Below, one piece after another: positions 1 through 64,000 of a stretch of 64,000 nucleotides of DNA. Origin of the DNA: Sphingobium aromaticiconvertens (GTDB lineage: Bacteria > Pseudomonadota > Alphaproteobacteria > Sphingomonadales > Sphingomonadaceae); the NCBI RefSeq assembly GCF_037154075.1, contig NZ_JBANRJ010000001.1, forward strand, positions 124,001 to 188,000. The letters run 5' to 3'. The position numbers and the translations under genes are program-made. Position 1 is the first letter of the stretch; each line of letters opens with the position of its first letter. Under the pieces are notes generated by a model. It was not told where the DNA came from and searched no databases. It saw nothing but the letters and a program-made list of their open reading frames with translations.

Positions 1-561
1 GATATCAACGTACCAGCCATGCAGCGCGATCTCGCCCCGCGCGATACCCGACGCGACCGAGGGGTGGGTCCGCAGATGGGCCAGCTGGACAACGATATTT
101 TCCAGCGTAACCGCGTGTATCTTTTCCTTGTCGGTCAGATCCGCTGAGTAGCTTTCACGCGCCACCTTTTGCGCGGCATGGGAATGGCGCAACCAGGCGG
201 CAACATTGGGCATGGACGCCAGTGCTTCTTCATGGACCAGCGCCTTCATCGCGCCGCAATCGCTGTGACCGCACACGATGATGTCGCGTACACCCAGCGC
301 CATGACCGCATATTCAACCGTGGACGATACGCCGCCGTTCATGTTGGTATAGGGCGGCACGATGTTGCCAGCGTTGCGACATACGAACAGATCGCCAGGA
401 TCAGCCTGCATGATATGTTCGGGGACGACGCGCGAATCCGCGCAGGAAATCATCAGCGCCTTGGGGCTTTGCCCGTCACTGGCGAGGCGGTTGTAGAGTA
501 CGCTCTGGTTCGGGAAGACATGCTTCTCGAAGCTGAATACGCGACCGATCAGTTCGTTCAT
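1..561 (-). CDS. Beta-carbonic anhydrase (C-terminus cut by window edge)
   Basis: Interconverts CO2 and bicarbonate in the cytoplasm using a zinc ion. The reading frame starts at an ATG at 561 (MNELIGRVFSFEK) and runs 187 codons to the window edge without a stop, so the C-terminus is missing. The beta-class zinc ligands are visible: CADSR near residues 41-45 supplies Cys and the Asp/Arg dyad, and HSDCGAM near residue 100 supplies the His and second Cys. The next gene on the same strand is the response regulator at 722-1435, with about 160 bases between, so co-transcription is possible but not shown. The family is clear; the physiological role (bicarbonate supply or pH) is inferred. Confidence 0.9.
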   Translation of the reverse strand, partial: MNELIGRVFSFEKHVFPNQSVLYNRLASDGQSPKALMISCADSRVVPEHIMQADPGDLFVCRNAGNIVPPYTNMNGGVSSTVEYAVMALGVRDIIVCGHSDCGAMKALVHEEALASMPNVAAWLRHSHAAQKVARESYSADLTDKEKIHAVTLENIVVQLAHLRTHPSVASGIARGEIALHGWYVDI

Positions 562-721
562 GGCATCGTTCCTAAATTGGTGAACCCGGCAGAGGACAGC
601 CGGGTCATTGAAAACCAATTTACAGGAGCGCCTTTGCTGCAGCGCAGCGCTTTTGTTAAATAATGTGTCTGGAATGAACGGGCCGTTCAGCCCCGGCCTG
701 CGAGCCGAGCCATATCGCCGG

Positions 722-1435
722 TCAAGCGTGCTCGACGGCCGCGCTGAACATATATCCCACGCCCCTGACCGTCACGATCGGCGCGGCAATCTTTCCGTGA
801 GCCAACTTGCGACGCAGCCGGCTGATCAGCACATCGACGCTGCGATCCGACGATTCGGTGCCGCGCGATCCCGACATTTCCATCAGTCGCTCCCGCGCAA
901 TGATGCGCTGTGGCTGATCCGAAAGTACCGTCAAAAGATCGAATTCCGCGCCGGTCAGGGCCACAGACTCACCTGCGGGGTCCCGCAATTCACGACGTGT
1001 AAAGCTGATGTGCCAGCCATCGAAGCGCGCCTCCTGCCGCCGACGAACCGGCACCTGTGCGTCCCCTCGCCCCCGGCGCAACACAGCGCGCAGCCGCGCC
1101 AGCAGTTCGCGCGTCGAATAGGGCTTGGACAGGAAATCGTCGGCACCCAGTTCCAGGCCGACCACCCGGTCAACCTCCGTACTATTGGTGCCCACCAGTA
1201 TGATGGGAACATTGCTGCGCTCGCGCAGTGCGCGACAAAGGTCCATGCCTTGCGGACCGCGCATCGCCGTATCAAGTACGACTGCGCTTACGTCCACATC
1301 ATCGACCGCCTGCCACAGATCGTCGGCGGACATCGCATTGAGGGTACGAAAACCGCTATCCTCCAGCGTTTCACGGAGCAGCGCCCGTAAATCGGGCTGC
1401 CCTTCGGCTAGCAGGACGACGGGCGCAGCCATCAT
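722..1435 (-). CDS. OmpR/PhoB-family response regulator
   Basis: Two-domain transcriptional regulator of 237 residues. The receiver domain (about 1-120) has the phospho-acceptor Asp55 in VVLDTAMRG and the conserved Lys104 in LSKPYS. The C-terminal winged-helix domain (about 140-232) ends in the typical VRGVGYMF strand. Oddly, the acidic pair near residues 10-11 that usually binds magnesium reads Ala-Glu (LLAEGQPDLR), so one acidic ligand is missing and phosphorylation could be weak or unconventional. No histidine kinase gene is adjacent, so this is an orphan regulator here. Two ATGs (1435 and 1432) are possible starts. Target genes cannot be told from sequence. Confidence 0.88.
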   Translation of the reverse strand: MMAAPVVLLAEGQPDLRALLRETLEDSGFRTLNAMSADDLWQAVDDVDVSAVVLDTAMRGPQGMDLCRALRERSNVPIILVGTNSTEVDRVVGLELGADDFLSKPYSTRELLARLRAVLRRGRGDAQVPVRRRQEARFDGWHISFTRRELRDPAGESVALTGAEFDLLTVLSDQPQRIIARERLMEMSGSRGTESSDRSVDVLISRLRRKLAHGKIAAPIVTVRGVGYMFSAAVEHA

Positions 1436-1623
1436 CGGTTCTCGGTCCGTAAACCAATGACCATCGGCCGGCCGGGGTGGCCGGGGCCTGGGAATTCGGC
1501 GCCTGAGAATGAAGATGGAAACATTGCGCGCATATCCTAGGCGGGCGGGGAGGATCGGGCAATGATCTACCCGGCGAGTCTGTCTCCGCCATTCGCCTAT
1601 GGTAACAAACTATTGCTGTCGCG

Positions 1624-2172
1624 TCAGTTGTGCAGCGCAAACAGCGGTATCGACTGGGTCAGCGACGCCAGGCCCCCGCCAAGATCGGCAATCACCGCCG
1701 CCAGCCACCGCGCGTCCTCTGCCGCCCGATGCCGCGTCTGGACCATGGCGTCGGCATGATCGATCGCGCGCGCAATATGCATTTCGCCTACCCGCAATTC
1801 TTCCATCACGCTGGAGACATGGTCGATGGTGAGCGCTGCCCCGTCCCCCGCCGCCGCGGCAAGCGTGTCGAGCCAATATTGGTCGATCAGGCTGTCAGCC
1901 ACCAGCCGATGCCCCTCGACCGCCGCCCGCAGTTCGGCCAGCACCTGCGCCGCCTCAACGCCATCGCGGGCGATCCCCTCACGGCTGAGGCCATGCAGCG
2001 CCTGCGCGCGCGCGGTCCAATCCCATCCCTGCCAATCGCGATGCGGCCGGATCAACCAGCTACGGCTTGTGATAGCGCCCGCCTCAATCCCGGCAATTCC
2101 CACTTCTATGGGATAGGATCGACCATGCCGGGGAAGACAAGACGCCTCGAAATCAATCGTTATGATGCTCAA
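1624..2172 (-). CDS. DEDD-type 3'-5' exonuclease (DnaQ-like fold)
   Basis: Predicted 3'-5' exonuclease of the DnaQ/RNase T superfamily, acting on DNA or RNA ends with two metal ions. Motif I is IDFEASCLP close to the N-terminus, motif II is around DSLIDQYWLD, and motif III is RHRAAEDARW with the His and Asp of a DEDDh site. I chose a TTG start at 2172 because AAGGAG lies 8 bases upstream and the protein then begins directly with the first catalytic strand (182 residues). An in-frame ATG at 2256 would add 28 residues with no visible domain. It lies divergently from the porin gene at 2361. The substrate is not deducible. Confidence 0.8.
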   Translation of the reverse strand: MSIITIDFEASCLPRHGRSYPIEVGIAGIEAGAITSRSWLIRPHRDWQGWDWTARAQALHGLSREGIARDGVEAAQVLAELRAAVEGHRLVADSLIDQYWLDTLAAAAGDGAALTIDHVSSVMEELRVGEMHIARAIDHADAMVQTRHRAAEDARWLAAVIADLGGGLASLTQSIPLFALHN

Positions 2173-2360
2173 GACCTGCTCTCCTTCATGCAGACTCGCA
2201 CGGCCTGTCCTGTTCGCCCTTTTCGGCCCGAACTGTTGCAGGGCGATGTCATGCATGATTGACTAAAGGCTCGCGCTGCGATTTATCGGCAGGCGGGGGC
2301 TGCGATCCTCCCTTCAGGCGCAAGCCCAAGAATCGCGTCCGATTATGCAAAGGACGCTGC

Positions 2361-3707
2361 ATGTCTGTTCGAATCCTGTCGCTCTCCATCCTCCTGCTTT
2401 CAGTCCCTTTGGTGGCCAACGCTCAGGAAAAGCAGGAAAAGGAAGACGGCCTCGTCCTGACCGGCAGCAGCCGCCTGCGCTACGAAGTTATCGATGGACA
2501 GGCGCGAACCGGGTTCGACAGCCACGACAGCCTGATGAATATCCGCACCCAGATCGCGGCTATCTATAATGCAGGCGGGGTACGTATTGGCACGGAACTG
2601 TTCGACAGCCGCGCCTATGGCGCCGACGCGGGCACGCCCCTCTCTACGAACGAAGTCAACGCGCTGGAATTGGTGCAAGCTTATGTCGCCGCCGACCTGT
2701 CCTTTGGCCAAGGGCACCAGCTCACGCTAACAGCGGGGCGGATGATGCTGAACCTTGGCTCGCGGCGACTGGTGGCTGCGGATGATTATCGCAACACCAC
2801 CAACGGCTATACCGGCCTGCGCGCGGACCTGCGCGCGATGGACGGTGTACGCGGCACGTTTATCTACATGTTGCCGCAGAGCCGGCGACCGGATGACGCC
2901 ATAGCCTTGCGCGACAACAAGGTGGTCGTCGATCGGGAAGGGTTCGACCAGGTTTTGTGGGGTGGCCTGTTGTCAAAGGACAAAGCGCTCGGCCCCGCCA
3001 TGCTCGAACTGTCCTTCTTTCATCTGGGTGAACGCGATGGACCGGCCCGCCCCACACGTAACCGGTCACTGAACACGATGGGCGCGCGGATCATCGCCGA
3101 ACCACTGGCGGGGCGCTTCGATTTCGAAGTGGAGGCGCTTTATCAGCACGGGCATGTGAACCGCAGCCTCGCCGCCGATGCGGCACGGCACGCGGTCAGC
3201 GCGACCTTCCTCCACGCAGATGTCGGATACAGTTTTGGCGGACGATGGAAGCCACGCCTGTCGATCGAGATCGACCGGGCGAGCGGCGACAAGGCTGGCG
3301 GGCGCTTTGGCCGCTTCGATCCGTTGTTCGGCATGCGCCGCGCCGACCTGGCGCCATCAGGCCTCTATAACGCCATCACCCGCACCAACATCCTGACGCC
3401 CGGCGTGCGGATAGAAGCAAGCCCCGGCAAACGTCTGGACGGTTTCATCACCTATCGCGCGATGTGGCTGGCGTCGGATGAGGATAGCTTCGCCACGACC
3501 GGCGTGCGCGACGCCAGCGGTCAATCCGGGGATTTTGCCGGGCATCAGATGGAGGGGCGCATCCGCTGGTGGCTGGTGCCAAAGCGGTTGCGCGTGGAAT
3601 ATAGCGGCGTGCTGCTCGCCAAAGGTCGCTTTCTCCGCGAAGCGCCTAATGCTCCGCCGGGGCGCTGGACCCGCTATAATTCATTCAACCTGACCGCCAG
3701 TTTTTGA
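2361..3707 (+). CDS. Alginate-export-family outer-membrane porin
   Basis: Outer-membrane beta-barrel protein of 448 residues resembling the alginate export (AlgE-like) porin family. The ATG at 2361 is preceded by AAAGGA and gives a clean signal peptide (MSVRILSLSILLLSVPLVANA, cut before QEKQ). The mature part is rich in alternating strands, with AGRMMLNLGSRRLVAADDYRN typical of this family, and ends in Phe (NLTASF), the usual C-terminal signature of barrel insertion. An upstream in-frame ATG at 2259 would bury the signal peptide and was rejected. No alginate synthesis genes are nearby, so it probably serves as a general or sugar-acid porin; that role is inferred. Confidence 0.8.
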   Translation: MSVRILSLSILLLSVPLVANAQEKQEKEDGLVLTGSSRLRYEVIDGQARTGFDSHDSLMNIRTQIAAIYNAGGVRIGTELFDSRAYGADAGTPLSTNEVNALELVQAYVAADLSFGQGHQLTLTAGRMMLNLGSRRLVAADDYRNTTNGYTGLRADLRAMDGVRGTFIYMLPQSRRPDDAIALRDNKVVVDREGFDQVLWGGLLSKDKALGPAMLELSFFHLGERDGPARPTRNRSLNTMGARIIAEPLAGRFDFEVEALYQHGHVNRSLAADAARHAVSATFLHADVGYSFGGRWKPRLSIEIDRASGDKAGGRFGRFDPLFGMRRADLAPSGLYNAITRTNILTPGVRIEASPGKRLDGFITYRAMWLASDEDSFATTGVRDASGQSGDFAGHQMEGRIRWWLVPKRLRVEYSGVLLAKGRFLREAPNAPPGRWTRYNSFNLTASF

Positions 3708-3714
3708 GCGGCAA

Positions 3715-4254
3715 TCAACGGCGGGCATCGGCGGCGCGCTTGAGGCCCTGTAGCTGCTGACCCAACACCCTATCGACCGCGCTGGCCAATTTGCCCGTCC
3801 CGCCGCGCACATAGCCCCCCACGACATAGGTCATGTCGATCCGCGTTCCCCCCGCACCCAGCGGTTTCAGCGTGAAGGTCAGCGTTCCGGTCACTGCCTC
3901 GGCCTGAAGCGGTCCCAGGCTACCGACGAGCCGAAGGGTGCGCCCCGGAGCAGCATGGATGACGCGGGCATGTTCGACTGAGCCTGCGAACAAGCCATCC
4001 TTCGCCGGCAACACCTCGCAAAAACAGCCGCCGATACGCGCATCCAGCGTCATATTGCGCGCATCGCCGCTATAGCTGTGATCGCTATTCCACCAGCGGC
4101 CTGGCTGCTGCAACAGGGCATAGATGGCTACGGAGTCTGCGGCGACATCAACGCCCTGCTCTATCGCGAAGCCGTCCTGCTGCTGCGCGGTCACGGTGGC
4201 CAGCCCGGCTGCGGGCCAGACCAGTGCTACCAGCATCAGTATTGGATAGCGCAT
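3715..4254 (-). CDS. Secreted SRPBCC-family (START-like) protein
   Basis: A 179-residue protein with an N-terminal signal peptide (MRYPILMLVALVWPAAGLATVTA) followed by a START/SRPBCC ligand-binding fold, the group that includes polyketide cyclase-like and AHSA1-like proteins. The pattern WWNSDHSYSGDARNMTLDARIGG near residues 54-76 and the late GGTRIDMTYVVGG strand are characteristic. These folds bind a hydrophobic ligand in a cavity; here it would act in the periplasm. It lies about 40 bases downstream of adk on the same strand and tail-to-tail with the porin gene, 7 bases apart. The ligand and role are unknown. Confidence 0.72.
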   Translation of the reverse strand: MRYPILMLVALVWPAAGLATVTAQQQDGFAIEQGVDVAADSVAIYALLQQPGRWWNSDHSYSGDARNMTLDARIGGCFCEVLPAKDGLFAGSVEHARVIHAAPGRTLRLVGSLGPLQAEAVTGTLTFTLKPLGAGGTRIDMTYVVGGYVRGGTGKLASAVDRVLGQQLQGLKRAADARR

Positions 4255-4292
4255 GATCCCCTCCCGTTTTACGGCGAGAGAGGATTATAGCG

Positions 4293-4949
4293 TCAGGCGC
4301 GTGGGCCGTCCAATATGGCCGCGATGGATGTGCTCACATCTTCCATATCCGCCATTCCATCGACCCGGGACACGATGCCGCGCGCTTCATAGATCGGCAG
4401 GATAGGCGCGGTCTTGCCGCGATATTCGGCCATGCGGGTCCGTACCGTTTCTTCATTGTCGTCGGGGCGACGCTTGAATTCATGCCCATGACACTTGTCG
4501 CATTCGCCCTCGATCTTGGGCTGTTTGAATATATCATGATAACCCGCGCCGCAGGTGGCGCAGGTGAAGCGCCCGGTGATACGCTCGACCAGCGCATCCT
4601 CGTCCACTTCCAGTTCGATCACATGATCGAGCGTCCGGTTGCGATCCGACAGGATGGTGTCGAGTGACCGGGCCTGTTCCTGCGTCCGGGGATAACCATC
4701 GAAGATCACGCCGGTTTCGGGTGCCAGATCATCCAGCGCTTCGCCGATGATGCCCGACACGACCTCGTCGGGCACCAGCGCGCCCGCTTCCATCAATGCC
4801 TTGGCTTGCAGGCCGACTGGCGTTCCCGCCTTTACGGCCGCCCGCAGCATGTCCCCGGTCGAAAGCTGGACCATGCCGCGACTGTCAACCAGCCGCGTCG
4901 CCTGCGTTCCCTTACCAGCGCCCGGAGGGCCAAGCAGGATGATGTTCAT
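4293..4949 (-). CDS. adk: Adenylate kinase
   Basis: Transfers phosphate between ATP and AMP to balance adenine nucleotides in the cytoplasm. The 218 residues include the P-loop GPPGAGKGT (7-15), the AMP-binding region, DGYPRT, and the long LID domain. The LID has four cysteines in two C-x2-C pairs (CATC and CDKC), the zinc-binding form seen in many alphaproteobacteria. It follows secY in the super-operon with a 52-base gap. In many relatives rpsM, rpsK, rpoA and rplQ come next; here a SRPBCC gene follows instead and rpoA-rplQ lies near 63 kb. Confidence 0.97.
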   Translation of the reverse strand: MNIILLGPPGAGKGTQATRLVDSRGMVQLSTGDMLRAAVKAGTPVGLQAKALMEAGALVPDEVVSGIIGEALDDLAPETGVIFDGYPRTQEQARSLDTILSDRNRTLDHVIELEVDEDALVERITGRFTCATCGAGYHDIFKQPKIEGECDKCHGHEFKRRPDDNEETVRTRMAEYRGKTAPILPIYEARGIVSRVDGMADMEDVSTSIAAILDGPRA

Positions 4950-5001
4950 GCGCGCAATACTCCCCTGTTCTGCGCTTCGTATACGTGCTGAATGCCCCTC
5001 C

Positions 5002-6366
5002 TTAGCGGAGGCGGCCCTTCAACTTGGCCTTCTTGATGAGATCGCCATATTGATGGGCCAGCAGATGGCTTTGAATCTGCGTCACCGTATCGACCGTAAC
5101 ATTGACCACGATCAACAGGCTAGTGCCACCAAGGTAGAATGGAATTCCCGCCCGGGCGATGGCGAACTCCGGCACCAGACAGATGAACGCCAGATAGGCG
5201 GCGCCGATCACGGTGATGCGCGTCAGCACGTAGTCGAGATACAGCTCGGTATTCTTGCCCGGACGGATGCCGGGAACGAAGCCCCCATTGCGCTTCAGAT
5301 TGTCCGCCGTCTCTTCCGGATTGAACACGACCGCGGTGTAGAAGAAGCAGAAGAAGACGATACCAAGACCATAAAGGCCCATATAGACCGGGCTGCCGTG
5401 CGACAGATACTGATTGATCGTCAGCACGAGGTCGCCAAAGCGGCTCTCGCCCGCCACCGTCTGACCCGCGAATTGCGAAATGGTGAGCGGCATCAGCAAC
5501 AGCGACGATGCAAAGATCGGCGGGATGACGCCAGCGGTGTTGACCTTCAGCGGCAGATGGCTGCGATCGGCCTGCATGATACCCTGGCGCGTCTGGCGCT
5601 TGGGATATTGGATCAGCACCCGGCGCTGCGCCCGCTCCATGAAGCAGATGAAGGCGATAAGACCAAAGCCCAGCACGATGACCGCAAAAATCAGCAAGCC
5701 CGAAATCGCGCCGGTGCTGCCCGACTTGAACAGGTTGCTCAGCGTCACCGGCAACTGGGCGACGATACCCGCCATAATGATAAGCGAAACGCCGTTGCCG
5801 ATGCCCCGCGAAGTGATCTGCTCACCCAGCCACATCAGGAACATGGTGCCGCCGATCAGCGAAATGACCGCCGCCACGCGGAACAGCATGCCCGGATCGA
5901 CGACCGCCTGCACGCCCGATTGCGCGCCATAGCTTTCAAGGCCGACGGCGATGAAATAGCCCTGGATGGCAGTCAGGCCGACCGTGCCATAGCGGGTATA
6001 CTGGTTGAGTTTCTTGCGCCCGCTTTCGCCTTCCTTCTTGATGGCGGCGAGTTGCGGCGAGAGCGACGAGGCAAGCTGCACCACGATCGACGCGGTGATA
6101 TAAGGCATGACGCCGAGCGCGATGAGGCTCATACGCTCCAGGCTGCCGCCCGAGAAGGTATTGAAGATATCCAGAACGCCGCCCCGCGTCTGGCTGTATA
6201 GCTGCGACAGGGCCGTCGGATCGACGCCCGGCAACGGCACGAAGCTCAGGAAGCGGAACACGATCAAGGCGCCAAAGGTGAACCACAGGCGCTTCTTGAG
6301 ATCAGTCGCCTGGCTGAACTTAGCCAGGCTGAGATTGGATGCTAGCTGGTCGGCTCTCGATGCCAT
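5002..6366 (-). CDS. secY: Preprotein translocase subunit SecY
   Basis: Central pore subunit of the Sec translocon in the inner membrane, partner of SecE, SecG, SecA and the ribosome. The 454 residues have ten hydrophobic segments and typical loops such as FNPEETADNLKRNGGFVPGIRPG. The start MASRADQLASNLSLAKF is the usual alphaproteobacterial form. It sits after rplO in the spc order but is separated from it by 318 bases that hold a strong hairpin and a tandem repeat, so it may have partly independent expression. SecD, SecF and YajC are encoded at 29.7-32.6 kb. Confidence 0.97.
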   Translation of the reverse strand: MASRADQLASNLSLAKFSQATDLKKRLWFTFGALIVFRFLSFVPLPGVDPTALSQLYSQTRGGVLDIFNTFSGGSLERMSLIALGVMPYITASIVVQLASSLSPQLAAIKKEGESGRKKLNQYTRYGTVGLTAIQGYFIAVGLESYGAQSGVQAVVDPGMLFRVAAVISLIGGTMFLMWLGEQITSRGIGNGVSLIIMAGIVAQLPVTLSNLFKSGSTGAISGLLIFAVIVLGFGLIAFICFMERAQRRVLIQYPKRQTRQGIMQADRSHLPLKVNTAGVIPPIFASSLLLMPLTISQFAGQTVAGESRFGDLVLTINQYLSHGSPVYMGLYGLGIVFFCFFYTAVVFNPEETADNLKRNGGFVPGIRPGKNTELYLDYVLTRITVIGAAYLAFICLVPEFAIARAGIPFYLGGTSLLIVVNVTVDTVTQIQSHLLAHQYGDLIKKAKLKGRLR

Positions 6367-6684
6367 TACCTTACCTTCAAATCACGCGCGAGTCCGACCG
6401 ATCGGACCGGAATCGCTCCCCATTAACGGCGTCGGGCCGTCATGTCGAACGGAGTATGCACTAGAGCGATTTCCAGGCGGAAGGAAAGGATGTTCCGCAA
6501 AGCCCATCATTCGATGGTTCGAAAATCGCCATGCACACAAATTAATCTGGCGTTCCGTGCCGATCCGGGCGGAACCCGCCGCACTATCGACAGGCTCCTG
6601 AAAATCGACAGGTTCCTGAAACACGCAACCCCGCTGGCCCATATCGGGCAGCGGGGTTGGTGTTACAAGTCCATCGAACGGCGA
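6367..6684 (-). other. rplO-secY spacer with tandem repeat and hairpin
   Basis: A 318-base non-coding spacer inside an otherwise tightly packed operon. It contains an 18-bp imperfect tandem repeat at 6586-6621 (ATCGACAGGCTCCTGAAA, one mismatch) and a strong stem-loop at 6627-6658. I see no conserved open frame on either strand. Confidence 0.6.
6627..6658 (-). terminator. Stem-loop after rplO (terminator or attenuator)
   Basis: Perfect 9-bp arms AACCCCGCT and AGCGGGGTT enclose a GCCC/GGGC inner stem with one bulged G. In the direction of transcription it is followed by TTGCGTGTTTC, only weakly T-rich. It lies 27 bases past the rplO stop, so it could end or attenuate transcription before secY. 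Confidence 0.6.
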
Positions 6685-7215
6685 TTAGCCCTTCTTGGCG
6701 GCCTTCGCGGCCTTGACAGTGCCCTTCTTGGCCTTCGCCTTTTCGGCTGCAGGCACAACATGGATCACGTCGACCTTGCCGCCAGCCTTCTCGACGGCTT
6801 CGATCGCGCCCTTCGACGCACCGGCCACGGAGAAGCTGACCTTGGCAGTCAATTCGCCCTTGCCCAGCAGGCGCACGCCGTCCTTGCCGCCGCGCAGCAG
6901 GTTCGCCGCCTTCAGCGTTGCCTGATCAAGCGTCGCCTTGGCATCCAGCTTGCCATCGTCAATCGCCTTCTGGACAGCGCCCAGGTTCACGATCGCATAA
7001 TCCTTGGCGAAGATGTTGTTGAAACCACGCTTCGGGATACGCATGTGGAGCGGCATCTGGCCACCCTCGAAGCCGTTGATGCTGACGCCCGAGCGTGCCT
7101 TGGCACCCTTCTGGCCGCGACCAGCGGTCTTGCCCTTGCCCGAGCCGATGCCGCGTCCGACGCGCATCCGGCCCTTGCGGGCGCCATCATTGTCCTTGAT
7201 GTCGTTCAGTTTCAT
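6685..7215 (-). CDS. rplO: 50S ribosomal protein L15
   Basis: Late-assembly protein of the large ribosomal subunit. The conserved glycine-rich N-terminus (KLNDIKDN, then [17 protein letters not shown]) and the IPKRGF motif identify it. I place the start at the ATG at 7215 (176 residues), matching the family N-terminus; an in-frame ATG at 7251 would add an unrelated Arg/Lys-rich stretch. The C-terminus has an Ala/Lys-rich tail ([18 protein letters not shown]), longer than in E. coli. It follows rpmD with a 138-base gap. Confidence 0.96.
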
Positions 7216-7353
7216 ATCGTGCACTCGCTTTCGCTTTGTTCGCGCTGACACCCTTGCGGGAATCGATGAGGAAGCGCTGACTAGCGCCTCCGCTTAAAAA
7301 ACGAAAGAGGGGTTGCCCCCTCTCTCGCCTGTCTCTTCATGGGCTGAAGGCGT

Positions 7354-7533
7354 TTAGCCTTCGACCACTGCCACCATGTGGGGGAGCTTCTTGATCATAC
7401 CGCGGATCTCCGCGCTATCCTCAAGCTCCACGACCCGATGCATCTTGCCAAGGCCCAGGCCGATCAGAATCTTCTTCTGGGCCTCGGGGCGGCGGATCGG
7501 CGAACCGATCTGCTTGATCTTGATCTTTGCCAT
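7354..7533 (-). CDS. rpmD: 50S ribosomal protein L30
   Basis: Small large-subunit protein, 59 residues, reading [20 protein letters not shown] and ending HMVAVVEG. It matches the usual bacterial L30 length and its place between rpsE and rplO; the spacing from the rpsE stop is only 6 bases, implying coupled translation. The gene is short but its frame and motifs are unambiguous. Confidence 0.96.
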
Positions 7534-7539
7534 GTTCAG

Positions 7540-8265
7540 TTACTCCGCAATGGCTTCGGCGTCAGCCGCAGCAACCTCGGCCGAGGCACCACCGCGACGC
7601 AGAAGGTCAGCGACCTTCTTGCCACGGCGCTGCGCCACCGACTTGGGGCTGGTCTGCTCGCCCAGCGCCTCGAAGGTCGCCCGGATCATGTTATAGGGAT
7701 TCGACGTGCCGTTGGACTTGGTCACAACGTCGGCGACGCCCAGGCTCTCGAACACTGCGCGCATTGGACCACCGGCGATGATGCCGGTACCCTGCGGAGC
7801 GGAACGAACGGTCACCTTGCCAGCGCCGAAATGGCCCAGGCCATCATGGTGCAGCGTGCGGCCTTCCTTCAGCGGAATGCGAACCATTGCCTTCTTGGCA
7901 GCGGCAGTCGCCTTGCTGATGGCCTCAGGCACTTCGCGCGCCTTGCCGTGGCCGAAGCCCGCACGACCCTTGCCGTCGCCAACCACGACCAGCGCGGCGA
8001 AACCGAAGCGCTTACCGCCCTTGACGGTCTTCGACACGCGGTTGATGTGGACCAGCTTCTCGATCAGCTCTTCGCCGCCGTCCTCGTCACGGCTGCCGCC
8101 ACGGCGGTCATCGCGACGGCCACGGCCGCCACGCTCGCCACGGTTGCGGTCGCCGCCGCCACGGTTGCCACGACCGCCACGGCCGGGACCGCGACCTTCG
8201 GTCGGTGCAGTCGCTTCGGCGCCCTCTACAGGTGCGCCGGCTTCGATGGTATTTTCATCAGCCAT
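7540..8265 (-). CDS. rpsE: 30S ribosomal protein S5 with RG-rich N-terminal extension
   Basis: S5 takes part in decoding accuracy and mRNA unwinding at the small-subunit entry site. The conserved core begins near residue 65 ([20 protein letters not shown]) and includes [13 protein letters not shown]. At 241 residues it is about 70 longer than E. coli S5. The extra part is an acidic start followed by an Arg/Gly-rich, low-complexity stretch (about 24-60; repeats of RGG and RGER) like that of RNA-binding proteins. Similar extensions are known in some alphaproteobacteria. It is followed closely by rpmD and preceded by rplR with 2 bases between. Confidence 0.96.
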
Positions 8266-8267
8266 GC

Positions 8268-8633
8268 TTAGAACTCCAGCCCGGCTTCACGGGCGGCATC
8301 GGCCAGCGCCTTGACGCGGCCATGGAAAAGAAAGCCTCCACGGTCGAAAACGACCCTGGTGACGCCGGCCTTGGTCGCGGCTTCCGCGACGCGCTTGCCG
8401 ACATCGGCAGCCGCTTCCGAAGTGGCGCCGGTCTTGCCGAGCGCCTTGGAACCGATCTCCTTGTCCAAGGTCGATGCGGCGGCAACGGTGGTACCCGCTG
8501 CGTCGTCGATGACCTGGGCATAGATATGCCGGCCGGTGCGGTGGATGGACAGCCGGGGCTTGTCACCCGAGCGCGCCTTGAGGGCGGTACGAACGCGGCG
8601 ACGACGCCGCTCGAAGAGGGAAAGCTTTGCCAT
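8268..8633 (-). CDS. rplR: 50S ribosomal protein L18
   Basis: Binds 5S rRNA together with L5. The frame starts [15 protein letters not shown] at 8633 and runs 121 residues to [14 protein letters not shown], including [15 protein letters not shown], the conserved C-terminal motif. Longer upstream translation in this frame is antisense-like filler from the rplF region and was discarded. One base separates it from rplF. Confidence 0.96.
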
Positions 8634-8634
8634 C

Positions 8635-9168
8635 TTACTTCTTCTTCCCTTCCTTGCGGAAGATGAACTCGCCGTCATACTTGATGCCCTTGCCCTTATA
8701 GGGTTCGGGCTTCCGCCAGCGACGAATTTCTGCGGCCACCTGGCCGACCTTCTGCTTGTCGATACCGCTGATCTCGACCGTGGTGTTATCCGGGGTCTTG
8801 ATCTCGATCCCCTCGGGGATCGCGAAATCGACGTCATGGCTGTAGCCGAGCTGCAGCTTCAGGTTCTTGCCCTGCGCGTTCGCACGATAACCAACGCCGG
8901 TGATGAGCAGCTTCTTGGAGAAGCCCTCCGTCACGCCGGTGATCAGGTTCTGCACCAGCGTCCGCTGCATGCCCCAGAATGCGCGCGCCGCCTTCGTGGC
9001 GTTCGCAGGCTGGACCGAGATACCGTCAGCTTCTACCGTGTAGCTGATTTCGTCGCGCAGCGTCAGCGCCAGGGTACCCTTGGGACCCTTGACCGACAAC
9101 TGACCGCCTTCAATGGTCGCGGTGACGCCCGAAGGAATCGCGACCGGCTTTTTACCGATGCGGCTCAT
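8635..9168 (-). CDS. rplF: 50S ribosomal protein L6
   Basis: Large-subunit protein near the GTPase centre. 177 residues, starting [15 protein letters not shown] and containing the late motif [12 protein letters not shown]. Its ATG overlaps the rpsH stop by one base, so the two are translationally coupled within the spc block. Confidence 0.97.
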
Positions 9169-9563
9169 CAGAACACCTCCGCAAGCACTTCGCCGCCGAC
9201 ATTCTGGTCACGCGCTTCCGCGTCGGACAGAACACCCTTGGGCGTCGAGACAATGGTGATGCCCAGGCCGTTGCGCACTACCGGCAGTTCCTTGGAACCC
9301 GAATAGACGCGGCGGCCAGGCTTGGACACGCGGGCAACATGCTTGATCGCAGGCTGGCCTTCGAAATATTTCAGTTCGATGCGCAGGCCGGGGTGCTTGC
9401 CGAGGACTTCCTCGGAGTAACCGCGGATATAGCCTTCGCGCTGAAGCACGTCGAGTACGCGAGCGCGCAGCTTGCTGGCGGGGGACATAACGCTGTCCTT
9501 CTTCGCCTGCTGCCCGTTGCGGATGCGGGTGAGCATATCACCCAGGGGATCGGTCAATGCCAT
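9168..9563 (-). CDS. rpsH: 30S ribosomal protein S8
   Basis: Primary 16S rRNA-binding protein; in E. coli it also represses translation of the spc operon, which may hold here because gene order is kept. 131 residues, [18 protein letters not shown] at the start and [16 protein letters not shown] near the C-terminus. Twelve bases separate it from rpsN. Confidence 0.97.
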
Positions 9564-9575
9564 GAGGTGATATCC

Positions 9576-9881
9576 TTACCAGCTCGACTTGGTGACGCCG
9601 GGGATCAGGCCTTTATTGGCCAGATCGCGCAGCTGAATACGGCAGAGCCGGAACTTGCGGTAATAGGCGCGCGGACGGCCGGTCACTTCACAACGGTTCC
9701 GAACGCGGGTCGGATTACCATTGCGGGGGATTTCAGCCATCTTCAGACGCGCCATCAGGCGGTCCGTGTCGTCAGCCGAGTTGTCGTCGGCAATCGCCCT
9801 CAAACGCGCATATTTGCCGGCATACTTCTTCACCAGCTTCTTGCGACGCTCATTCTTGTTGATGGAACTCAGTTTCGCCAT
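9576..9881 (-). CDS. rpsN: 30S ribosomal protein S14
   Basis: 101 residues, the long zinc-independent form (no paired C-x2-C ribbon). Conserved C-terminal residues are [19 protein letters not shown] and [15 protein letters not shown]. It helps assemble the 30S head. It lies 52 bases downstream of rplE in the standard spc order. Confidence 0.97.
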
Positions 9882-9933
9882 GACTTAAGTTCTCTTCCTT
9901 AGCCTAAAGGTTGGAAAGAGAAGCGGGACCTGT

Positions 9934-10509
9934 TCAGGCCGCCTGCTTCTCTTCTTCCTGCGGGAACGGGAAACCGAACAGGCGCAGCAGTTCGCGCGCC
10001 TCGTCGTCCGTCTTCGCGGTGGTTGTCACGATGATATCCATGCCGCGCACCTTGTCGATGCGGTCATAGTTGATCTCGGGGAAGATGATCTGCTCCTTGA
10101 TACCGAAGGCATAGTTGCCACGGCCATCGAAGCTCTTCGGGTTGAGACCACGGAAATCGCGAACGCGAGGCAGAGCGATGTTCACCAGACGATCCAGGAA
10201 CTCGAACATGCGCTCGCGACGAAGAGTGACCTTCGCGCCGATCGGCATGCCTTCGCGCAGCTTGAACTGTGCGATCGACTTCTTCGCCTTGGTGATCACC
10301 GGCTTCTGGCCTGCGATCAGTTCCATTTCCTCGGCCGCCTGGGTGACCTTCTTCTTGTCCTGCGTCGCTTCGCCCACGCCCATGTTGAGCGTGATCTTCA
10401 CGATCGAAGGCACTTCCATGACGTTCTTGTAACCGAATTTCTCGGTCATCGCCTTCGCGATCTCGGTGTCATAGAGCGCCTTGGAGCGCGGGATGTATTT
10501 ATCAGCCAT
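9934..10509 (-). CDS. rplE: 50S ribosomal protein L5
   Basis: Binds 5S rRNA and contacts tRNA in the P site. The 191 residues contain [24 protein letters not shown] and [18 protein letters not shown]. The C-terminal [12 protein letters not shown] is a short extra tail. The ATG overlaps the rplX stop by one base. Confidence 0.97.
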
Positions 10510-10820
10510 TACAGCGTCTCCCCGGACTTCACGGCCACGCGGACCTTCTTGCCGTCCTTGGTTTCAAAGCGGACGCGGGTCGGTTTGCCATCAGCGCCAG
10601 CCACCGCGACGTTCGAAATGTGCAGCGGCGCAGGCTTGCGGTCGATGCCACCCTGCGGGTTCGCCTGGTCGGGCTTACGGTGCTTGGCGTGGACGTTGAC
10701 GCCCTCTACCAGAACCTTGTCGTCCTTGGGGAACATCTGAAGGACGGTGCCGGTACGGCCCTTATCCTTGCCAGCGAGCACGACGACCTTGTCGCCCTTC
10801 TTGATCTTAGCGGCAGCCAT
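10509..10820 (-). CDS. rplX: 50S ribosomal protein L24
   Basis: Assembly initiator of the large subunit; 103 residues with the KOW motif [18 protein letters not shown] near the N-terminus and [10 protein letters not shown] later. Overlaps both neighbours (rplN and rplE) by single bases, showing coupled translation. Confidence 0.97.
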
Positions 10821-11188
10821 TACAGCACCTCGGGAGCAAGAGAGATGATCTTCATGTGCTTCTTGGCGCGCAGTTCGCGAACCACGGGGCCAAAGATACG
10901 AGTGCCGATCGGCTCCTCGTTCTTGTTGACCAGCACGGCGGCATTACCGTCGAAACGGATAACCGAACCGTCGGGACGACGAACGTCCTTGGCAGTGCGG
11001 ACGATGACGGCACGGTGCACGTCACCCTTCTTGACCTTGCCGCGCGGCTGGGCCTCTTTCACGGAGACGACGATGATGTCGCCCACGCTGGCGAAGCGCC
11101 GCTTCGACCCGCCCAGCACCTTGATGCACTGGACGCGCTTGGCGCCGCTGTTGTCAGCAACGTCAAGATTGGATTGCATCTGGATCAT
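10820..11188 (-). CDS. rplN: 50S ribosomal protein L14
   Basis: Core large-subunit protein at the interface with 30S. 122 residues, [20 protein letters not shown] at the start and [18 protein letters not shown] at the end. A 176-base spacer with a structured element separates it from rpsQ, so the classical S10/spc boundary seems to be preserved here. Confidence 0.97.
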
Positions 11189-11286
11189 AGATCCGGTTCC
11201 TTCTTATTTGGCCTACCGGGATGCCCAGAACGATTCTGGCCCGGCGGTTCCGAATTCGCAAAGCGACCGAAAGTATCTAAGCGAAG

Positions 11287-11329
11287 CGCGGGCCTGTAAC
11301 CCTTCCGAAAGGAAAAGGCCAGCCCCGCG
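11287..11329 (-). promoter_or_regulatory. Structured element between rpsQ and rplN
   Basis: CGCGGG at 11287-11292 can pair with CCCGCG at 11324-11329, with an inner TTCC-GAAA-GGAA hairpin and a GGCC/GGCC segment between. It lies in the 176-base gap at the S10/spc boundary. It may be an attenuator or leader for the spc genes; the folding is read by eye. Confidence 0.4.
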
Positions 11330-11364
11330 TCGCAATTAGATTCGAACAGTCAGTGACCTGGCCT

Positions 11365-11628
11365 TCAGGCCGCCGTTTCAGGCGACTTGTGCGTGTCCAC
11401 CCGCTCGATGACCTTCCAGGTCTTGAGCTTGGAAATTGGGGCGGTTTCCTCGATGCGGACCGTCTCGCCTTCCTTGTAGGTGTTGCCCTCGTCATGGGCA
11501 TGGTACTTCTTCGAACGACGAATGATCTTGCCGTAGAGCGCGTGCTTTACCTTGCGCTCCACGCGAACGACCACCGTCTTGTCGGTCTTGTCGGAAACCA
11601 CAGTTCCCGTCAGCACGCGCTTGGGCAT
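11365..11628 (-). CDS. rpsQ: 30S ribosomal protein S17
   Basis: Primary 16S rRNA binder of the 30S body. 87 residues starting [19 protein letters not shown], with the KYHAHDE and [14 protein letters not shown] motifs. It is 12 bases after rpmC. Confidence 0.97.
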
Positions 11629-11640
11629 CGTGTGTTTCCT

Positions 11641-11847
11641 TTACTTCGCTGCAACCGAGCGCGAGCGCTCAGTCTGCAATGTCTTGATCTGCGCGATCGA
11701 CCGGCGGACTTCACGAACGCGGCTGGGCTTTTCCAGCTGGTTGGTGGCCGCCTGGAAACGCAGGTTGAACTGCTCGCGCTTCAGGTTGTTCAGCTCGGTC
11801 GACAGCTCGTCGTCCGACTTCGTCTTTATGTCAGCAACGTTCGCCAT
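11641..11847 (-). CDS. rpmC: 50S ribosomal protein L29
   Basis: 68-residue helical protein near the exit tunnel, with the NLKREQFNLRFQAATNQLE motif. It lies three bases after rplP, in the standard S10 order. Confidence 0.97.
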   Translation of the reverse strand: MANVADIKTKSDDELSTELNNLKREQFNLRFQAATNQLEKPSRVREVRRSIAQIKTLQTERSRSVAAK

Positions 11848-11850
11848 CGC

Positions 11851-12282
11851 TTACGCTCCCAAATGCGAGGTGTCGCCGAGGCGGGCAACGACCTTCGTCT
11901 TGATGGGCAGCTTCATCGCGGCGCGCGAGAAGGCCTCTGCTGCGAGCGGACCCGGAACGCCGTCAAGCTCGAACAGGATACGGCCGGGAGCGACGCGAGC
12001 CGCCCAATATTCGACCGAACCCTTGCCCTTGCCCTGACGGACTTCGGCGGGCTTCTTCGACACCGGAACGTCGGGGAACACGCGGATCCACAGACGGCCC
12101 TGGCGGCGGATGTGCCGCGTGATCGCGCGGCGAGCCGCCTCGATCTGGCGCGCGGTGAGCCGCTCCGGCTCCATCGCCTTGAGGCCATAGGCGCCGAAGT
12201 TCAGTGCGGTACCACCCTTGGCATCGCCCTTGATCCGGCCCTTGAAGGCCTTGCGGAACTTCATTTTCTTCGGTTGCAGCAT
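11851..12282 (-). CDS. rplP: 50S ribosomal protein L16
   Basis: 143-residue large-subunit protein that helps shape the aminoacyl site. Starts [19 protein letters not shown] and contains [20 protein letters not shown] and [11 protein letters not shown]. It is placed between rpsC and rpmC as in other bacteria. Confidence 0.97.
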
Positions 12283-12303
12283 GACGCTATACCTACCTTA
12301 TAT

Positions 12304-12999
12304 TCAGCGCGCCGGGCGCACGCCGGAGGTCTGAGCCTCCAGCATAAGCCGGTCGGTGGCCATCGGATCGTGGCCAAGGATCTCGCCCTTGAAGATCCAG
12401 CACTTGATACCGCACACGCCATAGGCGGTGTGCGCTTCGGCTTCGGCATAATCGACGTTCGCGCGCAGCGTGTGCAGCGGAACGCGACCTTCACGATACC
12501 ATTCGACGCGGGCGATCTCTGCGCCGCCCAGCCGGCCGCCGCAGGTGATCTTGATGCCCTCGGCGCCAAGGCGCAGAGCGCTCTGGACCGCGCGCTTCAT
12601 CGCCCGGCGGAACGCAACGCGGCGTTCCAGCTGGTCGGCGATGCCCTGCGCGACGAGACGGCTGTCGATTTCCGGCTTGCGGATTTCAACGATGTTCAGC
12701 GACACGTCGGACGTGGTGAACGCGGCCAGCTTGCGACGCAGCTTTTCAATGTCCGCGCCCTTCTTGCCGATGATGACACCGGGGCGAGCCGCATAGATCG
12801 ACACGCGGCACAGCTTGGCCGGACGCTCGATGACCACCTTGGAGATCGCTGCCTGGGGCATCGTCTTCATGATGAACTTGCGGATCTTGATGTCTTCCAT
12901 CAGCAGACGGCCGTAATCGGCGCCTTCTGCGTACCAGCGGCTGTCCCAGGTACGGTTGATCTGAAGACGCAGACCGATCGGATTACTCTTATGACCCAT
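12304..12999 (-). CDS. rpsC: 30S ribosomal protein S3
   Basis: Small-subunit protein with a KH RNA-binding domain at the mRNA entry tunnel. 231 residues, starting [20 protein letters not shown]; the KH signature [17 protein letters not shown] lies near 71-87. The C-terminal domain has [18 protein letters not shown]. It sits 3 bases from rplV. Confidence 0.97.
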
Positions 13000-13002
13000 G
13001 AC

Positions 13003-13389
13003 TTACGCCTCCTCTTCCGCGGTCGCTTCACGCACGATGATGCGCACGCGGCTGAACGGCTTCAGGATCTGGGTCGACTTGCCACGGCCGCGAGCGTGGA
13101 AGCGCTTCATGGTGATGCTCTTGCCCACCGAGGCTTCCGCGACGACCAGCGAGTCGACGTCCAGATTGTGGTTGTTTTCCGCATTGGCGATGGCCGAATC
13201 CAGCACCTTGCGAACATCGACCGCCATCGCCTTCTTCGAGAAGGCGAGGATGTTCAACGCCTCTTCGACCTTGCGGCCCCGGATCAGCGTGGCGACCAGG
13301 TTCAGCTTCTGGGCCGAACCGCGAATCTGCGTGCCGACGGCCAGAGCCTCATTGTCCGCAACGCGGCGGGGGGATTTTTCCTTACCCAT
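13003..13389 (-). CDS. rplV: 50S ribosomal protein L22
   Basis: Lines the nascent-peptide exit tunnel with an extended hairpin. 128 residues, with [24 protein letters not shown] and the conserved hairpin end [19 protein letters not shown]. Its ATG abuts the rpsS stop. Confidence 0.97.
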
Positions 13390-13664
13390 TAGCGCTTGCC
13401 CTTCTTGTCGGCAGCGTGGCCGGGGAAGAAGCGCGTGGGCGCGAATTCACCAAGCTTGTGACCGACCATATCCTCGTTCACCGAAACGGGAACGTGCTTG
13501 CGGCCATTATAGACGTTGAACGTCAGGCCAACGAACTGCGGCAGGATGGTGGAGCGACGCGACCAGGTCTTGATCGGCGCGCGGCCACCGGCATCCTGTG
13601 CCGCTTCTGCCTTCTTCAGAAGGCTGAGGTCCACGAACGGACCTTTCCAGACGGAACGAGCCAT
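13389..13664 (-). CDS. rpsS: 30S ribosomal protein S19
   Basis: 91 residues, forms the 30S head with S13. [18 protein letters not shown] at the start and [20 protein letters not shown] later are diagnostic. It overlaps the rplV start by one base and follows rplB with a 6-base gap. Confidence 0.97.
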
Positions 13665-13670
13665 CGCGGA

Positions 13671-14507
13671 TTACCTCTTCTTCTTGGCGTGACGCGAACG
13701 GATAATCATCTTGTCCGTCGCCTTGTTGTGGCGGGTGCGCGCACCCTTGGTCGGCTTGCCCCATGGGGTAACCGGATGACGGCCGCCCGAGGTACGGCCT
13801 TCACCACCACCATGCGGGTGATCGACCGGGTTCTTTGCAACACCACGGGTCAGCGGGCGCTTGCCCAACCAGCGCGAACGGCCGGCCTTGCCCAGATTGG
13901 TGTTCTGGTTGTCCGGGTTCGACACGGCGCCAACGGTGCCCATGCAATCCGAACGGATGTAGCGCTGCTCGCCCGAGGACAGGCGGATCATCACCATGCC
14001 GCGATCACGGCCAACCAGCTGGGCGTAGGTGCCAGCGGACCGGCAGAGCTGCGCGCCCTTGCCCGGCTTCATCTCCACATTGTGGATGATGGTGCCGACC
14101 GGCATCTGCCCCAGTTCCATCGCGTTGCCCGGCTTCACGTCGGTCTTCTTGGCCGCGATGACCTTGTCACCAGGCGCAAGGCGCTGCGGCGCGATGATAT
14201 AGGTCTGGGTGCCATCGGGGTAGTTGACCAGCGCGATGAACGCAGTGCGGTTGGGGTCATATTCCAGACGCTCGACCGTGCCTTCAACGTCCCAGAGGCG
14301 ACGCTTGAAGTCGATGATGCGATACTTCTGCTTGTGACCACCGGCGATACCGCGCGAGGTCACATGACCCTTGTTGTTGCGACCACCGGTCTTGCGCTTG
14401 CCTTCGGTCAGCGCCTTGACGGGCTTGCCCTTGTGCAGGCTGGACTTGTCGACGAGGATCAGGCCACGCTGGGCCGGGCTCGTCGGGTTATAGTGCTTGA
14501 GTGCCAT
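13671..14507 (-). CDS. rplB: 50S ribosomal protein L2
   Basis: Essential for peptidyl-transferase centre assembly and subunit joining. 278 residues, [16 protein letters not shown] at the start, [19 protein letters not shown] near 41-59, and the C-terminal motif [13 protein letters not shown] with the catalytic-site His. Confidence 0.97.
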
Positions 14508-14517
14508 GTTCCGCGCC

Positions 14518-14832
14518 TCAGATACCGGTGGTGACGTCGATGGACTGGCCTTCGGCCAGCGTCACGATCGCCTTCTTGAAATCCGAACGCTTGTAGGGCT
14601 TGCCCTTCCAGCGCTTCGTCTTGCCCTTCTGCACCAGCGTATTGACCGCTTTAACGGTCACGCCGAACAGCGCTTCGATCGCAGCCTTGATCTCCGGCTT
14701 GGATGCGTCGTTCGCAACCTTGAAGACCACGGCGTTGTTCTCGCTGAGGAGGGTCGACTTTTCGGTGATCAGCGGCGCGACAACGACGTCATAATGACGG
14801 TTCTCGACGGCCTTGACTTGCTGCTTAGCCAT
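14518..14832 (-). CDS. rplW: 50S ribosomal protein L23
   Basis: Sits at the tunnel exit and docks trigger factor and SRP. 104 residues with [20 protein letters not shown] and [19 protein letters not shown]. The start codon lies inside the last codons of rplD (8-base overlap), so translation is coupled. Confidence 0.97.
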
Positions 14833-15448
14833 TGAAACGCGCCTCCAGCTTTTCGACGGCGGCGCGGGTCAGCACCAGCGTGTCCGCCTTCAGTATGTCA
14901 TAGACGTTCGCGCCAACGGCCGGCAGCAGGTTCACGCCGATGATGTTGGCCGATGCCTTGGCGAAGCTCACATTGACGGCATCGCCATCAATGAACAGCG
15001 CCTTGGTGAGGTTCAGCTTGGCGAGATGCGCGACCAGTTCCCGGGTCTTGCCATCCTTGACGTCCAGGGTGTCCAAAATGGTCAACGAACCATTTTTCGC
15101 CTTGTCCGACAGCGCCATCTTCAGGCCCAGTGCACGAACCTTCTTGTTCAGCGAGGGATTGAAGTCACGAACGCGTGCGCCGTGCGCCTTACCACCGCCG
15201 ATGAAGATCGGAGCCGCACGATCGCCGTGGCGAGCCGTACCGCCACCCTTCTGGCGACCGAACTTCTTGCCGGTGCGGGCAACGTCGCTGCGCTCGCGGG
15301 TGCCGCGGGCAGTGCCACGACGCTTTTCGAGCTGCCAGGTGACGACGCGGTGCAGGATGTCAGCGCGAGGCTCGACACCGAAAACGGCATCGTTCAGCTC
15401 CACATCGCCGGACGCCTGCGCGTCGAGGGTCTGTACCTTGACCTTCAT
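14825..15448 (-). CDS. rplD: 50S ribosomal protein L4
   Basis: Large-subunit tunnel protein; in E. coli L4 also represses the S10 operon through its leader RNA. 207 residues, with [20 protein letters not shown] and the loop [21 protein letters not shown]. It follows rplC by 3 bases. Whether L4 regulates this operon is unknown, but the rpsJ-rplC spacer is structured (see the entry at 16302-16369). Confidence 0.97.
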
Positions 15449-15451
15449 GGT

Positions 15452-16207
15452 TTAGCCCTCCTGGCCTTCGGTCACTTCGGGAGCCGCGGCATCTTCAGCC
15501 GGGGTGTTCGCCGCAGCGTCATTGCTGTTGGCAGCCTTCTTCAGGCTGGCGGGATAGGGAACGTCGGCCGGACGAGGAACCTTCACGGAGTCCTTGACGG
15601 TCAGCCAAGTGCCCTTGGCACCCGGAACGCTGCCCTTCACGAAGATCAGGCCGCGCTCCACATCGGTGCGGACGACTTCGAGATTCTGCTGGGTCCGCTC
15701 ACGATCACCCATGTGACCGGCCATCTTCTTGTTCTTGAAGACGCGACCCGGATCCTGACGGTTACCGGTCGAACCATGCGCACGGTGGCTAATGGACACG
15801 CCGTGGGTCGCGCGCATACCGCCGAAACCCCAACGCTTCATCGCACCGGCAAAGCCCTTGCCCTGCGTGTGACCGGCCACATCGACCAACTGGCCGGTGA
15901 TGAAATGGTCAGCGGCGATTTCCGCGCCGACGTCGAGGAGCGCATCCTCGGTCACGCGGAATTCGACCAGACGCGCCTTCAGCTCGACTTCAGCCTTGCC
16001 GAAGTGACCGCGCTGCGGCTTGGCGACATTCTTGGCCTTCGCAACGCCAGCACCGAGCTGAACGGCGATATAGCCGTCACGATCGGCTTCCTTGCGCGCG
16101 ACGACCTGGTTGCCCTCAAGAGCGAGGACAGTGACGGGGACGTGACGTCCATCGTCCTGAAACAGGCGGGTCATCCCGACTTTCTTAGCGATCACGCCAG
16201 TGCGCAT
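15452..16207 (-). CDS. rplC: 50S ribosomal protein L3
   Basis: Early-assembly protein next to the peptidyl-transferase centre. I use the ATG at 16207 ([16 protein letters not shown]), which has GGGAG about 8 bases upstream; an in-frame TTG five codons earlier would overlap that site. 251 residues, longer than E. coli L3 because of an acidic, Ala-rich C-terminal tail ([20 protein letters not shown]). The conserved [15 protein letters not shown] motif is present. Confidence 0.96.
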
Positions 16208-16301
16208 GATCCATACTCCCAATAGAGGCCCGACCCGATCTCCAAAGAAACCGCTGCGGGCGTATCCAACGAAAAAACCGCTCCGGATTTCTCCGTCGCG
16301 G

Positions 16302-16369
16302 CCAACCCTTGCTTATAGATCACCCCGTCTGGGTTGGATGCTACCCCCTACTCGGGGATAGCGACGGGG
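16302..16369 (-). promoter_or_regulatory. Alternative helices upstream of rplC (leader-like)
   Basis: In the 272-base rpsJ-rplC spacer, CCCCGTC (16323-16329) pairs with GACGGGG (16363-16369) around an inner TACCCC/GGGGATA stem. CCAACCC (16302-16308) can instead pair with GGGTTGG (16331-16337), which lies inside the first helix. The two folds exclude each other, as in attenuators. The function is inferred. Confidence 0.4.
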
Positions 16370-16443
16370 GACCAGGACCACAGCAATAGCTGCGCGGTAT
16401 CCCTTGTGTCGTTTGAGCCTTCGGTCGCCCGAAATGCCCGATA

Positions 16444-16469
16444 CCCCGCCACCCTTGCGAGGGGCGGGG
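16444..16469 (-). terminator. Stem-loop just after rpsJ
   Basis: Perfect 7-bp arms CCCCGCC and GGCGGGG with a short loop, 11 bases beyond the rpsJ stop. There is no T-run after it, so it may be a pause, processing or stabilising hairpin rather than an intrinsic terminator. Confidence 0.45.
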
Positions 16470-16479
16470 ACTTGTCGGC

Positions 16480-16788
16480 TTAGGCCAACTTGATCTCGAC
16501 GTTCACGCCGGCAGCCAGATCCAGCTTCATCAGCGCGTCGACCGTCTGCGGCGTCGGCTGCACAATGTCAAGCATACGCTTGTAGGTGCGGACCTCGAAC
16601 TGCTCGCGAGACTTTTTGTCAACGTGGGGACCACGGTTGACGGTGAACTTCTCAATGCGCGTCGGGAGAGGAATGGGCCCGCGAATGAGAGCGCCCGTGC
16701 GACGGGCGGTTTCGGCGATGTCGCCGGTCGCCTGATCGAGCACGCGATGATCGAACGCCTTAAGGCGAATGCGGATGTTGCTGTCCAT
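16480..16788 (-). CDS. rpsJ: 30S ribosomal protein S10
   Basis: 102 residues; 30S head protein and, with NusB, part of the antitermination complex. [18 protein letters not shown] and [26 protein letters not shown] identify it. It is separated from tuf by a terminator and from rplC by an unusually long spacer, so it forms a short unit between two regulatory zones. Confidence 0.97.
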
Positions 16789-16879
16789 GTCCTACTACCG
16801 ATGCGAAAGAGCCAAAAAACAAACCGCCCCGTTAGGACCCTCTAGCGATACGCCGGCGAGGATCAGTCCGAGGCGGTTA

Positions 16880-16917
16880 AAATCCGAACCGCGCGAATCA
16901 CCAGACCCGCGCGGTTC
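16880..16917 (-). terminator. Intrinsic terminator after tuf
   Basis: Perfect 10-bp arms GAACCGCGCG (16886-16895) and CGCGCGGTTC (16908-16917) followed, in the direction of transcription, by GGATTTTAA. It lies 10 bases after the tuf stop and would end the str operon, leaving rpsJ to its own promoter or to read-through. Confidence 0.8.
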
Positions 16918-16927
16918 GTTGCCTATA

Positions 16928-18118
16928 TTACTTGGAGATCGTTCCGACAACCCCTGCGCCGACGGTACGACCGCCTTCACGGATTGCGAAGCGCAGACCC
17001 GAGTCCATCGCGATCGGCGCGATGAGCTTGATGTTCAGCTTCACATTGTCGCCGGGCATGACCATCTCGGTGCCCTCGGGCAGAATGACCTCACCAGTGA
17101 CGTCCGTGGTGCGGAAGTAGAACTGCGGGCGGTAGTTGGCGAAGAACGGCGTATGACGGCCACCCTCTTCCTTCGACAGCACGTAGATTTCCGCGTCGAA
17201 CTCGGTGTGCGGCGTAACCGAACCGGGCTTGGCCAGAACCTGACCACGCTCAACGTCTTCACGACCAACGCCGCGAACCAGCGCGCCGATGTTGTCGCCT
17301 GCACGACCTTCGTCGAGCAGCTTGCGGAACATTTCAACGCCCGTGACGGTGGTCTTGCGGGTGTCCTTGATGCCGACGATCTCGACTTCTTCGCCAACCT
17401 TGACGATGCCGGTTTCGACGCGGCCGGTCACAACCGTACCACGACCCGAGATCGAGAACACGTCTTCGATCGGCATCAGGAAAGGCTTGTCCACGGGACG
17501 CTCTGGCTGCGGGATCCAGCTATCGACAGCAGCCATCAGCTTCAGAACGGCGTCGTGGCCGATCTCAGGAGTCTTGTCCTGCAGGGCAGCAACGGCCGAA
17601 CCGGGGATGATAGGAATGTTGTCGCCGTCAAAGTCGTAGGACGACAGCAGCTCGCGAATTTCCAGCTCGACCAGCTCGAGAATTTCAGCGTCGTCGACCA
17701 GGTCAACCTTGTTCATGAACACGACCAGCTGGGGAACGCCGACCTGCTTGGCGAGCAGGATGTGCTCACGGGTCTGCGGCATCGGGCCGTCGGTGGCCGA
17801 CACGACCAGGATCGCGCCGTCCATCTGGGCAGCACCGGTGATCATGTTCTTGACGTAGTCAGCGTGACCCGGGCAGTCGACGTGCGCGTAGTGGCGTGCT
17901 TCGGTCTCATACTCGACGTGCGCGGTCGAGATGGTGATGCCGCGCTCGCGCTCTTCAGGCGCCTTGTCGATGTTGTCGTAGCTGGTGAAGGTTGCGCCGC
18001 CGGTTTCGGCCAGCACCTTCGTGATCGCTGCGGTCAGCGAGGTCTTGCCATGGTCAACGTGACCGATGGTGCCGATGTTGCAGTGCGGCTTCGTCCGCTC
18101 AAACTTAGCTTTCGCCAT
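16928..18118 (-). CDS. tuf: Elongation factor Tu
   Basis: GTPase that delivers aminoacyl-tRNA to the ribosome. 396 residues; G1 motif GHVDHGKT (19-26), G3 DCPGHADY, G4 NKVDLVDD. Domains 2 and 3 are intact (ending [15 protein letters not shown]). A strong terminator follows. Between fusA and tuf there are 132 bases with a small hairpin, so tuf may be partly uncoupled from fusA. Confidence 0.98.
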
Positions 18119-18164
18119 TTCTCTCTACCTTCTAGTCCAAATAGCTTGGGTCTGACCGCCAGGC

Positions 18165-18181
18165 CGCGCCTTGCGAAGGCG
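18165..18181 (-). promoter_or_regulatory. Short perfect hairpin between fusA and tuf
   Basis: GCGCCTT and AAGGCGC form 7-bp arms around a GCG loop. It lies within the 132-base fusA-tuf spacer and could stabilise or attenuate the transcript. No T-run follows. Confidence 0.35.
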
Positions 18182-18250
18182 CGTCCATAGCAGCAAATTC
18201 GCATAATGAAAGTCCTAACCGACCCGTTCGCACAGGCCGGTTCAGGATTT

Positions 18251-20326
<2,076 letters not shown>

Positions 20327-20418
20327 GATCTGTCTCCGTTGCCGGGGTGCCGGCGGCTTGGACTGGAATGAGGAAAAGCCGGGCGCCACCTTTGCAGCGC
20401 CCGGCTTCTATATAGTGA

Positions 20419-20889
20419 TTACCAGCGGTAATGCGAGAAGGCGCGGTTGGCTTCCGCCATCCGGTGCGTATCTTCACGCTTCTTGACCGCATTGCCGCGG
20501 TTGTTGGCGGCATCCAGCAGCTCACCCGAAAGGCGCGCGGCCATCGTGGTTTCGCTGCGGTTGCGCGCGGCAGTGATCAGCCAGCGGATGGCCAGGGCCT
20601 GCGAACGCTCAGGGCGAACTTCCACAGGAACCTGATAGGTCGCACCGCCAACACGGCGGCTGCGGACCTCGATACCGGGCTTCACATTGTTCAGCGCTTC
20701 ATGGAACAGTCCGATGGGATCCTTCTTCGCCTTGGTCTCGACAGTTTCGAGGGCACCATAAACGATGGATTCAGCGACGGCCTTCTTGCCGTCTTCCATG
20801 ACGCTGTTCATGAACTTGGACAGAACCTGGTCACCGAATTTGGGATCGGGCAGGATGACGCGCTTTTCGGGGCGACGACGACGTGACAT
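20419..20889 (-). CDS. rpsG: 30S ribosomal protein S7
   Basis: Primary 16S binder of the 30S head and, in E. coli, the translational repressor of the str operon. 156 residues, [20 protein letters not shown] at the start and [11 protein letters not shown] at the end. It lies 13 bases after rpsL. Confidence 0.97.
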
Positions 20890-20902
20890 ATTCTAGTCTC
20901 CC

Positions 20903-21274
20903 TTACTTAGGACGCTTGGCGCCGTACTTCGAACGGCTCTGCTTACGATCCTTGACGCCCTGGGTATCCAGAACGCCGCGAAGAACGTGGTAGCGCACAC
21001 CGGGAAGATCGCGGACACGACCGCCGCGGATCAGCACGACGCTGTGCTCCTGCAGGTTGTGGCCTTCACCTGGAATATAGGTGATGACTTCGCGCTGGTT
21101 GACCAGGCGAACCTTGGCAACCTTACGAAGCGCCGAGTTCGGCTTCTTCGGGGTCGTGGTGTAAACGCGGGTGCAAACGCCGCGCTTCTGCGGGTTTGCT
21201 TCCATCGCAGGGACCTTGGACTTGGCCTTCTGCGGATCGCGGCCCTTGCGGACCAGCTGGTTAATCGTTGGCAT
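20903..21274 (-). CDS. rpsL: 30S ribosomal protein S12 (Arg at position 88)
   Basis: Decoding-centre protein. I use the ATG at 21274 ([11 protein letters not shown]), giving 123 residues; the upstream in-frame start adds only four. The streptomycin-sensitive loop [14 protein letters not shown] keeps Lys43. The second loop, however, reads [14 protein letters not shown], so residue 88 (codon CGC at 21011-21013) is Arg where E. coli has Lys. Lys-to-Arg at this site gives streptomycin resistance in E. coli and Mycobacterium tuberculosis. It is the first gene of the str operon, with a roughly 200-base leader and a promoter at 21483-21511. Confidence 0.97.
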
Positions 21275-21482
21275 GAAGCCCTTCACCTTTTCAGTTACTT
21301 TGCGTCAGCACTCCGCGTTCCTGCCGCCAGACCCGCATATGCGTTTCCAACAGCAAAGGCCCCGGCGGTCAAAATGACCCCCTGGAGCCGCAAGAGCACC
21401 CGGCAATGTTCAGCTCTGTCTAAACCCGGCGGGGAACGAAGAGAAAAGCGATTCTCTCCCCATGGCCCTTTGGGTTGGCGCG

Positions 21483-21511
21483 CCTATAGCGATGCCGCCC
21501 CGGCCGGTCAA
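21483..21511 (-). promoter_or_regulatory. Promoter of the str operon (rpsL)
   Basis: Read on the minus strand, TTGACC (21506-21511) and TATAGG (21483-21488) are separated by exactly 17 bases, close to the sigma-70 consensus. Transcription would start near 21476, leaving a leader of about 200 bases before rpsL. Confidence 0.65.
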
Positions 21512-21570
21512 GCCGTCGCCCCGCCCCCGCGCCGCCGCTGAGACGATGAACGACCTGTTAGCTCTTTAAT

Positions 21571-21595
21571 AACATCAGCACGCTATGCTGACGTT
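21571..21595. promoter_or_regulatory. Inverted repeat between str operon and GGDEF-EAL gene
   Basis: AACATCAGCA and TGCTGACGTT are 10-bp arms with one mismatch around CGCTA. It lies 12 bases upstream of the GGDEF-EAL gene and could be an operator or an RNA hairpin in its 5' leader. Confidence 0.4.
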
Positions 21596-21607
21596 TTACA
21601 ACAGCAG

Positions 21608-23926
21608 ATGTCCCATGGACGACCATTGAACAGAATCGCTCCCTATTCCGGCGAGTTTCGCGATCCCACGACAGAGGCCGGATTCCAGGCCTCTCGGATG
21701 GACGTCTTGCGACGCCATGTGCGCCTGCTCTTCATCCTGTCCGCTATTCTCAACAGCCTGTTCCTGCTGAGCGACTGGCGCTTTGCCGGAACCCCCCACT
21801 TTGCGGTCGCGGTGTCGGCCAGAATCACCGTTGTCCTTTGGTCGCTCGTCTGCCTTTGGCTTGCGCGCGACCTGCGCCATTTCAGCGCTCTGGTCCGCGT
21901 CGTCGCCGCCTGGCAGGTCGTGACCGCCATCGGCGTAGGCTGCCTGGTCACGTCACGCAGCGACATCGCGATCTTCGTGATGTCGCTGCTGCCCGTCATC
22001 TTCTATCTGGTCGTGCCCAGCAATTTTCGCGGCAATGTCGGCGGTGGCCTTGGATGCAGCCTTGCGTTGCTGGCCGGCTATCTGGCTCCCACCCCTCTTC
22101 CCGCCACCTGGCCGGGCATGGTCATGGCGATGCTGATTCTCCATTGCGCGATGTGGATGGCCCTCGCACGCAACAACCGCCTGCAACGCACGGAATGGCT
22201 GTCGGGTCGCGCCGAATTGCGGGCGCGCAAGAATTTGGCAAACAGTAGCGAAACGCTGGGCCGCATGTTCCTGGCGGTGCCCGTTCCCTTGCTGGTGACA
22301 AGTATCGACGGGCGGATCATCCGTACCAACCATGCGGCCCAGATGATGCTGGGGCCACAGGATGCCATGAATGAGCCGAACGCCTTCCCGAACATATTGG
22401 CCGACAATGTTGATCGCGACTCGCTGAGCGCCCTGATCAATGCGGGCGAAGTGATCGACAATGTCGAATGCCGCATCCGCCGCCGCGACGGCGCCGTCCG
22501 CGATGTGCTGCTGGCCAGCCGCCCCATCGTGATCGACAATGAGGCGTGCGCGATCGCCAGCTTCATCGACATTACCGACCGCAAGGAAGCCGAAGCGCAT
22601 CTGGCCACGCTGGCGATGACCGATTCGCTCACTGGCCTCGCCAATCGTCCGCATTTCATGGCGACAGCCACGCAGGCGGCCAGCGCCACGGTCCAGGCTG
22701 GTTCAGGTGGCGGCCAGTTGGCCATCGTCCTGATCGACGTCGACGAGTTCAAGCGGGTCAACGACACCGCAGGCCATGACGCGGGCGACGCCCTGCTATG
22801 TGCGGTCGCCCGTCGCCTGCAACAATCGGTACGACCGGGCGACCTGGTCGCCCGGATGGGCGGCGACGAATTTGCCGTGTTGCTGCCCCGCCTGCGCGCG
22901 CCCGCAGACCTGGCCGCGATTCTTGCCCGAATGACTACGAATCTTCATGCCCCACTCAATCACCGGGGTCGCGCCATTGACTGCCGCGTCAGCATGGGCG
23001 TCGCGATGTTCCCCGATCATGGGGAAACCGTCGCGGATGCCATCCGCCATGCCGACATTGCGCTTTATGAAGCCAAGAATAATGGCCGTGGCCGCGCCAT
23101 CCTGTTTGAACCAGCGCTGCTGGACGCGTGGCAGGCGGAAGCGCAGATGCTGGAGCGGGCGCGCCATGCCCTGACCCATGAACAACCCTGTCCCTGGTAT
23201 CAGCCCAAGGTGGACCTAGCCACGGGCCAGCCGATCGGGTTCGAAGCGTTGTGGCGCTGCGTGCGCGCCGACGGGTCCGTCATCATGCCGGGGGAGATCG
23301 CCGCAGCCTTCGAGCATCCCGACCTTGGCCAGACGATCACCGCCCGCATGCTGGAAGGGGTGATCGCCGATTGCCAGACGTGGCAGGAGGCAGGCTTCGA
23401 TTTCGGCCATGTCGCCATCAATGTCTCGGGTCTCGATCTGCGCGATGAGAGCTTTCCAGAACGGTTGCTCGATCGCTTGCGCCAGGGTGGCATCGCGCCG
23501 CAACGGATCGAACTGGAAGTCACCGAATCGGTATTTCTGGGCCGCAACGCAGATATTGTCGGAACCATATTGCATCGGCTGAGCGAGGCAGGCCTGTCGA
23601 TCGCCCTCGACGATTTCGGTACGGGCTACGCCTCTCTTTCGCACCTCAAACAGTTCCCGATCGACATCATCAAGATCGACCAGCGCTTCGTGCGCGATCT
23701 GGAAACCAGCCCCGACGATGCGGCGATCGTCCGCACCGTGCTGAACCTGTCCTATAGCCTGGGCATTCGCACCGTTGCGGAAGGCATAGAGAATGCCCGC
23801 CAGGTCGACTATCTACGCGCGGGCGGATGCCAATTCGGGCAGGGCTATCATTTCGGCGCCGCCGTACCGGCTTCGGACATTCTGGCGCGATTCGGCAACA
23901 AAAAGGCGTCGGGCGCTCTAGGCTGA
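21608..23926 (+). CDS. Membrane-bound GGDEF-EAL cyclic-di-GMP protein
   Basis: Bifunctional c-di-GMP enzyme candidate of up to 772 residues. A membrane region with several hydrophobic segments (about 38-195) is followed by a PAS-like domain (about 215-330, ending DITDRKEAEAH), a GGDEF domain and an EAL domain. The cyclase site MGGDEF (417-422) is intact and is preceded by RPGD, a matching inhibitory I-site. The EAL half keeps FEALWR, INVSG, ELEVTES, DDFGTGYASL, IKIDQRF and AEGIEN, so phosphodiesterase activity is also expected. Start choice is uncertain: ATG at 21608 or Met31 at 21698. It is divergent from the str operon. Which activity dominates cannot be told from sequence. Confidence 0.92.
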   Translation: MSHGRPLNRIAPYSGEFRDPTTEAGFQASRMDVLRRHVRLLFILSAILNSLFLLSDWRFAGTPHFAVAVSARITVVLWSLVCLWLARDLRHFSALVRVVAAWQVVTAIGVGCLVTSRSDIAIFVMSLLPVIFYLVVPSNFRGNVGGGLGCSLALLAGYLAPTPLPATWPGMVMAMLILHCAMWMALARNNRLQRTEWLSGRAELRARKNLANSSETLGRMFLAVPVPLLVTSIDGRIIRTNHAAQMMLGPQDAMNEPNAFPNILADNVDRDSLSALINAGEVIDNVECRIRRRDGAVRDVLLASRPIVIDNEACAIASFIDITDRKEAEAHLATLAMTDSLTGLANRPHFMATATQAASATVQAGSGGGQLAIVLIDVDEFKRVNDTAGHDAGDALLCAVARRLQQSVRPGDLVARMGGDEFAVLLPRLRAPADLAAILARMTTNLHAPLNHRGRAIDCRVSMGVAMFPDHGETVADAIRHADIALYEAKNNGRGRAILFEPALLDAWQAEAQMLERARHALTHEQPCPWYQPKVDLATGQPIGFEALWRCVRADGSVIMPGEIAAAFEHPDLGQTITARMLEGVIADCQTWQEAGFDFGHVAINVSGLDLRDESFPERLLDRLRQGGIAPQRIELEVTESVFLGRNADIVGTILHRLSEAGLSIALDDFGTGYASLSHLKQFPIDIIKIDQRFVRDLETSPDDAAIVRTVLNLSYSLGIRTVAEGIENARQVDYLRAGGCQFGQGYHFGAAVPASDILARFGNKKASGALG

Positions 23927-24113
23927 CATCTGTGCTGACAGGCAGCAAACAGCCTTTCAAAAATGATCCGAAGCAGGGAACTTTCCGCTCCTGATGTCGT
24001 TCTGCCGCGTTGCAGCATCGATTCGTCACGAGTCCACCCTCCCGGATTCGCGCGTTTGCCAGCCTTTTGCTACCGGATCGACTCGCAAATAAACAAAATG
24101 AAAAGATCCCGGG

Positions 24114-25307
24114 TTGCCCCATTCTACCAAGACGGTGGCTGCTGGCCTTCGTGCCAGACTAGTCGCCCTGTTCCCTGCACGTGAGATTCTCCTGCATTCG
24201 GGCGATAAAGTCCGCTTTGTCTGCCTCACGCCTCGCGTCCAGATGCTCGTTATGGGCGGAGTGTCCGCCGCGCTGCTGGGCTGCGGCGCCCTGGCCCTGT
24301 CGGTCGCCAGCCAAAGCGCGGCCATCGCGCGCGAACGCGCGCAGCTTGTTCAGCAGGGTAAGGCGGTCGCCAGCAGCGCAGACAAGGTCGAATCATACAA
24401 GAACTCGGTCCAGACACTGGCGCGCGATCTGGAAGCGCGGCAGGATTTCATGGATGATCTCTACCGCACCCATTTCGGGGCCGAGGGTGAAGCCGATGCA
24501 TCTGCCCTCATCGGCAAGGACGACGTCAAAGGGAAAGACGCGGGCAAAGCCGATGCGCTCGCCCGCAAGATCAGCGCCGCACCCGACAGCGGCCCACTGC
24601 TGAAAATAGAACAACGCCAGCGCCGCTTTGCCGCGCTTTTGACCGATGCCGTCGAGCGCCGCACGATCAAGGCTGCCGCTGCGATCCGCAGCTTCGGCCT
24701 CAACCCCGACATGATGGCGCGCAGCGCGTCTCGCGCACAGGGCGGCCCCTTCGTGCCGTGGCGCGGCGATGACGATGCCCTGTCGAGCGAACTCAAATCG
24801 CTCGCCAGTGCGCTCACCCGCATGGAAATGCTCGAGCGCGGATTGGTTGCCATCCCTTCGGGCAAACCGACCAGTGCGCCGATGCTTTCCAGTTCCTACG
24901 GCTATCGCCGCGATCCGTTCAATGGCCATGCCGCCTTCCACGCAGGCCTCGACTTTCCCGGCCACACGGGTCAGCCGATTCTGGCGGCAGCGCGCGGCAA
25001 GGTCAGCTTCGTCGGTCAGCGGCAGGGCTATGGCAATGTAGTGGAGGTCGATCATGGCAATGGCCTGATGACCCGTTACGCCCATCTCTCCGGCTTTGGC
25101 AGTCGCGTCGGCCAGAGCGTCGCGCGGGGCGACGCCATCGCCCGCATGGGATCGACCGGCCGTTCAACCGGCCCCCATTTGCATTTCGAGGTCCGGTTGA
25201 ATGGCGACCCCATCAACCCCCGTCAGTTCCTTGAAGCGCGACAGGATGTCCTCCAGACCCAGCAGGTCGCCAAGAACCGCTTCGCCGATATCGGCAAACG
25301 GGGTTAA
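24114..25307 (+). CDS. M23-family metallopeptidase, inner-membrane anchored
   Basis: Peptidoglycan endopeptidase of the LytM/M23 type. One membrane helix (about 44-65, MLVMGGVSAALLGCGALALS) precedes a helical, probably coiled-coil stretch (about 70-185) and a C-terminal LytM domain. The zinc and catalytic residues are present: HAGLDFPG (His about 277, Asp about 281) and HLHFEV (about 354-359). The overall layout is like the DipM/EnvC/NlpD group that acts in cell separation. The start is uncertain: this frame opens with TTG at 24114, and a GTG at 24135 is also possible. It is tail-to-tail with yifB and overlaps it by 4 bases. Confidence 0.85.
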   Translation: MPHSTKTVAAGLRARLVALFPAREILLHSGDKVRFVCLTPRVQMLVMGGVSAALLGCGALALSVASQSAAIARERAQLVQQGKAVASSADKVESYKNSVQTLARDLEARQDFMDDLYRTHFGAEGEADASALIGKDDVKGKDAGKADALARKISAAPDSGPLLKIEQRQRRFAALLTDAVERRTIKAAAAIRSFGLNPDMMARSASRAQGGPFVPWRGDDDALSSELKSLASALTRMEMLERGLVAIPSGKPTSAPMLSSSYGYRRDPFNGHAAFHAGLDFPGHTGQPILAAARGKVSFVGQRQGYGNVVEVDHGNGLMTRYAHLSGFGSRVGQSVARGDAIARMGSTGRSTGPHLHFEVRLNGDPINPRQFLEARQDVLQTQQVAKNRFADIGKRG

Positions 25308-26812
25308 TTCACCGGCGCCCTGCGACGATAGCTGAGCGCCTCGGCAATATGGATGCGTCCAATCTGGCTCGCTCCCTCCAGATCGGCAATCGTCCGGGCG
25401 ACCCGCAATATACGCGTATAGCCCCGCGCAGACAGTTTCATCGCGGCAGCGGCCTGCGCCAGCAAGGCACGGCCCGGCTCATCGGGCGTTGCCACCTCTT
25501 CCAACTTCTCGCCATCCACCTCGGCATTGGTGCGCATCTTCGTCCCCGTATAACGCGCCGTCTGGACCGCACGCGCCGCCGCGACTCGCACAGCGACCTC
25601 GGCGGATCCCTCGCTGGGTGACGGCAATATGAGGTCGGCGGCGGTCACCGCATTCACCTCCACATGCAGGTCGATGCGATCGAGCAGCGGCCCCGACAGC
25701 TTCGCCTGATAGTCGGCGGCGCAACGCGGCGCCCGTGAACAGGCCAGCGCCGGATCGCCCAGATGCCCGCAACGACAGGGGTTCATCGCCGCCACCAACT
25801 GCACCCGCGCGGGAAAGGTCACATGCGCGTTAGCGCGAGCGACCGATACCTCGCCCGTCTCCAGCGGCTGGCGGAGCGAATCGAGCACCGCGCGCTGGAA
25901 CTCGGGCAATTCGTCCAGGAACAGTACTCCCAGATGCGCCATGCTCACCTCGCCGGGCCGGGCACGTATGCCGCCACCGACCAGCGCCGCCATCGACGCA
26001 CTATGATGGGGATCACGGAAGGGCCGCGCGCGGCTGATCCGGCCGCCCTCCAATGTGCCTGCGACGCTGGCGACCATCGAGGTTTCAAGCGCTTCGCCGG
26101 GCGTCAGGTCCGGCAGGATACCGGGCAGGCAGCTCGCCATCAGCGACTTGCCCGCACCCGGCGGTCCGACCATCAACAGATTATGCGCGCCCGCCGCCGC
26201 TATTTCCAGCGCGCGCTTGGCCGTCTCCTGCCCCTTGACCTGTTTAAGATCCACGGCGCGGACCGGTGGATCAATAGCGCCGGGCTGGGGCGGACTGAGC
26301 GCTACAGTCCCCTTGAAATGATTGAGCAGGCCCAGCAGATCGGGCGCGGCGATCACTTCCAGTTCACCCGCCCAAGCCGCCTCCGCCCCCTGTGACACGG
26401 GGCAAACCAGTCCAAGATCGCGCGACCCGGCATGTAATGCAGCCAGCAGCACGCCCGGCGTCGGCGCGACCCGGCCATCCAGGCTCAGTTCACCCACCAC
26501 GACATAACCGGCCAGCGTTTCCGCATCGATCACCCCCATCGCCCCCAGCAACGCCAGCGCGATCGGCAGATCGAAATGCGATCCTTCCTTCGGCAGGGCG
26601 GCGGGGGAGAGGTTAACGGTAATGCGCTTGGGCGGCAGCGACAGGCCAATGGCCGCGATCGCATTGCGAACCCGCTCACGACTCTCGGCCACCGCCTTGT
26701 CCGGCAGGCCTACGACAATGAAATTGGGAAGACCGGGGACAAGCTGGCACTGTACTTCGACGCCACGCGCCTCCAGCCCAAGATAGGCGACCGTCGCGAC
26801 CGTCGAAACCAA
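25304..26812 (-). CDS. YifB/ComM-family Mg-chelatase-like AAA+ ATPase
   Basis: 502-residue AAA+ protein. The N-terminal ChlI-like domain (about 1-165; ALLGAMGVIDAETLAGYVVVGELSLDGRV) is followed by an ATPase domain with Walker A MVGPPGAGKSLM and Walker B VLFLDELPEF, and a C-terminal Mg-chelatase domain with CRCGHLGD. Homologue ComM is a branch-migration helicase used in natural transformation of Vibrio and Haemophilus. That function is likely but not proven here. The stop overlaps the end of the M23 gene. Confidence 0.92.
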   Translation of the reverse strand: MVSTVATVAYLGLEARGVEVQCQLVPGLPNFIVVGLPDKAVAESRERVRNAIAAIGLSLPPKRITVNLSPAALPKEGSHFDLPIALALLGAMGVIDAETLAGYVVVGELSLDGRVAPTPGVLLAALHAGSRDLGLVCPVSQGAEAAWAGELEVIAAPDLLGLLNHFKGTVALSPPQPGAIDPPVRAVDLKQVKGQETAKRALEIAAAGAHNLLMVGPPGAGKSLMASCLPGILPDLTPGEALETSMVASVAGTLEGGRISRARPFRDPHHSASMAALVGGGIRARPGEVSMAHLGVLFLDELPEFQRAVLDSLRQPLETGEVSVARANAHVTFPARVQLVAAMNPCRCGHLGDPALACSRAPRCAADYQAKLSGPLLDRIDLHVEVNAVTAADLILPSPSEGSAEVAVRVAAARAVQTARYTGTKMRTNAEVDGEKLEEVATPDEPGRALLAQAAAAMKLSARGYTRILRVARTIADLEGASQIGRIHIAEALSYRRRAPVN

Positions 26813-26857
26813 GCGTATCCCCTTTTCCCCTTACCGGGGATCAGCTTTGACGGGGCT

Positions 26858-27577
26858 TTACCGGGAAGTCGAGCGCTCTTCCTCTATTTCGCCGTCGAGA
26901 TCGACCGGAGCGTCCACTCGCCCCTTAAACCCCTGCGCCACCACATACCATTCGACGCTGCCCTTGCGACTCGCGGGCGGCTTGGCATGTTTGACGGTCG
27001 TGAAATGCTTCTTCAGCACCGCCAGCAATTCACCGTCGGTGCCGCCCGCAAACACCTTGGCGACGAAACTACCGCCCTTTTGCAGATTTTCGACTGCAAA
27101 CCACACGGCGGCTTCCACCAGCCCCATCGTCCGCAGATGATCGGTCTGGGCATGGCCGACCGTATTGGCCGCCATGTCCGAGATGATGAGGTCCGGGTCC
27201 GCGCCGCCCAGCGCTTCACGCAACAGTTCGGGCGCCTTGTCATCCATGAAATCCATCTCGAACAGGGTCACGTCCGGAATGGGGTCCGTCGGCAGCAGGT
27301 CGATGCCGACCACCTTCGCCTTGGGGCACAGCTTTTTCACCACCTGCGCCCAGCCACCCGGCGCGACGCCCAGGTCGACCACGTAGCGCGAACCCTTCAC
27401 GAAATGGAATTTTTCATCCAGTTCGATCAGCTTGAAAGCAGCGCGGCTACGCCATCCTTCCGCCTTCGCCTTGCGGACATAAGGGTCGTTCAACTGCCGT
27501 TCCAGCCATCGCGTGGACTGGGCCGTGCGGCCCTTGGCTGTCTTGACGCGGACTCTGCCCGCTCCCATCCCTCTCAC
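26858..27577 (-). CDS. rlmE: 23S rRNA (uridine-2552 2'-O) methyltransferase RlmE/FtsJ
   Basis: Methylates 23S rRNA with S-adenosylmethionine late in 50S assembly. 239 residues; VVDLGVAPGGWAQV is the SAM-binding motif and the catalytic K-D-K-E positions are represented by Lys near SRAAFKLIELDEKF, DMAANTVGH, FVAKVF and KPPASRKGSVEWY. Longer than E. coli RlmE (209) because of short extra ends. Its ATG overlaps the stop of the upstream phosphatase by 4 bases, so the two are coupled. Confidence 0.93.
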   Translation of the reverse strand: MRGMGAGRVRVKTAKGRTAQSTRWLERQLNDPYVRKAKAEGWRSRAAFKLIELDEKFHFVKGSRYVVDLGVAPGGWAQVVKKLCPKAKVVGIDLLPTDPIPDVTLFEMDFMDDKAPELLREALGGADPDLIISDMAANTVGHAQTDHLRTMGLVEAAVWFAVENLQKGGSFVAKVFAGGTDGELLAVLKKHFTTVKHAKPPASRKGSVEWYVVAQGFKGRVDAPVDLDGEIEEERSTSR

Positions 27578-28704
27578 ATCTTTACTCCATCGCGATCCAT
27601 CAGGCCGCGTAAAATTCCCTCGCGGATGCCCCGGTCGGCTACGCCCAGTCGCTCTGCTGGCCAGATGTCGAGAATTGCTTCGAGAATCGCACAGCCGGCT
27701 ACCACCAGATCGGCCCGCTCCGTCCCGATACAGGGCAGCTTCTGGCGCAGGTTAAGAGGCATTGTAGAGAGGCGTTCCGAAATCGCCCGCATCGAACTGG
27801 ACGGCACGATCAGCCCGTCAATCGCCTGACGATCATAGCGTGGCAGGTCAAGATGTACGCTGGCCAGCGTCGTCACCGTGCCTGACGTCCCAAGCAAGCG
27901 GATGTCGCTGACGCCCCGTGGCAGCCGCGTGGCCAGGGGCGAGAAGGCATCTGCGACGCGGGCGCGCATCCGCGCATAAGCTGCGGCGCGCTCCGTTGGG
28001 TCGCCATGATCGAACAATTCGCTTTCGGTCAGGGAAACGACTCCCCAGGGCGCGCTCACCCAATCGACGATGCGTGGCGCGCCCGTACCCGTCGAATCGA
28101 CCAGCACCAGCTCGGTCGAGCCGCCGCCAATGTCGAAGATGAGTGCAGGCCCCTCCCCCGGCTCCAGCAGCGCATGGCATCCCATGACAGCCAGCCGCGC
28201 CTCTTCCTGTGCGCTGATGATATCGAGGGCGATGCCGGTTTCACGGTAAACCCGGTCGATGAACGCCGTACCGTTGGACGCGCGGCGGCACGCCTCTGTC
28301 GCGACCGACCGGGCGAGCGTCACATGACGTCGGCGCAATTTGTCGGCGCAGATGGCGAGCGCAGCAATCGCCCGGTCGATCGCGGCATCACTGATACAGC
28401 CGGTCGCCGCCAACCCTTCGCCCAAGCGCACGATGCGCGAAAAGGCATCGACCACGATGAAGCCGTCAGCGGAAGGCTTGGCGATCAACAGACGGCAATT
28501 GTTGGTGCCCAGATCGATCGCGGCATAGGCGCGACGACCGCGTCCATGAAAGGGAATGGCCCCACGCGGCATGGCCGGGGGCGGGACGACCGCAGTCTGG
28601 CTTCCTTCGCCCCGTCCGTTACGGCCCTGTCGGCCGGATGGACCACTTGAGGGGTCGGAATTCTGCGGCGATGGGCGGCTTTGCAGCGCCATGCCGTTTC
28701 TCAC
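27574..28704 (-). CDS. Ppx/GppA-family exopolyphosphatase
   Basis: Hydrolyses polyphosphate or pppGpp. 376 residues; the ASKHA ATPase fold motifs are visible: AAIDLGTNNCRLLIA (about 60-74), DIISAQEEARLA, and the phosphate-binding IFDIGGGSTELVLV. The first 55 residues are a low-complexity, Ser/Gly/Arg-rich extension of unknown role. Start at 28704 or four codons later. It is the upstream partner of rlmE. Whether the substrate is polyP or pppGpp cannot be decided from motifs. Confidence 0.9.
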   Translation of the reverse strand: MRNGMALQSRPSPQNSDPSSGPSGRQGRNGRGEGSQTAVVPPPAMPRGAIPFHGRGRRAYAAIDLGTNNCRLLIAKPSADGFIVVDAFSRIVRLGEGLAATGCISDAAIDRAIAALAICADKLRRRHVTLARSVATEACRRASNGTAFIDRVYRETGIALDIISAQEEARLAVMGCHALLEPGEGPALIFDIGGGSTELVLVDSTGTGAPRIVDWVSAPWGVVSLTESELFDHGDPTERAAAYARMRARVADAFSPLATRLPRGVSDIRLLGTSGTVTTLASVHLDLPRYDRQAIDGLIVPSSSMRAISERLSTMPLNLRQKLPCIGTERADLVVAGCAILEAILDIWPAERLGVADRGIREGILRGLMDRDGVKM

Positions 28705-28796
28705 TTCTTGTTATCGCCGACCCCGAAAGACGCCGGAACTTGGGTGTGAGAGTAAGCAGGTGCGGGAGAAAGCGCAAGGGCAGCGCCGGACGGGCC

Positions 28797-29207
28797 TCAA
28801 CTGACCTGTTGCGCACCCAGAAAGCGATCGACCAGATCGCGGGCAAGGCGGGCGGGGCGCATGGTCACGGCGTCAAGGCAACACCAACTGGACTTCACCT
28901 CGGCCAACACGTCCTCACCCCGCTTGATGATCGTCTCGTAGAAGGCGCGCGCGCCCTGGACCTTTTCCAGCAGCACGGTTGCGACCACGTCATCGCCCAG
29001 AAAGCCGGGCTTGCGATAGGTGATCTCATGCTTGAGCGCGACCCAGAGGTGCCCCGCCACCGCCTCTGCCGGAGCGAGCGAACGCCAATGGTCGATCACT
29101 GCCGCCTGCACCCATTTGAGATAGCTGGCATTATTGACGTGCCCCATGAAGTCGATGTCTGCGGGGTCGACGCCAATAGCGTAAAGATGGGGGGTGGGAT
29201 TACTCAC
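28797..29207 (-). CDS. Acyl-CoA thioesterase (hot-dog fold, 4HBT type)
   Basis: Small cytoplasmic thioesterase. DPADIDFMGHVNNASYLKW near the N-terminus holds the catalytic Asp of the YbgC/FadM-type 4HBT group, followed by KHEITYRKPGFLGDDVV. The frame is open upstream, but only TTG (29267) or GTG (29207) starts exist; GTG gives 136 residues and matches family length, although its ribosome-binding site is weak. The natural acyl-CoA is unknown. Confidence 0.78.
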   Translation of the reverse strand: MSNPTPHLYAIGVDPADIDFMGHVNNASYLKWVQAAVIDHWRSLAPAEAVAGHLWVALKHEITYRKPGFLGDDVVATVLLEKVQGARAFYETIIKRGEDVLAEVKSSWCCLDAVTMRPARLARDLVDRFLGAQQVS

Positions 29208-29290
29208 ACCCTTGTCAATAGCAGACCCACGCCATTTCCGCCACGGGAATCGTGATGCGCCGCACAATAAACGCGATTGGCCGGCGCGCG

Positions 29291-29689
29291 CTAAAGCGGC
29301 AACAAAGCCGCTACAACCCAGCGTTCCTCGGCACGCAGAACACCCCAGGCGCGAGCGGCGGCACGGCTGTCCATGGCCTCGACACCGATGTCCAACGCTT
29401 CGAGGGCACGGACAAAGGCGCGCGGCGGCTGTAGCAACCCGGCGCCAGTGCCCAGCAACAGGAACTCGGGCTTCGGCTCCAGATCGAACAGGTCGCCCAG
29501 CGCTGCAACGTCCAGAGTCGCGACGCTGGCGGGAGCGTCCCAGGCCAGCGCTCGAACCGGCGAAAGAAGCAAGCCACCGGGAAACACATCGTCGCGCACC
29601 CGGAAGCCACGCCCGGAAAAGCCAGTGACGATCGGTCCCTGCCCCGAATCATCGCGGCGCAGTTCTATACCGGTCCGCTTGTCGCTCAG
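29291..29689 (-). CDS. Mth938-like domain protein
   Basis: Small protein of the Mth938/NDUFAF3-like family, often next to secDF-yajC in alphaproteobacteria; biochemical role unknown. The fold is recognisable by DDSGQGPIVTGFSGRGFRV, then FPGGLLLSP and FLLLGTG. A GTG at 29599 would remove the conserved first strand, which the sequence clearly encodes upstream. The only start that keeps it is a CTG at 29689, overlapping the secF stop, with GGAG 7 bases before. The true start is therefore uncertain, possibly non-canonical; the C-terminus (AEERWVVAALLPL) is sure. Confidence 0.72.
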   Translation of the reverse strand: MSDKRTGIELRRDDSGQGPIVTGFSGRGFRVRDDVFPGGLLLSPVRALAWDAPASVATLDVAALGDLFDLEPKPEFLLLGTGAGLLQPPRAFVRALEALDIGVEAMDSRAAARAWGVLRAEERWVVAALLPL

Positions 29690-30666
29690 GGCTGCGCTCC
29701 GTCCGTTGGCCCCATGCGCTCGGCCTGGGCGGCGATGCCCCGGCTGCTCTTCTTGTCGCTCAGGTGCGGCTTCAGACCCAGGCTGATCAACAGCGAAGAC
29801 GAGACATAGACCGACGAATAGGTGCCGACGATGATCCCCAGCATCATCGCAGCAGTAAAGCCGCGCAGCACATGGCCGCCGAACAGCAGCAGCGCGCCCA
29901 GCGCCAGCATGATTGTGACCGAGGTCATAACCGTGCGGGGCAGGGTTTCGTTGACCGAAAGGTCGACCAGCGCCTTCATGTCCATCTTGCGATATTTCCG
30001 CATATTTTCACGGATGCGGTCGTCGATCACCATCTTGTCGTTGATCGAATAGCCCACGATCGTCAGCACGGCGGCGATGATGTTGAGGTCGAACTCCATC
30101 TGGGTCACGGCAAAGAAACCCAACGTCATCAGCACGTCGTGCATGATCGCGACGAAGGTGGAGACGCCGAACTGCCATTCGTAGCGGAACCAGGAGAAGA
30201 CGGCGATACCGATGACGGCAAGCATTACGGCCAGCACGCCATTCTGGATCAACTCGCCCGACACCTTGCCCGACACCGTGTCGTAACGGGAGAAGGTGAC
30301 GCCCGGAAACTGCGCAGTCATGGCGCGGCGCGTCTTTTCGACCACCGCATTGGCTGCACCGGCGCCGCCCTGCTCGGGCAGGGGCAGACGAATCTGCACC
30401 GTCTTGGGATCGCCAAATTGCTGGAGCGAGCTTTCGCCCACACCCAGCGACCCGATAGTCGCGCGAACCTTGTCGGTCTCGACGGCTTGCTGGAACTTCG
30501 CCTCGATCATCAGGCCGCCGACGAAATCGACGCCCAGATTCAGGCCACGATGGGCCGTAGCGCCCACCGCCAGCACCGTAAGCAATGCAGTCAGGGCAAA
30601 GGCCCATTTCCGCATGGCGACGAAGCCGATGTTCGTATTGTCTGGGACGAGCTTCAGAAGTTTCAT
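29686..30666 (-). CDS. secF: Protein translocase subunit SecF
   Basis: With SecD, uses the proton motive force to finish protein export. 326 residues, six membrane segments; the N-terminal helix (FALTALLTVLAVGATAHRGLNLGVDFVGG) and the conserved core SINDKMVIDDRIREN are present. It follows secD by 21 bases and its stop overlaps the next gene. Confidence 0.96.
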   Translation of the reverse strand: MKLLKLVPDNTNIGFVAMRKWAFALTALLTVLAVGATAHRGLNLGVDFVGGLMIEAKFQQAVETDKVRATIGSLGVGESSLQQFGDPKTVQIRLPLPEQGGAGAANAVVEKTRRAMTAQFPGVTFSRYDTVSGKVSGELIQNGVLAVMLAVIGIAVFSWFRYEWQFGVSTFVAIMHDVLMTLGFFAVTQMEFDLNIIAAVLTIVGYSINDKMVIDDRIRENMRKYRKMDMKALVDLSVNETLPRTVMTSVTIMLALGALLLFGGHVLRGFTAAMMLGIIVGTYSSVYVSSSLLISLGLKPHLSDKKSSRGIAAQAERMGPTDGAQP

Positions 30667-30687
30667 GGGTTTTTCCTCCCGCCCCTC

Positions 30688-32289
30688 TTAAATGGTGATG
30701 TCCGTCGGACGGGCGCGGCGCAGCCAGTTCGCGACGATCATGCGGGTGAAGGTGACGGCGGTGAACACGCTGGTCGCGATGCCGATCAGCAGCACGATGG
30801 CAAAGCCCTTCACCGGGCCGGAGCCGAGCGCGAGCATGATGCCACCAGCGATGGCGTGGGTCACGTTCGCCTCGAAGATGGTGCGGCTGGCTTCCTTATA
30901 GCCGAACTCCACCGCCTGGACGACACCGCGCCCGCGCCGCCGCTCTTCGCGGATACGCTCGTAGATGAGAACGTTGGCGTCGACCGCCGTGCCGATGGTC
31001 AGCACGAAACCGGCGATACCGGGCAGGGTCAGCGTCGCCCCCAATATGCCCATGACCCCCAGGATCACCAGCACGTTGATGGCGACCGCCAGATTGGCAT
31101 ACATGCCGAACCGGCCATAGCTGGCGAACATGAACAGCGCGACGGCGGCAACGGCGATGATCGAGGCGATCAGGCCCGCGCGGATCGAATCGGCACCCAA
31201 CTGCGGACCGACCGTACGTTCCTCCACCACCGTCAGCGCGACGGGCAACTTGCCCGAACGCAGCGCGATGGCGAGTTGGTTGGCGCTTTCCACGGTGAAG
31301 TTACCGCTGATCTGCGCCGAGCCACCCAAAATCGGTTCGTTGATGTTGGGCGCGGACAGCACCCGGCCATCCAGGATGATGGCAAAGGGACGATTGACGT
31401 TCTGCGATGTCACCAGGCCAAAACGCCGACCGCCCGATGCGTTGAACGTGATCGACACGTTGGGCGCATTGGTTTGCGGGTCGTAACGCTGGCTGGCGTC
31501 GACCAGATCTTCGCCCGACACCATCACCTGCCGCTTGACGGCGATGAAGGGCACGCCCGATGGATTGTCGGGATAGGGCAGCACTTCGCTGCCCACCGGC
31601 GCACGACCCTGCGCCATTTCGGCGGGATCGGCGGCCTGATCGACCAGCTTGAATTCCAGTTTCGCGGTCTGGCCCAGCAGATCCTTCAGCGCCTTGGGGT
31701 CCTGAAGGCCCGGCACCTGCACGACGATGCGGTTGTTGCCCTGCTGCTGGATCGTGGGTTCGCGCGTGCCCATCTCGTCGATGCGCTTGCGGATAACCTC
31801 GGTCGCGACTTCCATCGCGCTCTTGACCGCATTGTTGATGCCGGCGTCGGTCGGCGTGATGACGACCGTGGAGCTGTTCACCACTTCGACATTGAAGTCG
31901 CGCTGCCCGGTCAGGCCCGCGCCTTGCGTCAGCGGACGAATACGCTCGACCGCCGCGTCCACCTGTTGCGGATCGCGGACCATGAAGGCGAGCTTGCCAT
32001 CACGGCTGGAGATGTCGCCCACGGCGATACGGGGCGTGCCCCGGCGCAGCTCCGTGCGGACCTGCTCCTCCATATTGACGAGGCGCTGCTTCGCCACATC
32101 CTGGGTCGATGCTTCAAGCAGCAGATGGCTGCCACCCGACAGATCGAGGCCCAGATTGACGCGGGTCTGCAATGCATTCGGAAAGTGCGACACAACGCTG
32201 TCGGGCAGGAAGCTGGGAACGGCGCACAAAATGCCGATCACCAGCGGCAGCAGAATCGTAAAAACGCGCCAGCGCGTGAAGTTCAGCAT
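30688..32289 (-). CDS. secD: Protein translocase subunit SecD
   Basis: 533 residues; N-terminal helix, two large periplasmic domains (P1/P4) and a C-terminal five-helix bundle. Motifs: NLGLDLSGGSHLLLE near 46-60 and GTAVDANVLIYERIREE near 443-459. It follows yajC by 7 bases and precedes secF, the usual YajC-SecD-SecF order. Confidence 0.97.
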   Translation of the reverse strand: MLNFTRWRVFTILLPLVIGILCAVPSFLPDSVVSHFPNALQTRVNLGLDLSGGSHLLLEASTQDVAKQRLVNMEEQVRTELRRGTPRIAVGDISSRDGKLAFMVRDPQQVDAAVERIRPLTQGAGLTGQRDFNVEVVNSSTVVITPTDAGINNAVKSAMEVATEVIRKRIDEMGTREPTIQQQGNNRIVVQVPGLQDPKALKDLLGQTAKLEFKLVDQAADPAEMAQGRAPVGSEVLPYPDNPSGVPFIAVKRQVMVSGEDLVDASQRYDPQTNAPNVSITFNASGGRRFGLVTSQNVNRPFAIILDGRVLSAPNINEPILGGSAQISGNFTVESANQLAIALRSGKLPVALTVVEERTVGPQLGADSIRAGLIASIIAVAAVALFMFASYGRFGMYANLAVAINVLVILGVMGILGATLTLPGIAGFVLTIGTAVDANVLIYERIREERRRGRGVVQAVEFGYKEASRTIFEANVTHAIAGGIMLALGSGPVKGFAIVLLIGIATSVFTAVTFTRMIVANWLRRARPTDITI

Positions 32290-32296
32290 CGGGGGG

Positions 32297-32632
32297 TCAG
32301 TCGTTTGCGGGCTTGGCGGCGGTCGGGTCGATCACGTCTGTCAGGGTCGACTTGACGGCCTTCACCTTCATGCCCGGCGCCAGCTCGATATCGACATAAT
32401 GTTCGTCGACGCGCGCGACCTTGCCGACAAGGCCTCCGCCGGTCACGACCTGATCACCCTTTTTCACCGACTCGATCTTGGCCTTATGCTCCTTCATCCG
32501 CTTCTGCTGCGGACGGATGAGCAGGAACCAGAACACCGCGAAGATCAGGACGAGCGGCAACATCTGCATGACGATACCGGCACCGGCCGAAGAACCGCCT
32601 GCTGCCTGGGCGAACGCTGGAGTGATGAACAT
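32297..32632 (-). CDS. yajC: Preprotein translocase subunit YajC
   Basis: Accessory subunit of the SecDF complex. 111 residues from the ATG at 32632 (MFITPAFAQAAGG), with a single helix (MQMLPLVLIFAVFWFLLIRPQQKR) and the conserved GDQVVTGGGLVGKVARVDE. No strong ribosome-binding site precedes it. An in-frame Met at 32668 has AAGG closer and could be the real start. Confidence 0.92.
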   Translation of the reverse strand: MFITPAFAQAAGGSSAGAGIVMQMLPLVLIFAVFWFLLIRPQQKRMKEHKAKIESVKKGDQVVTGGGLVGKVARVDEHYVDIELAPGMKVKAVKSTLTDVIDPTAAKPAND

Positions 32633-32825
32633 GGAGGGGTCGCCTTGGAGTGAAAGGAATGCCATTGCATGGGTTGCCGTGTGAAGGCCCCAATAGATCA
32701 AGGGCGCGCGGCTAACACAGATGCGCCTGCGGGTGCAACAGTGCGGTGCGAACGCCTGCCTTTCGCACGCTCGCTTTTGAGGCCTTGCAACTTCAACTTC
32801 ATCCCTCTATGTGCCCACCTCCGGT

Positions 32826-32902
32826 CGGGACGTAGCGCAGCCTGGTAGCGCATCACACTGGGGGTGTGGGGGTCGGAGGTTCGAATCCTCTCGTCCCGAC
32901 CA
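32826..32902 (+). tRNA. tRNA-Pro (anticodon GGG)
   Basis: 77 nt including the encoded CCA. Acceptor arms CGGGACG (32826-32832) and CGTCCCG (32892-32898) pair perfectly. The anticodon arm TCACA/TGTGG frames the loop CTGGGGG, so the anticodon is GGG at 32860-32862. The T arm is GGAGG-TTCGAAT-CCTCT. It closely resembles E. coli proL. Confidence 0.95.
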
Positions 32903-33028
32903 AATCTTTCCCGGCACAGCATCATCCCAGTTCAACGCAGCACCAGCGGGACGGCGGGTGCTTTGTGCTGTCCTACAATGTACCATATGGGATAAATATC
33001 TCGCCTTCTTCACGCGGAGGGCAGGCCA

Positions 33029-33568
33029 TTGGATATCGCGCAACTTATCGACGAAGTAATTGCCCGCGAGGGTGGCTATAACAACCATCCGGCCGATCGC
33101 GGTGGTCCCACGCGCTGGGGCATCACGCAAAGCGTCGCGCGCGCCAATGGCTATGCCGGTGATATGCGCGCCTTGCCGCGCGCGACCGCAGAAGCCATTT
33201 ATCGACGACTTTACTGGGATGCGCCGAAATTTTCCTTCGTGGCCGAAATCGCGCCCGACGTGTCCGCTGAACTGTTTGATACCGGCGTGAACATGGGCGT
33301 TGCGGTTGCTGGCCAATTCCTGCAACGCGCGCTCAATGCCCTCAATCGCAACGAACGGGATTATCCCGACCTCAAGGTTGATGGCGCCGTTGGCGCGAAG
33401 TCTCTGGCGGCGTTGGGCGCCTATCGGAAAGTTCGGGGCGCCGCAGGGGAAACCGTGCTGCTAAAGGCGATCGAAGCCCTGCAAGGCGAGCGCTACATCG
33501 CGCTGGCCGAACGCCGTCCGGCCAATGAGGCCTTTCTTTACGGCTGGCTTGCGAACCGGATCGGTTAG
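33029..33568 (+). CDS. Glycoside hydrolase 108 family endolysin (GTA/phage type)
   Basis: Cell-wall lysozyme of 179 residues. The catalytic Glu lies in AREGGYNNHPADRGGPTRWGIT near the N-terminus, typical of GH108, followed by a peptidoglycan-binding C-terminal region. A TTG start at 33029 is supported by GGAGGG six bases upstream. It is paired with a holin 13 bases downstream. No signal peptide is seen, in line with holin-dependent export. The pair matches the lysis genes of RcGTA-like gene transfer agents; no capsid genes are in the window. Confidence 0.85.
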   Translation: MDIAQLIDEVIAREGGYNNHPADRGGPTRWGITQSVARANGYAGDMRALPRATAEAIYRRLYWDAPKFSFVAEIAPDVSAELFDTGVNMGVAVAGQFLQRALNALNRNERDYPDLKVDGAVGAKSLAALGAYRKVRGAAGETVLLKAIEALQGERYIALAERRPANEAFLYGWLANRIG

Positions 33569-33581
33569 GGAGTATAGGGTG

Positions 33582-33962
33582 ATGATCGAGATGGGACCAG
33601 TCGTCAGGCTGATTGATCGGGTTATTCCGGACGAGGTGGCGCGCAACGCAGCAAAGCTGGAACTGTTGCGATTGGAGAGCGAAAGCGAACAATTCACGAT
33701 GCTGACCGAGGCGGAAAGCACCGACCTCTGGACCAGCCGGGCACGCCCCGCCTTTCTCTATGTCATCTATGCGCTGCTGCTGTGGGCAATCCCGATGGGG
33801 CTGATCGCCGGTGTGCGGCCCGACATGGCCGAAGCGATCACGCAGGGCATGCGTGCCTATCTGGAGAGCCTGCCGGAACCGCTCTACGCCCTCTTCGGCA
33901 CAGGCTATCTGGGTTACACCGCCGCACGAGCGTGGGGCAAGGCAAAGGGGGTTGAACGATAA
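33582..33962 (+). CDS. 3TM holin of gene-transfer-agent type
   Basis: 126-residue membrane protein: a charged N-terminal helix (about 10-45), then hydrophobic segments (AFLYVIYALLLWAIPMGLIAG near 60-80 and ALFGTGYLGYTAARAW near 105-120). The pattern matches the three-TM holin group for gene-transfer release. AGGGAG lies upstream, usable by the GTG at 33579 or the ATG at 33582. It is expected to let the endolysin reach the wall. Confidence 0.78.
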   Translation: MIEMGPVVRLIDRVIPDEVARNAAKLELLRLESESEQFTMLTEAESTDLWTSRARPAFLYVIYALLLWAIPMGLIAGVRPDMAEAITQGMRAYLESLPEPLYALFGTGYLGYTAARAWGKAKGVER

Positions 33963-33978
33963 GCGCGCGACCCGCCAG

Positions 33979-35400
33979 CTATTCCGCCGCGTCGGGCAGC
34001 GCGCGCAACGCCTCGGTCGAGCCGGGTTCCCGGACCAGCGCATCCACCGGCACCAATTCTTCCAGATCACGGCCGCCCGTCTCTATGTTGAGGTCGCGCA
34101 ACTTGCGGCCCGTCACCAACACCCGGCCCTCAAAGCTGCCGACGAAAGCATTATAATCCCCAACCGCCCCGTTGAGACGATTGCCGAGCTTTTTGAGTGA
34201 CGTCGCGGCGGCGGCGAGGCGCTCATACAGTTCCTTGCCCAGCATTCCGATTCGTTTGGCCTCATCCGCCATTTTCTCCTGCCGCCAGACGGCCGCGACG
34301 GTCCGCGCGATCGCGATGAGGTTCGTGGGCGTCGCCAGCAATACCCGGCGCGAAAAGGCATGATCCCACAGGCCCGGTTCATGCTCCAGCGCGGCGGACA
34401 GGAAATGCTCGCCCGGCACGAACATGATCACATAGTCGGGCGCCTCGTCGAACTGGTCAGCATAGCTTTTGCGCCCCAGCGCATCGACATGCGCGCGCAT
34501 CGCGTTGGCATGAGCAGTGAGATGGCGACGACGCTCCTCATCGCTGTCGGCGGCGAAGGCATCCTGATAGCTGTTGAGCGATACCTTGGCATCGACCACC
34601 AACATATTGTTGCCCGGCACACGAATGATGACGTCGGGGCGCAGGCGGCCATCTTCCACGGCGACGCTCACCTCGGTCTGAAAGTCGGCATGTTCGGACA
34701 AGCCGCAGCTTTCCAATACGTTGCGTAACTGCTGCTCGCCCCAGCGACCGCGCATCTTTGGCCCGGCGCGCAGCGAGGTGACGAGCTTGTTTGCCTCCGC
34801 CCGCACCGCTTCCTGGCCGACGCGCATCGACTCGATCATGCCGGTCAGATTGCCATAAGCCTCGGTGCGCTGCTGTTCGATCTGGCTGATCTTCAGATCG
34901 TAACGCTGGATCGTTTCATTTACCGGGTTGAGCAGTTGTTTGAGCTGCGCCTCGCTCTTTTCATGCGCCTGGGCAAAGCGCTGGTCGGCACGCTCCAGAA
35001 ACGCGTTCTGCGCCTGCCCCAGCAGCTTGCTGCCGATTTCGCTGAATTGCGCCGACAATTGTTCCTTGGCGTCGCGCATCTGGGCCAGTTGCGCCTCGAA
35101 GGACTCGGCGCGTGCCTGCGTATCGGACCGCAGCGCTGCCATATCGCGGAGCGCCGCATCCCGCTCGTTCGTGATGCCATCCAGCCGCTCGCGCAATTCG
35201 GCAGCCTGCCCGGCCCGCTCCTGCGCCACCACAAGCTCGCGCAGCGCCCCGTTGCGCTGTTCGGCGGCAAGGTCCAGCCGGGTAGAGACATCAGCCCGTT
35301 CCGCGCGCAGTCCTGTTATCGTCCCACTCCGCAGGAACCAGCCGACGAACAGACCCGCAATCAGGGCGGCAATGACAAGAAGGGTGGCAAGCAAGTCCAT
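33979..35400 (-). CDS. rmuC: DNA recombination protein RmuC
   Basis: 473 residues from the ATG at 35400 (MDLLATLLVIAALIAGLFVGW), which gives an N-terminal membrane helix. A long coiled coil follows (about 30-190), then the RmuC nuclease-like domain with MRGRWGEQQLRNVLESCGL, DAKVSLNSYQDA and MFVPGEHFLSAALEHEP. RmuC limits inversions at short repeats in E. coli; PD-(D/E)xK nuclease activity is predicted. The longer frame upstream has no membrane helix at its N-terminus and was rejected. Confidence 0.94.
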   Translation of the reverse strand: MDLLATLLVIAALIAGLFVGWFLRSGTITGLRAERADVSTRLDLAAEQRNGALRELVVAQERAGQAAELRERLDGITNERDAALRDMAALRSDTQARAESFEAQLAQMRDAKEQLSAQFSEIGSKLLGQAQNAFLERADQRFAQAHEKSEAQLKQLLNPVNETIQRYDLKISQIEQQRTEAYGNLTGMIESMRVGQEAVRAEANKLVTSLRAGPKMRGRWGEQQLRNVLESCGLSEHADFQTEVSVAVEDGRLRPDVIIRVPGNNMLVVDAKVSLNSYQDAFAADSDEERRRHLTAHANAMRAHVDALGRKSYADQFDEAPDYVIMFVPGEHFLSAALEHEPGLWDHAFSRRVLLATPTNLIAIARTVAAVWRQEKMADEAKRIGMLGKELYERLAAAATSLKKLGNRLNGAVGDYNAFVGSFEGRVLVTGRKLRDLNIETGGRDLEELVPVDALVREPGSTEALRALPDAAE

Positions 35401-35601
35401 GCGTGAATATGTCCTATGGGAACGAAAAGGGAACTTAGCTAGCCAGGCCGCTCCCGGCAAGGCACTTGTCGATGCCGTGCGAGGCGGCCCGAGGCGAGCG
35501 ATTGGACTTTGATCGCAAGGGCCGGGAAGCGCCATCGCGTCTTATGGGCTAATGCGGCATCTCAGACCATGTTGCCGATGAATCGATGAAGGAGAATGTT
35601 C

Positions 35602-36105
35602 ATGTCCTATGCCTGCAAAACCATGGCTTCGCCGGTCGGCACATTGACATTGGTGGCGAACGACAAGGGACTGGCCGCGATCCTTTGGGAAAATGACGAT
35701 CCGGATCGAGTGCGGCTGGGCAGCATGATCGAAGATCACAGCCATCCCCTGCTGATCGAGACGGAGATGCAGCTAAGCGACTATTTCGCGGGCCACCGCG
35801 CAGCTTTCAACCTACCGCTCGCCTTTGAAGGGACAAGCTTTCAACGCGCAGTCTGGGCGGCGCTGCTCACCATACCGTTCGGAGAAACCCGGAGTTATGG
35901 CGAGATCGCCCGGCAGATCGGCAGGCCCGGCGCCTCTCGCGCAGTCGGCGCGGCCAACGGCCGCAATCCGATCTCTATCATCGCCCCCTGCCATCGCGTG
36001 ATCGGCGCCAACGGCAAGCTAACGGGTTTTGCAGGCGGGTTGGAGGCCAAGGCGTGGCTGCTGGAAATGGAACGTGGGGGCGTGGTAGCTGAAGCGGCCG
36101 AATGA
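35602..36105 (+). CDS. ogt: Methylated-DNA--[protein]-cysteine S-methyltransferase
   Basis: Suicide repair enzyme that removes alkyl groups from O6-alkylguanine. 167 residues; catalytic Cys in APCHRVIGANGKLTGFAGG, helix-turn-helix SYGEIARQIGRPGASRAVGAANGRNP. I prefer the ATG at 35602, seven bases after GAAGGAG; an ATG two codons earlier is too close to the ribosome-binding site. Before the island inserted, this gene would have lain next to guaA. The ogt/ada distinction is by length only. Confidence 0.92.
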   Translation: MSYACKTMASPVGTLTLVANDKGLAAILWENDDPDRVRLGSMIEDHSHPLLIETEMQLSDYFAGHRAAFNLPLAFEGTSFQRAVWAALLTIPFGETRSYGEIARQIGRPGASRAVGAANGRNPISIIAPCHRVIGANGKLTGFAGGLEAKAWLLEMERGGVVAEAAE

Positions 36106-36142
36106 AGCCGACAAACGTCCCCCGGACTTTGTTACTTCGGCT

Positions 36143-36157
36143 TCATTCCCACTCGAT
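36143..36157. repeat. attL-like direct repeat of the guaA 3' end
   Basis: TCATTCCCACTCGAT, identical over 15 bp to the end of guaA at 56337-56351; the following base differs and the next two match again. It marks the left edge of the integrated element. Confidence 0.88.
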
Positions 36158-36257
36158 TGTTAATAAGGGTGAAAGTTCGTTATATATCAATATATTGATT
36201 GGTATCCGCGTTCTAATACCACGGAAAACACCACGTTGAATCTAGGCGGTGTTCCAT

Positions 36258-36656
36258 CTAGGCTAGCAGCCGAGCAGCTTCGCCCTGCTTTGATAACAGT
36301 GCGACCGCCTTCTTGTCGAAAGAGACGAAAGTTTCACCGCCCAGCCACTTGCCTTCGTGCGCCATGATGCCGTCAGCGAAGTCGCCTCCAGCCTCCAGCA
36401 GCGCAAGACCTGTCTCCACGGCAGGGCGGTTCATAACGACATTGTCTGCATCGAGCAGCGCGTGAATTGCTATAGACACATCCTCTTTCGGCAGCTTCGC
36501 ACCCTGTCGGAGTATCCAGACAAGCTCGCATAGCGACGGCAGCGATACGGCGATCAATGTCGCATCCCTGAGCAAGTCGCGCGCTGCACGGCATTGCCCG
36601 GCGTCGTCTTGCAGGATCGCACGGGCAAGCACATTGGTATCGGCAGTGATCTTCAT
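36258..36656 (-). CDS. PIN-domain toxin (VapC-like)
   Basis: Predicted RNase toxin of 132 residues. The PIN fold starts with KITADTNVLARAI (first Asp), and acidic residues recur at CELVWIL, GGDFADGIMA and FVSFDKKAV. The ATG at 36656 overlaps the stop of the upstream antitoxin (ATGA), so the pair is coupled. The usual antitoxin-first order is kept. Target RNA unknown. Confidence 0.85.
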   Translation of the reverse strand: MKITADTNVLARAILQDDAGQCRAARDLLRDATLIAVSLPSLCELVWILRQGAKLPKEDVSIAIHALLDADNVVMNRPAVETGLALLEAGGDFADGIMAHEGKWLGGETFVSFDKKAVALLSKQGEAARLLA

Positions 36657-36919
36657 TCGCTGTCCAACTCGCCAGCCCAACCCGCCGCCGCTATCTCGTT
36701 CATTTCCTCGATCGTCAGCGGCTTCTTCAGCTTCACCTTGCCGTCCAGCGCGTGGAGAAACCCGTCAATCGTGCCGGTTGGCCGGGCAGCCCGCACCCGC
36801 AGTTCGCCATCAGGCAGCTTTTCAAACTCGACCCGTTCCCCCGGCTTGATGCCGAGGTGCCGCAGCAAATCCCGCTTGAGCGTGACCTGTCCTTTCACCG
36901 TGACCGCCAGCGATGCCAT
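36653..36919 (-). CDS. AbrB/SpoVT-type antitoxin of the PIN toxin
   Basis: 88 residues from the ATG at 36919, which has a strong AGGAGG. The N-terminal swapped-hairpin DNA-binding domain reads MASLAVTVKGQVTLKRDLL with HLGIKPGERVEFEKLPDGELRV. The C-terminal half probably wraps the toxin. A perfect inverted repeat just upstream (36948-36967) is a likely operator for autoregulation. Longer upstream Met codons lie in the promoter and were rejected. Confidence 0.85.
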   Translation of the reverse strand: MASLAVTVKGQVTLKRDLLRHLGIKPGERVEFEKLPDGELRVRAARPTGTIDGFLHALDGKVKLKKPLTIEEMNEIAAAGWAGELDSE

Positions 36920-36947
36920 CACAACCTCCTTTATTCCATGAAAAAAT

Positions 36948-36967
36948 GTAATGTAAATACACATTAC
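36948..36967 (-). promoter_or_regulatory. Operator candidate of the toxin-antitoxin pair
   Basis: Perfect 7-bp inverted repeat GTAATGT and ACATTAC separated by 6 bases, 28 bases ahead of the antitoxin start. The region is AT-rich, unlike its surroundings. AbrB-like antitoxins usually bind such palindromes. Confidence 0.6.
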
Positions 36968-36999
36968 CGTCAAGGCTTAGGTGGCTCCTAAAGCGAACT

Positions 37000-39987
37000 T
37001 TAGGCAGCCGGTTGGATCTCCCTTAGCGCCCGGTTGAAAAAGTGGCGCGTGGCCCTCTCACGAGATTCCGCATCTGTTAGGACGATATTACGCATCTCGT
37101 TGTCCCGTTGGAACATGCGAATAGCCCCCTGAAAGAATGCTTGAGCGAAGGCCGTATAAACAACGTCTGGCGGATTGTTGCGGAGCATTTCTGATAGATC
37201 AGCATCTAGAATTTCAGCATTAATCTGCTCAAATCGGATCATATCAGCTTCAGAAAACTGCGTCCCGTGTCGCTCGTTGAATGCCTTAACGATCTCGGAA
37301 AGCTCCTTCTTCTCGTCCTCCGTGTAGGGCTTCGCACCAAATTCGCTAATCGCCTTGAGTGCGGTGGTATCGCCGGGAACAAGGGAGGCATCGCCCTGTT
37401 CTTTCTGCTCCACCTTGAATTTTTGCAGCCGGAGCATGTCATCGGTGATTTCGATTTCGGGCGGTAGCTGCCTGTTCGGAAGCAGCCGTGCGAGCCATGC
37501 GCCATAGGAATAAAGCTTCTCAAGGCCAGTATCATCCAACCTCATGATCTGGGCGATGAAGCTGTAGAAGCGCATGTAGCTGCGCAGAAGCTGGCGGAAC
37601 TCCTCCTGCCGCCCTTCATCGTCATCGGTTTCAAACCGGGCGACGGCTTGACGGACCAACCCTTCGAGCCGCGCACGGTCGCCGCCATCAAGTGCCCCCT
37701 GATAATAGGTCGCGGCAAACCGCTCAATTTCGTCCTTGTCGAGATAGGCGAATTTGAACAGCCGCCCTTCAAGGTCATAAACGAGATTGGGGTCGGAATT
37801 GGCTTCGAGCGCCGTCACCTCGAAATATGGCCGGAAGGCGTCCTGAATGTCCTCAATGGCATTCTGGAAATCGAGGATGAAGGTCTGATCCTTACCGGGA
37901 CGGGTGCGGTTCAGGCGTGACAGAGTTTGCACCGCCTGTAGGCCCGCCAGCTTGCGATCTACATACATCGCGCAGAGCTTAGGCTGGTCGAAACCGGTTT
38001 GGTATTTCTCGGCAACGATCAGGATTTGATACTGTTCGGGAAAGGGCGTGCCATCCGGCTTGAAGCCGTCGAAGCGACCCGGTAACTCGGTTTCAACGAA
38101 ACCCGTCAGGTCAGATTCAGTGTACGTTTGGCCATCGAAAGGAAGGTCGCCAGAGAAAGCAACAAGAGCGCGAAGGTCGGCATAGCCCTGGGCCTTGATG
38201 TAGTCACGCACCCCAAAATAGTAGCGCAGTGCATGATCGCGACTGCTGGTAACGAGCATGGCCTTGGCCTGCCCGTCGAGCATTTTTGCGACATGACGGC
38301 GAAAATGCTCGACGATGATCTCGACCTTTTGGCCGATGGCGGTGGGATGAAGGTTGGCGTAGCGTGCAACCCGCCGCTGACCGCGTCGGCCGCTCAATTG
38401 CGGGTCGTCCTCAATGGCCTTTTCTAGCTCGTAGTAAGCCTTGTAGGTCATATAGTTCTGGAGAACATCCAGAATGAAGTTTTCCTCGATGGCTTGGCGC
38501 ATTGAATAGAGATGGAAGGGATGCGGAAGCCCGTCCGCGCCTTTGTTGCCGAAGCGTTCCAGCGTGACATTACGCGGCGTGGCGGTGAAGGCAAAGAAAC
38601 TGATATTCGCCTGCGGACCACGTGCCTTCTGATAGGCCGCGATGATGTCCTCAATGTCATCGCTGGAATCCGCCTCGCGCGTGAGCGCGTCGGTCATAGC
38701 TTGGGCGGATTTGCCGGACTGGCTGCTGTGCGCCTCGTCCACGATGACAGCAAAGGTGCGATCACCCTGACCGGAAATCGCTTTCAGGTGATCGGTAGAA
38801 AATTTCTGGATCGTCGTGACGATGATGCGCGCACCCTTGGCGATGGCTTGCTTGAGCTGTTTGGATGTGCCGTCGATCTTGCGCACGACGCCCTGCGTCT
38901 GTTCGAACTGTGAGACGGTGCTTTGAAGCTGGCGGTCCAGCACGATACGGTCGGTGACGATGATAGCGGTGTTGAACACCGCTTTGTCGTCCGCGTCATG
39001 CAGGTTGATCGCGTGATGCGCGAGCCAGCCGATAGTGTTGGATTTGCCTGAACCGGCGGAGTGCTGGATCAGGTAATTTCGCCCAGCGCCGAACTGGCCT
39101 GCGTGCGCCATAAGCCTGCGCACGGCATCAAGCTGCTGGAAGCGCGGAAAGATCAGGGCTTCAGTCTTGCCGCTGGTGTCGAGGTGAATGAAGCGCCCGA
39201 TGATATCGAGCAACACGGCGCGGGAGAAAATGGCCGCGCCCCACTCGCCTGCGCCATAGAGATAGGCGACGCGGAACTCGTCTTCTATGTCGGGATTCCC
39301 GGCCCCGCCATCGCGGCCCCGGTTGAAGGGCAGGAAACGGGTGCGGCCATTTTGCAGCCGCGTGGTCATGGATACGTTGTCCTCGTCCAGCGCGAAATGG
39401 ACCAAGGCCCCGCGCTTGAAGGTCAGCAGCGGTTCGCCCGCTGGCGAGCGGTCCTGCCGGTATTGCTTTTCGGCATGGCGGAAATTGGAACCGGTGAGGA
39501 GGTTCTTAGCCTCCATCGTCGCCACGGGAAGGCCGTTGAGGAACAGAGCCACGTCCAGCCGCCCGCCGTGCCGCTCGCTGTATTCGACCTCCTTCATCAC
39601 CGAGAGAATATTGGCCTCGTATTCGACGACACGCTTGGGTTCCAATCCGCTGGCAGGCCGGAAATAGCAAAGCGCGAACTTGATACCGGGGACAATCTTG
39701 ATCCCCTGCCGTAGCACATCCAGCAACCCGCGATCTTTGAGGGACTTTTCAAGCTGCTTGAAGAAGGTGTCCGTCGCCGCTGCGGTATAGTGGCCTTCCA
39801 GCTTGGCCCATTCGTTAGGCTGGGTGTTTTGCACGAAGCGCAGGGCCAACGCCTTGTCCATTGCCAGCGCCCGGTCGTAATCGGCCTTGGCATCGCGCAA
39901 TTCATAGCCTTCGGACGCGACGAGCCGGGCAATCAGGTGGTCCTGCACCACCTGTTCCTTGTGGGCGTTGTGGGCGGCGGTTCTCAT
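37000..39987 (-). CDS. hsdR: Type I restriction endonuclease subunit R
   Basis: Motor and nuclease subunit of a type I restriction-modification system. 995 residues: an N-terminal nuclease domain with LDVALFLNGLPVATMEAKN (D and ExK residues, about 143-162), a helicase with Walker A QHSAGSGKSNT (about 308-318), DEAH (about 413-416) and further SF2 motifs (FFAFTATP, VAEKYQTGFDQPKL, QTLSRLNRT), and a C-terminal helical region. It is the last gene of hsdM-hsdS-abi-hsdR; each junction overlaps by about 4 bases. The gene appears intact. Confidence 0.95.
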   Translation of the reverse strand: MRTAAHNAHKEQVVQDHLIARLVASEGYELRDAKADYDRALAMDKALALRFVQNTQPNEWAKLEGHYTAAATDTFFKQLEKSLKDRGLLDVLRQGIKIVPGIKFALCYFRPASGLEPKRVVEYEANILSVMKEVEYSERHGGRLDVALFLNGLPVATMEAKNLLTGSNFRHAEKQYRQDRSPAGEPLLTFKRGALVHFALDEDNVSMTTRLQNGRTRFLPFNRGRDGGAGNPDIEDEFRVAYLYGAGEWGAAIFSRAVLLDIIGRFIHLDTSGKTEALIFPRFQQLDAVRRLMAHAGQFGAGRNYLIQHSAGSGKSNTIGWLAHHAINLHDADDKAVFNTAIIVTDRIVLDRQLQSTVSQFEQTQGVVRKIDGTSKQLKQAIAKGARIIVTTIQKFSTDHLKAISGQGDRTFAVIVDEAHSSQSGKSAQAMTDALTREADSSDDIEDIIAAYQKARGPQANISFFAFTATPRNVTLERFGNKGADGLPHPFHLYSMRQAIEENFILDVLQNYMTYKAYYELEKAIEDDPQLSGRRGQRRVARYANLHPTAIGQKVEIIVEHFRRHVAKMLDGQAKAMLVTSSRDHALRYYFGVRDYIKAQGYADLRALVAFSGDLPFDGQTYTESDLTGFVETELPGRFDGFKPDGTPFPEQYQILIVAEKYQTGFDQPKLCAMYVDRKLAGLQAVQTLSRLNRTRPGKDQTFILDFQNAIEDIQDAFRPYFEVTALEANSDPNLVYDLEGRLFKFAYLDKDEIERFAATYYQGALDGGDRARLEGLVRQAVARFETDDDEGRQEEFRQLLRSYMRFYSFIAQIMRLDDTGLEKLYSYGAWLARLLPNRQLPPEIEITDDMLRLQKFKVEQKEQGDASLVPGDTTALKAISEFGAKPYTEDEKKELSEIVKAFNERHGTQFSEADMIRFEQINAEILDADLSEMLRNNPPDVVYTAFAQAFFQGAIRMFQRDNEMRNIVLTDAESRERATRHFFNRALREIQPAA

Positions 39988-40853
39988 GCGGCATCCTCTT
40001 TACGCAGGGCGTTGGCCGCCCGTGCTTTTTGATAGTCGCGGCTTTCGACAAGGAAATCGCACAGCGCGAAGGCCGCGTTGACGGCCAGCTTGGCGTGATG
40101 CCGCGCGGGATTGAAACGGCGGGCGTGGCGGTCGCTGCCCTTGTTGGCCATTTCGTAAAGCCCGCCGATCAATGTCTGGAAGCCGCCCACAATCGGCTTC
40201 AGCGGCTCCTCAAGCTTAGCGGGATCAAGGTTCAAGGACGGCTGCAATGCCCTGTAGAGCGCCCTGATGTCGCCTTCGGTTTCCTTGAATGCTGTGCCCG
40301 TTTCCGTGAGCAAGAGCTTCAAAAGGTGCTCAACCAAGGTGTAGGCGTTGGTGATCGCGCCGGAGAAATCGCCGGACTCGATTTTCTGGTTGGCCTTGCG
40401 CACCTGCTCCGTGATGGCCTCGTGGCTGATGGCGACGAGGCTCGTCGGTGCCAAGACATTCTGCCCGAGCGGGCGAACTTCAAAGCCCGGATTGATCCTG
40501 ACCTCTTTGTCCCCTTCCATCCAGCCGTAGTCATCCTTGATGGTAAGCCGGAAACCATCGCGAGAAAGGATTTGATTGAACTGATATGCGACGTCCTCGG
40601 CATTGAAACCATCCTCGCCGATAAAATCAAAGGCGGCGGACACGATCCCCTTCATCGTGTCCGTGCCGTTGAACTTGTCCAGCTTGGCACGCGCGAATTG
40701 AGCGCGGGACGGGAAGCCCTGCCCGTAGAGGTCGCCTTCTCCGAAATCGTTGAAGAAACCGACAAGCTGCGGGCCGGAACGGTAGGGGCTTTTCTGGGAA
40801 TCGCCGGTGATGATCCCGGTCAGATGTTCAAGGGATTTGGCGGTCAACCTCAT
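39984..40853 (-). CDS. Abortive-infection family protein (Abi C-terminal-like domain)
   Basis: 289-residue soluble protein, inserted between hsdS and hsdR. The C-terminal half (about 150-260) has SGAITNAYTLVEHLLKLLL, a long helical stretch and NKGSDRHARRFNPARHHAKLA, resembling the conserved Abi_C domain. The N-terminal half (about 1-120) has DTMKGIVSAAFDFIG and resembles no family I can name. Genes of this type are often found inside type I loci. Its ATG overlaps the hsdS stop and its stop overlaps hsdR, so it is made together with the restriction enzyme. A phage-triggered toxic role is plausible but unproven. Confidence 0.72.
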   Translation of the reverse strand: MRLTAKSLEHLTGIITGDSQKSPYRSGPQLVGFFNDFGEGDLYGQGFPSRAQFARAKLDKFNGTDTMKGIVSAAFDFIGEDGFNAEDVAYQFNQILSRDGFRLTIKDDYGWMEGDKEVRINPGFEVRPLGQNVLAPTSLVAISHEAITEQVRKANQKIESGDFSGAITNAYTLVEHLLKLLLTETGTAFKETEGDIRALYRALQPSLNLDPAKLEEPLKPIVGGFQTLIGGLYEMANKGSDRHARRFNPARHHAKLAVNAAFALCDFLVESRDYQKARAANALRKEDAA

Positions 40854-42148
40854 GCCCGCATGGCCTCCTCGATCCGCTCAAGGCGGCGGTCCGTCTGACC
40901 TTGCTTACCCCAAGTCGTTACGTCGATCTGTCCGGTCACGACAGCGGTGATGAGCGCGGTGCGGAATTCCTCAAGTCGGGCAATCGACTGCTCTGTTTTT
41001 CTCTTCAATCGTCGCTCGAAATCGACCGCTTGCTCAACGGCCTTTTGCAACTCCGATCCGGGAACGGGGATTTTCTCTTTTCCAAGGCGGCGCACGTTCA
41101 GGGGCCGGTTACGACCAGCCGAACCTCTCGATGCTTCGTTGAGAAGGAAATCACCGTAGCTGCTCCGTAGGAGGCCGAGCAAATAGGAGGTGTTAACCCC
41201 GGACTTGCCCCGATAAACGGGGTAACGGTGCGAAACGACGCAGCCTTCTTCCTCGGCGGTGGCGAGGGCGGCTGCACCCTCCCATGCGAACTGGCCGCTA
41301 AGGATAAGGTCGCCAGACTCGACGAAGAAGAACTCGGAATCGCCCATGCCTTCTTCGTCGGCGGCGGGCTTTTTGAAGATACCGCGCCCCCGGTTATAGA
41401 GGCCAAGCCGAACCAGCTCATCGTGCTCGGACAACGTGACGGGGCGCGAAACGCGCTGCGTCAGGTGTTCAAATCGTATGCGTGGAACATTGGCATCGGA
41501 AATTGCTTGGTCCACAAGCGCCTCAATCCGACATGCCACGCTCATCCCGAAGAGGCGCTTCTTCTCGATCAACCGGTTGATACGGGCGGTTTCGCGACCG
41601 AGGAAATCGGCAATGGACATCTGTTCCGATAAAGGAGGCAGAAGCACGAGAACTTGACGAAAATGCTCCCAGTAGAGTCGCTGGCGGAAATCAGCGATAC
41701 CCTTCGACGCCCTGCGCAAGTCTTCGATCCATATTGGAGTGCGCAGCAGATACTCAAAGTATGGAGCATGAAGCTTACGAGTAGGTCGAGCCACTACATA
41801 GGCGGGACTGACAAGCCCGTCTAACTTTGCTACGCCAAGCGCGCCCTGCCAAGCGCGCATCATATTGTAGACGAGATCACCAGGACGAACACGCTTGTAG
41901 GAGTTTTTGTCGTCGATTTGGTTTACAATGCGGTGCCTGTCATCGTCGTTTAGTTCCCGATCCGAAATACCCCAGTTTATTGAAACTGAAAGGACAGGTA
42001 GCCCGTCCTGTCCCATCTCTTGCGACTCTCGAAAAAGGGTCGCTATTCGCAAGACGTCCCAATGAGAAGGAGCTTTGGTCAATGCATCAAAGCCCCTTAC
42101 TTCGGTGTGGGCCAGATCAAATTTGACCATTTGCCGAGGGCGCGTCAC
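40850..42148 (-). CDS. hsdS: Type I restriction specificity subunit S
   Basis: Gives DNA target specificity to the HsdM and HsdR subunits. 432 residues with two target-recognition domains, each followed by a conserved helix: FRQVLVLLPPLSEQMSIADFLGRETARINRLIEKKR in the middle and KIPVPGSELQKAVEQAV plus SIARLEEFRTALITAVVTGQIDV at the end. The TRDs are the variable part, so the recognised sequence cannot be predicted. Its ATG overlaps the hsdM stop by 4 bases. Confidence 0.93.
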   Translation of the reverse strand: MTRPRQMVKFDLAHTEVRGFDALTKAPSHWDVLRIATLFRESQEMGQDGLPVLSVSINWGISDRELNDDDRHRIVNQIDDKNSYKRVRPGDLVYNMMRAWQGALGVAKLDGLVSPAYVVARPTRKLHAPYFEYLLRTPIWIEDLRRASKGIADFRQRLYWEHFRQVLVLLPPLSEQMSIADFLGRETARINRLIEKKRLFGMSVACRIEALVDQAISDANVPRIRFEHLTQRVSRPVTLSEHDELVRLGLYNRGRGIFKKPAADEEGMGDSEFFFVESGDLILSGQFAWEGAAALATAEEEGCVVSHRYPVYRGKSGVNTSYLLGLLRSSYGDFLLNEASRGSAGRNRPLNVRRLGKEKIPVPGSELQKAVEQAVDFERRLKRKTEQSIARLEEFRTALITAVVTGQIDVTTWGKQGQTDRRLERIEEAMRA

Positions 42149-44169
42149 GCCGCCACCTCTTGCAAAAGTCCCGCGATCTCCGCCTCCAACGCCTTCAGCT
42201 CTGCGTCGATCTCGCCCAGCGGGCGCGGCGGGGTATACCGGTAGAAATAGCGGTTGAAGTTGATCTCGTAGCCGACGCGGCCAATTTCGCGATCGCGGGC
42301 GTCACGGTAGAATTCGTCCACCCAGGCATCGGGAGCGAAGGGCGCCACCTCGCGAGTCACATACTCGCGCCAATCCTCTTTCAGCGGCACAAGCTCGTGG
42401 TCGCGCAAGTCGGTATCTGGTTGGGGATTGCCGTCCTTGTCGGTGCAGATGTCAGCTTCCTCGTCACGCTCGGACAGTGCCGTAAGGATCGCCTTCTTGA
42501 CCGGCCCGGCGATCTTCACGCCCTCGGCTTTGAGCGCCTTGGCCAGTGCCTTCTCGAAGGCGTTGCGGTTGGTGAAGAGCGCGTCGCCCATCGCCAGTAA
42601 GGCGACCTCGATCTCTTCCCGCTCCTCTTCAGGCAGGCGCGCATACACCTTCTCATCGGCAAGGCGAGCGATGCGTTCCTGACTCGCCTGAAAATTCAGG
42701 CGCAACGGACGTTCGACGCGGATTTCCCGATAACCGAAGTCGGTAACGTCGAAAATCTTGGCGACATCGCCTTCGCCGCTACCGCCATTCAGGAAGCCCT
42801 CGTAGATGTGCACGATGTCGGCGCGTCCCTTTTCGGAAATTTCCCGCCGCTTGGAACCAAGCGACTTGCGCATGGAGCGCCAGAACCGCTCGCCGCTGGC
42901 GTTGATCAACTGCACCTTACCCCGGCGATTGGCGGGTTTGCGGTTGGTCAGCAACCACACATAGGTCTGGATGCCGGTGTTATAGAACAGGTCGGTCGGC
43001 AGGGCGACAATCGCTTCGACCCAATCATTCTCGAACATCCATCGGCGGATTTCGCTTTCACCGGACCCGGCTCCGCCCGTGAACAGGGGCGAGCCGTTCA
43101 TGACGATGCCGATGCGCGAGCCGATTTCATCATCACGCATTTTCGAGATCATGTGTTGCAGGAAAAGAAGCTGGCCATCGGAGATGCGCGGTGTCCCCGC
43201 GCCGAAACGGCCATCGAAGCCCAAGCTGTCGGCTTCGCCCTTGATCGCGTCTTGATACTTTTTCCAGTCCACACCGTAGGGCGGGTTGGACAGCATGTAG
43301 TGGAATCGCTTGTCCTTGTGGGCGTCCTGCGTGAGCGTGTTGCCGAAGGCGATCTGCTCGGGATCGTGGCCCGTCACGAGCATGTCGGATTTGCAGATGC
43401 CGAAGGATTCGCCGTTCAATTCCTGCCCGAACAATTCGACGCGGATTGAGGGGTTGAACTCCTGCAAGGCGGCTTCGGTGAGCGCGAGCATACCGCCCGT
43501 GCCGCAAGCCGGATCATACACCTGTCGGATAATGCCGCGCCCGGTCAGCTTGGTGTCGTCGTTGGCGATCAGCAAATCAACGATCAGGCGGATCACTTCG
43601 CGCGGGGTGAAGTGCTCACCCGCCGTCTCGTTGGAGATTTCCGAGAAGCGGCGGATCAGTTCCTCGAAGAGATAGCCCATCTCGATATTGCTGACGACAT
43701 CGGGGTGCAGGTCGATCTCGGTGAAACGCTCAAAGACGTTCCAGAGGATGCCGCCCTCCTTGAGCCGCTTGAGTTGGTCGGTGAACAGGAACTTGTCGAG
43801 GAAGATGTCGCGGACATTGGCCGAAAACTTGGTGATATAATCGACCAAGTTGGCGTGAAGCTGGCCGGGGTCTTGGCCCTTGAGGGTGGCCAGCGTGAAG
43901 CGGGACAGGTTGTAAACCTTCACATTGCCGCCCGCCGCGCCGAACAGGATCATATCCTGTGTGGCCTCGTCCACACCATCAGGCAAAGTTTCTGCAGCCT
44001 TGAGCACGGCCTCCTTCGAGCCTTCAAGAATGCAATCGAGGCGACGGAGAACTACGAATGGTAGAATAACCTTACCATATTCTGATTGCTTAAAGTCCCC
44101 TCGCAAAATTTCTGCGATTGACCAAGCAAAGCTGCTGAGCCGCTGAACGGCAGCATTATCATACGGCAT
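42145..44169 (-). CDS. hsdM: Type I DNA methyltransferase subunit M
   Basis: Adenine-N6 methyltransferase. 674 residues: N-terminal helical domain (RLSSFAWSIAEILRGDFKQSEYG), SAM motif I YDPACGTGGML (about 217-227), catalytic motif IV LSNPPYGVDW (about 292-301), C-terminal helices that bind HsdS. It is the first gene of the restriction operon, so methylation would be made before cleavage. Its start overlaps the last 11 bases of an antitoxin-type gene. Confidence 0.95.
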   Translation of the reverse strand: MPYDNAAVQRLSSFAWSIAEILRGDFKQSEYGKVILPFVVLRRLDCILEGSKEAVLKAAETLPDGVDEATQDMILFGAAGGNVKVYNLSRFTLATLKGQDPGQLHANLVDYITKFSANVRDIFLDKFLFTDQLKRLKEGGILWNVFERFTEIDLHPDVVSNIEMGYLFEELIRRFSEISNETAGEHFTPREVIRLIVDLLIANDDTKLTGRGIIRQVYDPACGTGGMLALTEAALQEFNPSIRVELFGQELNGESFGICKSDMLVTGHDPEQIAFGNTLTQDAHKDKRFHYMLSNPPYGVDWKKYQDAIKGEADSLGFDGRFGAGTPRISDGQLLFLQHMISKMRDDEIGSRIGIVMNGSPLFTGGAGSGESEIRRWMFENDWVEAIVALPTDLFYNTGIQTYVWLLTNRKPANRRGKVQLINASGERFWRSMRKSLGSKRREISEKGRADIVHIYEGFLNGGSGEGDVAKIFDVTDFGYREIRVERPLRLNFQASQERIARLADEKVYARLPEEEREEIEVALLAMGDALFTNRNAFEKALAKALKAEGVKIAGPVKKAILTALSERDEEADICTDKDGNPQPDTDLRDHELVPLKEDWREYVTREVAPFAPDAWVDEFYRDARDREIGRVGYEINFNRYFYRYTPPRPLGEIDAELKALEAEIAGLLQEVAA

Positions 44170-44362
44170 TGTTATTCCCCGGTTTCGTACTGGCCGACTG
44201 CCGATGAGGTACAGACTCCTCCGACAGACGATTATATTCTTCGATGCTGAGAACCACGACTACCGCGCGATTGTGCTTCTCAATCACAACGGGTTCGTGA
44301 CGGGCAAGATCAATGAGATGACCGAAGCCGTTTTTCGCTTCGGCAGCCGATAGTCGCTTCAT
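44159..44362 (-). CDS. Phd/YefM-type antitoxin upstream of hsdM
   Basis: 67 residues from the ATG at 44362, preceded by AGGGGGCAGGG. The N-terminal DNA-binding fold is clear: MKRLSAAEAKNGFGHLIDL, then PVVIEKHNRAVVVVLSIEEYN. The C-terminus (EESVPHRQSASTKPGNNNAV) is short and no toxin gene is next to it; instead the frame runs 11 bases into hsdM. It may therefore act as a repressor of the restriction operon, like a control protein, rather than as a classical antitoxin. An upstream ATG (44380) is less likely. Confidence 0.78.
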   Translation of the reverse strand: MKRLSAAEAKNGFGHLIDLARHEPVVIEKHNRAVVVVLSIEEYNRLSEESVPHRQSASTKPGNNNAV

Positions 44363-44376
44363 GATCCCTGCCCCCT

Positions 44377-44416
44377 CCATTGGCAATATGTCCAAATTAG
44401 CCAATTTTGGCAATGG
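44377..44416 (-). promoter_or_regulatory. Repeats ahead of the Phd-like gene (operator candidate)
   Basis: CCATTG (44377-44382) and CAATGG (44411-44416) form inverted ends, and TTGGCAAT occurs twice as a direct repeat (44380-44387, 44407-44414; 27 bases apart). It sits 15-55 bases ahead of the gene start, in AT-rich DNA. This is a likely binding site for the Phd-like protein. Confidence 0.5.
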
Positions 44417-44496
44417 AATAATCGTCAGACAGAATGTGCCAAATCGCTAAGGGTGATGGGGCGATTCCTCGATTACCGCCCACTGCTGTCCGCGTA

Positions 44497-44731
44497 GGTT
44501 CCTAATAACACGAATCTGACGCGGGTTCCTGAACACACGAACGACGCAGGGCTGGCCGTATCGGAAACGCGAACCGGCACGAAGCCCGGTGTGTGAAAAC
44601 ACGAACGCCGGGTTCCTAAGGTCAAGATACAGAGCCTTCCCCCACGTTTTGCCCGTTCTGGGCTTCAGTTATCGCAGGCAGATTCGTGGTTTCACACACC
44701 GGCCCGGACCCTTGGTAACTGAAAGCACGAA
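44497..44731. repeat. Cluster of five 18-nt iteron-like repeats
   Basis: Five units around the consensus GGTTCCTGAAAACACGAA occur at 44497-44514, 44524-44541, 44588-44605, 44683-44700 (inverted) and 44714-44731. Units 3 and 4 form a 20-bp inverted repeat with one mismatch. The 3' half (ACACGAA/GCACGAA) is shared with the iterons at 51128-51203 near the rep gene. The 44414-44750 region has no convincing gene. It may be a second initiator-binding region or a remnant of an origin. Confidence 0.7.
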
Positions 44732-44750
44732 TTCCGCCGGGCTTTCTCCA

Positions 44751-46493
44751 TCACAATTCCAGTCCCGCGCTCCGGCCCTTCCGCACCTTTCTAGGCCGCT
44801 CTGGCGTTCTTTCCTTTGGCGTCAGCCCCCTCGGCGCGCTCTGCGCCCTGCTGACACCCCTACTGGCTGCTCCCGTTTGCCTGATCGCCTCAAGCAGCGG
44901 ATCGGAAAAGGTGGTGCGGATGCCATGAACGCCTGCGAGCTGGGCCACGTCGCGCCGGAATTCTTCGCTCCCTCGCACGTCCAGCGTCTGCCCATCGAAC
45001 CTGTCAGCGGCCAATGCCAGGGCGACGAACGCCGCGCCGATTGTTGCTCCGCTCGCCTGCACATGGCTGGCCCGGTCCACGACAAGGCCACCGTCCGCCG
45101 TCCGGTAGGACATAGCGCCGTTCTTGCTAGCGACGGCCTTTAAGCTGTCGAGAATGATGATCTTAGCCCTGTCGGCCCGCTCGGCGGTCAGAAGGTCACC
45201 ACGCACCTTTTCGGCGCGTTCGGCTCTCGACCGCAAAACGCCCAACGCCTCGACGTCGCCAACCTCGGCACGGGCAGCGAGCCAATCACTCCAGATAGGC
45301 AAGGTCGTGGCCCCGATTAATGCCTTCCGCTTCGCTGCTGCTATGCTGGCGATCTCGGCCCGCCGGGCATTCGCCTGTGTCGATATGGTCGCGCCTATCG
45401 TGCGCCGGGCAAGGCCACGGGCGGCGACCCTCGCAATTGCCCGCTGGGCTGCACACCAATGGAGCAGCGCGCGCCGCCGCTCGTCGCTCTCGCTCCGGAT
45501 CGCAGCTAAGCCGCCCCTACGGGTAGCGATGGCGGCCTGACGCTCCCGCTGATACTCAGTGAACAGATTTACGCTCGACGGGTGCCGGTGCCGTGGTCCC
45601 GGCGTGTAGCCCTGCCGCGCTGACCGGGACTGGCTTTGATCGGCCTCGTACAGCCCCAGCCGGTCGGTCAGCGCCTTGGCCGATAGATCGCGGCCCGCAT
45701 CGCTGGCCTTGCACCAAACCCCTTGCCGGGCATCACCGATAACAAAACCTGCGCCACGCGGTTTGATCTGCAAACCATGCTCGGACATCGCTGTATGAAG
45801 CTCCTGCCAACTGGCCGCCGCCCGTATCGCCGGGGCCACGGTGCGCGTGATATGGCTCGCAAGGCTTTCGACGCCTGCATGGGCCTCCATGTCACCGATC
45901 CGATCAACGCGGCTCCGATCTGACCGGGCATAGGCTTTCCCCTCGGTTAGTCCGTGATTGGTGTGGGCGAGTCCGTGCTTGATTTCTAGGCGCTCGCACG
46001 CCTCCATAAGCCGCTGCTTGTCATAAAATGGCTCGATGTTTTGCAGGCCGGTCGGGTGAACCTTGCTGATGGCGACATGGACATGCAAATGATCCGTGTC
46101 CTGATGCACCGCGCTAATGCGATGATGGTCGGCAAAACCGATGGCCGCGCAAAGCTCGTCCTCGATGGCGTGCAGCACCTCTAGCGGCGGCTGTTCTCCC
46201 GGCGGGAAACTGAAAACGAGGTGATAGGTCTTGTTGGCCTTGCTGCGCGTATTGGCCGCCTGCATGGCCTCAATGATCGTCGTGGCCTGCGCCGGGTCAT
46301 CGGTTCCGCAATTCGTGACGCGGTAGGTGGCGACCTTCTCGCCCTGCGTCGTCGTCTTTTTGGTGTCGAGAATATAGTCGGCGGTGCGCGCCCAGCTTTC
46401 CGGTTCGATCCCCCCTTGCGCCGCCACCATGTAACGGACAAGCCGCGCCGGACTGGACGTGCCTTTGGTCCGGGCAATGCGCTTGGCGATCAT
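44751..46493 (-). CDS. MOB-P-type relaxase (TraI/MobA family)
   Basis: Nicks oriT and pilots the strand during transfer. 580 residues from the ATG at 46493, coupled to mobC by an ATGA overlap. The N-terminal relaxase domain has a candidate nucleophile Tyr in ARLVRYMV (about 21) and the metal-binding motif HQDTDHLHVHVA (about 129-140). The middle part has EYQRERQAAIATRRGG and long helices, then a C-terminal domain with AVASKNGAMSYRTADGG, as in large relaxases of this group. The last 40 residues are Arg/Pro-rich. The longer frame upstream is mobC in another frame. Confidence 0.9.
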   Translation of the reverse strand: MIAKRIARTKGTSSPARLVRYMVAAQGGIEPESWARTADYILDTKKTTTQGEKVATYRVTNCGTDDPAQATTIIEAMQAANTRSKANKTYHLVFSFPPGEQPPLEVLHAIEDELCAAIGFADHHRISAVHQDTDHLHVHVAISKVHPTGLQNIEPFYDKQRLMEACERLEIKHGLAHTNHGLTEGKAYARSDRSRVDRIGDMEAHAGVESLASHITRTVAPAIRAAASWQELHTAMSEHGLQIKPRGAGFVIGDARQGVWCKASDAGRDLSAKALTDRLGLYEADQSQSRSARQGYTPGPRHRHPSSVNLFTEYQRERQAAIATRRGGLAAIRSESDERRRALLHWCAAQRAIARVAARGLARRTIGATISTQANARRAEIASIAAAKRKALIGATTLPIWSDWLAARAEVGDVEALGVLRSRAERAEKVRGDLLTAERADRAKIIILDSLKAVASKNGAMSYRTADGGLVVDRASHVQASGATIGAAFVALALAADRFDGQTLDVRGSEEFRRDVAQLAGVHGIRTTFSDPLLEAIRQTGAASRGVSRAQSAPRGLTPKERTPERPRKVRKGRSAGLEL

Positions 46494-46849
46494 TTGAGCG
46501 CCCGTCGCATGGTGGCCGATAGCTCGGTTTGAAGCTCCCGAAATTCGTTCATCATTTTTTCGACCTCGGCGGGCTTCGCACCAAACCCGCGCCAATCGGC
46601 TAACCACAATTTCAGCAGACCAGCGACCCGGCCCAAATCGCCATTAACCCGCCCAAGGTCAGCAACGGCTTTTAGGTCATAGACGGACCGGACCGGATGA
46701 TTGAGGCCCGCCGCCCGCAAATAGGCGGACTGTGACATGCCCGTCTGCGTGGCGCGGGCGGCGATCTCGGCGCGCTCCTCGTCCGTCGCCCACACCTTTA
46801 CCGGCGTTCCGCGTGGCCGGGTATTTTCCTTTTTGGTGCTGTCACTCAT
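46490..46849 (-). CDS. mobC: Relaxosome accessory protein MobC (TraJ-like)
   Basis: 119-residue ribbon-helix-helix protein that would bind oriT and help the relaxase melt it. PVKVWATDEERAEIAARAT is the DNA-binding start; LNHPVRSVYDLKAVADLGRVNGDLGRVAGLLKLWL is the MobC family core. The ATG at 46849 has GGAGG about 9 bases upstream. It directly precedes the relaxase and follows the oriT candidate. Confidence 0.88.
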   Translation of the reverse strand: MSDSTKKENTRPRGTPVKVWATDEERAEIAARATQTGMSQSAYLRAAGLNHPVRSVYDLKAVADLGRVNGDLGRVAGLLKLWLADWRGFGAKPAEVEKMMNEFRELQTELSATMRRALK

Positions 46850-46941
46850 GCGCCGTGCGCCTCCTTCCGGTTCCGTCGCGGCGGCGACCGTGAGCCTCGC
46901 AGAGCAAGATTCCGTCGAGCCGCAGGCGAGTAAGAGACTGC

Positions 46942-46991
46942 ATTGTGGGTCCGCGTGACTTCGCCGCGTGGGCCTACAATGCACATCTTGC
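46942..46991 (+). other. oriT candidate (IncP-like inverted repeat plus nic-like site)
   Basis: An imperfect inverted repeat (arms 46942-46957 and 46965-46980; 12 of 16 positions match, and the four mismatches are all transitions at every third base) is followed 3 bases later by CATCTTGC (46984-46991). In IncP-type origins a TraJ-binding repeat likewise precedes a nick site of the YATCYTG|Y type. Its place just upstream of mobC-relaxase fits. The nick position is inferred. Confidence 0.6.
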
Positions 46992-47102
46992 CGTCTGCAT
47001 GAATGCAATTCTATGCGAAGGTCTGCAATTTAAGCAATAGAGAAGTTGATTTTCAAACTTATGCGGAGTTTTGCAGAGTTTTGCATTATGTATCGCGTAT
47101 GT

Positions 47103-47140
47103 TCGCGCATAATCGTATATCCTCGCGCATGATCGCGCAT
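47103..47140. repeat. Three TCGCGCAT repeats in the oriT-side spacer
   Basis: TCGCGCAT occurs at 47103-47110, 47123-47130 and 47133-47140, followed by A/G-A-T or GGAT. They sit in AT-rich DNA between oriT and the transfer-gene start and could be protein-binding sites. Confidence 0.45.
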
Positions 47141-47151
47141 GGATATATATT

Positions 47152-47190
47152 TATAGTCTCCAGACTATATTTTGGATTGTGCAATCCAAA
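47152..47190. promoter_or_regulatory. Two adjacent palindromes upstream of the traC/traD-like gene
   Basis: TATAGTCT-CC-AGACTATA (47152-47169, 8-bp perfect arms) and TTTGGATTG-TG-CAATCCAAA (47171-47190, 9-bp perfect arms) lie one base apart, about 87 bases before the next gene. They look like twin operators controlling the transfer operon. Confidence 0.55.
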
Positions 47191-47276
47191 GCGTGAATGG
47201 TCTAATTCTATTCTTGCAAAAACTACCTAATCACCAATACCTTAAACCTCTGATGCATCAAAATGAGGATTAGGGA

Positions 47277-47492
47277 ATGGCACGGAAAAACCTCAACGAC
47301 CGACGAGCGGCAGCGCGGCGGGAGCTTGAGGAAGCCCAAGCGAAATTCGCCAAGCTGCAAAATGAGGCGGCAGCGCGAATTGGCAAATTGGCCGTCAGGA
47401 CAGGTCTGACTGATCTCGATCTATCCGATGACGAAATCAAATCAACATTCGAGGGAATAGTCGCCCGCAAGGAACAGGAGAATATCTTATGA
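47277..47492 (+). CDS. TraC/TraD-like small conjugal transfer protein
   Basis: 71-residue, highly charged protein. The pattern of a basic N-terminal helix (MARKNLNDRRAAARRELEEA) followed by ARIGKLAVRTGLTDLDLSDDEI resembles the small TraC/TraD proteins of Agrobacterium and sphingomonad plasmids, whose role is accessory in DNA processing. GAGGATTAGGGA precedes the ATG. It starts an operon leading to trbL. Confidence 0.7.
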   Translation: MARKNLNDRRAAARRELEEAQAKFAKLQNEAAARIGKLAVRTGLTDLDLSDDEIKSTFEGIVARKEQENIL

Positions 47493-47692
47493 AAGTCAAA
47501 CGCCGAATATCGGAACTAAGGCAATCCATTGTCGCCGTTCAGAGCGAATTGGGCAAAGGTCATATTACTGATGCCCAAGCCCTTGCCGCCGAGATTGACC
47601 GCGCGCTTGAGGAATGGAGCTTCGATCTGATGCGCATCCCACCCGATGAGCGGCAAAGCTACCGCTCACCAAACGCATATTATCACCACTGA
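47489..47692 (+). CDS. Hypothetical protein in the transfer operon
   Basis: 67 residues; ATGA overlap with the preceding gene shows translational coupling. Mostly helical, with ISELRQSIVAVQSELGKGHITDAQALAAEIDRALEEW and a Tyr/His-rich end (SPNAYYHH). I recognise no family. Position suggests a mobilization accessory. Confidence 0.6.
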   Translation: MKVKRRISELRQSIVAVQSELGKGHITDAQALAAEIDRALEEWSFDLMRIPPDERQSYRSPNAYYHH

Positions 47693-47715
47693 TTTTCAGA
47701 GCCGGAGATATTATT

Positions 47716-48468
47716 GTGACCAAGACATTGCGCTATCCGCTTTTCGCTACCGCGCTGGCCCTTTCGGTCGGCGGCGCTCTGCACACGTCGCCCGCATTGG
47801 CGCTGACGATCTATTGCACCAACTGCTCTACGACCTTCCAACAAGCCATCCAGACGGCCAAGGAAATTGAAACGGCGCTTAGCACTGCTGCCACGCTACA
47901 GAACCAAATCCAGCAATATAACGACATGCTCAAGCAGGGCATTTCCCTGCCATCGAGCATGTTCAACCGCATGACCGGCGATCTGCAACAACTTCAATCC
48001 CTGTATCAGCAGAGCAAGGCGCTGTCGGGCGGATTGACCGATTTCGATACGCGGTTCCGCAACCAATTCAGGGACTACGGCAGCTATTTGGCGCAGAGCG
48101 GCAAAAGCTCGTCCTACATGGCCGACAATTACCGGCGGTGGAATGAACAGGGGTTCGACTCCATGCGCGTTGCGATGCGCTCGGCAGGCATGAACGTGTC
48201 GTCAATCGCGGACGAAGATGCGGTTATGGCGCAACTGGTCCAGCGCTCGCAGACGGCACAAGGCCGTATGCAGGCGATTCAGGCAGGCAACGAAATTGCA
48301 GCCCAGCAGGTCCAGCAGATGCAGAAGCTGCGTCAGCTTATGAACGCGCAAATTCAGTCGCAAAGCCAGTGGTATGCGCAGCAGCTCGAACGCCAAACGG
48401 TCGATGATGCCGGTCGTCAACAATTCTACTCGGTGAAGTCCCGCCGAGGTGGCTCCAAGGAGTTCTAA
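47716..48468 (+). CDS. trbJ: TrbJ (VirB5-like) conjugative transfer protein
   Basis: 250 residues; signal peptide MTKTLRYPLFATALALSVGGALHTSPALA, then a helical periplasmic protein. The CTNCSTTFQQAIQTAKEIETALSTAATLQNQIQQYNDML segment is typical of P-type TrbJ. It is a minor pilus or tip component in complete systems. GTG start at 47716 with GGAGA upstream. The C-terminus SRRGGSKEF nearly repeats that of the next small gene. Confidence 0.88.
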   Translation: MTKTLRYPLFATALALSVGGALHTSPALALTIYCTNCSTTFQQAIQTAKEIETALSTAATLQNQIQQYNDMLKQGISLPSSMFNRMTGDLQQLQSLYQQSKALSGGLTDFDTRFRNQFRDYGSYLAQSGKSSSYMADNYRRWNEQGFDSMRVAMRSAGMNVSSIADEDAVMAQLVQRSQTAQGRMQAIQAGNEIAAQQVQQMQKLRQLMNAQIQSQSQWYAQQLERQTVDDAGRQQFYSVKSRRGGSKEF

Positions 48469-48470
48469 TC

Positions 48471-48650
48471 ATGATGATTTCGAAAGCGATCCTGATCGCG
48501 ATCATCGCCGTCTCTGGTGCAATGGGTGCGTTGGCAACTTCCTTGGTGGTGTCTCGTCCTTCCGACGTCGATTGCGTTCCAACCATGCAAGACGGGACTG
48601 CCTTTCAGCCAAACGTCAAATCGAGACGTGGCGGCGCGGTGGAGTTCTAA
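48471..48650 (+). CDS. Small membrane-anchored protein in TrbK (entry exclusion) position
   Basis: 59 residues, 2 bases after trbJ, with AAGGAG before the ATG. A hydrophobic N-terminus (MMISKAILIAIIAVSGAMGALATSLVV) is followed by a short periplasmic part with one Cys (SDVDCVP) and the tail KSRRGGAVEF. In IncP plasmids trbK, between trbJ and trbL, encodes the entry-exclusion lipoprotein. Order and size fit, but no classical lipobox is visible, so the assignment is by position. Confidence 0.65.
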   Translation: MMISKAILIAIIAVSGAMGALATSLVVSRPSDVDCVPTMQDGTAFQPNVKSRRGGAVEF

Positions 48651-48652
48651 TC

Positions 48653-50182
48653 ATGAAAAGGGCAATGATCTTTGGTGCTGGGTTCCTCCTTCTGGCCACG
48701 GCCGGGGCGGGGGAAGCTCTTGCACAAACTGGCGCTTTGCAGGAGCCGGATACGGCAATTCAAGGCCTTCTGCTAATGATCCAAAATTCGGCAAATAGCT
48801 GGGACGGACGACTGCAAGGTTACGCAACATCTCTATTCTGGTCACTTGCTGCAATTCAATTCGTGATTACGTTCTTTCCGTTAGTCATGAAAAACGCCGA
48901 CTTTGGGGAAATTGTCGGTGAGCTTGTCCGTAGTGTTCTAGTGATCGGCTTTTTTGCTGCTCTACTCATGTATTCACGCGATTGGGCAAGTGCGATTGTC
49001 GATAGTTTCCGGGAAGCCGGAGCACAGGCGTCTGGTTTGGGCAAAGGCCTTAAACCCGGTGACATGTTTGCAACGGCGGTGAATCTCGCCGAGACAATGT
49101 CTCCGGCTACATGGAACCCCATCACGGCGGTTGGCATTGCCCTATCCGCACTTCTGGTTCTGCTTTGCTTCGCCTTCATCGCCGCGTTCATGTTCGTAAC
49201 GCTCGTTGAATCCTATATCGTCATCAATGCATCGGTCCTGTTCATGGGCTTTGGCGGTTCGCAATGGACCCGTGATTATGCGTTGGCGATCCTGCGTTAT
49301 GCGGTGTCGGTCGGCGCAAAGCTGTTTGTGCTAACTCTGATCGTCGGCCTCATCGTCCAGTCAGCAGCCCAATGGAAGGCGGCCTATACCGCCGACAATG
49401 CTTCCATGCTGACCATGGTCGGCCTCGCTTTGGTGTGCGCCTATCTGGCGAAAACCATCCCTGACCTTATTCAGGGCCTTATCGGCGGCGTTTCTCCGAG
49501 TGGTGGTGGAACGATCGGCTCCATGGCAGCAATGGCGCTTACTGGCGGCGCCGGCCTCGCTGTTGGTGCTACTGCTGCTGCTGCAACGGGTGCGGCGAGT
49601 GCTGCTGGAGGAGGCGCGGCGGGTGGTGCGCCCTCCGGTGGTCTTGCTGGCCTCCTGAACAATAGCATCATGGGTGCGGGCCGGGCCGGGCCCGCCGGTG
49701 GCGTTTCCGATGGCATATCAGCGGCGGCGCGCTCTGCGGGGCAACGAACTGGCGGCGGTGCATCCACTAGCCCGACAAATCGTGCTGGCGGCGCAAGCGC
49801 AGCGTCACAAGCCATAAAACACGCGACCAACACGGATGAGGGCAAAGGCACCGCGCAAAAGGAGCATGATAGCAACGCCGGGGCCTCTGGTTCTGGATCG
49901 GTGAACACCAAAACGGTAGATTCTGCCGCAAGCGGATCTACCGTGGGGTTGGCAACCAGCCTTTCCGCAGTTGGTCGAGGGTTGGGGGTGATGTCGGCCA
50001 TATCCGTGCCCGGCATGGAAAACGCTGCTTATGCTGGCTCGCCCGCCCCTTCCTCCCCACTGGAAGCCCCGTCATCAGACGATTTAAAGGGCGAGGCGGC
50101 TCCCCCTGATCCGGTGAACACCATTCAGCCCGCCGCCGATCAATCTCTTCCCACGAAAGCGGCCATGCCGCCAAAGGAGTAA
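48653..50182 (+). CDS. trbL: TrbL (VirB6-like) inner-membrane transfer protein
   Basis: 509 residues. After a signal-like start (MKRAMIFGAGFLLLATAGAGEALA) come several membrane helices (SLFWSLAAIQFVITFFPLVM, SVLVIGFFAALLMYS, IALSALLVLLCFAFIAAFMFVTLVESYIVINASVLFMGFGGS and others to about 300). The C-terminal third is a Gly/Ala/Ser-rich tail, as in many TrbL proteins. In full systems it lines the inner-membrane pore and is the target of entry exclusion. The ATG is preceded by GGAG in the end of the previous gene. Confidence 0.9.
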   Translation: MKRAMIFGAGFLLLATAGAGEALAQTGALQEPDTAIQGLLLMIQNSANSWDGRLQGYATSLFWSLAAIQFVITFFPLVMKNADFGEIVGELVRSVLVIGFFAALLMYSRDWASAIVDSFREAGAQASGLGKGLKPGDMFATAVNLAETMSPATWNPITAVGIALSALLVLLCFAFIAAFMFVTLVESYIVINASVLFMGFGGSQWTRDYALAILRYAVSVGAKLFVLTLIVGLIVQSAAQWKAAYTADNASMLTMVGLALVCAYLAKTIPDLIQGLIGGVSPSGGGTIGSMAAMALTGGAGLAVGATAAAATGAASAAGGGAAGGAPSGGLAGLLNNSIMGAGRAGPAGGVSDGISAAARSAGQRTGGGASTSPTNRAGGASAASQAIKHATNTDEGKGTAQKEHDSNAGASGSGSVNTKTVDSAASGSTVGLATSLSAVGRGLGVMSAISVPGMENAAYAGSPAPSSPLEAPSSDDLKGEAAPPDPVNTIQPAADQSLPTKAAMPPKE

Positions 50183-50184
50183 CC

Positions 50185-50475
50185 ATGTCCAATCTTGTTT
50201 CCTTCCTCGTTCAGATGACCTTGTTCTCCGTGCTGTGCGTGACGCTGCTGGTCATCTTCTATCACCTCGTTCATTGGCTTCGCGAACGTGGCCACGGCCC
50301 CAAGCTGGATGCCTTTGCCAACTGGCACGCGCGGGCGTCGCGGCAAGGCGCTATCCATGCGCTGCGAACCTTGCGAGGTATCCATTCGATGCCATTCTAT
50401 GGATCGCGGAAGCAGCGGGAAACTTTCGACATGATGCTGGTGCGAGTGCAGCGAGAAGATGACCCCCGGCAATGA
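50185..50475 (+). CDS. Small membrane protein after trbL, unknown function
   Basis: 96 residues; AAGGAG before the ATG, 2 bases after trbL. One strong membrane helix (LVQMTLFSVLCVTLLVIFYHLVHWL) followed by a basic cytoplasmic tail (SRQGAIHALRTLRGIHSMPFYGSRKQRE). I recognise no family. Its place at the end of the trb block suggests a role with TrbL or in exclusion. Confidence 0.65.
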   Translation: MSNLVSFLVQMTLFSVLCVTLLVIFYHLVHWLRERGHGPKLDAFANWHARASRQGAIHALRTLRGIHSMPFYGSRKQRETFDMMLVRVQREDDPRQ

Positions 50476-50483
50476 CACCTGAC

Positions 50484-50514
50484 GGCCCCGCACATGATTG
50501 CGGGGCCATTTTCG
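50484..50514 (+). terminator. Intrinsic terminator of the transfer operon
   Basis: Perfect 8-bp arms GGCCCCGC (50484-50491) and GCGGGGCC (50500-50507), followed by ATTTTCG. It closes the traC/D-trbJ-K-L unit. Confidence 0.82.
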
Positions 50515-50529
50515 TATAAGATCAGAGCC

Positions 50530-50739
50530 ATGACCGAACATAAATTCAACCGCTACGATTCCGCCGACTATCTCGACAGCGAGGCGACCATTGCCGCTTA
50601 TCTCGATGCAGCGAAGGGCGAGGGCGGCGACGATCCGGCCTATATGGCGCATGTCCATGGGGTCGTAGCCAGAGCGCGCGCCAGCACCGGGGCAACCTCA
50701 ACCGCAAGCGAGACGGAGCCGAAACCCTCTAACGGTTGA
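50530..50739 (+). CDS. Truncated addiction-module antidote-like protein
   Basis: 69 residues. The start MTEHKFNRYDSADYLDSEATIAAYLDAAKGEGGDDPAYMAHVHGVVARARAS matches the N-terminal half of the HigA-like antidote family. In the family a helix-turn-helix follows; here the frame instead reads TGATSTASETEPKPSNG and stops, so the DNA-binding half is lost or frameshifted. No partner toxin is adjacent. It may be a decaying remnant or a short interacting domain. Confidence 0.55.
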   Translation: MTEHKFNRYDSADYLDSEATIAAYLDAAKGEGGDDPAYMAHVHGVVARARASTGATSTASETEPKPSNG

Positions 50740-50766
50740 AACTAATCCCATCTTGATTGATTTTCT

Positions 50767-50791
50767 GGCCCGCGCGCTCTGCTCGCGGGCC
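50767..50791. terminator. Stem-loop after the truncated antidote gene
   Basis: Perfect 8-bp arms GGCCCGCG and CGCGGGCC around CGCTCTGCT, 27 bases past the stop. Weak T content follows on the plus strand (GCTTTGG). Confidence 0.5.
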
Positions 50792-51029
50792 GCTTTGGTC
50801 ACAGGAGCCGTTTTCCGGCCACAGAGCGTTCGACACCCCTTCCCTCTGATTGTGCGCTGTGCGGCCTTCCTGCGGCTCCTGACGGTGGTTTCGCGTTCCG
50901 CTACGGCCTTGCTTCATTTTGGTGCCTGTCACGGTTTGTCCTGGGCGTTGTCGTCAGTCTGACTCGATAGGCGACCGGTTGTCCGACAGTGGGCGGCACT
51001 ATAGCCGGTGGGAACCGGCAGCGCCTCGG

Positions 51030-51240
51030 CTCTAAGTTAAAATATATAGGGTTAAAACGCGCGCGCGCGTTACACTCTCAAAAGCTGCTAAAAAATCATT
51101 CTACTATAATGAGTTGCAGAATCGTCCTGCACCTAAAAGCACGAAATGGGGTGCACCTAAAAGCACGTGCCCACGCGCGGGTAAGTGCACCTAAAAGCAC
51201 GAAACGACTCGCAGCTTGAATGAGTTATCCACAGGCCGCC
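51030..51240. other. Replication origin candidate (oriV) of the element
   Basis: Contains AT-rich DNA near 51038-51050, an alternating CG run, three 18-nt iterons TGCACCTAAAAGCACGAA (51128-51145; 51152-51169 with a changed end; 51186-51203) and a perfect DnaA box TTATCCACA at 51225-51233. It lies between the truncated antidote and the 3' end of repA. The gene-free stretch 50740-51262 otherwise holds no convincing gene. Confidence 0.7.
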
Positions 51241-51262
51241 GTTTGCCCGTGAAATTTGCGCT

Positions 51263-52294
51263 TTAGCTACAGGCGCGACGTTTCCGCGCTTTCCGTGCAT
51301 GGGCCTTCTCATGCGCAATCACTGGCGCGTGAGGGCGTCCAGCCAACATATCCTTGGCCTCAGCCACCCGGCCTTTCGGGCCATAGGCGTAGAACGTAAC
51401 CATGTCCCGTGCCGGATCGTAGGACATCAGGTAATCAGGCAAATGGCCGGACTCGACCAGCGCTCGCACGTCTTCACGAAAGTTGCGCAGCGGTGATGCG
51501 CTGCCACTCTTATGGTGGAGCACTGCCAGTGAGATTCGCCAGTTTGGTTGTGTGCCGCAGTGCTTCCGCGCCAACTCGTAGATGCGCCTCTCCAGCGGCT
51601 TCCGCAGGCGGAAGTAGTCGCGGTTCAAGGTTAGCACGTGCATAGCTTCAACGGACCGGAACAACCAGTCTGGCAACGTCACCTCGACAGCAACCATACG
51701 GTTGCTACGGTCGTGCTCGACTACCTTGGCAGAGTCCACAAGTCCGAAGAAGCCCCGTTCGCGCCTGCCTGCCGTTTCAATGTTTGTTTCAATGCGCGTC
51801 CCGGTAAGCCGTGCCAGCATCTCACCCATTCGGATATAAGCCCGACCGCTCGTGTCGCGGTTTGTGGCGCGGAGGAAATCGTAAGCTTTGAAGCGCACCA
51901 CGCGCGAGACTTCCTGCCCCGCGTTCCTCGCCTCGATCATCTGGCTGATGCAGTAAATCCACAAATCCTTGTCGTGGATGGTTGCGCAGCCATCATGACC
52001 GGGCTTCACGGTGACGGTGCAGCCGTTGCGCTCGTAGGTTCTAACGCGGCTGTCGCCAGCTTTCAGCGCGAATAGCGGATGCTCCATGCTGGCCATATCA
52101 CCCTTGGGTGCAGCGTCCAGTATGTCGGCTACGAAGAAATCACATTGCGAGGTGCGGTTCGGCGCAAGGCGGGGCGTTCCCTTGCGCGCTATGCTCTGCC
52201 CCGCAGGCCTGCCATCAGCTATGCCTTCATACGGATCAGCCCGCGAAAGTTCCGGTGCCCGATTGGTGAAGGCCGCTAGCTCGTGGACCGCCAC
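51263..52294 (-). CDS. repA: Replication initiator protein RepA (RPA type)
   Basis: Plasmid-type initiator of up to 343 residues. DMASMEHPLFALKAGDSRVRTYERNG and DKDLWIYCISQMIEA are characteristic of the replication initiator A family, followed by two winged-helix-like halves (RATNRDTSGRAYIRMGEMLARLTGTRIET and LTLNRDYFRLRKPLERRIYELARKHC) and a Lys/Arg-rich end. The real start may be internal (Met at about 65-69), since the first part is poorly typical. Iterons and a DnaA box lie just past its 3' end. Confidence 0.85.
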   Translation of the reverse strand: MAVHELAAFTNRAPELSRADPYEGIADGRPAGQSIARKGTPRLAPNRTSQCDFFVADILDAAPKGDMASMEHPLFALKAGDSRVRTYERNGCTVTVKPGHDGCATIHDKDLWIYCISQMIEARNAGQEVSRVVRFKAYDFLRATNRDTSGRAYIRMGEMLARLTGTRIETNIETAGRRERGFFGLVDSAKVVEHDRSNRMVAVEVTLPDWLFRSVEAMHVLTLNRDYFRLRKPLERRIYELARKHCGTQPNWRISLAVLHHKSGSASPLRNFREDVRALVESGHLPDYLMSYDPARDMVTFYAYGPKGRVAEAKDMLAGRPHAPVIAHEKAHARKARKRRACS

Positions 52295-52338
52295 GACTTA
52301 ATTTCCAGAAGCCGAGCAACTAGCCAAAATACTACGGC

Positions 52339-52551
52339 TCAGGCAGCAATGCCGGGGCGTGCGGCTTGAGCGCCTGATGCCTTGCGCGCTTCAATCCATT
52401 CTTCGATCTCGGCCAAATCCCACGCGACACTGCGGCTCGTGAGGGCGATGCGGCGGGGGAACTCTCCGCGCTGCTCCATGTTATATATCGTCCGCTCGGC
52501 CAGCGGGATCATGGCGTGGAGTTTCTTGCGGTTGATGAGTGTCCTATTCAT
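52339..52551 (-). CDS. AlpA-family transcriptional regulator
   Basis: 70 residues from the ATG at 52551; MerR-like winged helix: MNRTLINRKKLHAMIPLAERTIYNMEQRGEFPRRI and SVAWDLAEIEEWIEAR. AlpA proteins activate excision or act as excisionase-like factors in P4-type elements. Its place between rep and the integrase region fits such a role. The extension to a GTG at 52662 is less likely. Confidence 0.85.
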   Translation of the reverse strand: MNRTLINRKKLHAMIPLAERTIYNMEQRGEFPRRIALTSRSVAWDLAEIEEWIEARKASGAQAARPGIAA

Positions 52552-52647
52552 CGGCAATGGCACGTTCCGGCCCCTTTCAGTCACTTGCAAAGCTGTGCCT
52601 GATGGTGCCCGCCAATTCAGGTTGTGTCGGTCGAATAATTGGCTAAA

Positions 52648-53238
52648 ATGGTTGACATGCACATTCCCTCAATCGCCATCTGGGAGGGTTGCGATCCGAC
52701 AGTATCCGCCGCGATCATGCGGTTTCAGGATCGTTGGCGGCCATCCTCCGGCGACAAACACAGTGTTCGACTAATAGAGGAACTCGTTGACCCTGCCGTT
52801 TCGGCATACACGGCGGTGCTTCCACAGCGATACTTGAACTACGTCCCCGGCATCGCGACGGGAGCAGGCTTTGGTAAAATCGTTCAGTTGGTGGGGTTGG
52901 ACGCGACAGCCCGTCAGCAGCGCAGATTGCTGATGGCATTTACCTCTACGGAGGACAGACGATCCGCAATGGACGAGCGGTTTGTCGCGACGCTCGAATC
53001 TCTGATTGGGTTAGTCGGTGCCTGCGTCCGAAAGCGGCCAACTAAAGCCAAGGTGCGCGATACGCGCTTGAATAGGAGGCGCGTGGAAGGGTTCTGCCGG
53101 TGTTGCGGTGCACTGGCGGAGTTGCCTGCATTTTCAGAAGGAAGCGATAGCCCCAAGGCGGATGATCCAGAGGACAAGCTGCGGCTTATACCAAGGGGCG
53201 CTGGTTCTGACTCACGTTTGAGATTCCCAAGAGGCTGA
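52648..53238 (+). pseudogene. 5' part of a zinc-finger/HTH gene split by IS630
   Basis: The reading frame from about 52648 (TTG at 52639 and ATG at 52657 are alternatives) codes for a protein with a CRCCG motif near residue 150; after 53188 it reads into the IS. Joining 52648-53188 to 54357-54799 restores one frame of 328 codons (stop included), with CxxC paired to YCSNHRP downstream. The function is unknown; it is divergent from alpA. The intact form probably bound DNA or RNA. Confidence 0.8.
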
Positions 53239-53276
53239 AATTATGATTCGACATTGCAGGCACAAGGAGGCTTGCG

Positions 53277-54337
53277 ATGGCGGCGGCGATTGGGGTTCGA
53301 ACTGACTACACATCAACGGATTTGCGTGGCTTTGCCCGACGATGCGGTGATGGGGACCAGGTGCGTCGTTTATTGGCGGTGGCTCTGATCCTGGACGGCG
53401 GGAACCGTAGCGATGCAGCGAAGTTTGCCGGGGTGACGCTGCAAATCGTGCGCGACTGGGTCGTGCGGTTCAATGAGGGCGGCCCTGACGGTCTGGCAAC
53501 GCGCAAGGCCCCCGGACGGACGTCGATCCTGAACGACGAACAGCGCGCCAAGCTTGCCGAAATCGTCGAGACAGGGCCTATCCCGGCGGCGCATGGTGTC
53601 GTGCGCTGGCGTCTATGCGATCTGGCGCAGTGGATCCGGGACGAGTTCCAATTGTCGGTCACGCGTCACACGCTTGGAAGAGAGCTTCGCGCGCTGGGGT
53701 ATCGCAAGATCACGGCGCGGCCCCGCCACCGTGGCCAGAAACCCGATGATATCGCCATTTTTAAAAAGAGTTCGCTGCCTGTCTGGAGCAAATCAAACGA
53801 GGCCTCCCGAAAGGCACGCCCCTAGAATTATGGTGGCAAGATGAAGCCCGCATCGGTCAGCAGACCAAGCTCACCCGGCGCTGGGCAAAGCGCGGCACCA
53901 GACCCTCAGCGCCAAAAGACCAACGGCGATCATCGGCCTGGCTCTTTGGGGCGATTTGCCCCGCAGAAGGCAAAGCAGCAGGCATCGTCATGCCCAGGTG
54001 CAACAGTGAGGCAATGAGTATGCACCTTGACGAAATTGCCTTCCATGTCGCGCCCGGTGCTCATGCCGTGTTGCTTCTCGATCAAGCCGGATGGCACGGC
54101 TCTGCAGAACTCGTCGTTCCGCCCAACATCACTCTGATGCCGCTGCCGCCCAGATGCCCTGAGTTGAACCCGGTCGAGAATGTCTGGCAATTTATGCGAG
54201 ACAACTGGCTCTCAAACCGCATCTTCAATTCTTACGACGATATCGTCGATCACTGCTGCTACGCCTGGAACAAGCTCGCAGAACAGCCTTGGCGCATCAT
54301 GTCCCTGGGACTACGTCAATGGGCACATGGGTTCTAA
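53277..54337 (+). CDS. IS630-family transposase, two frames joined by -1 shift
   Basis: The first frame (53277-53825) gives the N-terminal HTH domain (RRLLAVALILDGGNRSDAAKFAGV) up to ARPRHRGQKPDDIAIFKK. The second frame begins with EFAACLEQIKRGLPKG and holds the catalytic DDE: WWQDEARIG, LLLDQAGWHGS and CPELNPVENVW, ending WAHGF at 54337. The frames meet at TTTTTAAAAAG (53758-53768), where a -1 shift joins them exactly. This is either programmed frameshifting, known in some IS630 members, or an inactivating deletion. Confidence 0.82.
53758..53768 (+). promoter_or_regulatory. Slippery run TTTTTAAAAAG (frameshift site)
   Basis: Five T then five A and G lie exactly at the junction of the two transposase frames. 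Slipping back one base at AAG continues into the catalytic frame with GAG-TTC-GCT. The P-site match is imperfect. Confidence 0.55.
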
Positions 54338-54356
54338 TCAATGCACATTGGTATTA

Positions 54357-54799
54357 GTAGCCTATACTGCTCAAATCATCGGCCCAAATTGCCGAACGGG
54401 GAATGGAACCCCGCATATCGAAAAGCGAAACGATCACTATCGCACTTCGACCTCGAGCTTGCCAGAATTAGTCTGCAATCCGCGCAATTGAAGGCGGTTC
54501 ACGCGCAATCAGGCGATCCGCTGGTGGACAGCTATATCTATCACTACGTCCGCAAATATGGATTTCAGCCAGCGGACGAAGCGGAAATGCGCCATCATGC
54601 GCGATGGATGGCCGACAAGAAATTTTCTGATCGAAAGAAGCAAATAGTGATGCTTGTGCGATATGGCGTAAGTCAGTCAGAAATAGCAAGAAAGCTTGGG
54701 GTCGAGCGCCAAGCGGTATTCAAGGCCCTAGCGTCCATTCCAGCGGAGTTTCGTCAACTTCCTATGCTATCCGGCTTTCCGTCCTGTTTTTTGATGTGA
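54357..54799 (+). pseudogene. 3' part of the IS-split zinc-finger/HTH gene
   Basis: Continues the frame of 52648-53188 once the IS and one TTA copy are removed (junction reads R-L-S-S-L-Y-C-S-N-H-R-P). It contains the second zinc half YCSNHRP and a C-terminal helix-turn-helix VRYGVSQSEIARKLGVERQAVFKALASI. It ends 9 bases before the integrase stop on the other strand. An ATG at 54341 inside the IS end could allow the fragment to be made alone. Confidence 0.75.
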
Positions 54800-54808
54800 A
54801 CAAAAAGC

Positions 54809-56029
54809 CTAATCTTCGCTCCTACTTGCAGGCCGCATCCGCCCAAGCGTCCATTCGTCGATCATATCCGCCCAGTCTTGCAGCATCGCCGTGCGTTGCT
54901 CGCGGTATTCGGCCTTGTTGTAGACGGCCCTGACGCCCCTCTGCTCGTGCGCAAGGCACTTTTCTATCCAGTCAGTGTTGTAACCCGCTTCGTGCAGAAG
55001 CGTGCTGGCCGTGCGCCGCAAATCGTGCGGGCCGAACTTGCCGAGCGGCTTTCCTTCCTTTTGGGCGAGCCTGTATGTCTGCGTCAATAGCCGGTTAAGC
55101 GTGGCACTGCTCATGGGTTCGTCGGAATCATAACGCCCCGGCAACACATAGTCTGATCCGCCCGCAAAGGTTTTCAGAGCAATGAAGATGTCCAGCGCCT
55201 GTCTGGATAGGAACACCAAATGCGGATTACGCCGCTTCATCCGTTCTTTCGGGATCGTCCAGAGTGCCTTGGTGAAATCGACCTCATCCCATTTCGCGTT
55301 GGTCAGTTCGCCCTTGCGCACCATGGTCAGCAGCAGCAGCTTGGCCGCTGCCCGGAAGGATGGCGCGGTGCCGATCCGTTCCATATATTGATACATCAAG
55401 CCGATTTCATCGGGCGTTAGGGCGCGGTCGCGCGGCTCGAATTTGGCGATGGTTGTCGGGCGGACCAGTTCTGCCGGGTTCTCGACCTTCTGGCCGCGCT
55501 CGATGGCCCAACGATAAACCTGGAAAACAACTTCACGGCTATGCACTGCCGTCGCCGGTGCGCCCCGCTCCACGATAGTATCGGTCAGCGCGCGCAAATC
55601 CTCATGGGTGATTTCTGCCAGCTTCTGATTGCCGAATTTCGGCTTCAATTCGCGCTCGAAAACCGAACGGCGCATATCACGCGTGGAATCGGCCATCTGG
55701 TAGCCGCGCAGCCATTTTTCGGCCCATGCTCCAAATGTCTCGGCATCCTTGACGCGGGCCTTGTCCCTCGCCTTCTCCTTGGCAGGCGACTTCCCTGCCG
55801 CAACCATCTTCTTGGCTTCGCCCAACCGTTCACGGGCTTCCGCTAAAGTGATGCCGCCAACGCCGTAGCGGCCGAAGGTGACGGTCTCCTGCCTGCCGTG
55901 GATGGCGTAGTTATACCGGAACGAGATCGACCCGGCGGGCGTGACAGCCACATAGAGGCCGTCGCGATCATTCACCTTGTAAAGCTTGTCCGTTGGCCTG
56001 AGGTTCCGCAGCTTGGTATCGGTCAGCAT
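54809..56029 (-). CDS. int: Tyrosine integrase (P4/DUF4102 type)
   Basis: 406 residues: an N-terminal arm-binding domain (LTDTKLRNLRPTDKLYKVNDRDGLYVAVTP), a core-binding domain, and the catalytic domain with Arg in MVRKGELTNAKW (about 236), HDLRRTAS (about 333-339), CLAHE and Tyr in VYNKAEY (about 370). All catalytic residues are present. It points away from guaA with its promoter facing the att site, the usual arrangement. It should drive integration at, and excision from, the guaA 3' end. Confidence 0.93.
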   Translation of the reverse strand: MLTDTKLRNLRPTDKLYKVNDRDGLYVAVTPAGSISFRYNYAIHGRQETVTFGRYGVGGITLAEARERLGEAKKMVAAGKSPAKEKARDKARVKDAETFGAWAEKWLRGYQMADSTRDMRRSVFERELKPKFGNQKLAEITHEDLRALTDTIVERGAPATAVHSREVVFQVYRWAIERGQKVENPAELVRPTTIAKFEPRDRALTPDEIGLMYQYMERIGTAPSFRAAAKLLLLTMVRKGELTNAKWDEVDFTKALWTIPKERMKRRNPHLVFLSRQALDIFIALKTFAGGSDYVLPGRYDSDEPMSSATLNRLLTQTYRLAQKEGKPLGKFGPHDLRRTASTLLHEAGYNTDWIEKCLAHEQRGVRAVYNKAEYREQRTAMLQDWADMIDEWTLGRMRPASRSED

Positions 56030-56122
56030 GGCCCGCGCGTTTCTCCGTTTGAAATACCATGCTCAAAAGGATCAGGAATATCGCCATAAATGCATTTAAT
56101 GTCAGTGATTTATCTGAACATA

Positions 56123-56178
56123 ATACCATGACGCCCTTTCTGAAGGCAGCATGGTATCACGCCTTCAGCATGGCATCA
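56123..56178. repeat. Arm-type repeats between integrase and guaA
   Basis: ATACCATG (56123-56130) and CATGGTAT (56150-56157) form perfect 8-bp inverted arms, and CAGCATGGTATCA (56147-56159) recurs as CAGCATGGCATCA (56166-56178). ATACCATG also occurs at about 56055. A GGCATC/GATGCC pair follows. These are likely integrase or excisionase binding sites; the 56030-56336 gap has no gene. Confidence 0.55.
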
Positions 56179-56336
56179 TGATAAACGATGCCATTCGCCA
56201 TGCCATAAAAAAATCGTGCTTGCCGATGCAAGTCCGTTCCAGAAGATGCCAGACCAAACAAAAGGGAAAGCGCGCATTTCTGCGGGCTTGATCGGTCCTT
56301 AGTGCCTATTGGTGCCAGCCTATGCCGGACGCCCCA

Positions 56337-56351
56337 TCATTCCCACTCGAT
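56337..56351. repeat. attR-like repeat in guaA 3' end
   Basis: TCATTCCCACTCGAT, which on the minus strand encodes I-E-W-E-stop of guaA. It is identical to 36143-36157. Confidence 0.88.
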
Positions 56352-57896
56352 CGTCCCGGGCGGCTTCGACGTATAGTCATAAACCACCCGATTGATGCCC
56401 TTCACCTCGTTGATGATGCGGGTCGCAACGCGACTGAGGAAAGCCGCATCAAAGGGATAGATGTCCGCCGTCATGCCATCGGTCGAGGTTACAGCCCGCA
56501 CGGCGCACACGCTGTCATAGGTGCGATGGTCGCCCATCACCCCGACCGTGCGGACCGGGAGCAGCACGGCGAAGGCCTGCCAGATCGCGTCATAAAGACC
56601 CGCGTTGCGGATTTCCTCCAGATAGACGGCATCTGCCTTCCGCAAGATGTCGCAACGCTCCTTGGTGACTTCGCCGGGGATGCGGATGGCGAGGCCGGGG
56701 CCAGGGAAGGGATGACGTCCCACAAAAATATCGGGCAATCCCAACTCTTTGCCCAGAACGCGGACCTCATCCTTGAAAAGCTCGCGCAGTGGCTCGACCA
56801 GCTTCATGTTCATGCGTTCGGGCAGGCCGCCGACATTATGATGGCTCTTGATCGTGACGCTGGGTCCCCCAGTGAAGGACACCGATTCAATGACGTCGGG
56901 GTATAGCGTCCCCTGTGCCAGAAAATCGGCGCCGCCGATCTTCGCGGCTTCCTCTTCGAACACGGCGATGAATTCACCGCCGATGAATTTGCGCTTCTTC
57001 TCCGGGTCGGTGAGGCCCGCAAGGCCGCCCAGGAAGCGTTCTTCCGCGTTCACATGGACCAGCGTGATGCCATAATGTTCGCGGAACAGAGAGACCACCT
57101 GCTCCGCCTCGCCCAACCGCATCAGGCCATGGTCGACGAACACGCAGGTCAACTGGTCGCCAATCGCCTCATGGATCAGCACGGCGGCGACGGCGCTGTC
57201 AACGCCGCCGGACAGGCCGCAGATCACGCGCCCCTTGCCCACCTGCGCACGGATTTCGGCAATCTTCGTCTCGCGGAATTCGGCCATCGTCCAATCCCCG
57301 GCAAGGCCGCAGACATGGCGCGCGAAATTGGCGATCAGTTTGCCACCATCGGGGGTGTGAACCACTTCAGGATGGAACTGGGTGGCGTAGAAGCGCTTGG
57401 CTTCGTTGGCGGTGACGGCGAAGGGCGCACCCTCGCTGGTGGCGACAACCTCAAACCCCTCGGCGAGTTGCGTCACCTTGTCGCCATGGCTCATCCACAC
57501 TTGATGCCGGTCGCCGGGCTGCCACAGGCCGTCGAACAGGGCGCAATGTTTGTGCACCTCGATGAAGGCGCGGCCGAACTCGCCGCTCTCGCCGCCTTCC
57601 ACATTGCCGCCCAGTTGCTGCATCATCGTCTGCTGACCATAGCAGATGCCGAGGATCGGGATGCCCGCATCAAAGATCGCCTGTGGCGCGCGGGGGCTAT
57701 CCTCCCACATGACCGACGATGGACCGCCGGAAAGGATGACGCCCTTGGGCTGCATCCGCGCAAAGGCTTCGGCGGCGGTGTTGAACGGGGCGATCTCACT
57801 ATAGACCCCCGCTTCGCGAACACGGCGGGCGATCAACTGCGTCACCTGGCTGCCGAAGTCCACGATGAGGATGGAATCCTGAATGGGCAGCGTCAT
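56337..57896 (-). CDS. guaA: GMP synthase (glutamine-hydrolysing)
   Basis: Makes GMP from XMP with glutamine and ATP. 519 residues: class I amidotransferase domain with the catalytic Cys in [12 protein letters not shown] and His/Glu in [15 protein letters not shown]-pyrophosphatase loop [15 protein letters not shown]-terminal dimerisation domain ending [14 protein letters not shown]. The coding end is the integration site of the element, and insertion left the protein intact. The 3' end of guaA is a known hotspot for genomic islands. Confidence 0.97.
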
Positions 57897-57947
57897 CGAA
57901 TCGCCTCTTGTCGTTAAGCCTGTATGGCTAGGGGGATGCCCGCGCGG

Positions 57948-59198
57948 TTAGTCGGATGGGGCGGGAATGTCCAGCGAAGCGGCGGGCCGCGACACGCCAA
58001 GGCCCAATAGCGCGCCCAGACCAAGGACCAACGCGGCGATGAAGAAGGCGCTGCCGATCCACGGCAAAAACGGATTGGTCCCGACCGACAGCGCATAGAC
58101 GCCGCCAAAGAAGAGGGGCGACAGGATGCCCGCGATCGACCCCACACTATTGTTCGCGCCCTGAAGCTGGCCCTGTTCCGATTCGGAAACCCGCACCGTC
58201 ATCAACGACTGGATGGTGGGCATGGCCAGACCCCAAAGCGCATTGGGCAGCATCGCCGCGACGAACAGCCAGCCCGTCGGCGCCAAGCCCATGCAGGCAA
58301 TGCCGACCGCGCCAAAGCCAAGGCCCGTCACCATCGTCCGCCGATCGCCGAGACGCTTCACCACCGGTCCCACCAGCAGGCCCTGCACGCCCATGTCGAG
58401 CAGCCCGACCATCGCCAGCAACGTCCCCACCTGCCATGCTCCCCAGCCATAGCGATCGCCTGCATAAAGAACGAAGACCGCCGAAAAGAGATGATGAGAG
58501 AAGTAGAGCAGGAAATTGACGATGGTGAGGCGGGAAAGATCCGGGTGCGAGCGCAGCAGGGTGAGCGCGCCAAAAGGATTGGCGCGGCTCCAGGCAAAGG
58601 CCATGCGCCGCTCGGGCGGCAAGGATTCGGGCAGGACGAACAGCCCATAAAGGAAAGCCAGACCGCTCAGCCCCGCCGCCGCCCAGAAAGGCGCCCGTAA
58701 CGAAATCTCGCCCAGCACCCCGCCCAGCAGCGGCCCGGCGACAAACCCTGCGCTGAATGCCGCGCCGACCAGCCCATAGCCGCGCGCGCGTTGATCGGGC
58801 GGAGTGATGTCGGCCATATAGGCAAAGACGGTGGTGAAGCTGGACGAGGTCACCCCGCCCAGCATCCGGCCCACCGCCAGCCACCAAAGGTTGGGCGCCA
58901 GCGCCATCAAGATGAAGTCGGCGGCCAGTCCCCCGACCGACAGCAGGATGACGGGCCGCCGGCCGAACCGGTCGGAGAGCGACCCGATGATCGGCGAACA
59001 GACAAATTGCATCATCGCCCACAGCGCGACGAACAGGCCGTTCCACAGCCCCGCCGCACTGCTGGAGCCGGACAACCGTTCGATCAACTGGGGCAGAACC
59101 GGAATGATGATGCCCATCGACATGATATCGAGCAGCGCCGTCACCAGGATGAAGGCAATCGCCGCCGGGCGGCGATGCGGGACAGGCGCGGGCATCAA
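57948..59198 (-). CDS. TCR/Tet-family MFS drug-efflux transporter
   Basis: 416 residues with about 12 membrane helices. Motif A GSLSDRFGRRPVILLS and the first helix AIAFILVTALLDIMSMGIIIPVLPQLIERL are typical of TetA-type drug:H+ antiporters, and the family name reflects this. Many members in this clade export other compounds, so tetracycline efflux is not established. It lies 51 bases downstream of a gap after guaA on the same strand. Confidence 0.87.
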   Translation of the reverse strand: MMPAPVPHRRPAAIAFILVTALLDIMSMGIIIPVLPQLIERLSGSSSAAGLWNGLFVALWAMMQFVCSPIIGSLSDRFGRRPVILLSVGGLAADFILMALAPNLWWLAVGRMLGGVTSSSFTTVFAYMADITPPDQRARGYGLVGAAFSAGFVAGPLLGGVLGEISLRAPFWAAAGLSGLAFLYGLFVLPESLPPERRMAFAWSRANPFGALTLLRSHPDLSRLTIVNFLLYFSHHLFSAVFVLYAGDRYGWGAWQVGTLLAMVGLLDMGVQGLLVGPVVKRLGDRRTMVTGLGFGAVGIACMGLAPTGWLFVAAMLPNALWGLAMPTIQSLMTVRVSESEQGQLQGANNSVGSIAGILSPLFFGGVYALSVGTNPFLPWIGSAFFIAALVLGLGALLGLGVSRPAASLDIPAPSD

Positions 59199-59262
59199 TA
59201 TCTCCAGCGGAACGATCGACGCGAGGGGTAGCGAGCGATGACCGAGGTGGCAAGGCCGCCGG

Positions 59263-59799
59263 TCAGTCGACCTGTTGCGCGATCGCTTCTGCTATCTGCG
59301 CTGCCGCGGCGTCGGGCATGATCGTGCTCGTGTCGATCGTGATCGCGGCAACGGGCATGGCCTCCATGCAGGCCGCGAAACCGGCGCGCAGTTCACGCAG
59401 CAGCTCTGCCGACCGCAGCTTGCCGAATGCCGCCCGGTCAGCGCTGACGATGCGGCGCTCCTGCTCATCGGGATCAAGCGTCAGCGACACGAACATAACC
59501 GCTCCGCCTGCCGCCCTGACCATCGCGGCAACACGCGCTGGGAAATCGGACGCAACCGTGGGTTCGGGAGCGAAGGTGAAGATCAGGGCCCGCCCGGCCG
59601 CTATGGCCGATCCGATCATTTCCATCCAGAACGCCTCGCGAAGCCGGACAAACTCATCCGACCCGAAAGGGAAGACCGCGCCGACCGCATCCACGATCAG
59701 ATGGTTGTGGAACAAGGCAAAGCCGGTGCGGGCACTCAGCGCTCTTGCGACCGTCAGCTTACCGGCGGCCGCCTGACCGTAGAGGAAAATCAAATGCAT
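59263..59799 (-). CDS. Small AAA/P-loop kinase-like ATPase
   Basis: 178 residues; Walker A FLYGQAAAGKLTVAR, HNHLIVDAV, then FVSLTLDPDEQERRIVSADR in the nucleoside-kinase-like lid region. The overall look is of gluconate/shikimate-kinase-like or chloramphenicol-phosphotransferase-like proteins. The substrate is unknown. Confidence 0.72.
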   Translation of the reverse strand: MHLIFLYGQAAAGKLTVARALSARTGFALFHNHLIVDAVGAVFPFGSDEFVRLREAFWMEMIGSAIAAGRALIFTFAPEPTVASDFPARVAAMVRAAGGAVMFVSLTLDPDEQERRIVSADRAAFGKLRSAELLRELRAGFAACMEAMPVAAITIDTSTIMPDAAAAQIAEAIAQQVD

Positions 59800-59848
59800 G
59801 GCATGAAACTAACCATGCGGCGGGCGCTTTGCCAGCGCGAAGCGAACC

Positions 59849-60442
59849 CTAGCGAGACACCATATCGCGGCTGAGATAGACATCCGCCACCCGGCCATCC
59901 TTCACCGTGCAGGTGAAGCGGCGGGTCGTGCCGCTGGCGTCCCGATAGGCCGCGCGGGATTCGACCTCGCCGTCAATATTATAGCCACCGTCGATCATCC
60001 GTGGCTCGTCCATCCGGCGCACCTCTGCATAGCCGCCATTGGCGGATGCCTCCTGACGCGCGGCATCGGCGCAGGCATTGGCGAACTGGTCCGCACTGCC
60101 ATCATCGACGCTGTCATTATGGGTCGCTTCGACATCCGATCCATAGTCCGTGCCATCCACCGGCGGCAGCACGTCCGTATCCAGCCCCCGGTCGCGCGGC
60201 GCTTTGCCCTGCGTTGCCTTGCGGTCCTTGGACATGGAGGAGGCGACGATCGCCACGGCACCGACCAGCGCGGCAATACCAACCGCATCGCCAAATCCAA
60301 AGCCGTCGCGATCATGGTGCCGGTAGCGGTCATGATAGCCGCCATAACCATAGCGCGGGCGCGCCTCCGCTGAACCGATGCTGCCAATGACCAGCGCTGC
60401 ACCCAGCAGCGAACCCATCATCCAACGCATCTTGCCCATCAT
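59849..60442 (-). CDS. Hypothetical envelope protein
   Basis: 197 residues; signal peptide (MMGKMRWMMGSLLGAALVIGSIGSAEA), a Tyr/His/Arg-rich stretch (RPRYGYGGYHDRYRHHDRDG), a hydrophobic segment (AVGIAALVGAVAIVASSM) and a C-terminal compact domain (SADQFANACADAARQEAS to RFTCTVKDGRVADVYLSRD) with two Cys that could form a disulfide. AGGAAATC precedes the ATG. I recognise no named family; similar architecture is common in sphingomonads. Confidence 0.7.
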   Translation of the reverse strand: MMGKMRWMMGSLLGAALVIGSIGSAEARPRYGYGGYHDRYRHHDRDGFGFGDAVGIAALVGAVAIVASSMSKDRKATQGKAPRDRGLDTDVLPPVDGTDYGSDVEATHNDSVDDGSADQFANACADAARQEASANGGYAEVRRMDEPRMIDGGYNIDGEVESRAAYRDASGTTRRFTCTVKDGRVADVYLSRDMVSR

Positions 60443-60508
60443 GATTTCCTGCTCACGCCATGTTGAAAAGAGCCTTAGCAGCGACAGGCTGTCGCGCGGC
60501 TGAACGCA

Positions 60509-62713
60509 TCAACGCCCTTGCTGACGGATCGACAGCCCGGTGAAGCGCGCGGCGAAGGCATAGCTATCGACATATTCGTCGATCACCTTGTCGGTCGGCT
60601 TGCCCGATCCATGACCCGCGCGCGTCTCTATGCGGATCAGGTGCGGCCGTTCGCCCAGATCAGCGCTCTGTAGCGCGGCGGCATATTTGAAGCTGTGGCC
60701 GGGCACCACCCGATCATCAGTGTCGGCCGTCGTCACCAGGATCGCGGGATAATCCTTTCCGCCCGCTATGTTGTGATAGGGCGAGTAACTGTAGAGCAAG
60801 TGGAAATCCGCTTCCTTTTCCGGTGATCCATAATCATCGACCCAATAACGCCCGGCGGTGAAGCGGTCGAACCGCACCATGTCCATCACACCCACCCCCG
60901 GCAGCGCAGCAGCGAAAAGGTCAGGCCGCTGGTTGACGACCGCGCCGACCAGCAAGCCACCATTCGACCGCCCCTCGATCGCCAGGCCGTTCGCCGTCGT
61001 ATAGCCATTGGCCTTGAGGAACTCGCCCGCCGCGATGAAATCGTCGAACACATTCTGCTTGTTCGCAAGGCGACCCGCATCGTGCCACGCCTTCCCATAT
61101 TCCCCGCCGCCGCGCAGGTTGGCGATCGCATAGACACCGCCTTGCTCCAACCAGGCGAGCCGCGTCGCGGAGAAACCCGGCGTCATCGAGATATTGAAGC
61201 CACCATAGCCGTAGAGGATCGTGGGCGCGGGCGTGGCGCTAGTAGCCAGGCTTTTCTTGCGGATGACGAACATGGGCACTTTCGTTCCGTCCTTCGACGG
61301 GTAGAAGATCTGCTCGGTCGCGAAATCGTCGGGATTGAAGGCCAGCTCCGGTTGGGCAAAAATCGCTGCGGTGCCGGTCGAGGTGTCGTACCGATAGATG
61401 GTGGTCGGCGTCGTAAAGCCCGAAAAGGCGAAGAAGGTTTCCGGGTCACCGGTCTTGCCACCGAAACCCGCCGCCGTGCCGACGCCGGGCAGCGGCACAT
61501 CGCCGATCTTGCGCCCATTCAGCTCCACCAGTTCCGCAACGGTGGCCGCGTCGCTCATATAGGCGAGGATCAGCCGGTTGCCGACCATCGAGCCACCCGC
61601 CAGCGTATCGGCGCGCTGGGGTACGATCTCCACCAAGCGCGCACGCGGACGGGCCGCATCCAACGTCACCACCCGCTGCCGCGGTGCGCGCTTATCGGTG
61701 ACGAACCACAGCGTCGTCCCCCGGCTGCCGATCAATTTCCATTGATTGTCCAGCCCACGCACGAGCGGGCGCGGCTGTATCGGTCCGCCGTCGAGCGCGG
61801 CGACCAGCACTTCGTAGCGGGGATCGGTGCCCAGATGCGAGGTGATGATCAGCCATTGGCCATCGTCCGTGACCTGGGCGTTATGGCCCAGCTTCGGCCG
61901 ATCCGGCGTGGCATAGACCAGCTGGTCCTGAGCCTGAGGCGTGCCAAGGTGATGATAATAGATTTGTTGATTTTCATTCGTGCTCTGGAAAGCCTCTCCC
62001 TCGACCGGCGCGGCGAAGCGGGAATAGAAAAAACCTTCCCCCGTTCGATCCCAGCTCAAGTCGGAGAATTTCACCCAGGCGATCGTCTCGTCGAGCAGCT
62101 TGCCGGTACCGACATCCAGCACATGCAGCGTGCGCCAGTCGGTGCCGCCGTCCTGCACCGCATAGAGGAGATGTCGTCCCGTGGGAGATGGCCGCCATTC
62201 GGCTAGCGCTGTAGCACCGTCCTTCGCCCAGTCATTGGGGTCAACCAGCAGCCGCTGCTTACCCGTCAACCCTTCGCGCATGAACAGCGGCGTCTGGTTC
62301 TGAAGACCGCTATTATAGCCGTAGAAATAGCGGTTCCCCGCCTTGCGCGGGATCGTATAGCGCCCGTAGTCATATAGCGCCTGCATCCGCCTACGCAGCG
62401 TCTCGCGCTCCGGCAGGGCGTCCAGATAGGCGCTCGTCACCTTGTTTTCCGCCGTCACCCAGTCACGCACCGCCGGATCGACGCGAACGTCATTTTCCAG
62501 CCAGCGATAAGGGTCGGCCACCTTCGTGCCAAAATGATCCTCGACGATGTCCAGGCGCTGGGTGACGGGATAGCGCAGTCTGACCTCCGCAGGGGTGATG
62601 AGTGTCGCGTCAGGAGTGACGGCTTCGGGGCTGGCCGTTGCGCAAACCGGACAAAGGGCAAGCGTCGCCAGCGTCAGCAGCGCGAAATGGCTGCGGTCGA
62701 AAAACATCGGCAC
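60509..62713 (-). CDS. Prolyl oligopeptidase (S9A), secreted
   Basis: 734 residues; signal peptide MPMFFDRSHFALLTLATLALCPVCATA, an N-terminal beta-propeller (about 50-430) and an alpha/beta-hydrolase domain. The catalytic triad is visible: Ser in GRSNGGLLVGA (about 585), Asp in TTADTDDRVV (about 665) and His in RAGHGSGK (about 700). It cleaves short peptides after proline, probably in the periplasm. Two membrane-near start Met codons are possible; the first is used. Confidence 0.93.
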   Translation of the reverse strand: MPMFFDRSHFALLTLATLALCPVCATASPEAVTPDATLITPAEVRLRYPVTQRLDIVEDHFGTKVADPYRWLENDVRVDPAVRDWVTAENKVTSAYLDALPERETLRRRMQALYDYGRYTIPRKAGNRYFYGYNSGLQNQTPLFMREGLTGKQRLLVDPNDWAKDGATALAEWRPSPTGRHLLYAVQDGGTDWRTLHVLDVGTGKLLDETIAWVKFSDLSWDRTGEGFFYSRFAAPVEGEAFQSTNENQQIYYHHLGTPQAQDQLVYATPDRPKLGHNAQVTDDGQWLIITSHLGTDPRYEVLVAALDGGPIQPRPLVRGLDNQWKLIGSRGTTLWFVTDKRAPRQRVVTLDAARPRARLVEIVPQRADTLAGGSMVGNRLILAYMSDAATVAELVELNGRKIGDVPLPGVGTAAGFGGKTGDPETFFAFSGFTTPTTIYRYDTSTGTAAIFAQPELAFNPDDFATEQIFYPSKDGTKVPMFVIRKKSLATSATPAPTILYGYGGFNISMTPGFSATRLAWLEQGGVYAIANLRGGGEYGKAWHDAGRLANKQNVFDDFIAAGEFLKANGYTTANGLAIEGRSNGGLLVGAVVNQRPDLFAAALPGVGVMDMVRFDRFTAGRYWVDDYGSPEKEADFHLLYSYSPYHNIAGGKDYPAILVTTADTDDRVVPGHSFKYAAALQSADLGERPHLIRIETRAGHGSGKPTDKVIDEYVDSYAFAARFTGLSIRQQGR

Positions 62714-62937
62714 CCTCTCTCGACTATCGTCCTGGAGAAGACCCGCTCCGGTCGCATCACACCGGCGGCTCCAGATTTTTGATTACGGCGATTTCCCGGC
62801 TGCCGGATGGAAGCATCCCGTTGGAAAATCATCCCAACTATAGCGCAGAGGGCATAAAAAAACAGGCCGTAGCTGGGTTCAGCCACGGCCTGCCATCAAT
62901 ATTTCTGCGGACCCGCTTTACGGGCGCAACCTGTCGA

Positions 62938-63363
62938 TCAGGCCGCTTCCAGCTCGTCCTCGTCAGCGTTCTGGACCGGACCCGAATCCTGGCCCTTTGC
63001 CGAAACGTCACGGTCGACCAGCTCGATGATCGCGATCGGCGCGGCGTCCGAAGCGCGGATACCAGCCTTGATGACGCGGGTGTAACCGCCGTTGCGATCC
63101 TTGTAGCGCTCGGCCAGAATCTCGAACAGCTTGATCAACTGCGCGTCGTCCTTCAGGCGCGCGTCGGCCAGACGACGGTTGGACAGGCCACCCTTCTTCG
63201 CCAGCGTGATCAGCTTCTCGACGTAGGGACGCAGTTCCTTCGCCTTGGGCGTGGTGGTGGTGATCTGCTCATGCTTGATGAGCGACGCCGCAAGGTTGCG
63301 CAGCAGGGCGGTACGATGGCCCGATGCGCGCTGAAGCTTACGCTGACCCATTTTATGACGCAT
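62938..63363 (-). CDS. rplQ: 50S ribosomal protein L17
   Basis: 141 residues, [25 protein letters not shown] at the start, with an acidic C-terminal tail ([14 protein letters not shown]). It follows rpoA by 121 bases in the alpha operon order. Confidence 0.97.
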
Positions 63364-63484
63364 GATACTATCCTTCGTTCGTTAAGGGGCCGTTTAAGGT
63401 ACCCCAGACCAGGCAGCATTTGAGGGGTGCCGCTCAAATCCCCATAAGGAACCGGGTCAGGGCTGGACCCTGACCCGAACCTTT

Positions 63485-64000
63485 TTAACCCAGCAGCTCT
63501 TGTTCGAGCTTCTTGGCCATTTCCTCGATATTCTCCGGCGGCCAGCCAGGGATGTCCATGCCCAGGCGCAGACCCATGGACGAGAGCACTTCCTTGATCT
63601 CGTTCAGCGACTTGCGGCCGAAATTCGGGGTACGGAGCATCTCGGCCTCGGTCTTCTGGACCAGGTCGCCGATGTAGATGATGTTATCGTTCTTGAGGCA
63701 GTTGGCCGAGCGAACCGACAGTTCCAGTTCGTCCACCTTCTTGAGCAGATAGCGGTTGATCTGGTTCGTGTCGCTCTCGCCTTCCGAAGCCGAAGCAACG
63801 GCATGACCACCCGACGACGGCGCGGCGCTGGGCAGCGCGTCCTCGAAGTGAACGAACAACTGGAGCTGGTCCTGCAGAATGCGAGCGGCATAGGCCACCG
63901 CGTCTTCCGGCGTGACGGTGCCATCGGTCTCAACGGTCAGCGACAGCTTGTCGAAGTCCAGTTCCTGGCCGACGCGGGTGTTGTCCACCTTATACGCCAC
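63485..64000 (-). CDS. rpoA: RNA polymerase alpha subunit, C-terminal part (cut by window edge)
   Basis: The window holds the last 171 codons. [31 protein letters not shown] and [22 protein letters not shown] are the alpha C-terminal domain, which binds UP elements and activators. The N-terminal domain continues past 64000. With rplQ it is the end of the alpha operon, here separated from secY-adk by about 57 kb. Confidence 0.97.

What the first reader, a model, noticed from the sequence alone, without database searches (positions are those of the whole stretch)
47716..50475. Isolated trbJ-trbK-like-trbL block on a mobilizable element (possible helper-pore subunit swapping)
Only three neighbouring T4SS genes are present: VirB5-like TrbJ, a small protein in the entry-exclusion position, and VirB6-like TrbL, plus a small membrane protein. 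All ATPases, core-complex and coupling genes are absent. They form one operon with good ribosome-binding sites and a strong terminator, and all frames are open, so they do not look like debris. SGI1 is known to supply its own pore subunits to a helper plasmid to evade exclusion and aid its own transfer. This element may do something similar with P-type systems of sphingomonad plasmids; the idea is inference.
Basis: partly seen in the sequence, partly recalled or inferred. Interest (0 to 1): 0.75.

Follow-up and report, generated by a model that had tools for sequence, protein, structure and literature searches.

The report
Mobile island's pilus-tip exclusion cassette
A mobile DNA island carries a few DNA-transfer genes of plasmid type, and the pilus-tip protein and the small "keep out" protein among them end in matching tails, a pattern seen in many related plasmids that may explain how plasmids recognise and exclude their own kind.

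Summary
In detail: trbJ, a 59-aa gene in the trbK position, trbL and a 96-aa gene form an intact block with no other pore or coupling gene found. The element (about 36143-56336) sits at the 3' end of guaA with its own integrase, relaxase, RepA and probable oriT. It fits the 'IncP island' mobilizable elements, for which the SGI1-like pore-subunit idea is already published (Guedon 2017). The block is not debris: 25 of 30 related loci carry it alone, trbJ and trbL evolve under purifying selection, and isolated blocks arose in several TrbL lineages.

New here: the C-terminal tails of TrbJ (VirB5, pilus tip) and TrbK (entry exclusion) match within a system and differ between systems. Thirty non-redundant short-TrbK systems score 55.1 matched against 19.9 mismatched (0 of 20,000 permutations); twelve held-out systems 58.9 against 19.5. 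Isolated blocks have tails unlike their nearest full system (20% identity; bodies 70%). I propose that the shared tail is the exclusion code and that such islands carry a recoded cassette. Long-TrbK (ICE-type) systems and pKPC_UVA01 show no pair-specific tails. Nothing was tested at the bench.

The parts
36143..56351 (.). whole element between two copies of the 15-bp repeat TCATTCCCACTCGAT (36143-36157 and 56337-56351), about 20.2 kb
   Evidence: exact repeat at the guaA stop codon and 20.2 kb away; GC 0.577 against 0.62 and 0.627 in the flanks
44751..46607 (-). MOBP relaxase, TraI type
   Evidence: NF041893 478.7 bits over cut-off, PF03432 E 1e-32
46490..47008 (-). TraJ/NikA-like relaxosome protein (this is the longest open frame; the true start is probably further in)
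   Evidence: PF21983 E 6.9e-19; 62% over 100 residues to TraJ of pKPN-704
46984..46990 (+). nic-like core CATCTTG of a probable oriT
   Evidence: ATCTTGCCG core shared with 19 of 25 isolated loci of the same block type and with plasmids L066, L067, L073; position of the nick inferred
47277..47492 (+). 71-aa TraC-like protein
   Evidence: PF07820 E 4.1e-7, just over cut-off; kin in other islands
47489..47692 (+). 67-aa protein of unknown role
   Evidence: no family over cut-off; kin in other islands at the same place
47716..48468 (+). trbJ (VirB5, pilus-tip type), tail SVKSRRGGSKEF
   Evidence: TIGR02780 E 4.9e-64; tail match to the next gene
48471..48650 (+). trbK-position gene, 59 aa, tail NVKSRRGGAVEF; probable entry-exclusion protein
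   Evidence: position between trbJ and trbL, hydrophobic start, tail match; exclusion role inferred; no lipobox-like motif
48653..50182 (+). trbL (VirB6 type)
   Evidence: TIGR02783 E 1.5e-80, PF04610 E 2.7e-26
50185..50475 (+). 96-aa protein; a similar gene follows trbL in the helper-type plasmids
   Evidence: 27% over 66 residues to its counterpart in pKPN-704; same position there
50484..50507 (+). terminator-like hairpin closing the block
   Evidence: 9-pair stem, then ATTTTCGTAT
50494..50739 (+). addiction-antidote-like protein
   Evidence: TIGR02684 37.3 bits, below the cut-off of 53.7
51263..52294 (-). RepA-type replication initiator
   Evidence: PF10134 E 1.2e-96
52339..52662 (-). AlpA-like regulator
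   Evidence: PF05930 E 1.6e-13
54809..56029 (-). tyrosine integrase
   Evidence: PF00589 E 1.2e-22, PF13356 E 1.6e-19
56337..57896 (-). guaA (GMP synthase) of the host, the integration site
   Evidence: NF000848 801 bits
37000..44169 (-). cargo: type I restriction-modification genes with an AbiJ-like gene inside

Best explanation
The block is the specificity cassette of an IncP-island-type mobilizable element. Shown: the element's structure, the block's isolation and conservation in kin, its repeated origin, and the matching TrbJ/TrbK tails. Inferred: how it works. TrbJ (VirB5) sits on TrbL (VirB6) and forms the pilus tip. When a helper plasmid supplies the rest of the pore and the coupling protein, the element's own TrbJ and TrbL take the places of the helper's. 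TrbK in a recipient displays a copy of the TrbJ tail, occupies the site that the tail needs (a lead is the start of mature TrbL) and blocks entry, so matching tails mean exclusion. Tails of such islands differ from those of the nearest full systems, so a pore carrying the island's TrbJ would escape the helper's TrbK, while the island's TrbK keeps out pores that already carry its TrbJ.
For: Isolated block in 25 of 30 kin loci; at least 5 changes of the isolated label forced on the TrbL tree; dN/dS in 8 chosen island pairs 0.09-0.21 for trbJ and 0.11-0.32 for trbL. Tails: short-TrbK class n 30, matched 55.1 against 19.9, 0 of 20,000 permutations, own TrbK first in 23; without the last 5 residues of both 36.2 against 17.9, 0 of 20,000. 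Held-out n 12: 58.9 against 19.5, 0 of 20,000, own TrbK first of 62 in 9. Codons in identical tail residues agree about as often as independent ones (128 of 237 against 110 expected). Isolated TrbJ against nearest full system: body 0.70, tail 0.20 (n 31); full against nearest full: 0.69 and 0.45 (n 94). Published and seen: TrbK C-terminus is needed for exclusion (PMC8923210); of the RP4 genes tested in recipients only trbJ and trbK gave resistance to the RP4 pore's killing (PMC11045733 passages); VirB5 is lost from the R388 complex without VirB6 (PMC5916273 passages).
Against: No experiment. In the 20 long TrbK-alt proteins tails are not pair-specific (25.1 matched, 25.8 mismatched, 15,441 of 20,000 permutations as high). 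pKPC_UVA01, with proven exclusion, has no tail match; its TrbK also acts on IncP and IncN plasmids and is needed in the donor, which the model does not predict. R46 fails an end-anchored test and R388 is weak. L006, L014 and L210 also score poorly. The short/long split of TrbK was made after seeing the data. Loci are related, so tail recoding in islands rests on few independent events.
Confidence: 0.55

Rival explanations
1. Compatibility pair only: TrbJ and TrbL are carried because VirB5 and VirB6 must fit each other for efficient transfer, and TrbK travels along as immunity. The tail match reflects a shared assembly or sorting signal and is not the exclusion code.
For: VirB5 needs VirB6 to stay in the R388 complex (PMC5916273 passages); trbJ and trbL are essential for transfer of pKPC_UVA01, trbK is not; oriT type follows block type in the 21 loci with a call.
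Against: Does not say why the shared tail differs from system to system and is kept pairwise between TrbJ and TrbK, nor why island tails differ from those of the nearest full systems while bodies do not.
Confidence: 0.2
2. Immunity island: the genes mainly protect the host cell from incoming P-type plasmids (TrbJ and TrbK act in the recipient), and do little for the island's own transfer.
For: TrbJ and TrbK each protected recipients in the RP4 killing assay (PMC11045733 passages); the element also carries restriction and AbiJ-like genes.
Against: TrbL is kept and under purifying selection though it has no known recipient role; relaxase and oriT are kept too; island tails differ from those of the likely invaders.
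Confidence: 0.1
3. The tail likeness is a by-product: an embedded ribosome-binding site for the next gene plus duplication or gene conversion between neighbouring genes.
For: In the window both genes end in purine-rich codons just ahead of the next start; L171 has the same codon at all 17 counted tail residues.
Against: The signal remains without the last 5 residues; outside L171 codons agree in 111 of 220 identical residues against 98.7 expected for independent choice (figures); single matches reach back nearly 30 residues.
Confidence: 0.1
4. Relic of a full trb operon after deletion of the rest, without function.
For: The gene order equals the trbE-trbF interval of helper-type plasmids; trbJ is frameshifted in L006 and L008.
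Against: Same minimal set in 25 of 30 kin loci and in several TrbL lineages; dN/dS well under 1 for trbJ and trbL in 8 pairs.
Confidence: 0.05

Closest known systems
IncP island (Brucella suis, Burkholderia glumae), as described by Guedon et al. 2017, PMC5704250 (passages)
   Same: Tyrosine integrase at the 3' end of guaA, MobP relaxase, relaxosome protein TraJ, TrbJ, small trbK-position gene, TrbL, RepA
   Different: No TraK found here; a TraC-like 71-aa and a 67-aa gene lie before trbJ; other cargo. The published island's own sequence was not fetched for comparison.
GIsul2 (review passages) and GIflu-1 (PMC13418153 passages)
   Same: guaA site (GIflu-1 att core GAGTGGGAAT is contained in the window's repeat read on the other strand), trbJ-type genes
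   Different: GIsul2 has no relaxase; GIflu-1 carries resistance genes and gave no transconjugants under the conditions tried
SGI1 (review passages)
   Same: Mobilizable island with own pore subunits including a VirB6 homologue; plasmid exclusion is disabled by the swap
   Different: F-type pore, TraN/TraG/TraH, no relaxase; no sequence kinship tested
Plasmids pKPN-704, pE of Xanthomonas citri, pMBUI2, pSN1216-29
   Same: trbJ-small gene-trbL-small gene in the same order; TrbL 65-69% over 243 residues; same nic core in pE
   Different: Full trb operon and coupling protein; different TrbJ and TrbK tails
TrbJ/TrbK/TrbL of IncP plasmid R751
   Same: Gene order trbJ-trbK-trbL; tail match in R751 (RASPARTW / KPSPKREW)
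   Different: R751 TrbK is annotated as a lipoprotein; the window's small protein has no lipobox-like motif

Membership tests
IncP-island mobilizable element | integrated at the 3' end of guaA by a tyrosine integrase | tested here: met
   repeat at the guaA stop and at 36143; integrase and guaA
IncP-island mobilizable element | own MobP relaxase | tested here: met
   NF041893 over cut-off
IncP-island mobilizable element | two relaxosome proteins, TraJ and TraK | tested here: inconclusive
   TraJ found, TraK not found at E 1e-2; a very divergent TraK cannot be excluded
IncP-island mobilizable element | TrbJ, small trbK-position gene and TrbL without the rest of the pore | tested here: met
IncP-island mobilizable element | RepA gene | tested here: met
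   PF10134 E 1.2e-96
IncP-island mobilizable element | mobilised by a P-type helper plasmid | not testable with these tools
   needs mating experiments
Self-transmissible P-type (MPF_T) system | ATPases, core complex and coupling protein | tested here: not met
   none found in the element
TrbK entry-exclusion protein | small membrane-bound protein encoded between trbJ and trbL | tested here: met
   position and hydrophobic start
TrbK entry-exclusion protein | lipoprotein signal, as in RP4 | tested here: not met
   no lipobox-like motif in the first 40 residues; 21 of 50 non-redundant TrbK-position proteins have one
TrbK entry-exclusion protein | excludes incoming plasmids | not testable with these tools
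   needs mating experiments
SGI1-like pore hijacker | own subunits replace the helper's in the pore | not testable with these tools
   only comparative support

The most novel reading that the evidence does not exclude
In P-type conjugation systems with a short TrbK, entry exclusion works by tail mimicry: the exclusion protein ends in a copy of the pilus-tip protein's own C-terminal tail, and tail identity is the self/non-self code. Mobilizable islands and small mobilizable plasmids repeatedly captured trbJ-trbK-trbL as a ready-made code cassette, and the islands carry tails recoded away from those of their helpers.
Probability: 0.45. Interest if true: 0.87.

Novelty: new variant of a known kind. 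Interest (0 to 1): 0.7.

Why it matters
[quoted passage not shown] Matching TrbJ/TrbK tails name a candidate at once, would explain why TrbJ in the recipient also protects, and give a short testable stretch. They would also explain why mobilizable elements carry exactly trbJ, trbK and trbL, and might let exclusion groups be predicted from sequence. The element itself is an ordinary member of a known family.

Tried and rejected
Rejected: decayed operon; a sphingomonad plasmid as nearest full system; ribosome-binding sites or recent copying as the main cause of the tails.

Negative or weak results: TrbK-alt class not pair-specific and only weakly above shuffled TrbK (25.05 against 22.1; 14 of 20); no tail match in pKPC_UVA01; R46 fails the end-anchored test, R388 is weak. 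One of four control segments of TrbJ (120-150 from the end) shows a slight excess (18.3 against 17.3; 50 of 2000 permutations as high). The TrbJ profile found no related solved structure (best E 0.019, by its name a coiled-coil design). The AlphaFold model of TrbJ (mean pLDDT 52.7) was too poor for a fold search, so none was run; it only suggests a non-helical end after a last helix 181-239. The pattern YATCCTG does not mark the window's oriT. Co-variation of TrbL columns 20-50 with the TrbJ tail (partial r 0.48) is exploratory.

Rows dropped before counts: of 95 TrbJ/TrbK pairs I dropped L021, L023, L125, L132 (small-gene calls judged wrong by eye after seeing them) and L078, L175 (duplicates), leaving 89, of which 50 are non-redundant. 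L006 (frameshifted trbJ) stayed there as a failure but was left out; L021 was also left out of 83. Held-out set: 7 of 23 loci had no TrbJ found, L196 no small gene, and L213, L214, L197 were dropped as 70% or more identical to earlier TrbJ. The script mislabelled L127, whose nic core is the RP4 type. The 8 pairs for dN/dS were chosen by me among closely related islands.
Full report
The observation. TrbJ and TrbL match their NCBI models far above the curated cut-offs. Between them lies a 59-aa protein with a hydrophobic start and no family model over cut-off, and after them a 96-aa protein. A 9-pair hairpin followed by a T-rich run closes the block at 50484-50507. A search of the element with the transfer proteins of pKPN-704, pE and R751 found TrbJ, TrbL, the 96-aa protein, the relaxase, TraJ and RepA; one 39-aa TrbF hit inside hsdM is taken as chance.

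The element. A 15-bp repeat of the guaA stop region lies at 36143 and 56337. It encloses about 20.2 kb: a type I restriction system (37000-44169) with an AbiJ-like gene inside, a MOBP relaxase, a TraJ-like protein, a probable oriT, the block, RepA, an AlpA-like regulator and a tyrosine integrase next to guaA. GC is 0.577 against 0.62 and 0.627 in the flanks within the window. This is the plan of the 'IncP island' in the review of Guedon et al. 2017 (PMC5704250; passages and table rows seen), which also proposes that such islands, like SGI1, reshape a helper's pore and invade plasmid-bearing cells. GIsul2 (no relaxase) and the later GIflu-1 (PMC13418153, passages) share the site.

Kin. One scan of GTDB genomes gave 30 loci that encode a relative of this TrbL. 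In 25 of them trbJ and trbL stand without trbB, E, F, G or I; four are full or partly seen full operons and one is a Bartonella contig with trbE. Of 80 further TrbL loci (75 matches listed and 5 listed; fetched), six have the isolated block. Over these 31 isolated loci, many of them cut by contig or fetch ends, an integrase 77-95% identical to the window's was found in 26, guaA in 22, and a relaxase covering at least half of the query in four, so most look GIsul2-like. On a TrbL tree of 125 rows (quick method, several long branches flagged) the isolated label needs at least 6 changes, 5 of them forced by well-supported branches. Isolated blocks of RP4/R751-like type (L119-L121, L123 and L127, L128) and of pSN1216-29-like type thus have separate origins, yet both types occur with the same kind of integrase (L119, L120, L127, L128 and most of the others). 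oriT follows the block: an ATCTTGCCG nic core in 19 of 25 loci of the second type; ATCCTGCCC in 2 of 6 of the first type (L127, L128); no call in the other ten (with L127 corrected by eye). A small MOBQ plasmid of Acinetobacter (L079, 6.8 kb) carries a TrbJ-like gene (below the TIGR02780 cut-off), a 48-aa gene and trbL, and L069 (5.8 kb) carries trbL, a 48-aa gene and a trbJ end, on another branch of the tree. Eight chosen pairs of islands give dN/dS 0.09-0.21 for trbJ, 0.11-0.32 for trbL and 0.23-0.34 for trbK, with one trbK pair at 1.31. trbJ is frameshifted in L006 and L008 (two frames), so single copies do decay.

Helper. The nearest full systems among plasmids are of the pKPN-704/pSN1216-29/pMBUI2 kind and of nitrifiers (TrbL 65-71% over about 240 residues); the gene order trbE-trbJ-small-trbL-small-trbF of the former contains the island's block. 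The host genome has three other TrbL genes in full trb systems, 31-35% identical, and no second TrbL close to this one, so no cognate helper was found in this genome.

The tails. Side by side, TrbJ and the trbK-position protein end alike within each element and differently between elements: here SVKSRRGGSKEF and NVKSRRGGAVEF. I scored the last 30 residues of TrbJ against TrbK by local alignment. Over 50 pairs that are non-redundant at 70% TrbJ identity, matched pairs average 42.5 and mismatched 20.2; none of 20,000 permutations reached the matched mean. For the 30 short TrbK proteins (a split made after seeing the data) it is 55.1 against 19.9, and the own TrbK scores highest in 23 of 30. Four internal TrbJ segments give no comparable signal (own TrbK first in 0 to 2 of 49 or 50; 1178, 1471, 727 and 50 of 2000 permutations as high). 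Because the last codons may carry the next gene's ribosome-binding site, I removed five residues from both ends: 36.2 against 17.9, again 0 of 20,000. Identical tail residues use the same codon in 128 of 237 cases, against 110 expected for independent codons, so the likeness is mostly kept at protein level; L171, with 17 of 17, looks like a recent copy. I then took 23 new loci picked before their tails were seen. Twelve usable non-redundant pairs, not split by class, gave 58.9 against 19.5, 0 of 20,000, own TrbK first of 62 in nine and within the first three in eleven. Over 42 short-class and held-out pairs the best local alignment ends at both C-termini in 35, and an end-anchored score beats the 95th percentile of mismatched pairs in 33.

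Limits of the tails. The 20 long 'TrbK-alt' proteins, mostly of ICE-type systems, share an RRF-like motif with TrbJ ends but not pair by pair. pKPC_UVA01, where exclusion was shown, has no tail match, needs trbK in the donor too and excludes IncP and IncN plasmids. R388 matches only in six end residues (GMPTIQ and GMPKIR) and R46 weakly.

Recoding in the islands. At about equal TrbJ body identity, isolated TrbJ proteins share 20% of the last 14 residues with their nearest full-system TrbJ (body 0.70, n 31), while full systems share 45% with their nearest full system (body 0.69, n 94). L026 and pKPN-704 have 81% identical bodies and 1 of 14 tail residues in common. Over 561 pairs of 24 islands and 10 plasmids, TrbJ-tail and TrbK-tail identity correlate at 0.93, and at 0.80 after the bodies are accounted for; these pairs are not independent. 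Among 34 related loci, TrbL columns 20-50, just behind the signal peptide, follow the TrbJ tail best (partial r 0.48, median of all windows 0.01, TrbK tail 0.72), a lead for the tail's partner.

Mechanism. Seen in papers: VirB5 sits at the pilus tip on VirB6 (PMC12624023, passages) and is lost from the R388 complex without VirB6 (PMC5916273, passages); the TrbK C-terminus is essential for exclusion by pKPC_UVA01, and the authors cite the same for IncP TrbK (PMC8923210, results part and discussion); of RP4 transfer genes put in recipients only trbJ and trbK gave resistance to the pore's killing (PMC11045733, passages). The model follows by inference: TrbK shows the TrbJ tail in the recipient and takes the tail's site. 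It explains the TrbJ result, which otherwise is odd, and why the genes travel together. It does not explain the donor need for TrbK in pKPC_UVA01, which may be another kind of system. In what I saw of the papers found (listings, and passages of eight papers) nobody states the tail match; most subscription papers, among them Haase et al. 1996 on TrbK, could not be read, so priority is uncertain.

Verdict. As an element this is a member of the IncP-island family, and the role of its block is a known prediction. The tail match is a strong and replicated sequence pattern that turns the question of what TrbK recognises into a short experiment; the interest score rests on it.

Noticed in passing
37000-44169: Type I restriction genes (hsdM, hsdS, hsdR) with an AbiJ-like/HEPN gene (39984-40853) between hsdS and hsdR.
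   Followed up: partly
53277-54337: Two open frames that by eye look like an IS630-type transposase split in two; no family search was run on them.
   Followed up: no
L069, L079: Small MOBQ plasmids of Acinetobacter (5.8 and 6.8 kb) carry trbL with a 48-aa gene and trbJ (end only seen in L069) and no other pore gene listed: a separate capture of the same set.
   Followed up: partly
L171: TrbJ and the trbK-position protein share a nearly identical tail of 29 residues, with the same codon at all 17 counted residues: a recent copy of the tail.
   Followed up: partly
L066 (plasmid pDS5 of Sphingomonas sp. DS-9), about 6146-7205: Mobilization region 79.5% identical to the window's over 1 kb, with the same kind of nic core, on a plasmid with sul1 and qac-type genes.
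   Followed up: partly
47277-47692: A TraC-like 71-aa and a 67-aa gene between oriT and trbJ recur in several other islands at the same place; role unknown.
   Followed up: no
G000:C1 at about 3.244, 3.394 and 4.651 Mb (L133, L129, L138): The host chromosome holds three other trb systems with TrbL and TrbK-alt-type genes.
   Followed up: partly
TrbJ and TrbK-alt of ICE-type loci, for example L129, L135, L146: A shared R(R)RF motif near the TrbJ end and inside TrbK-alt, class-wide rather than pair-specific.
   Followed up: partly
51263-52294: A RepA-type initiator on an integrated element, which suggests plasmid-like replication after excision.
   Followed up: no
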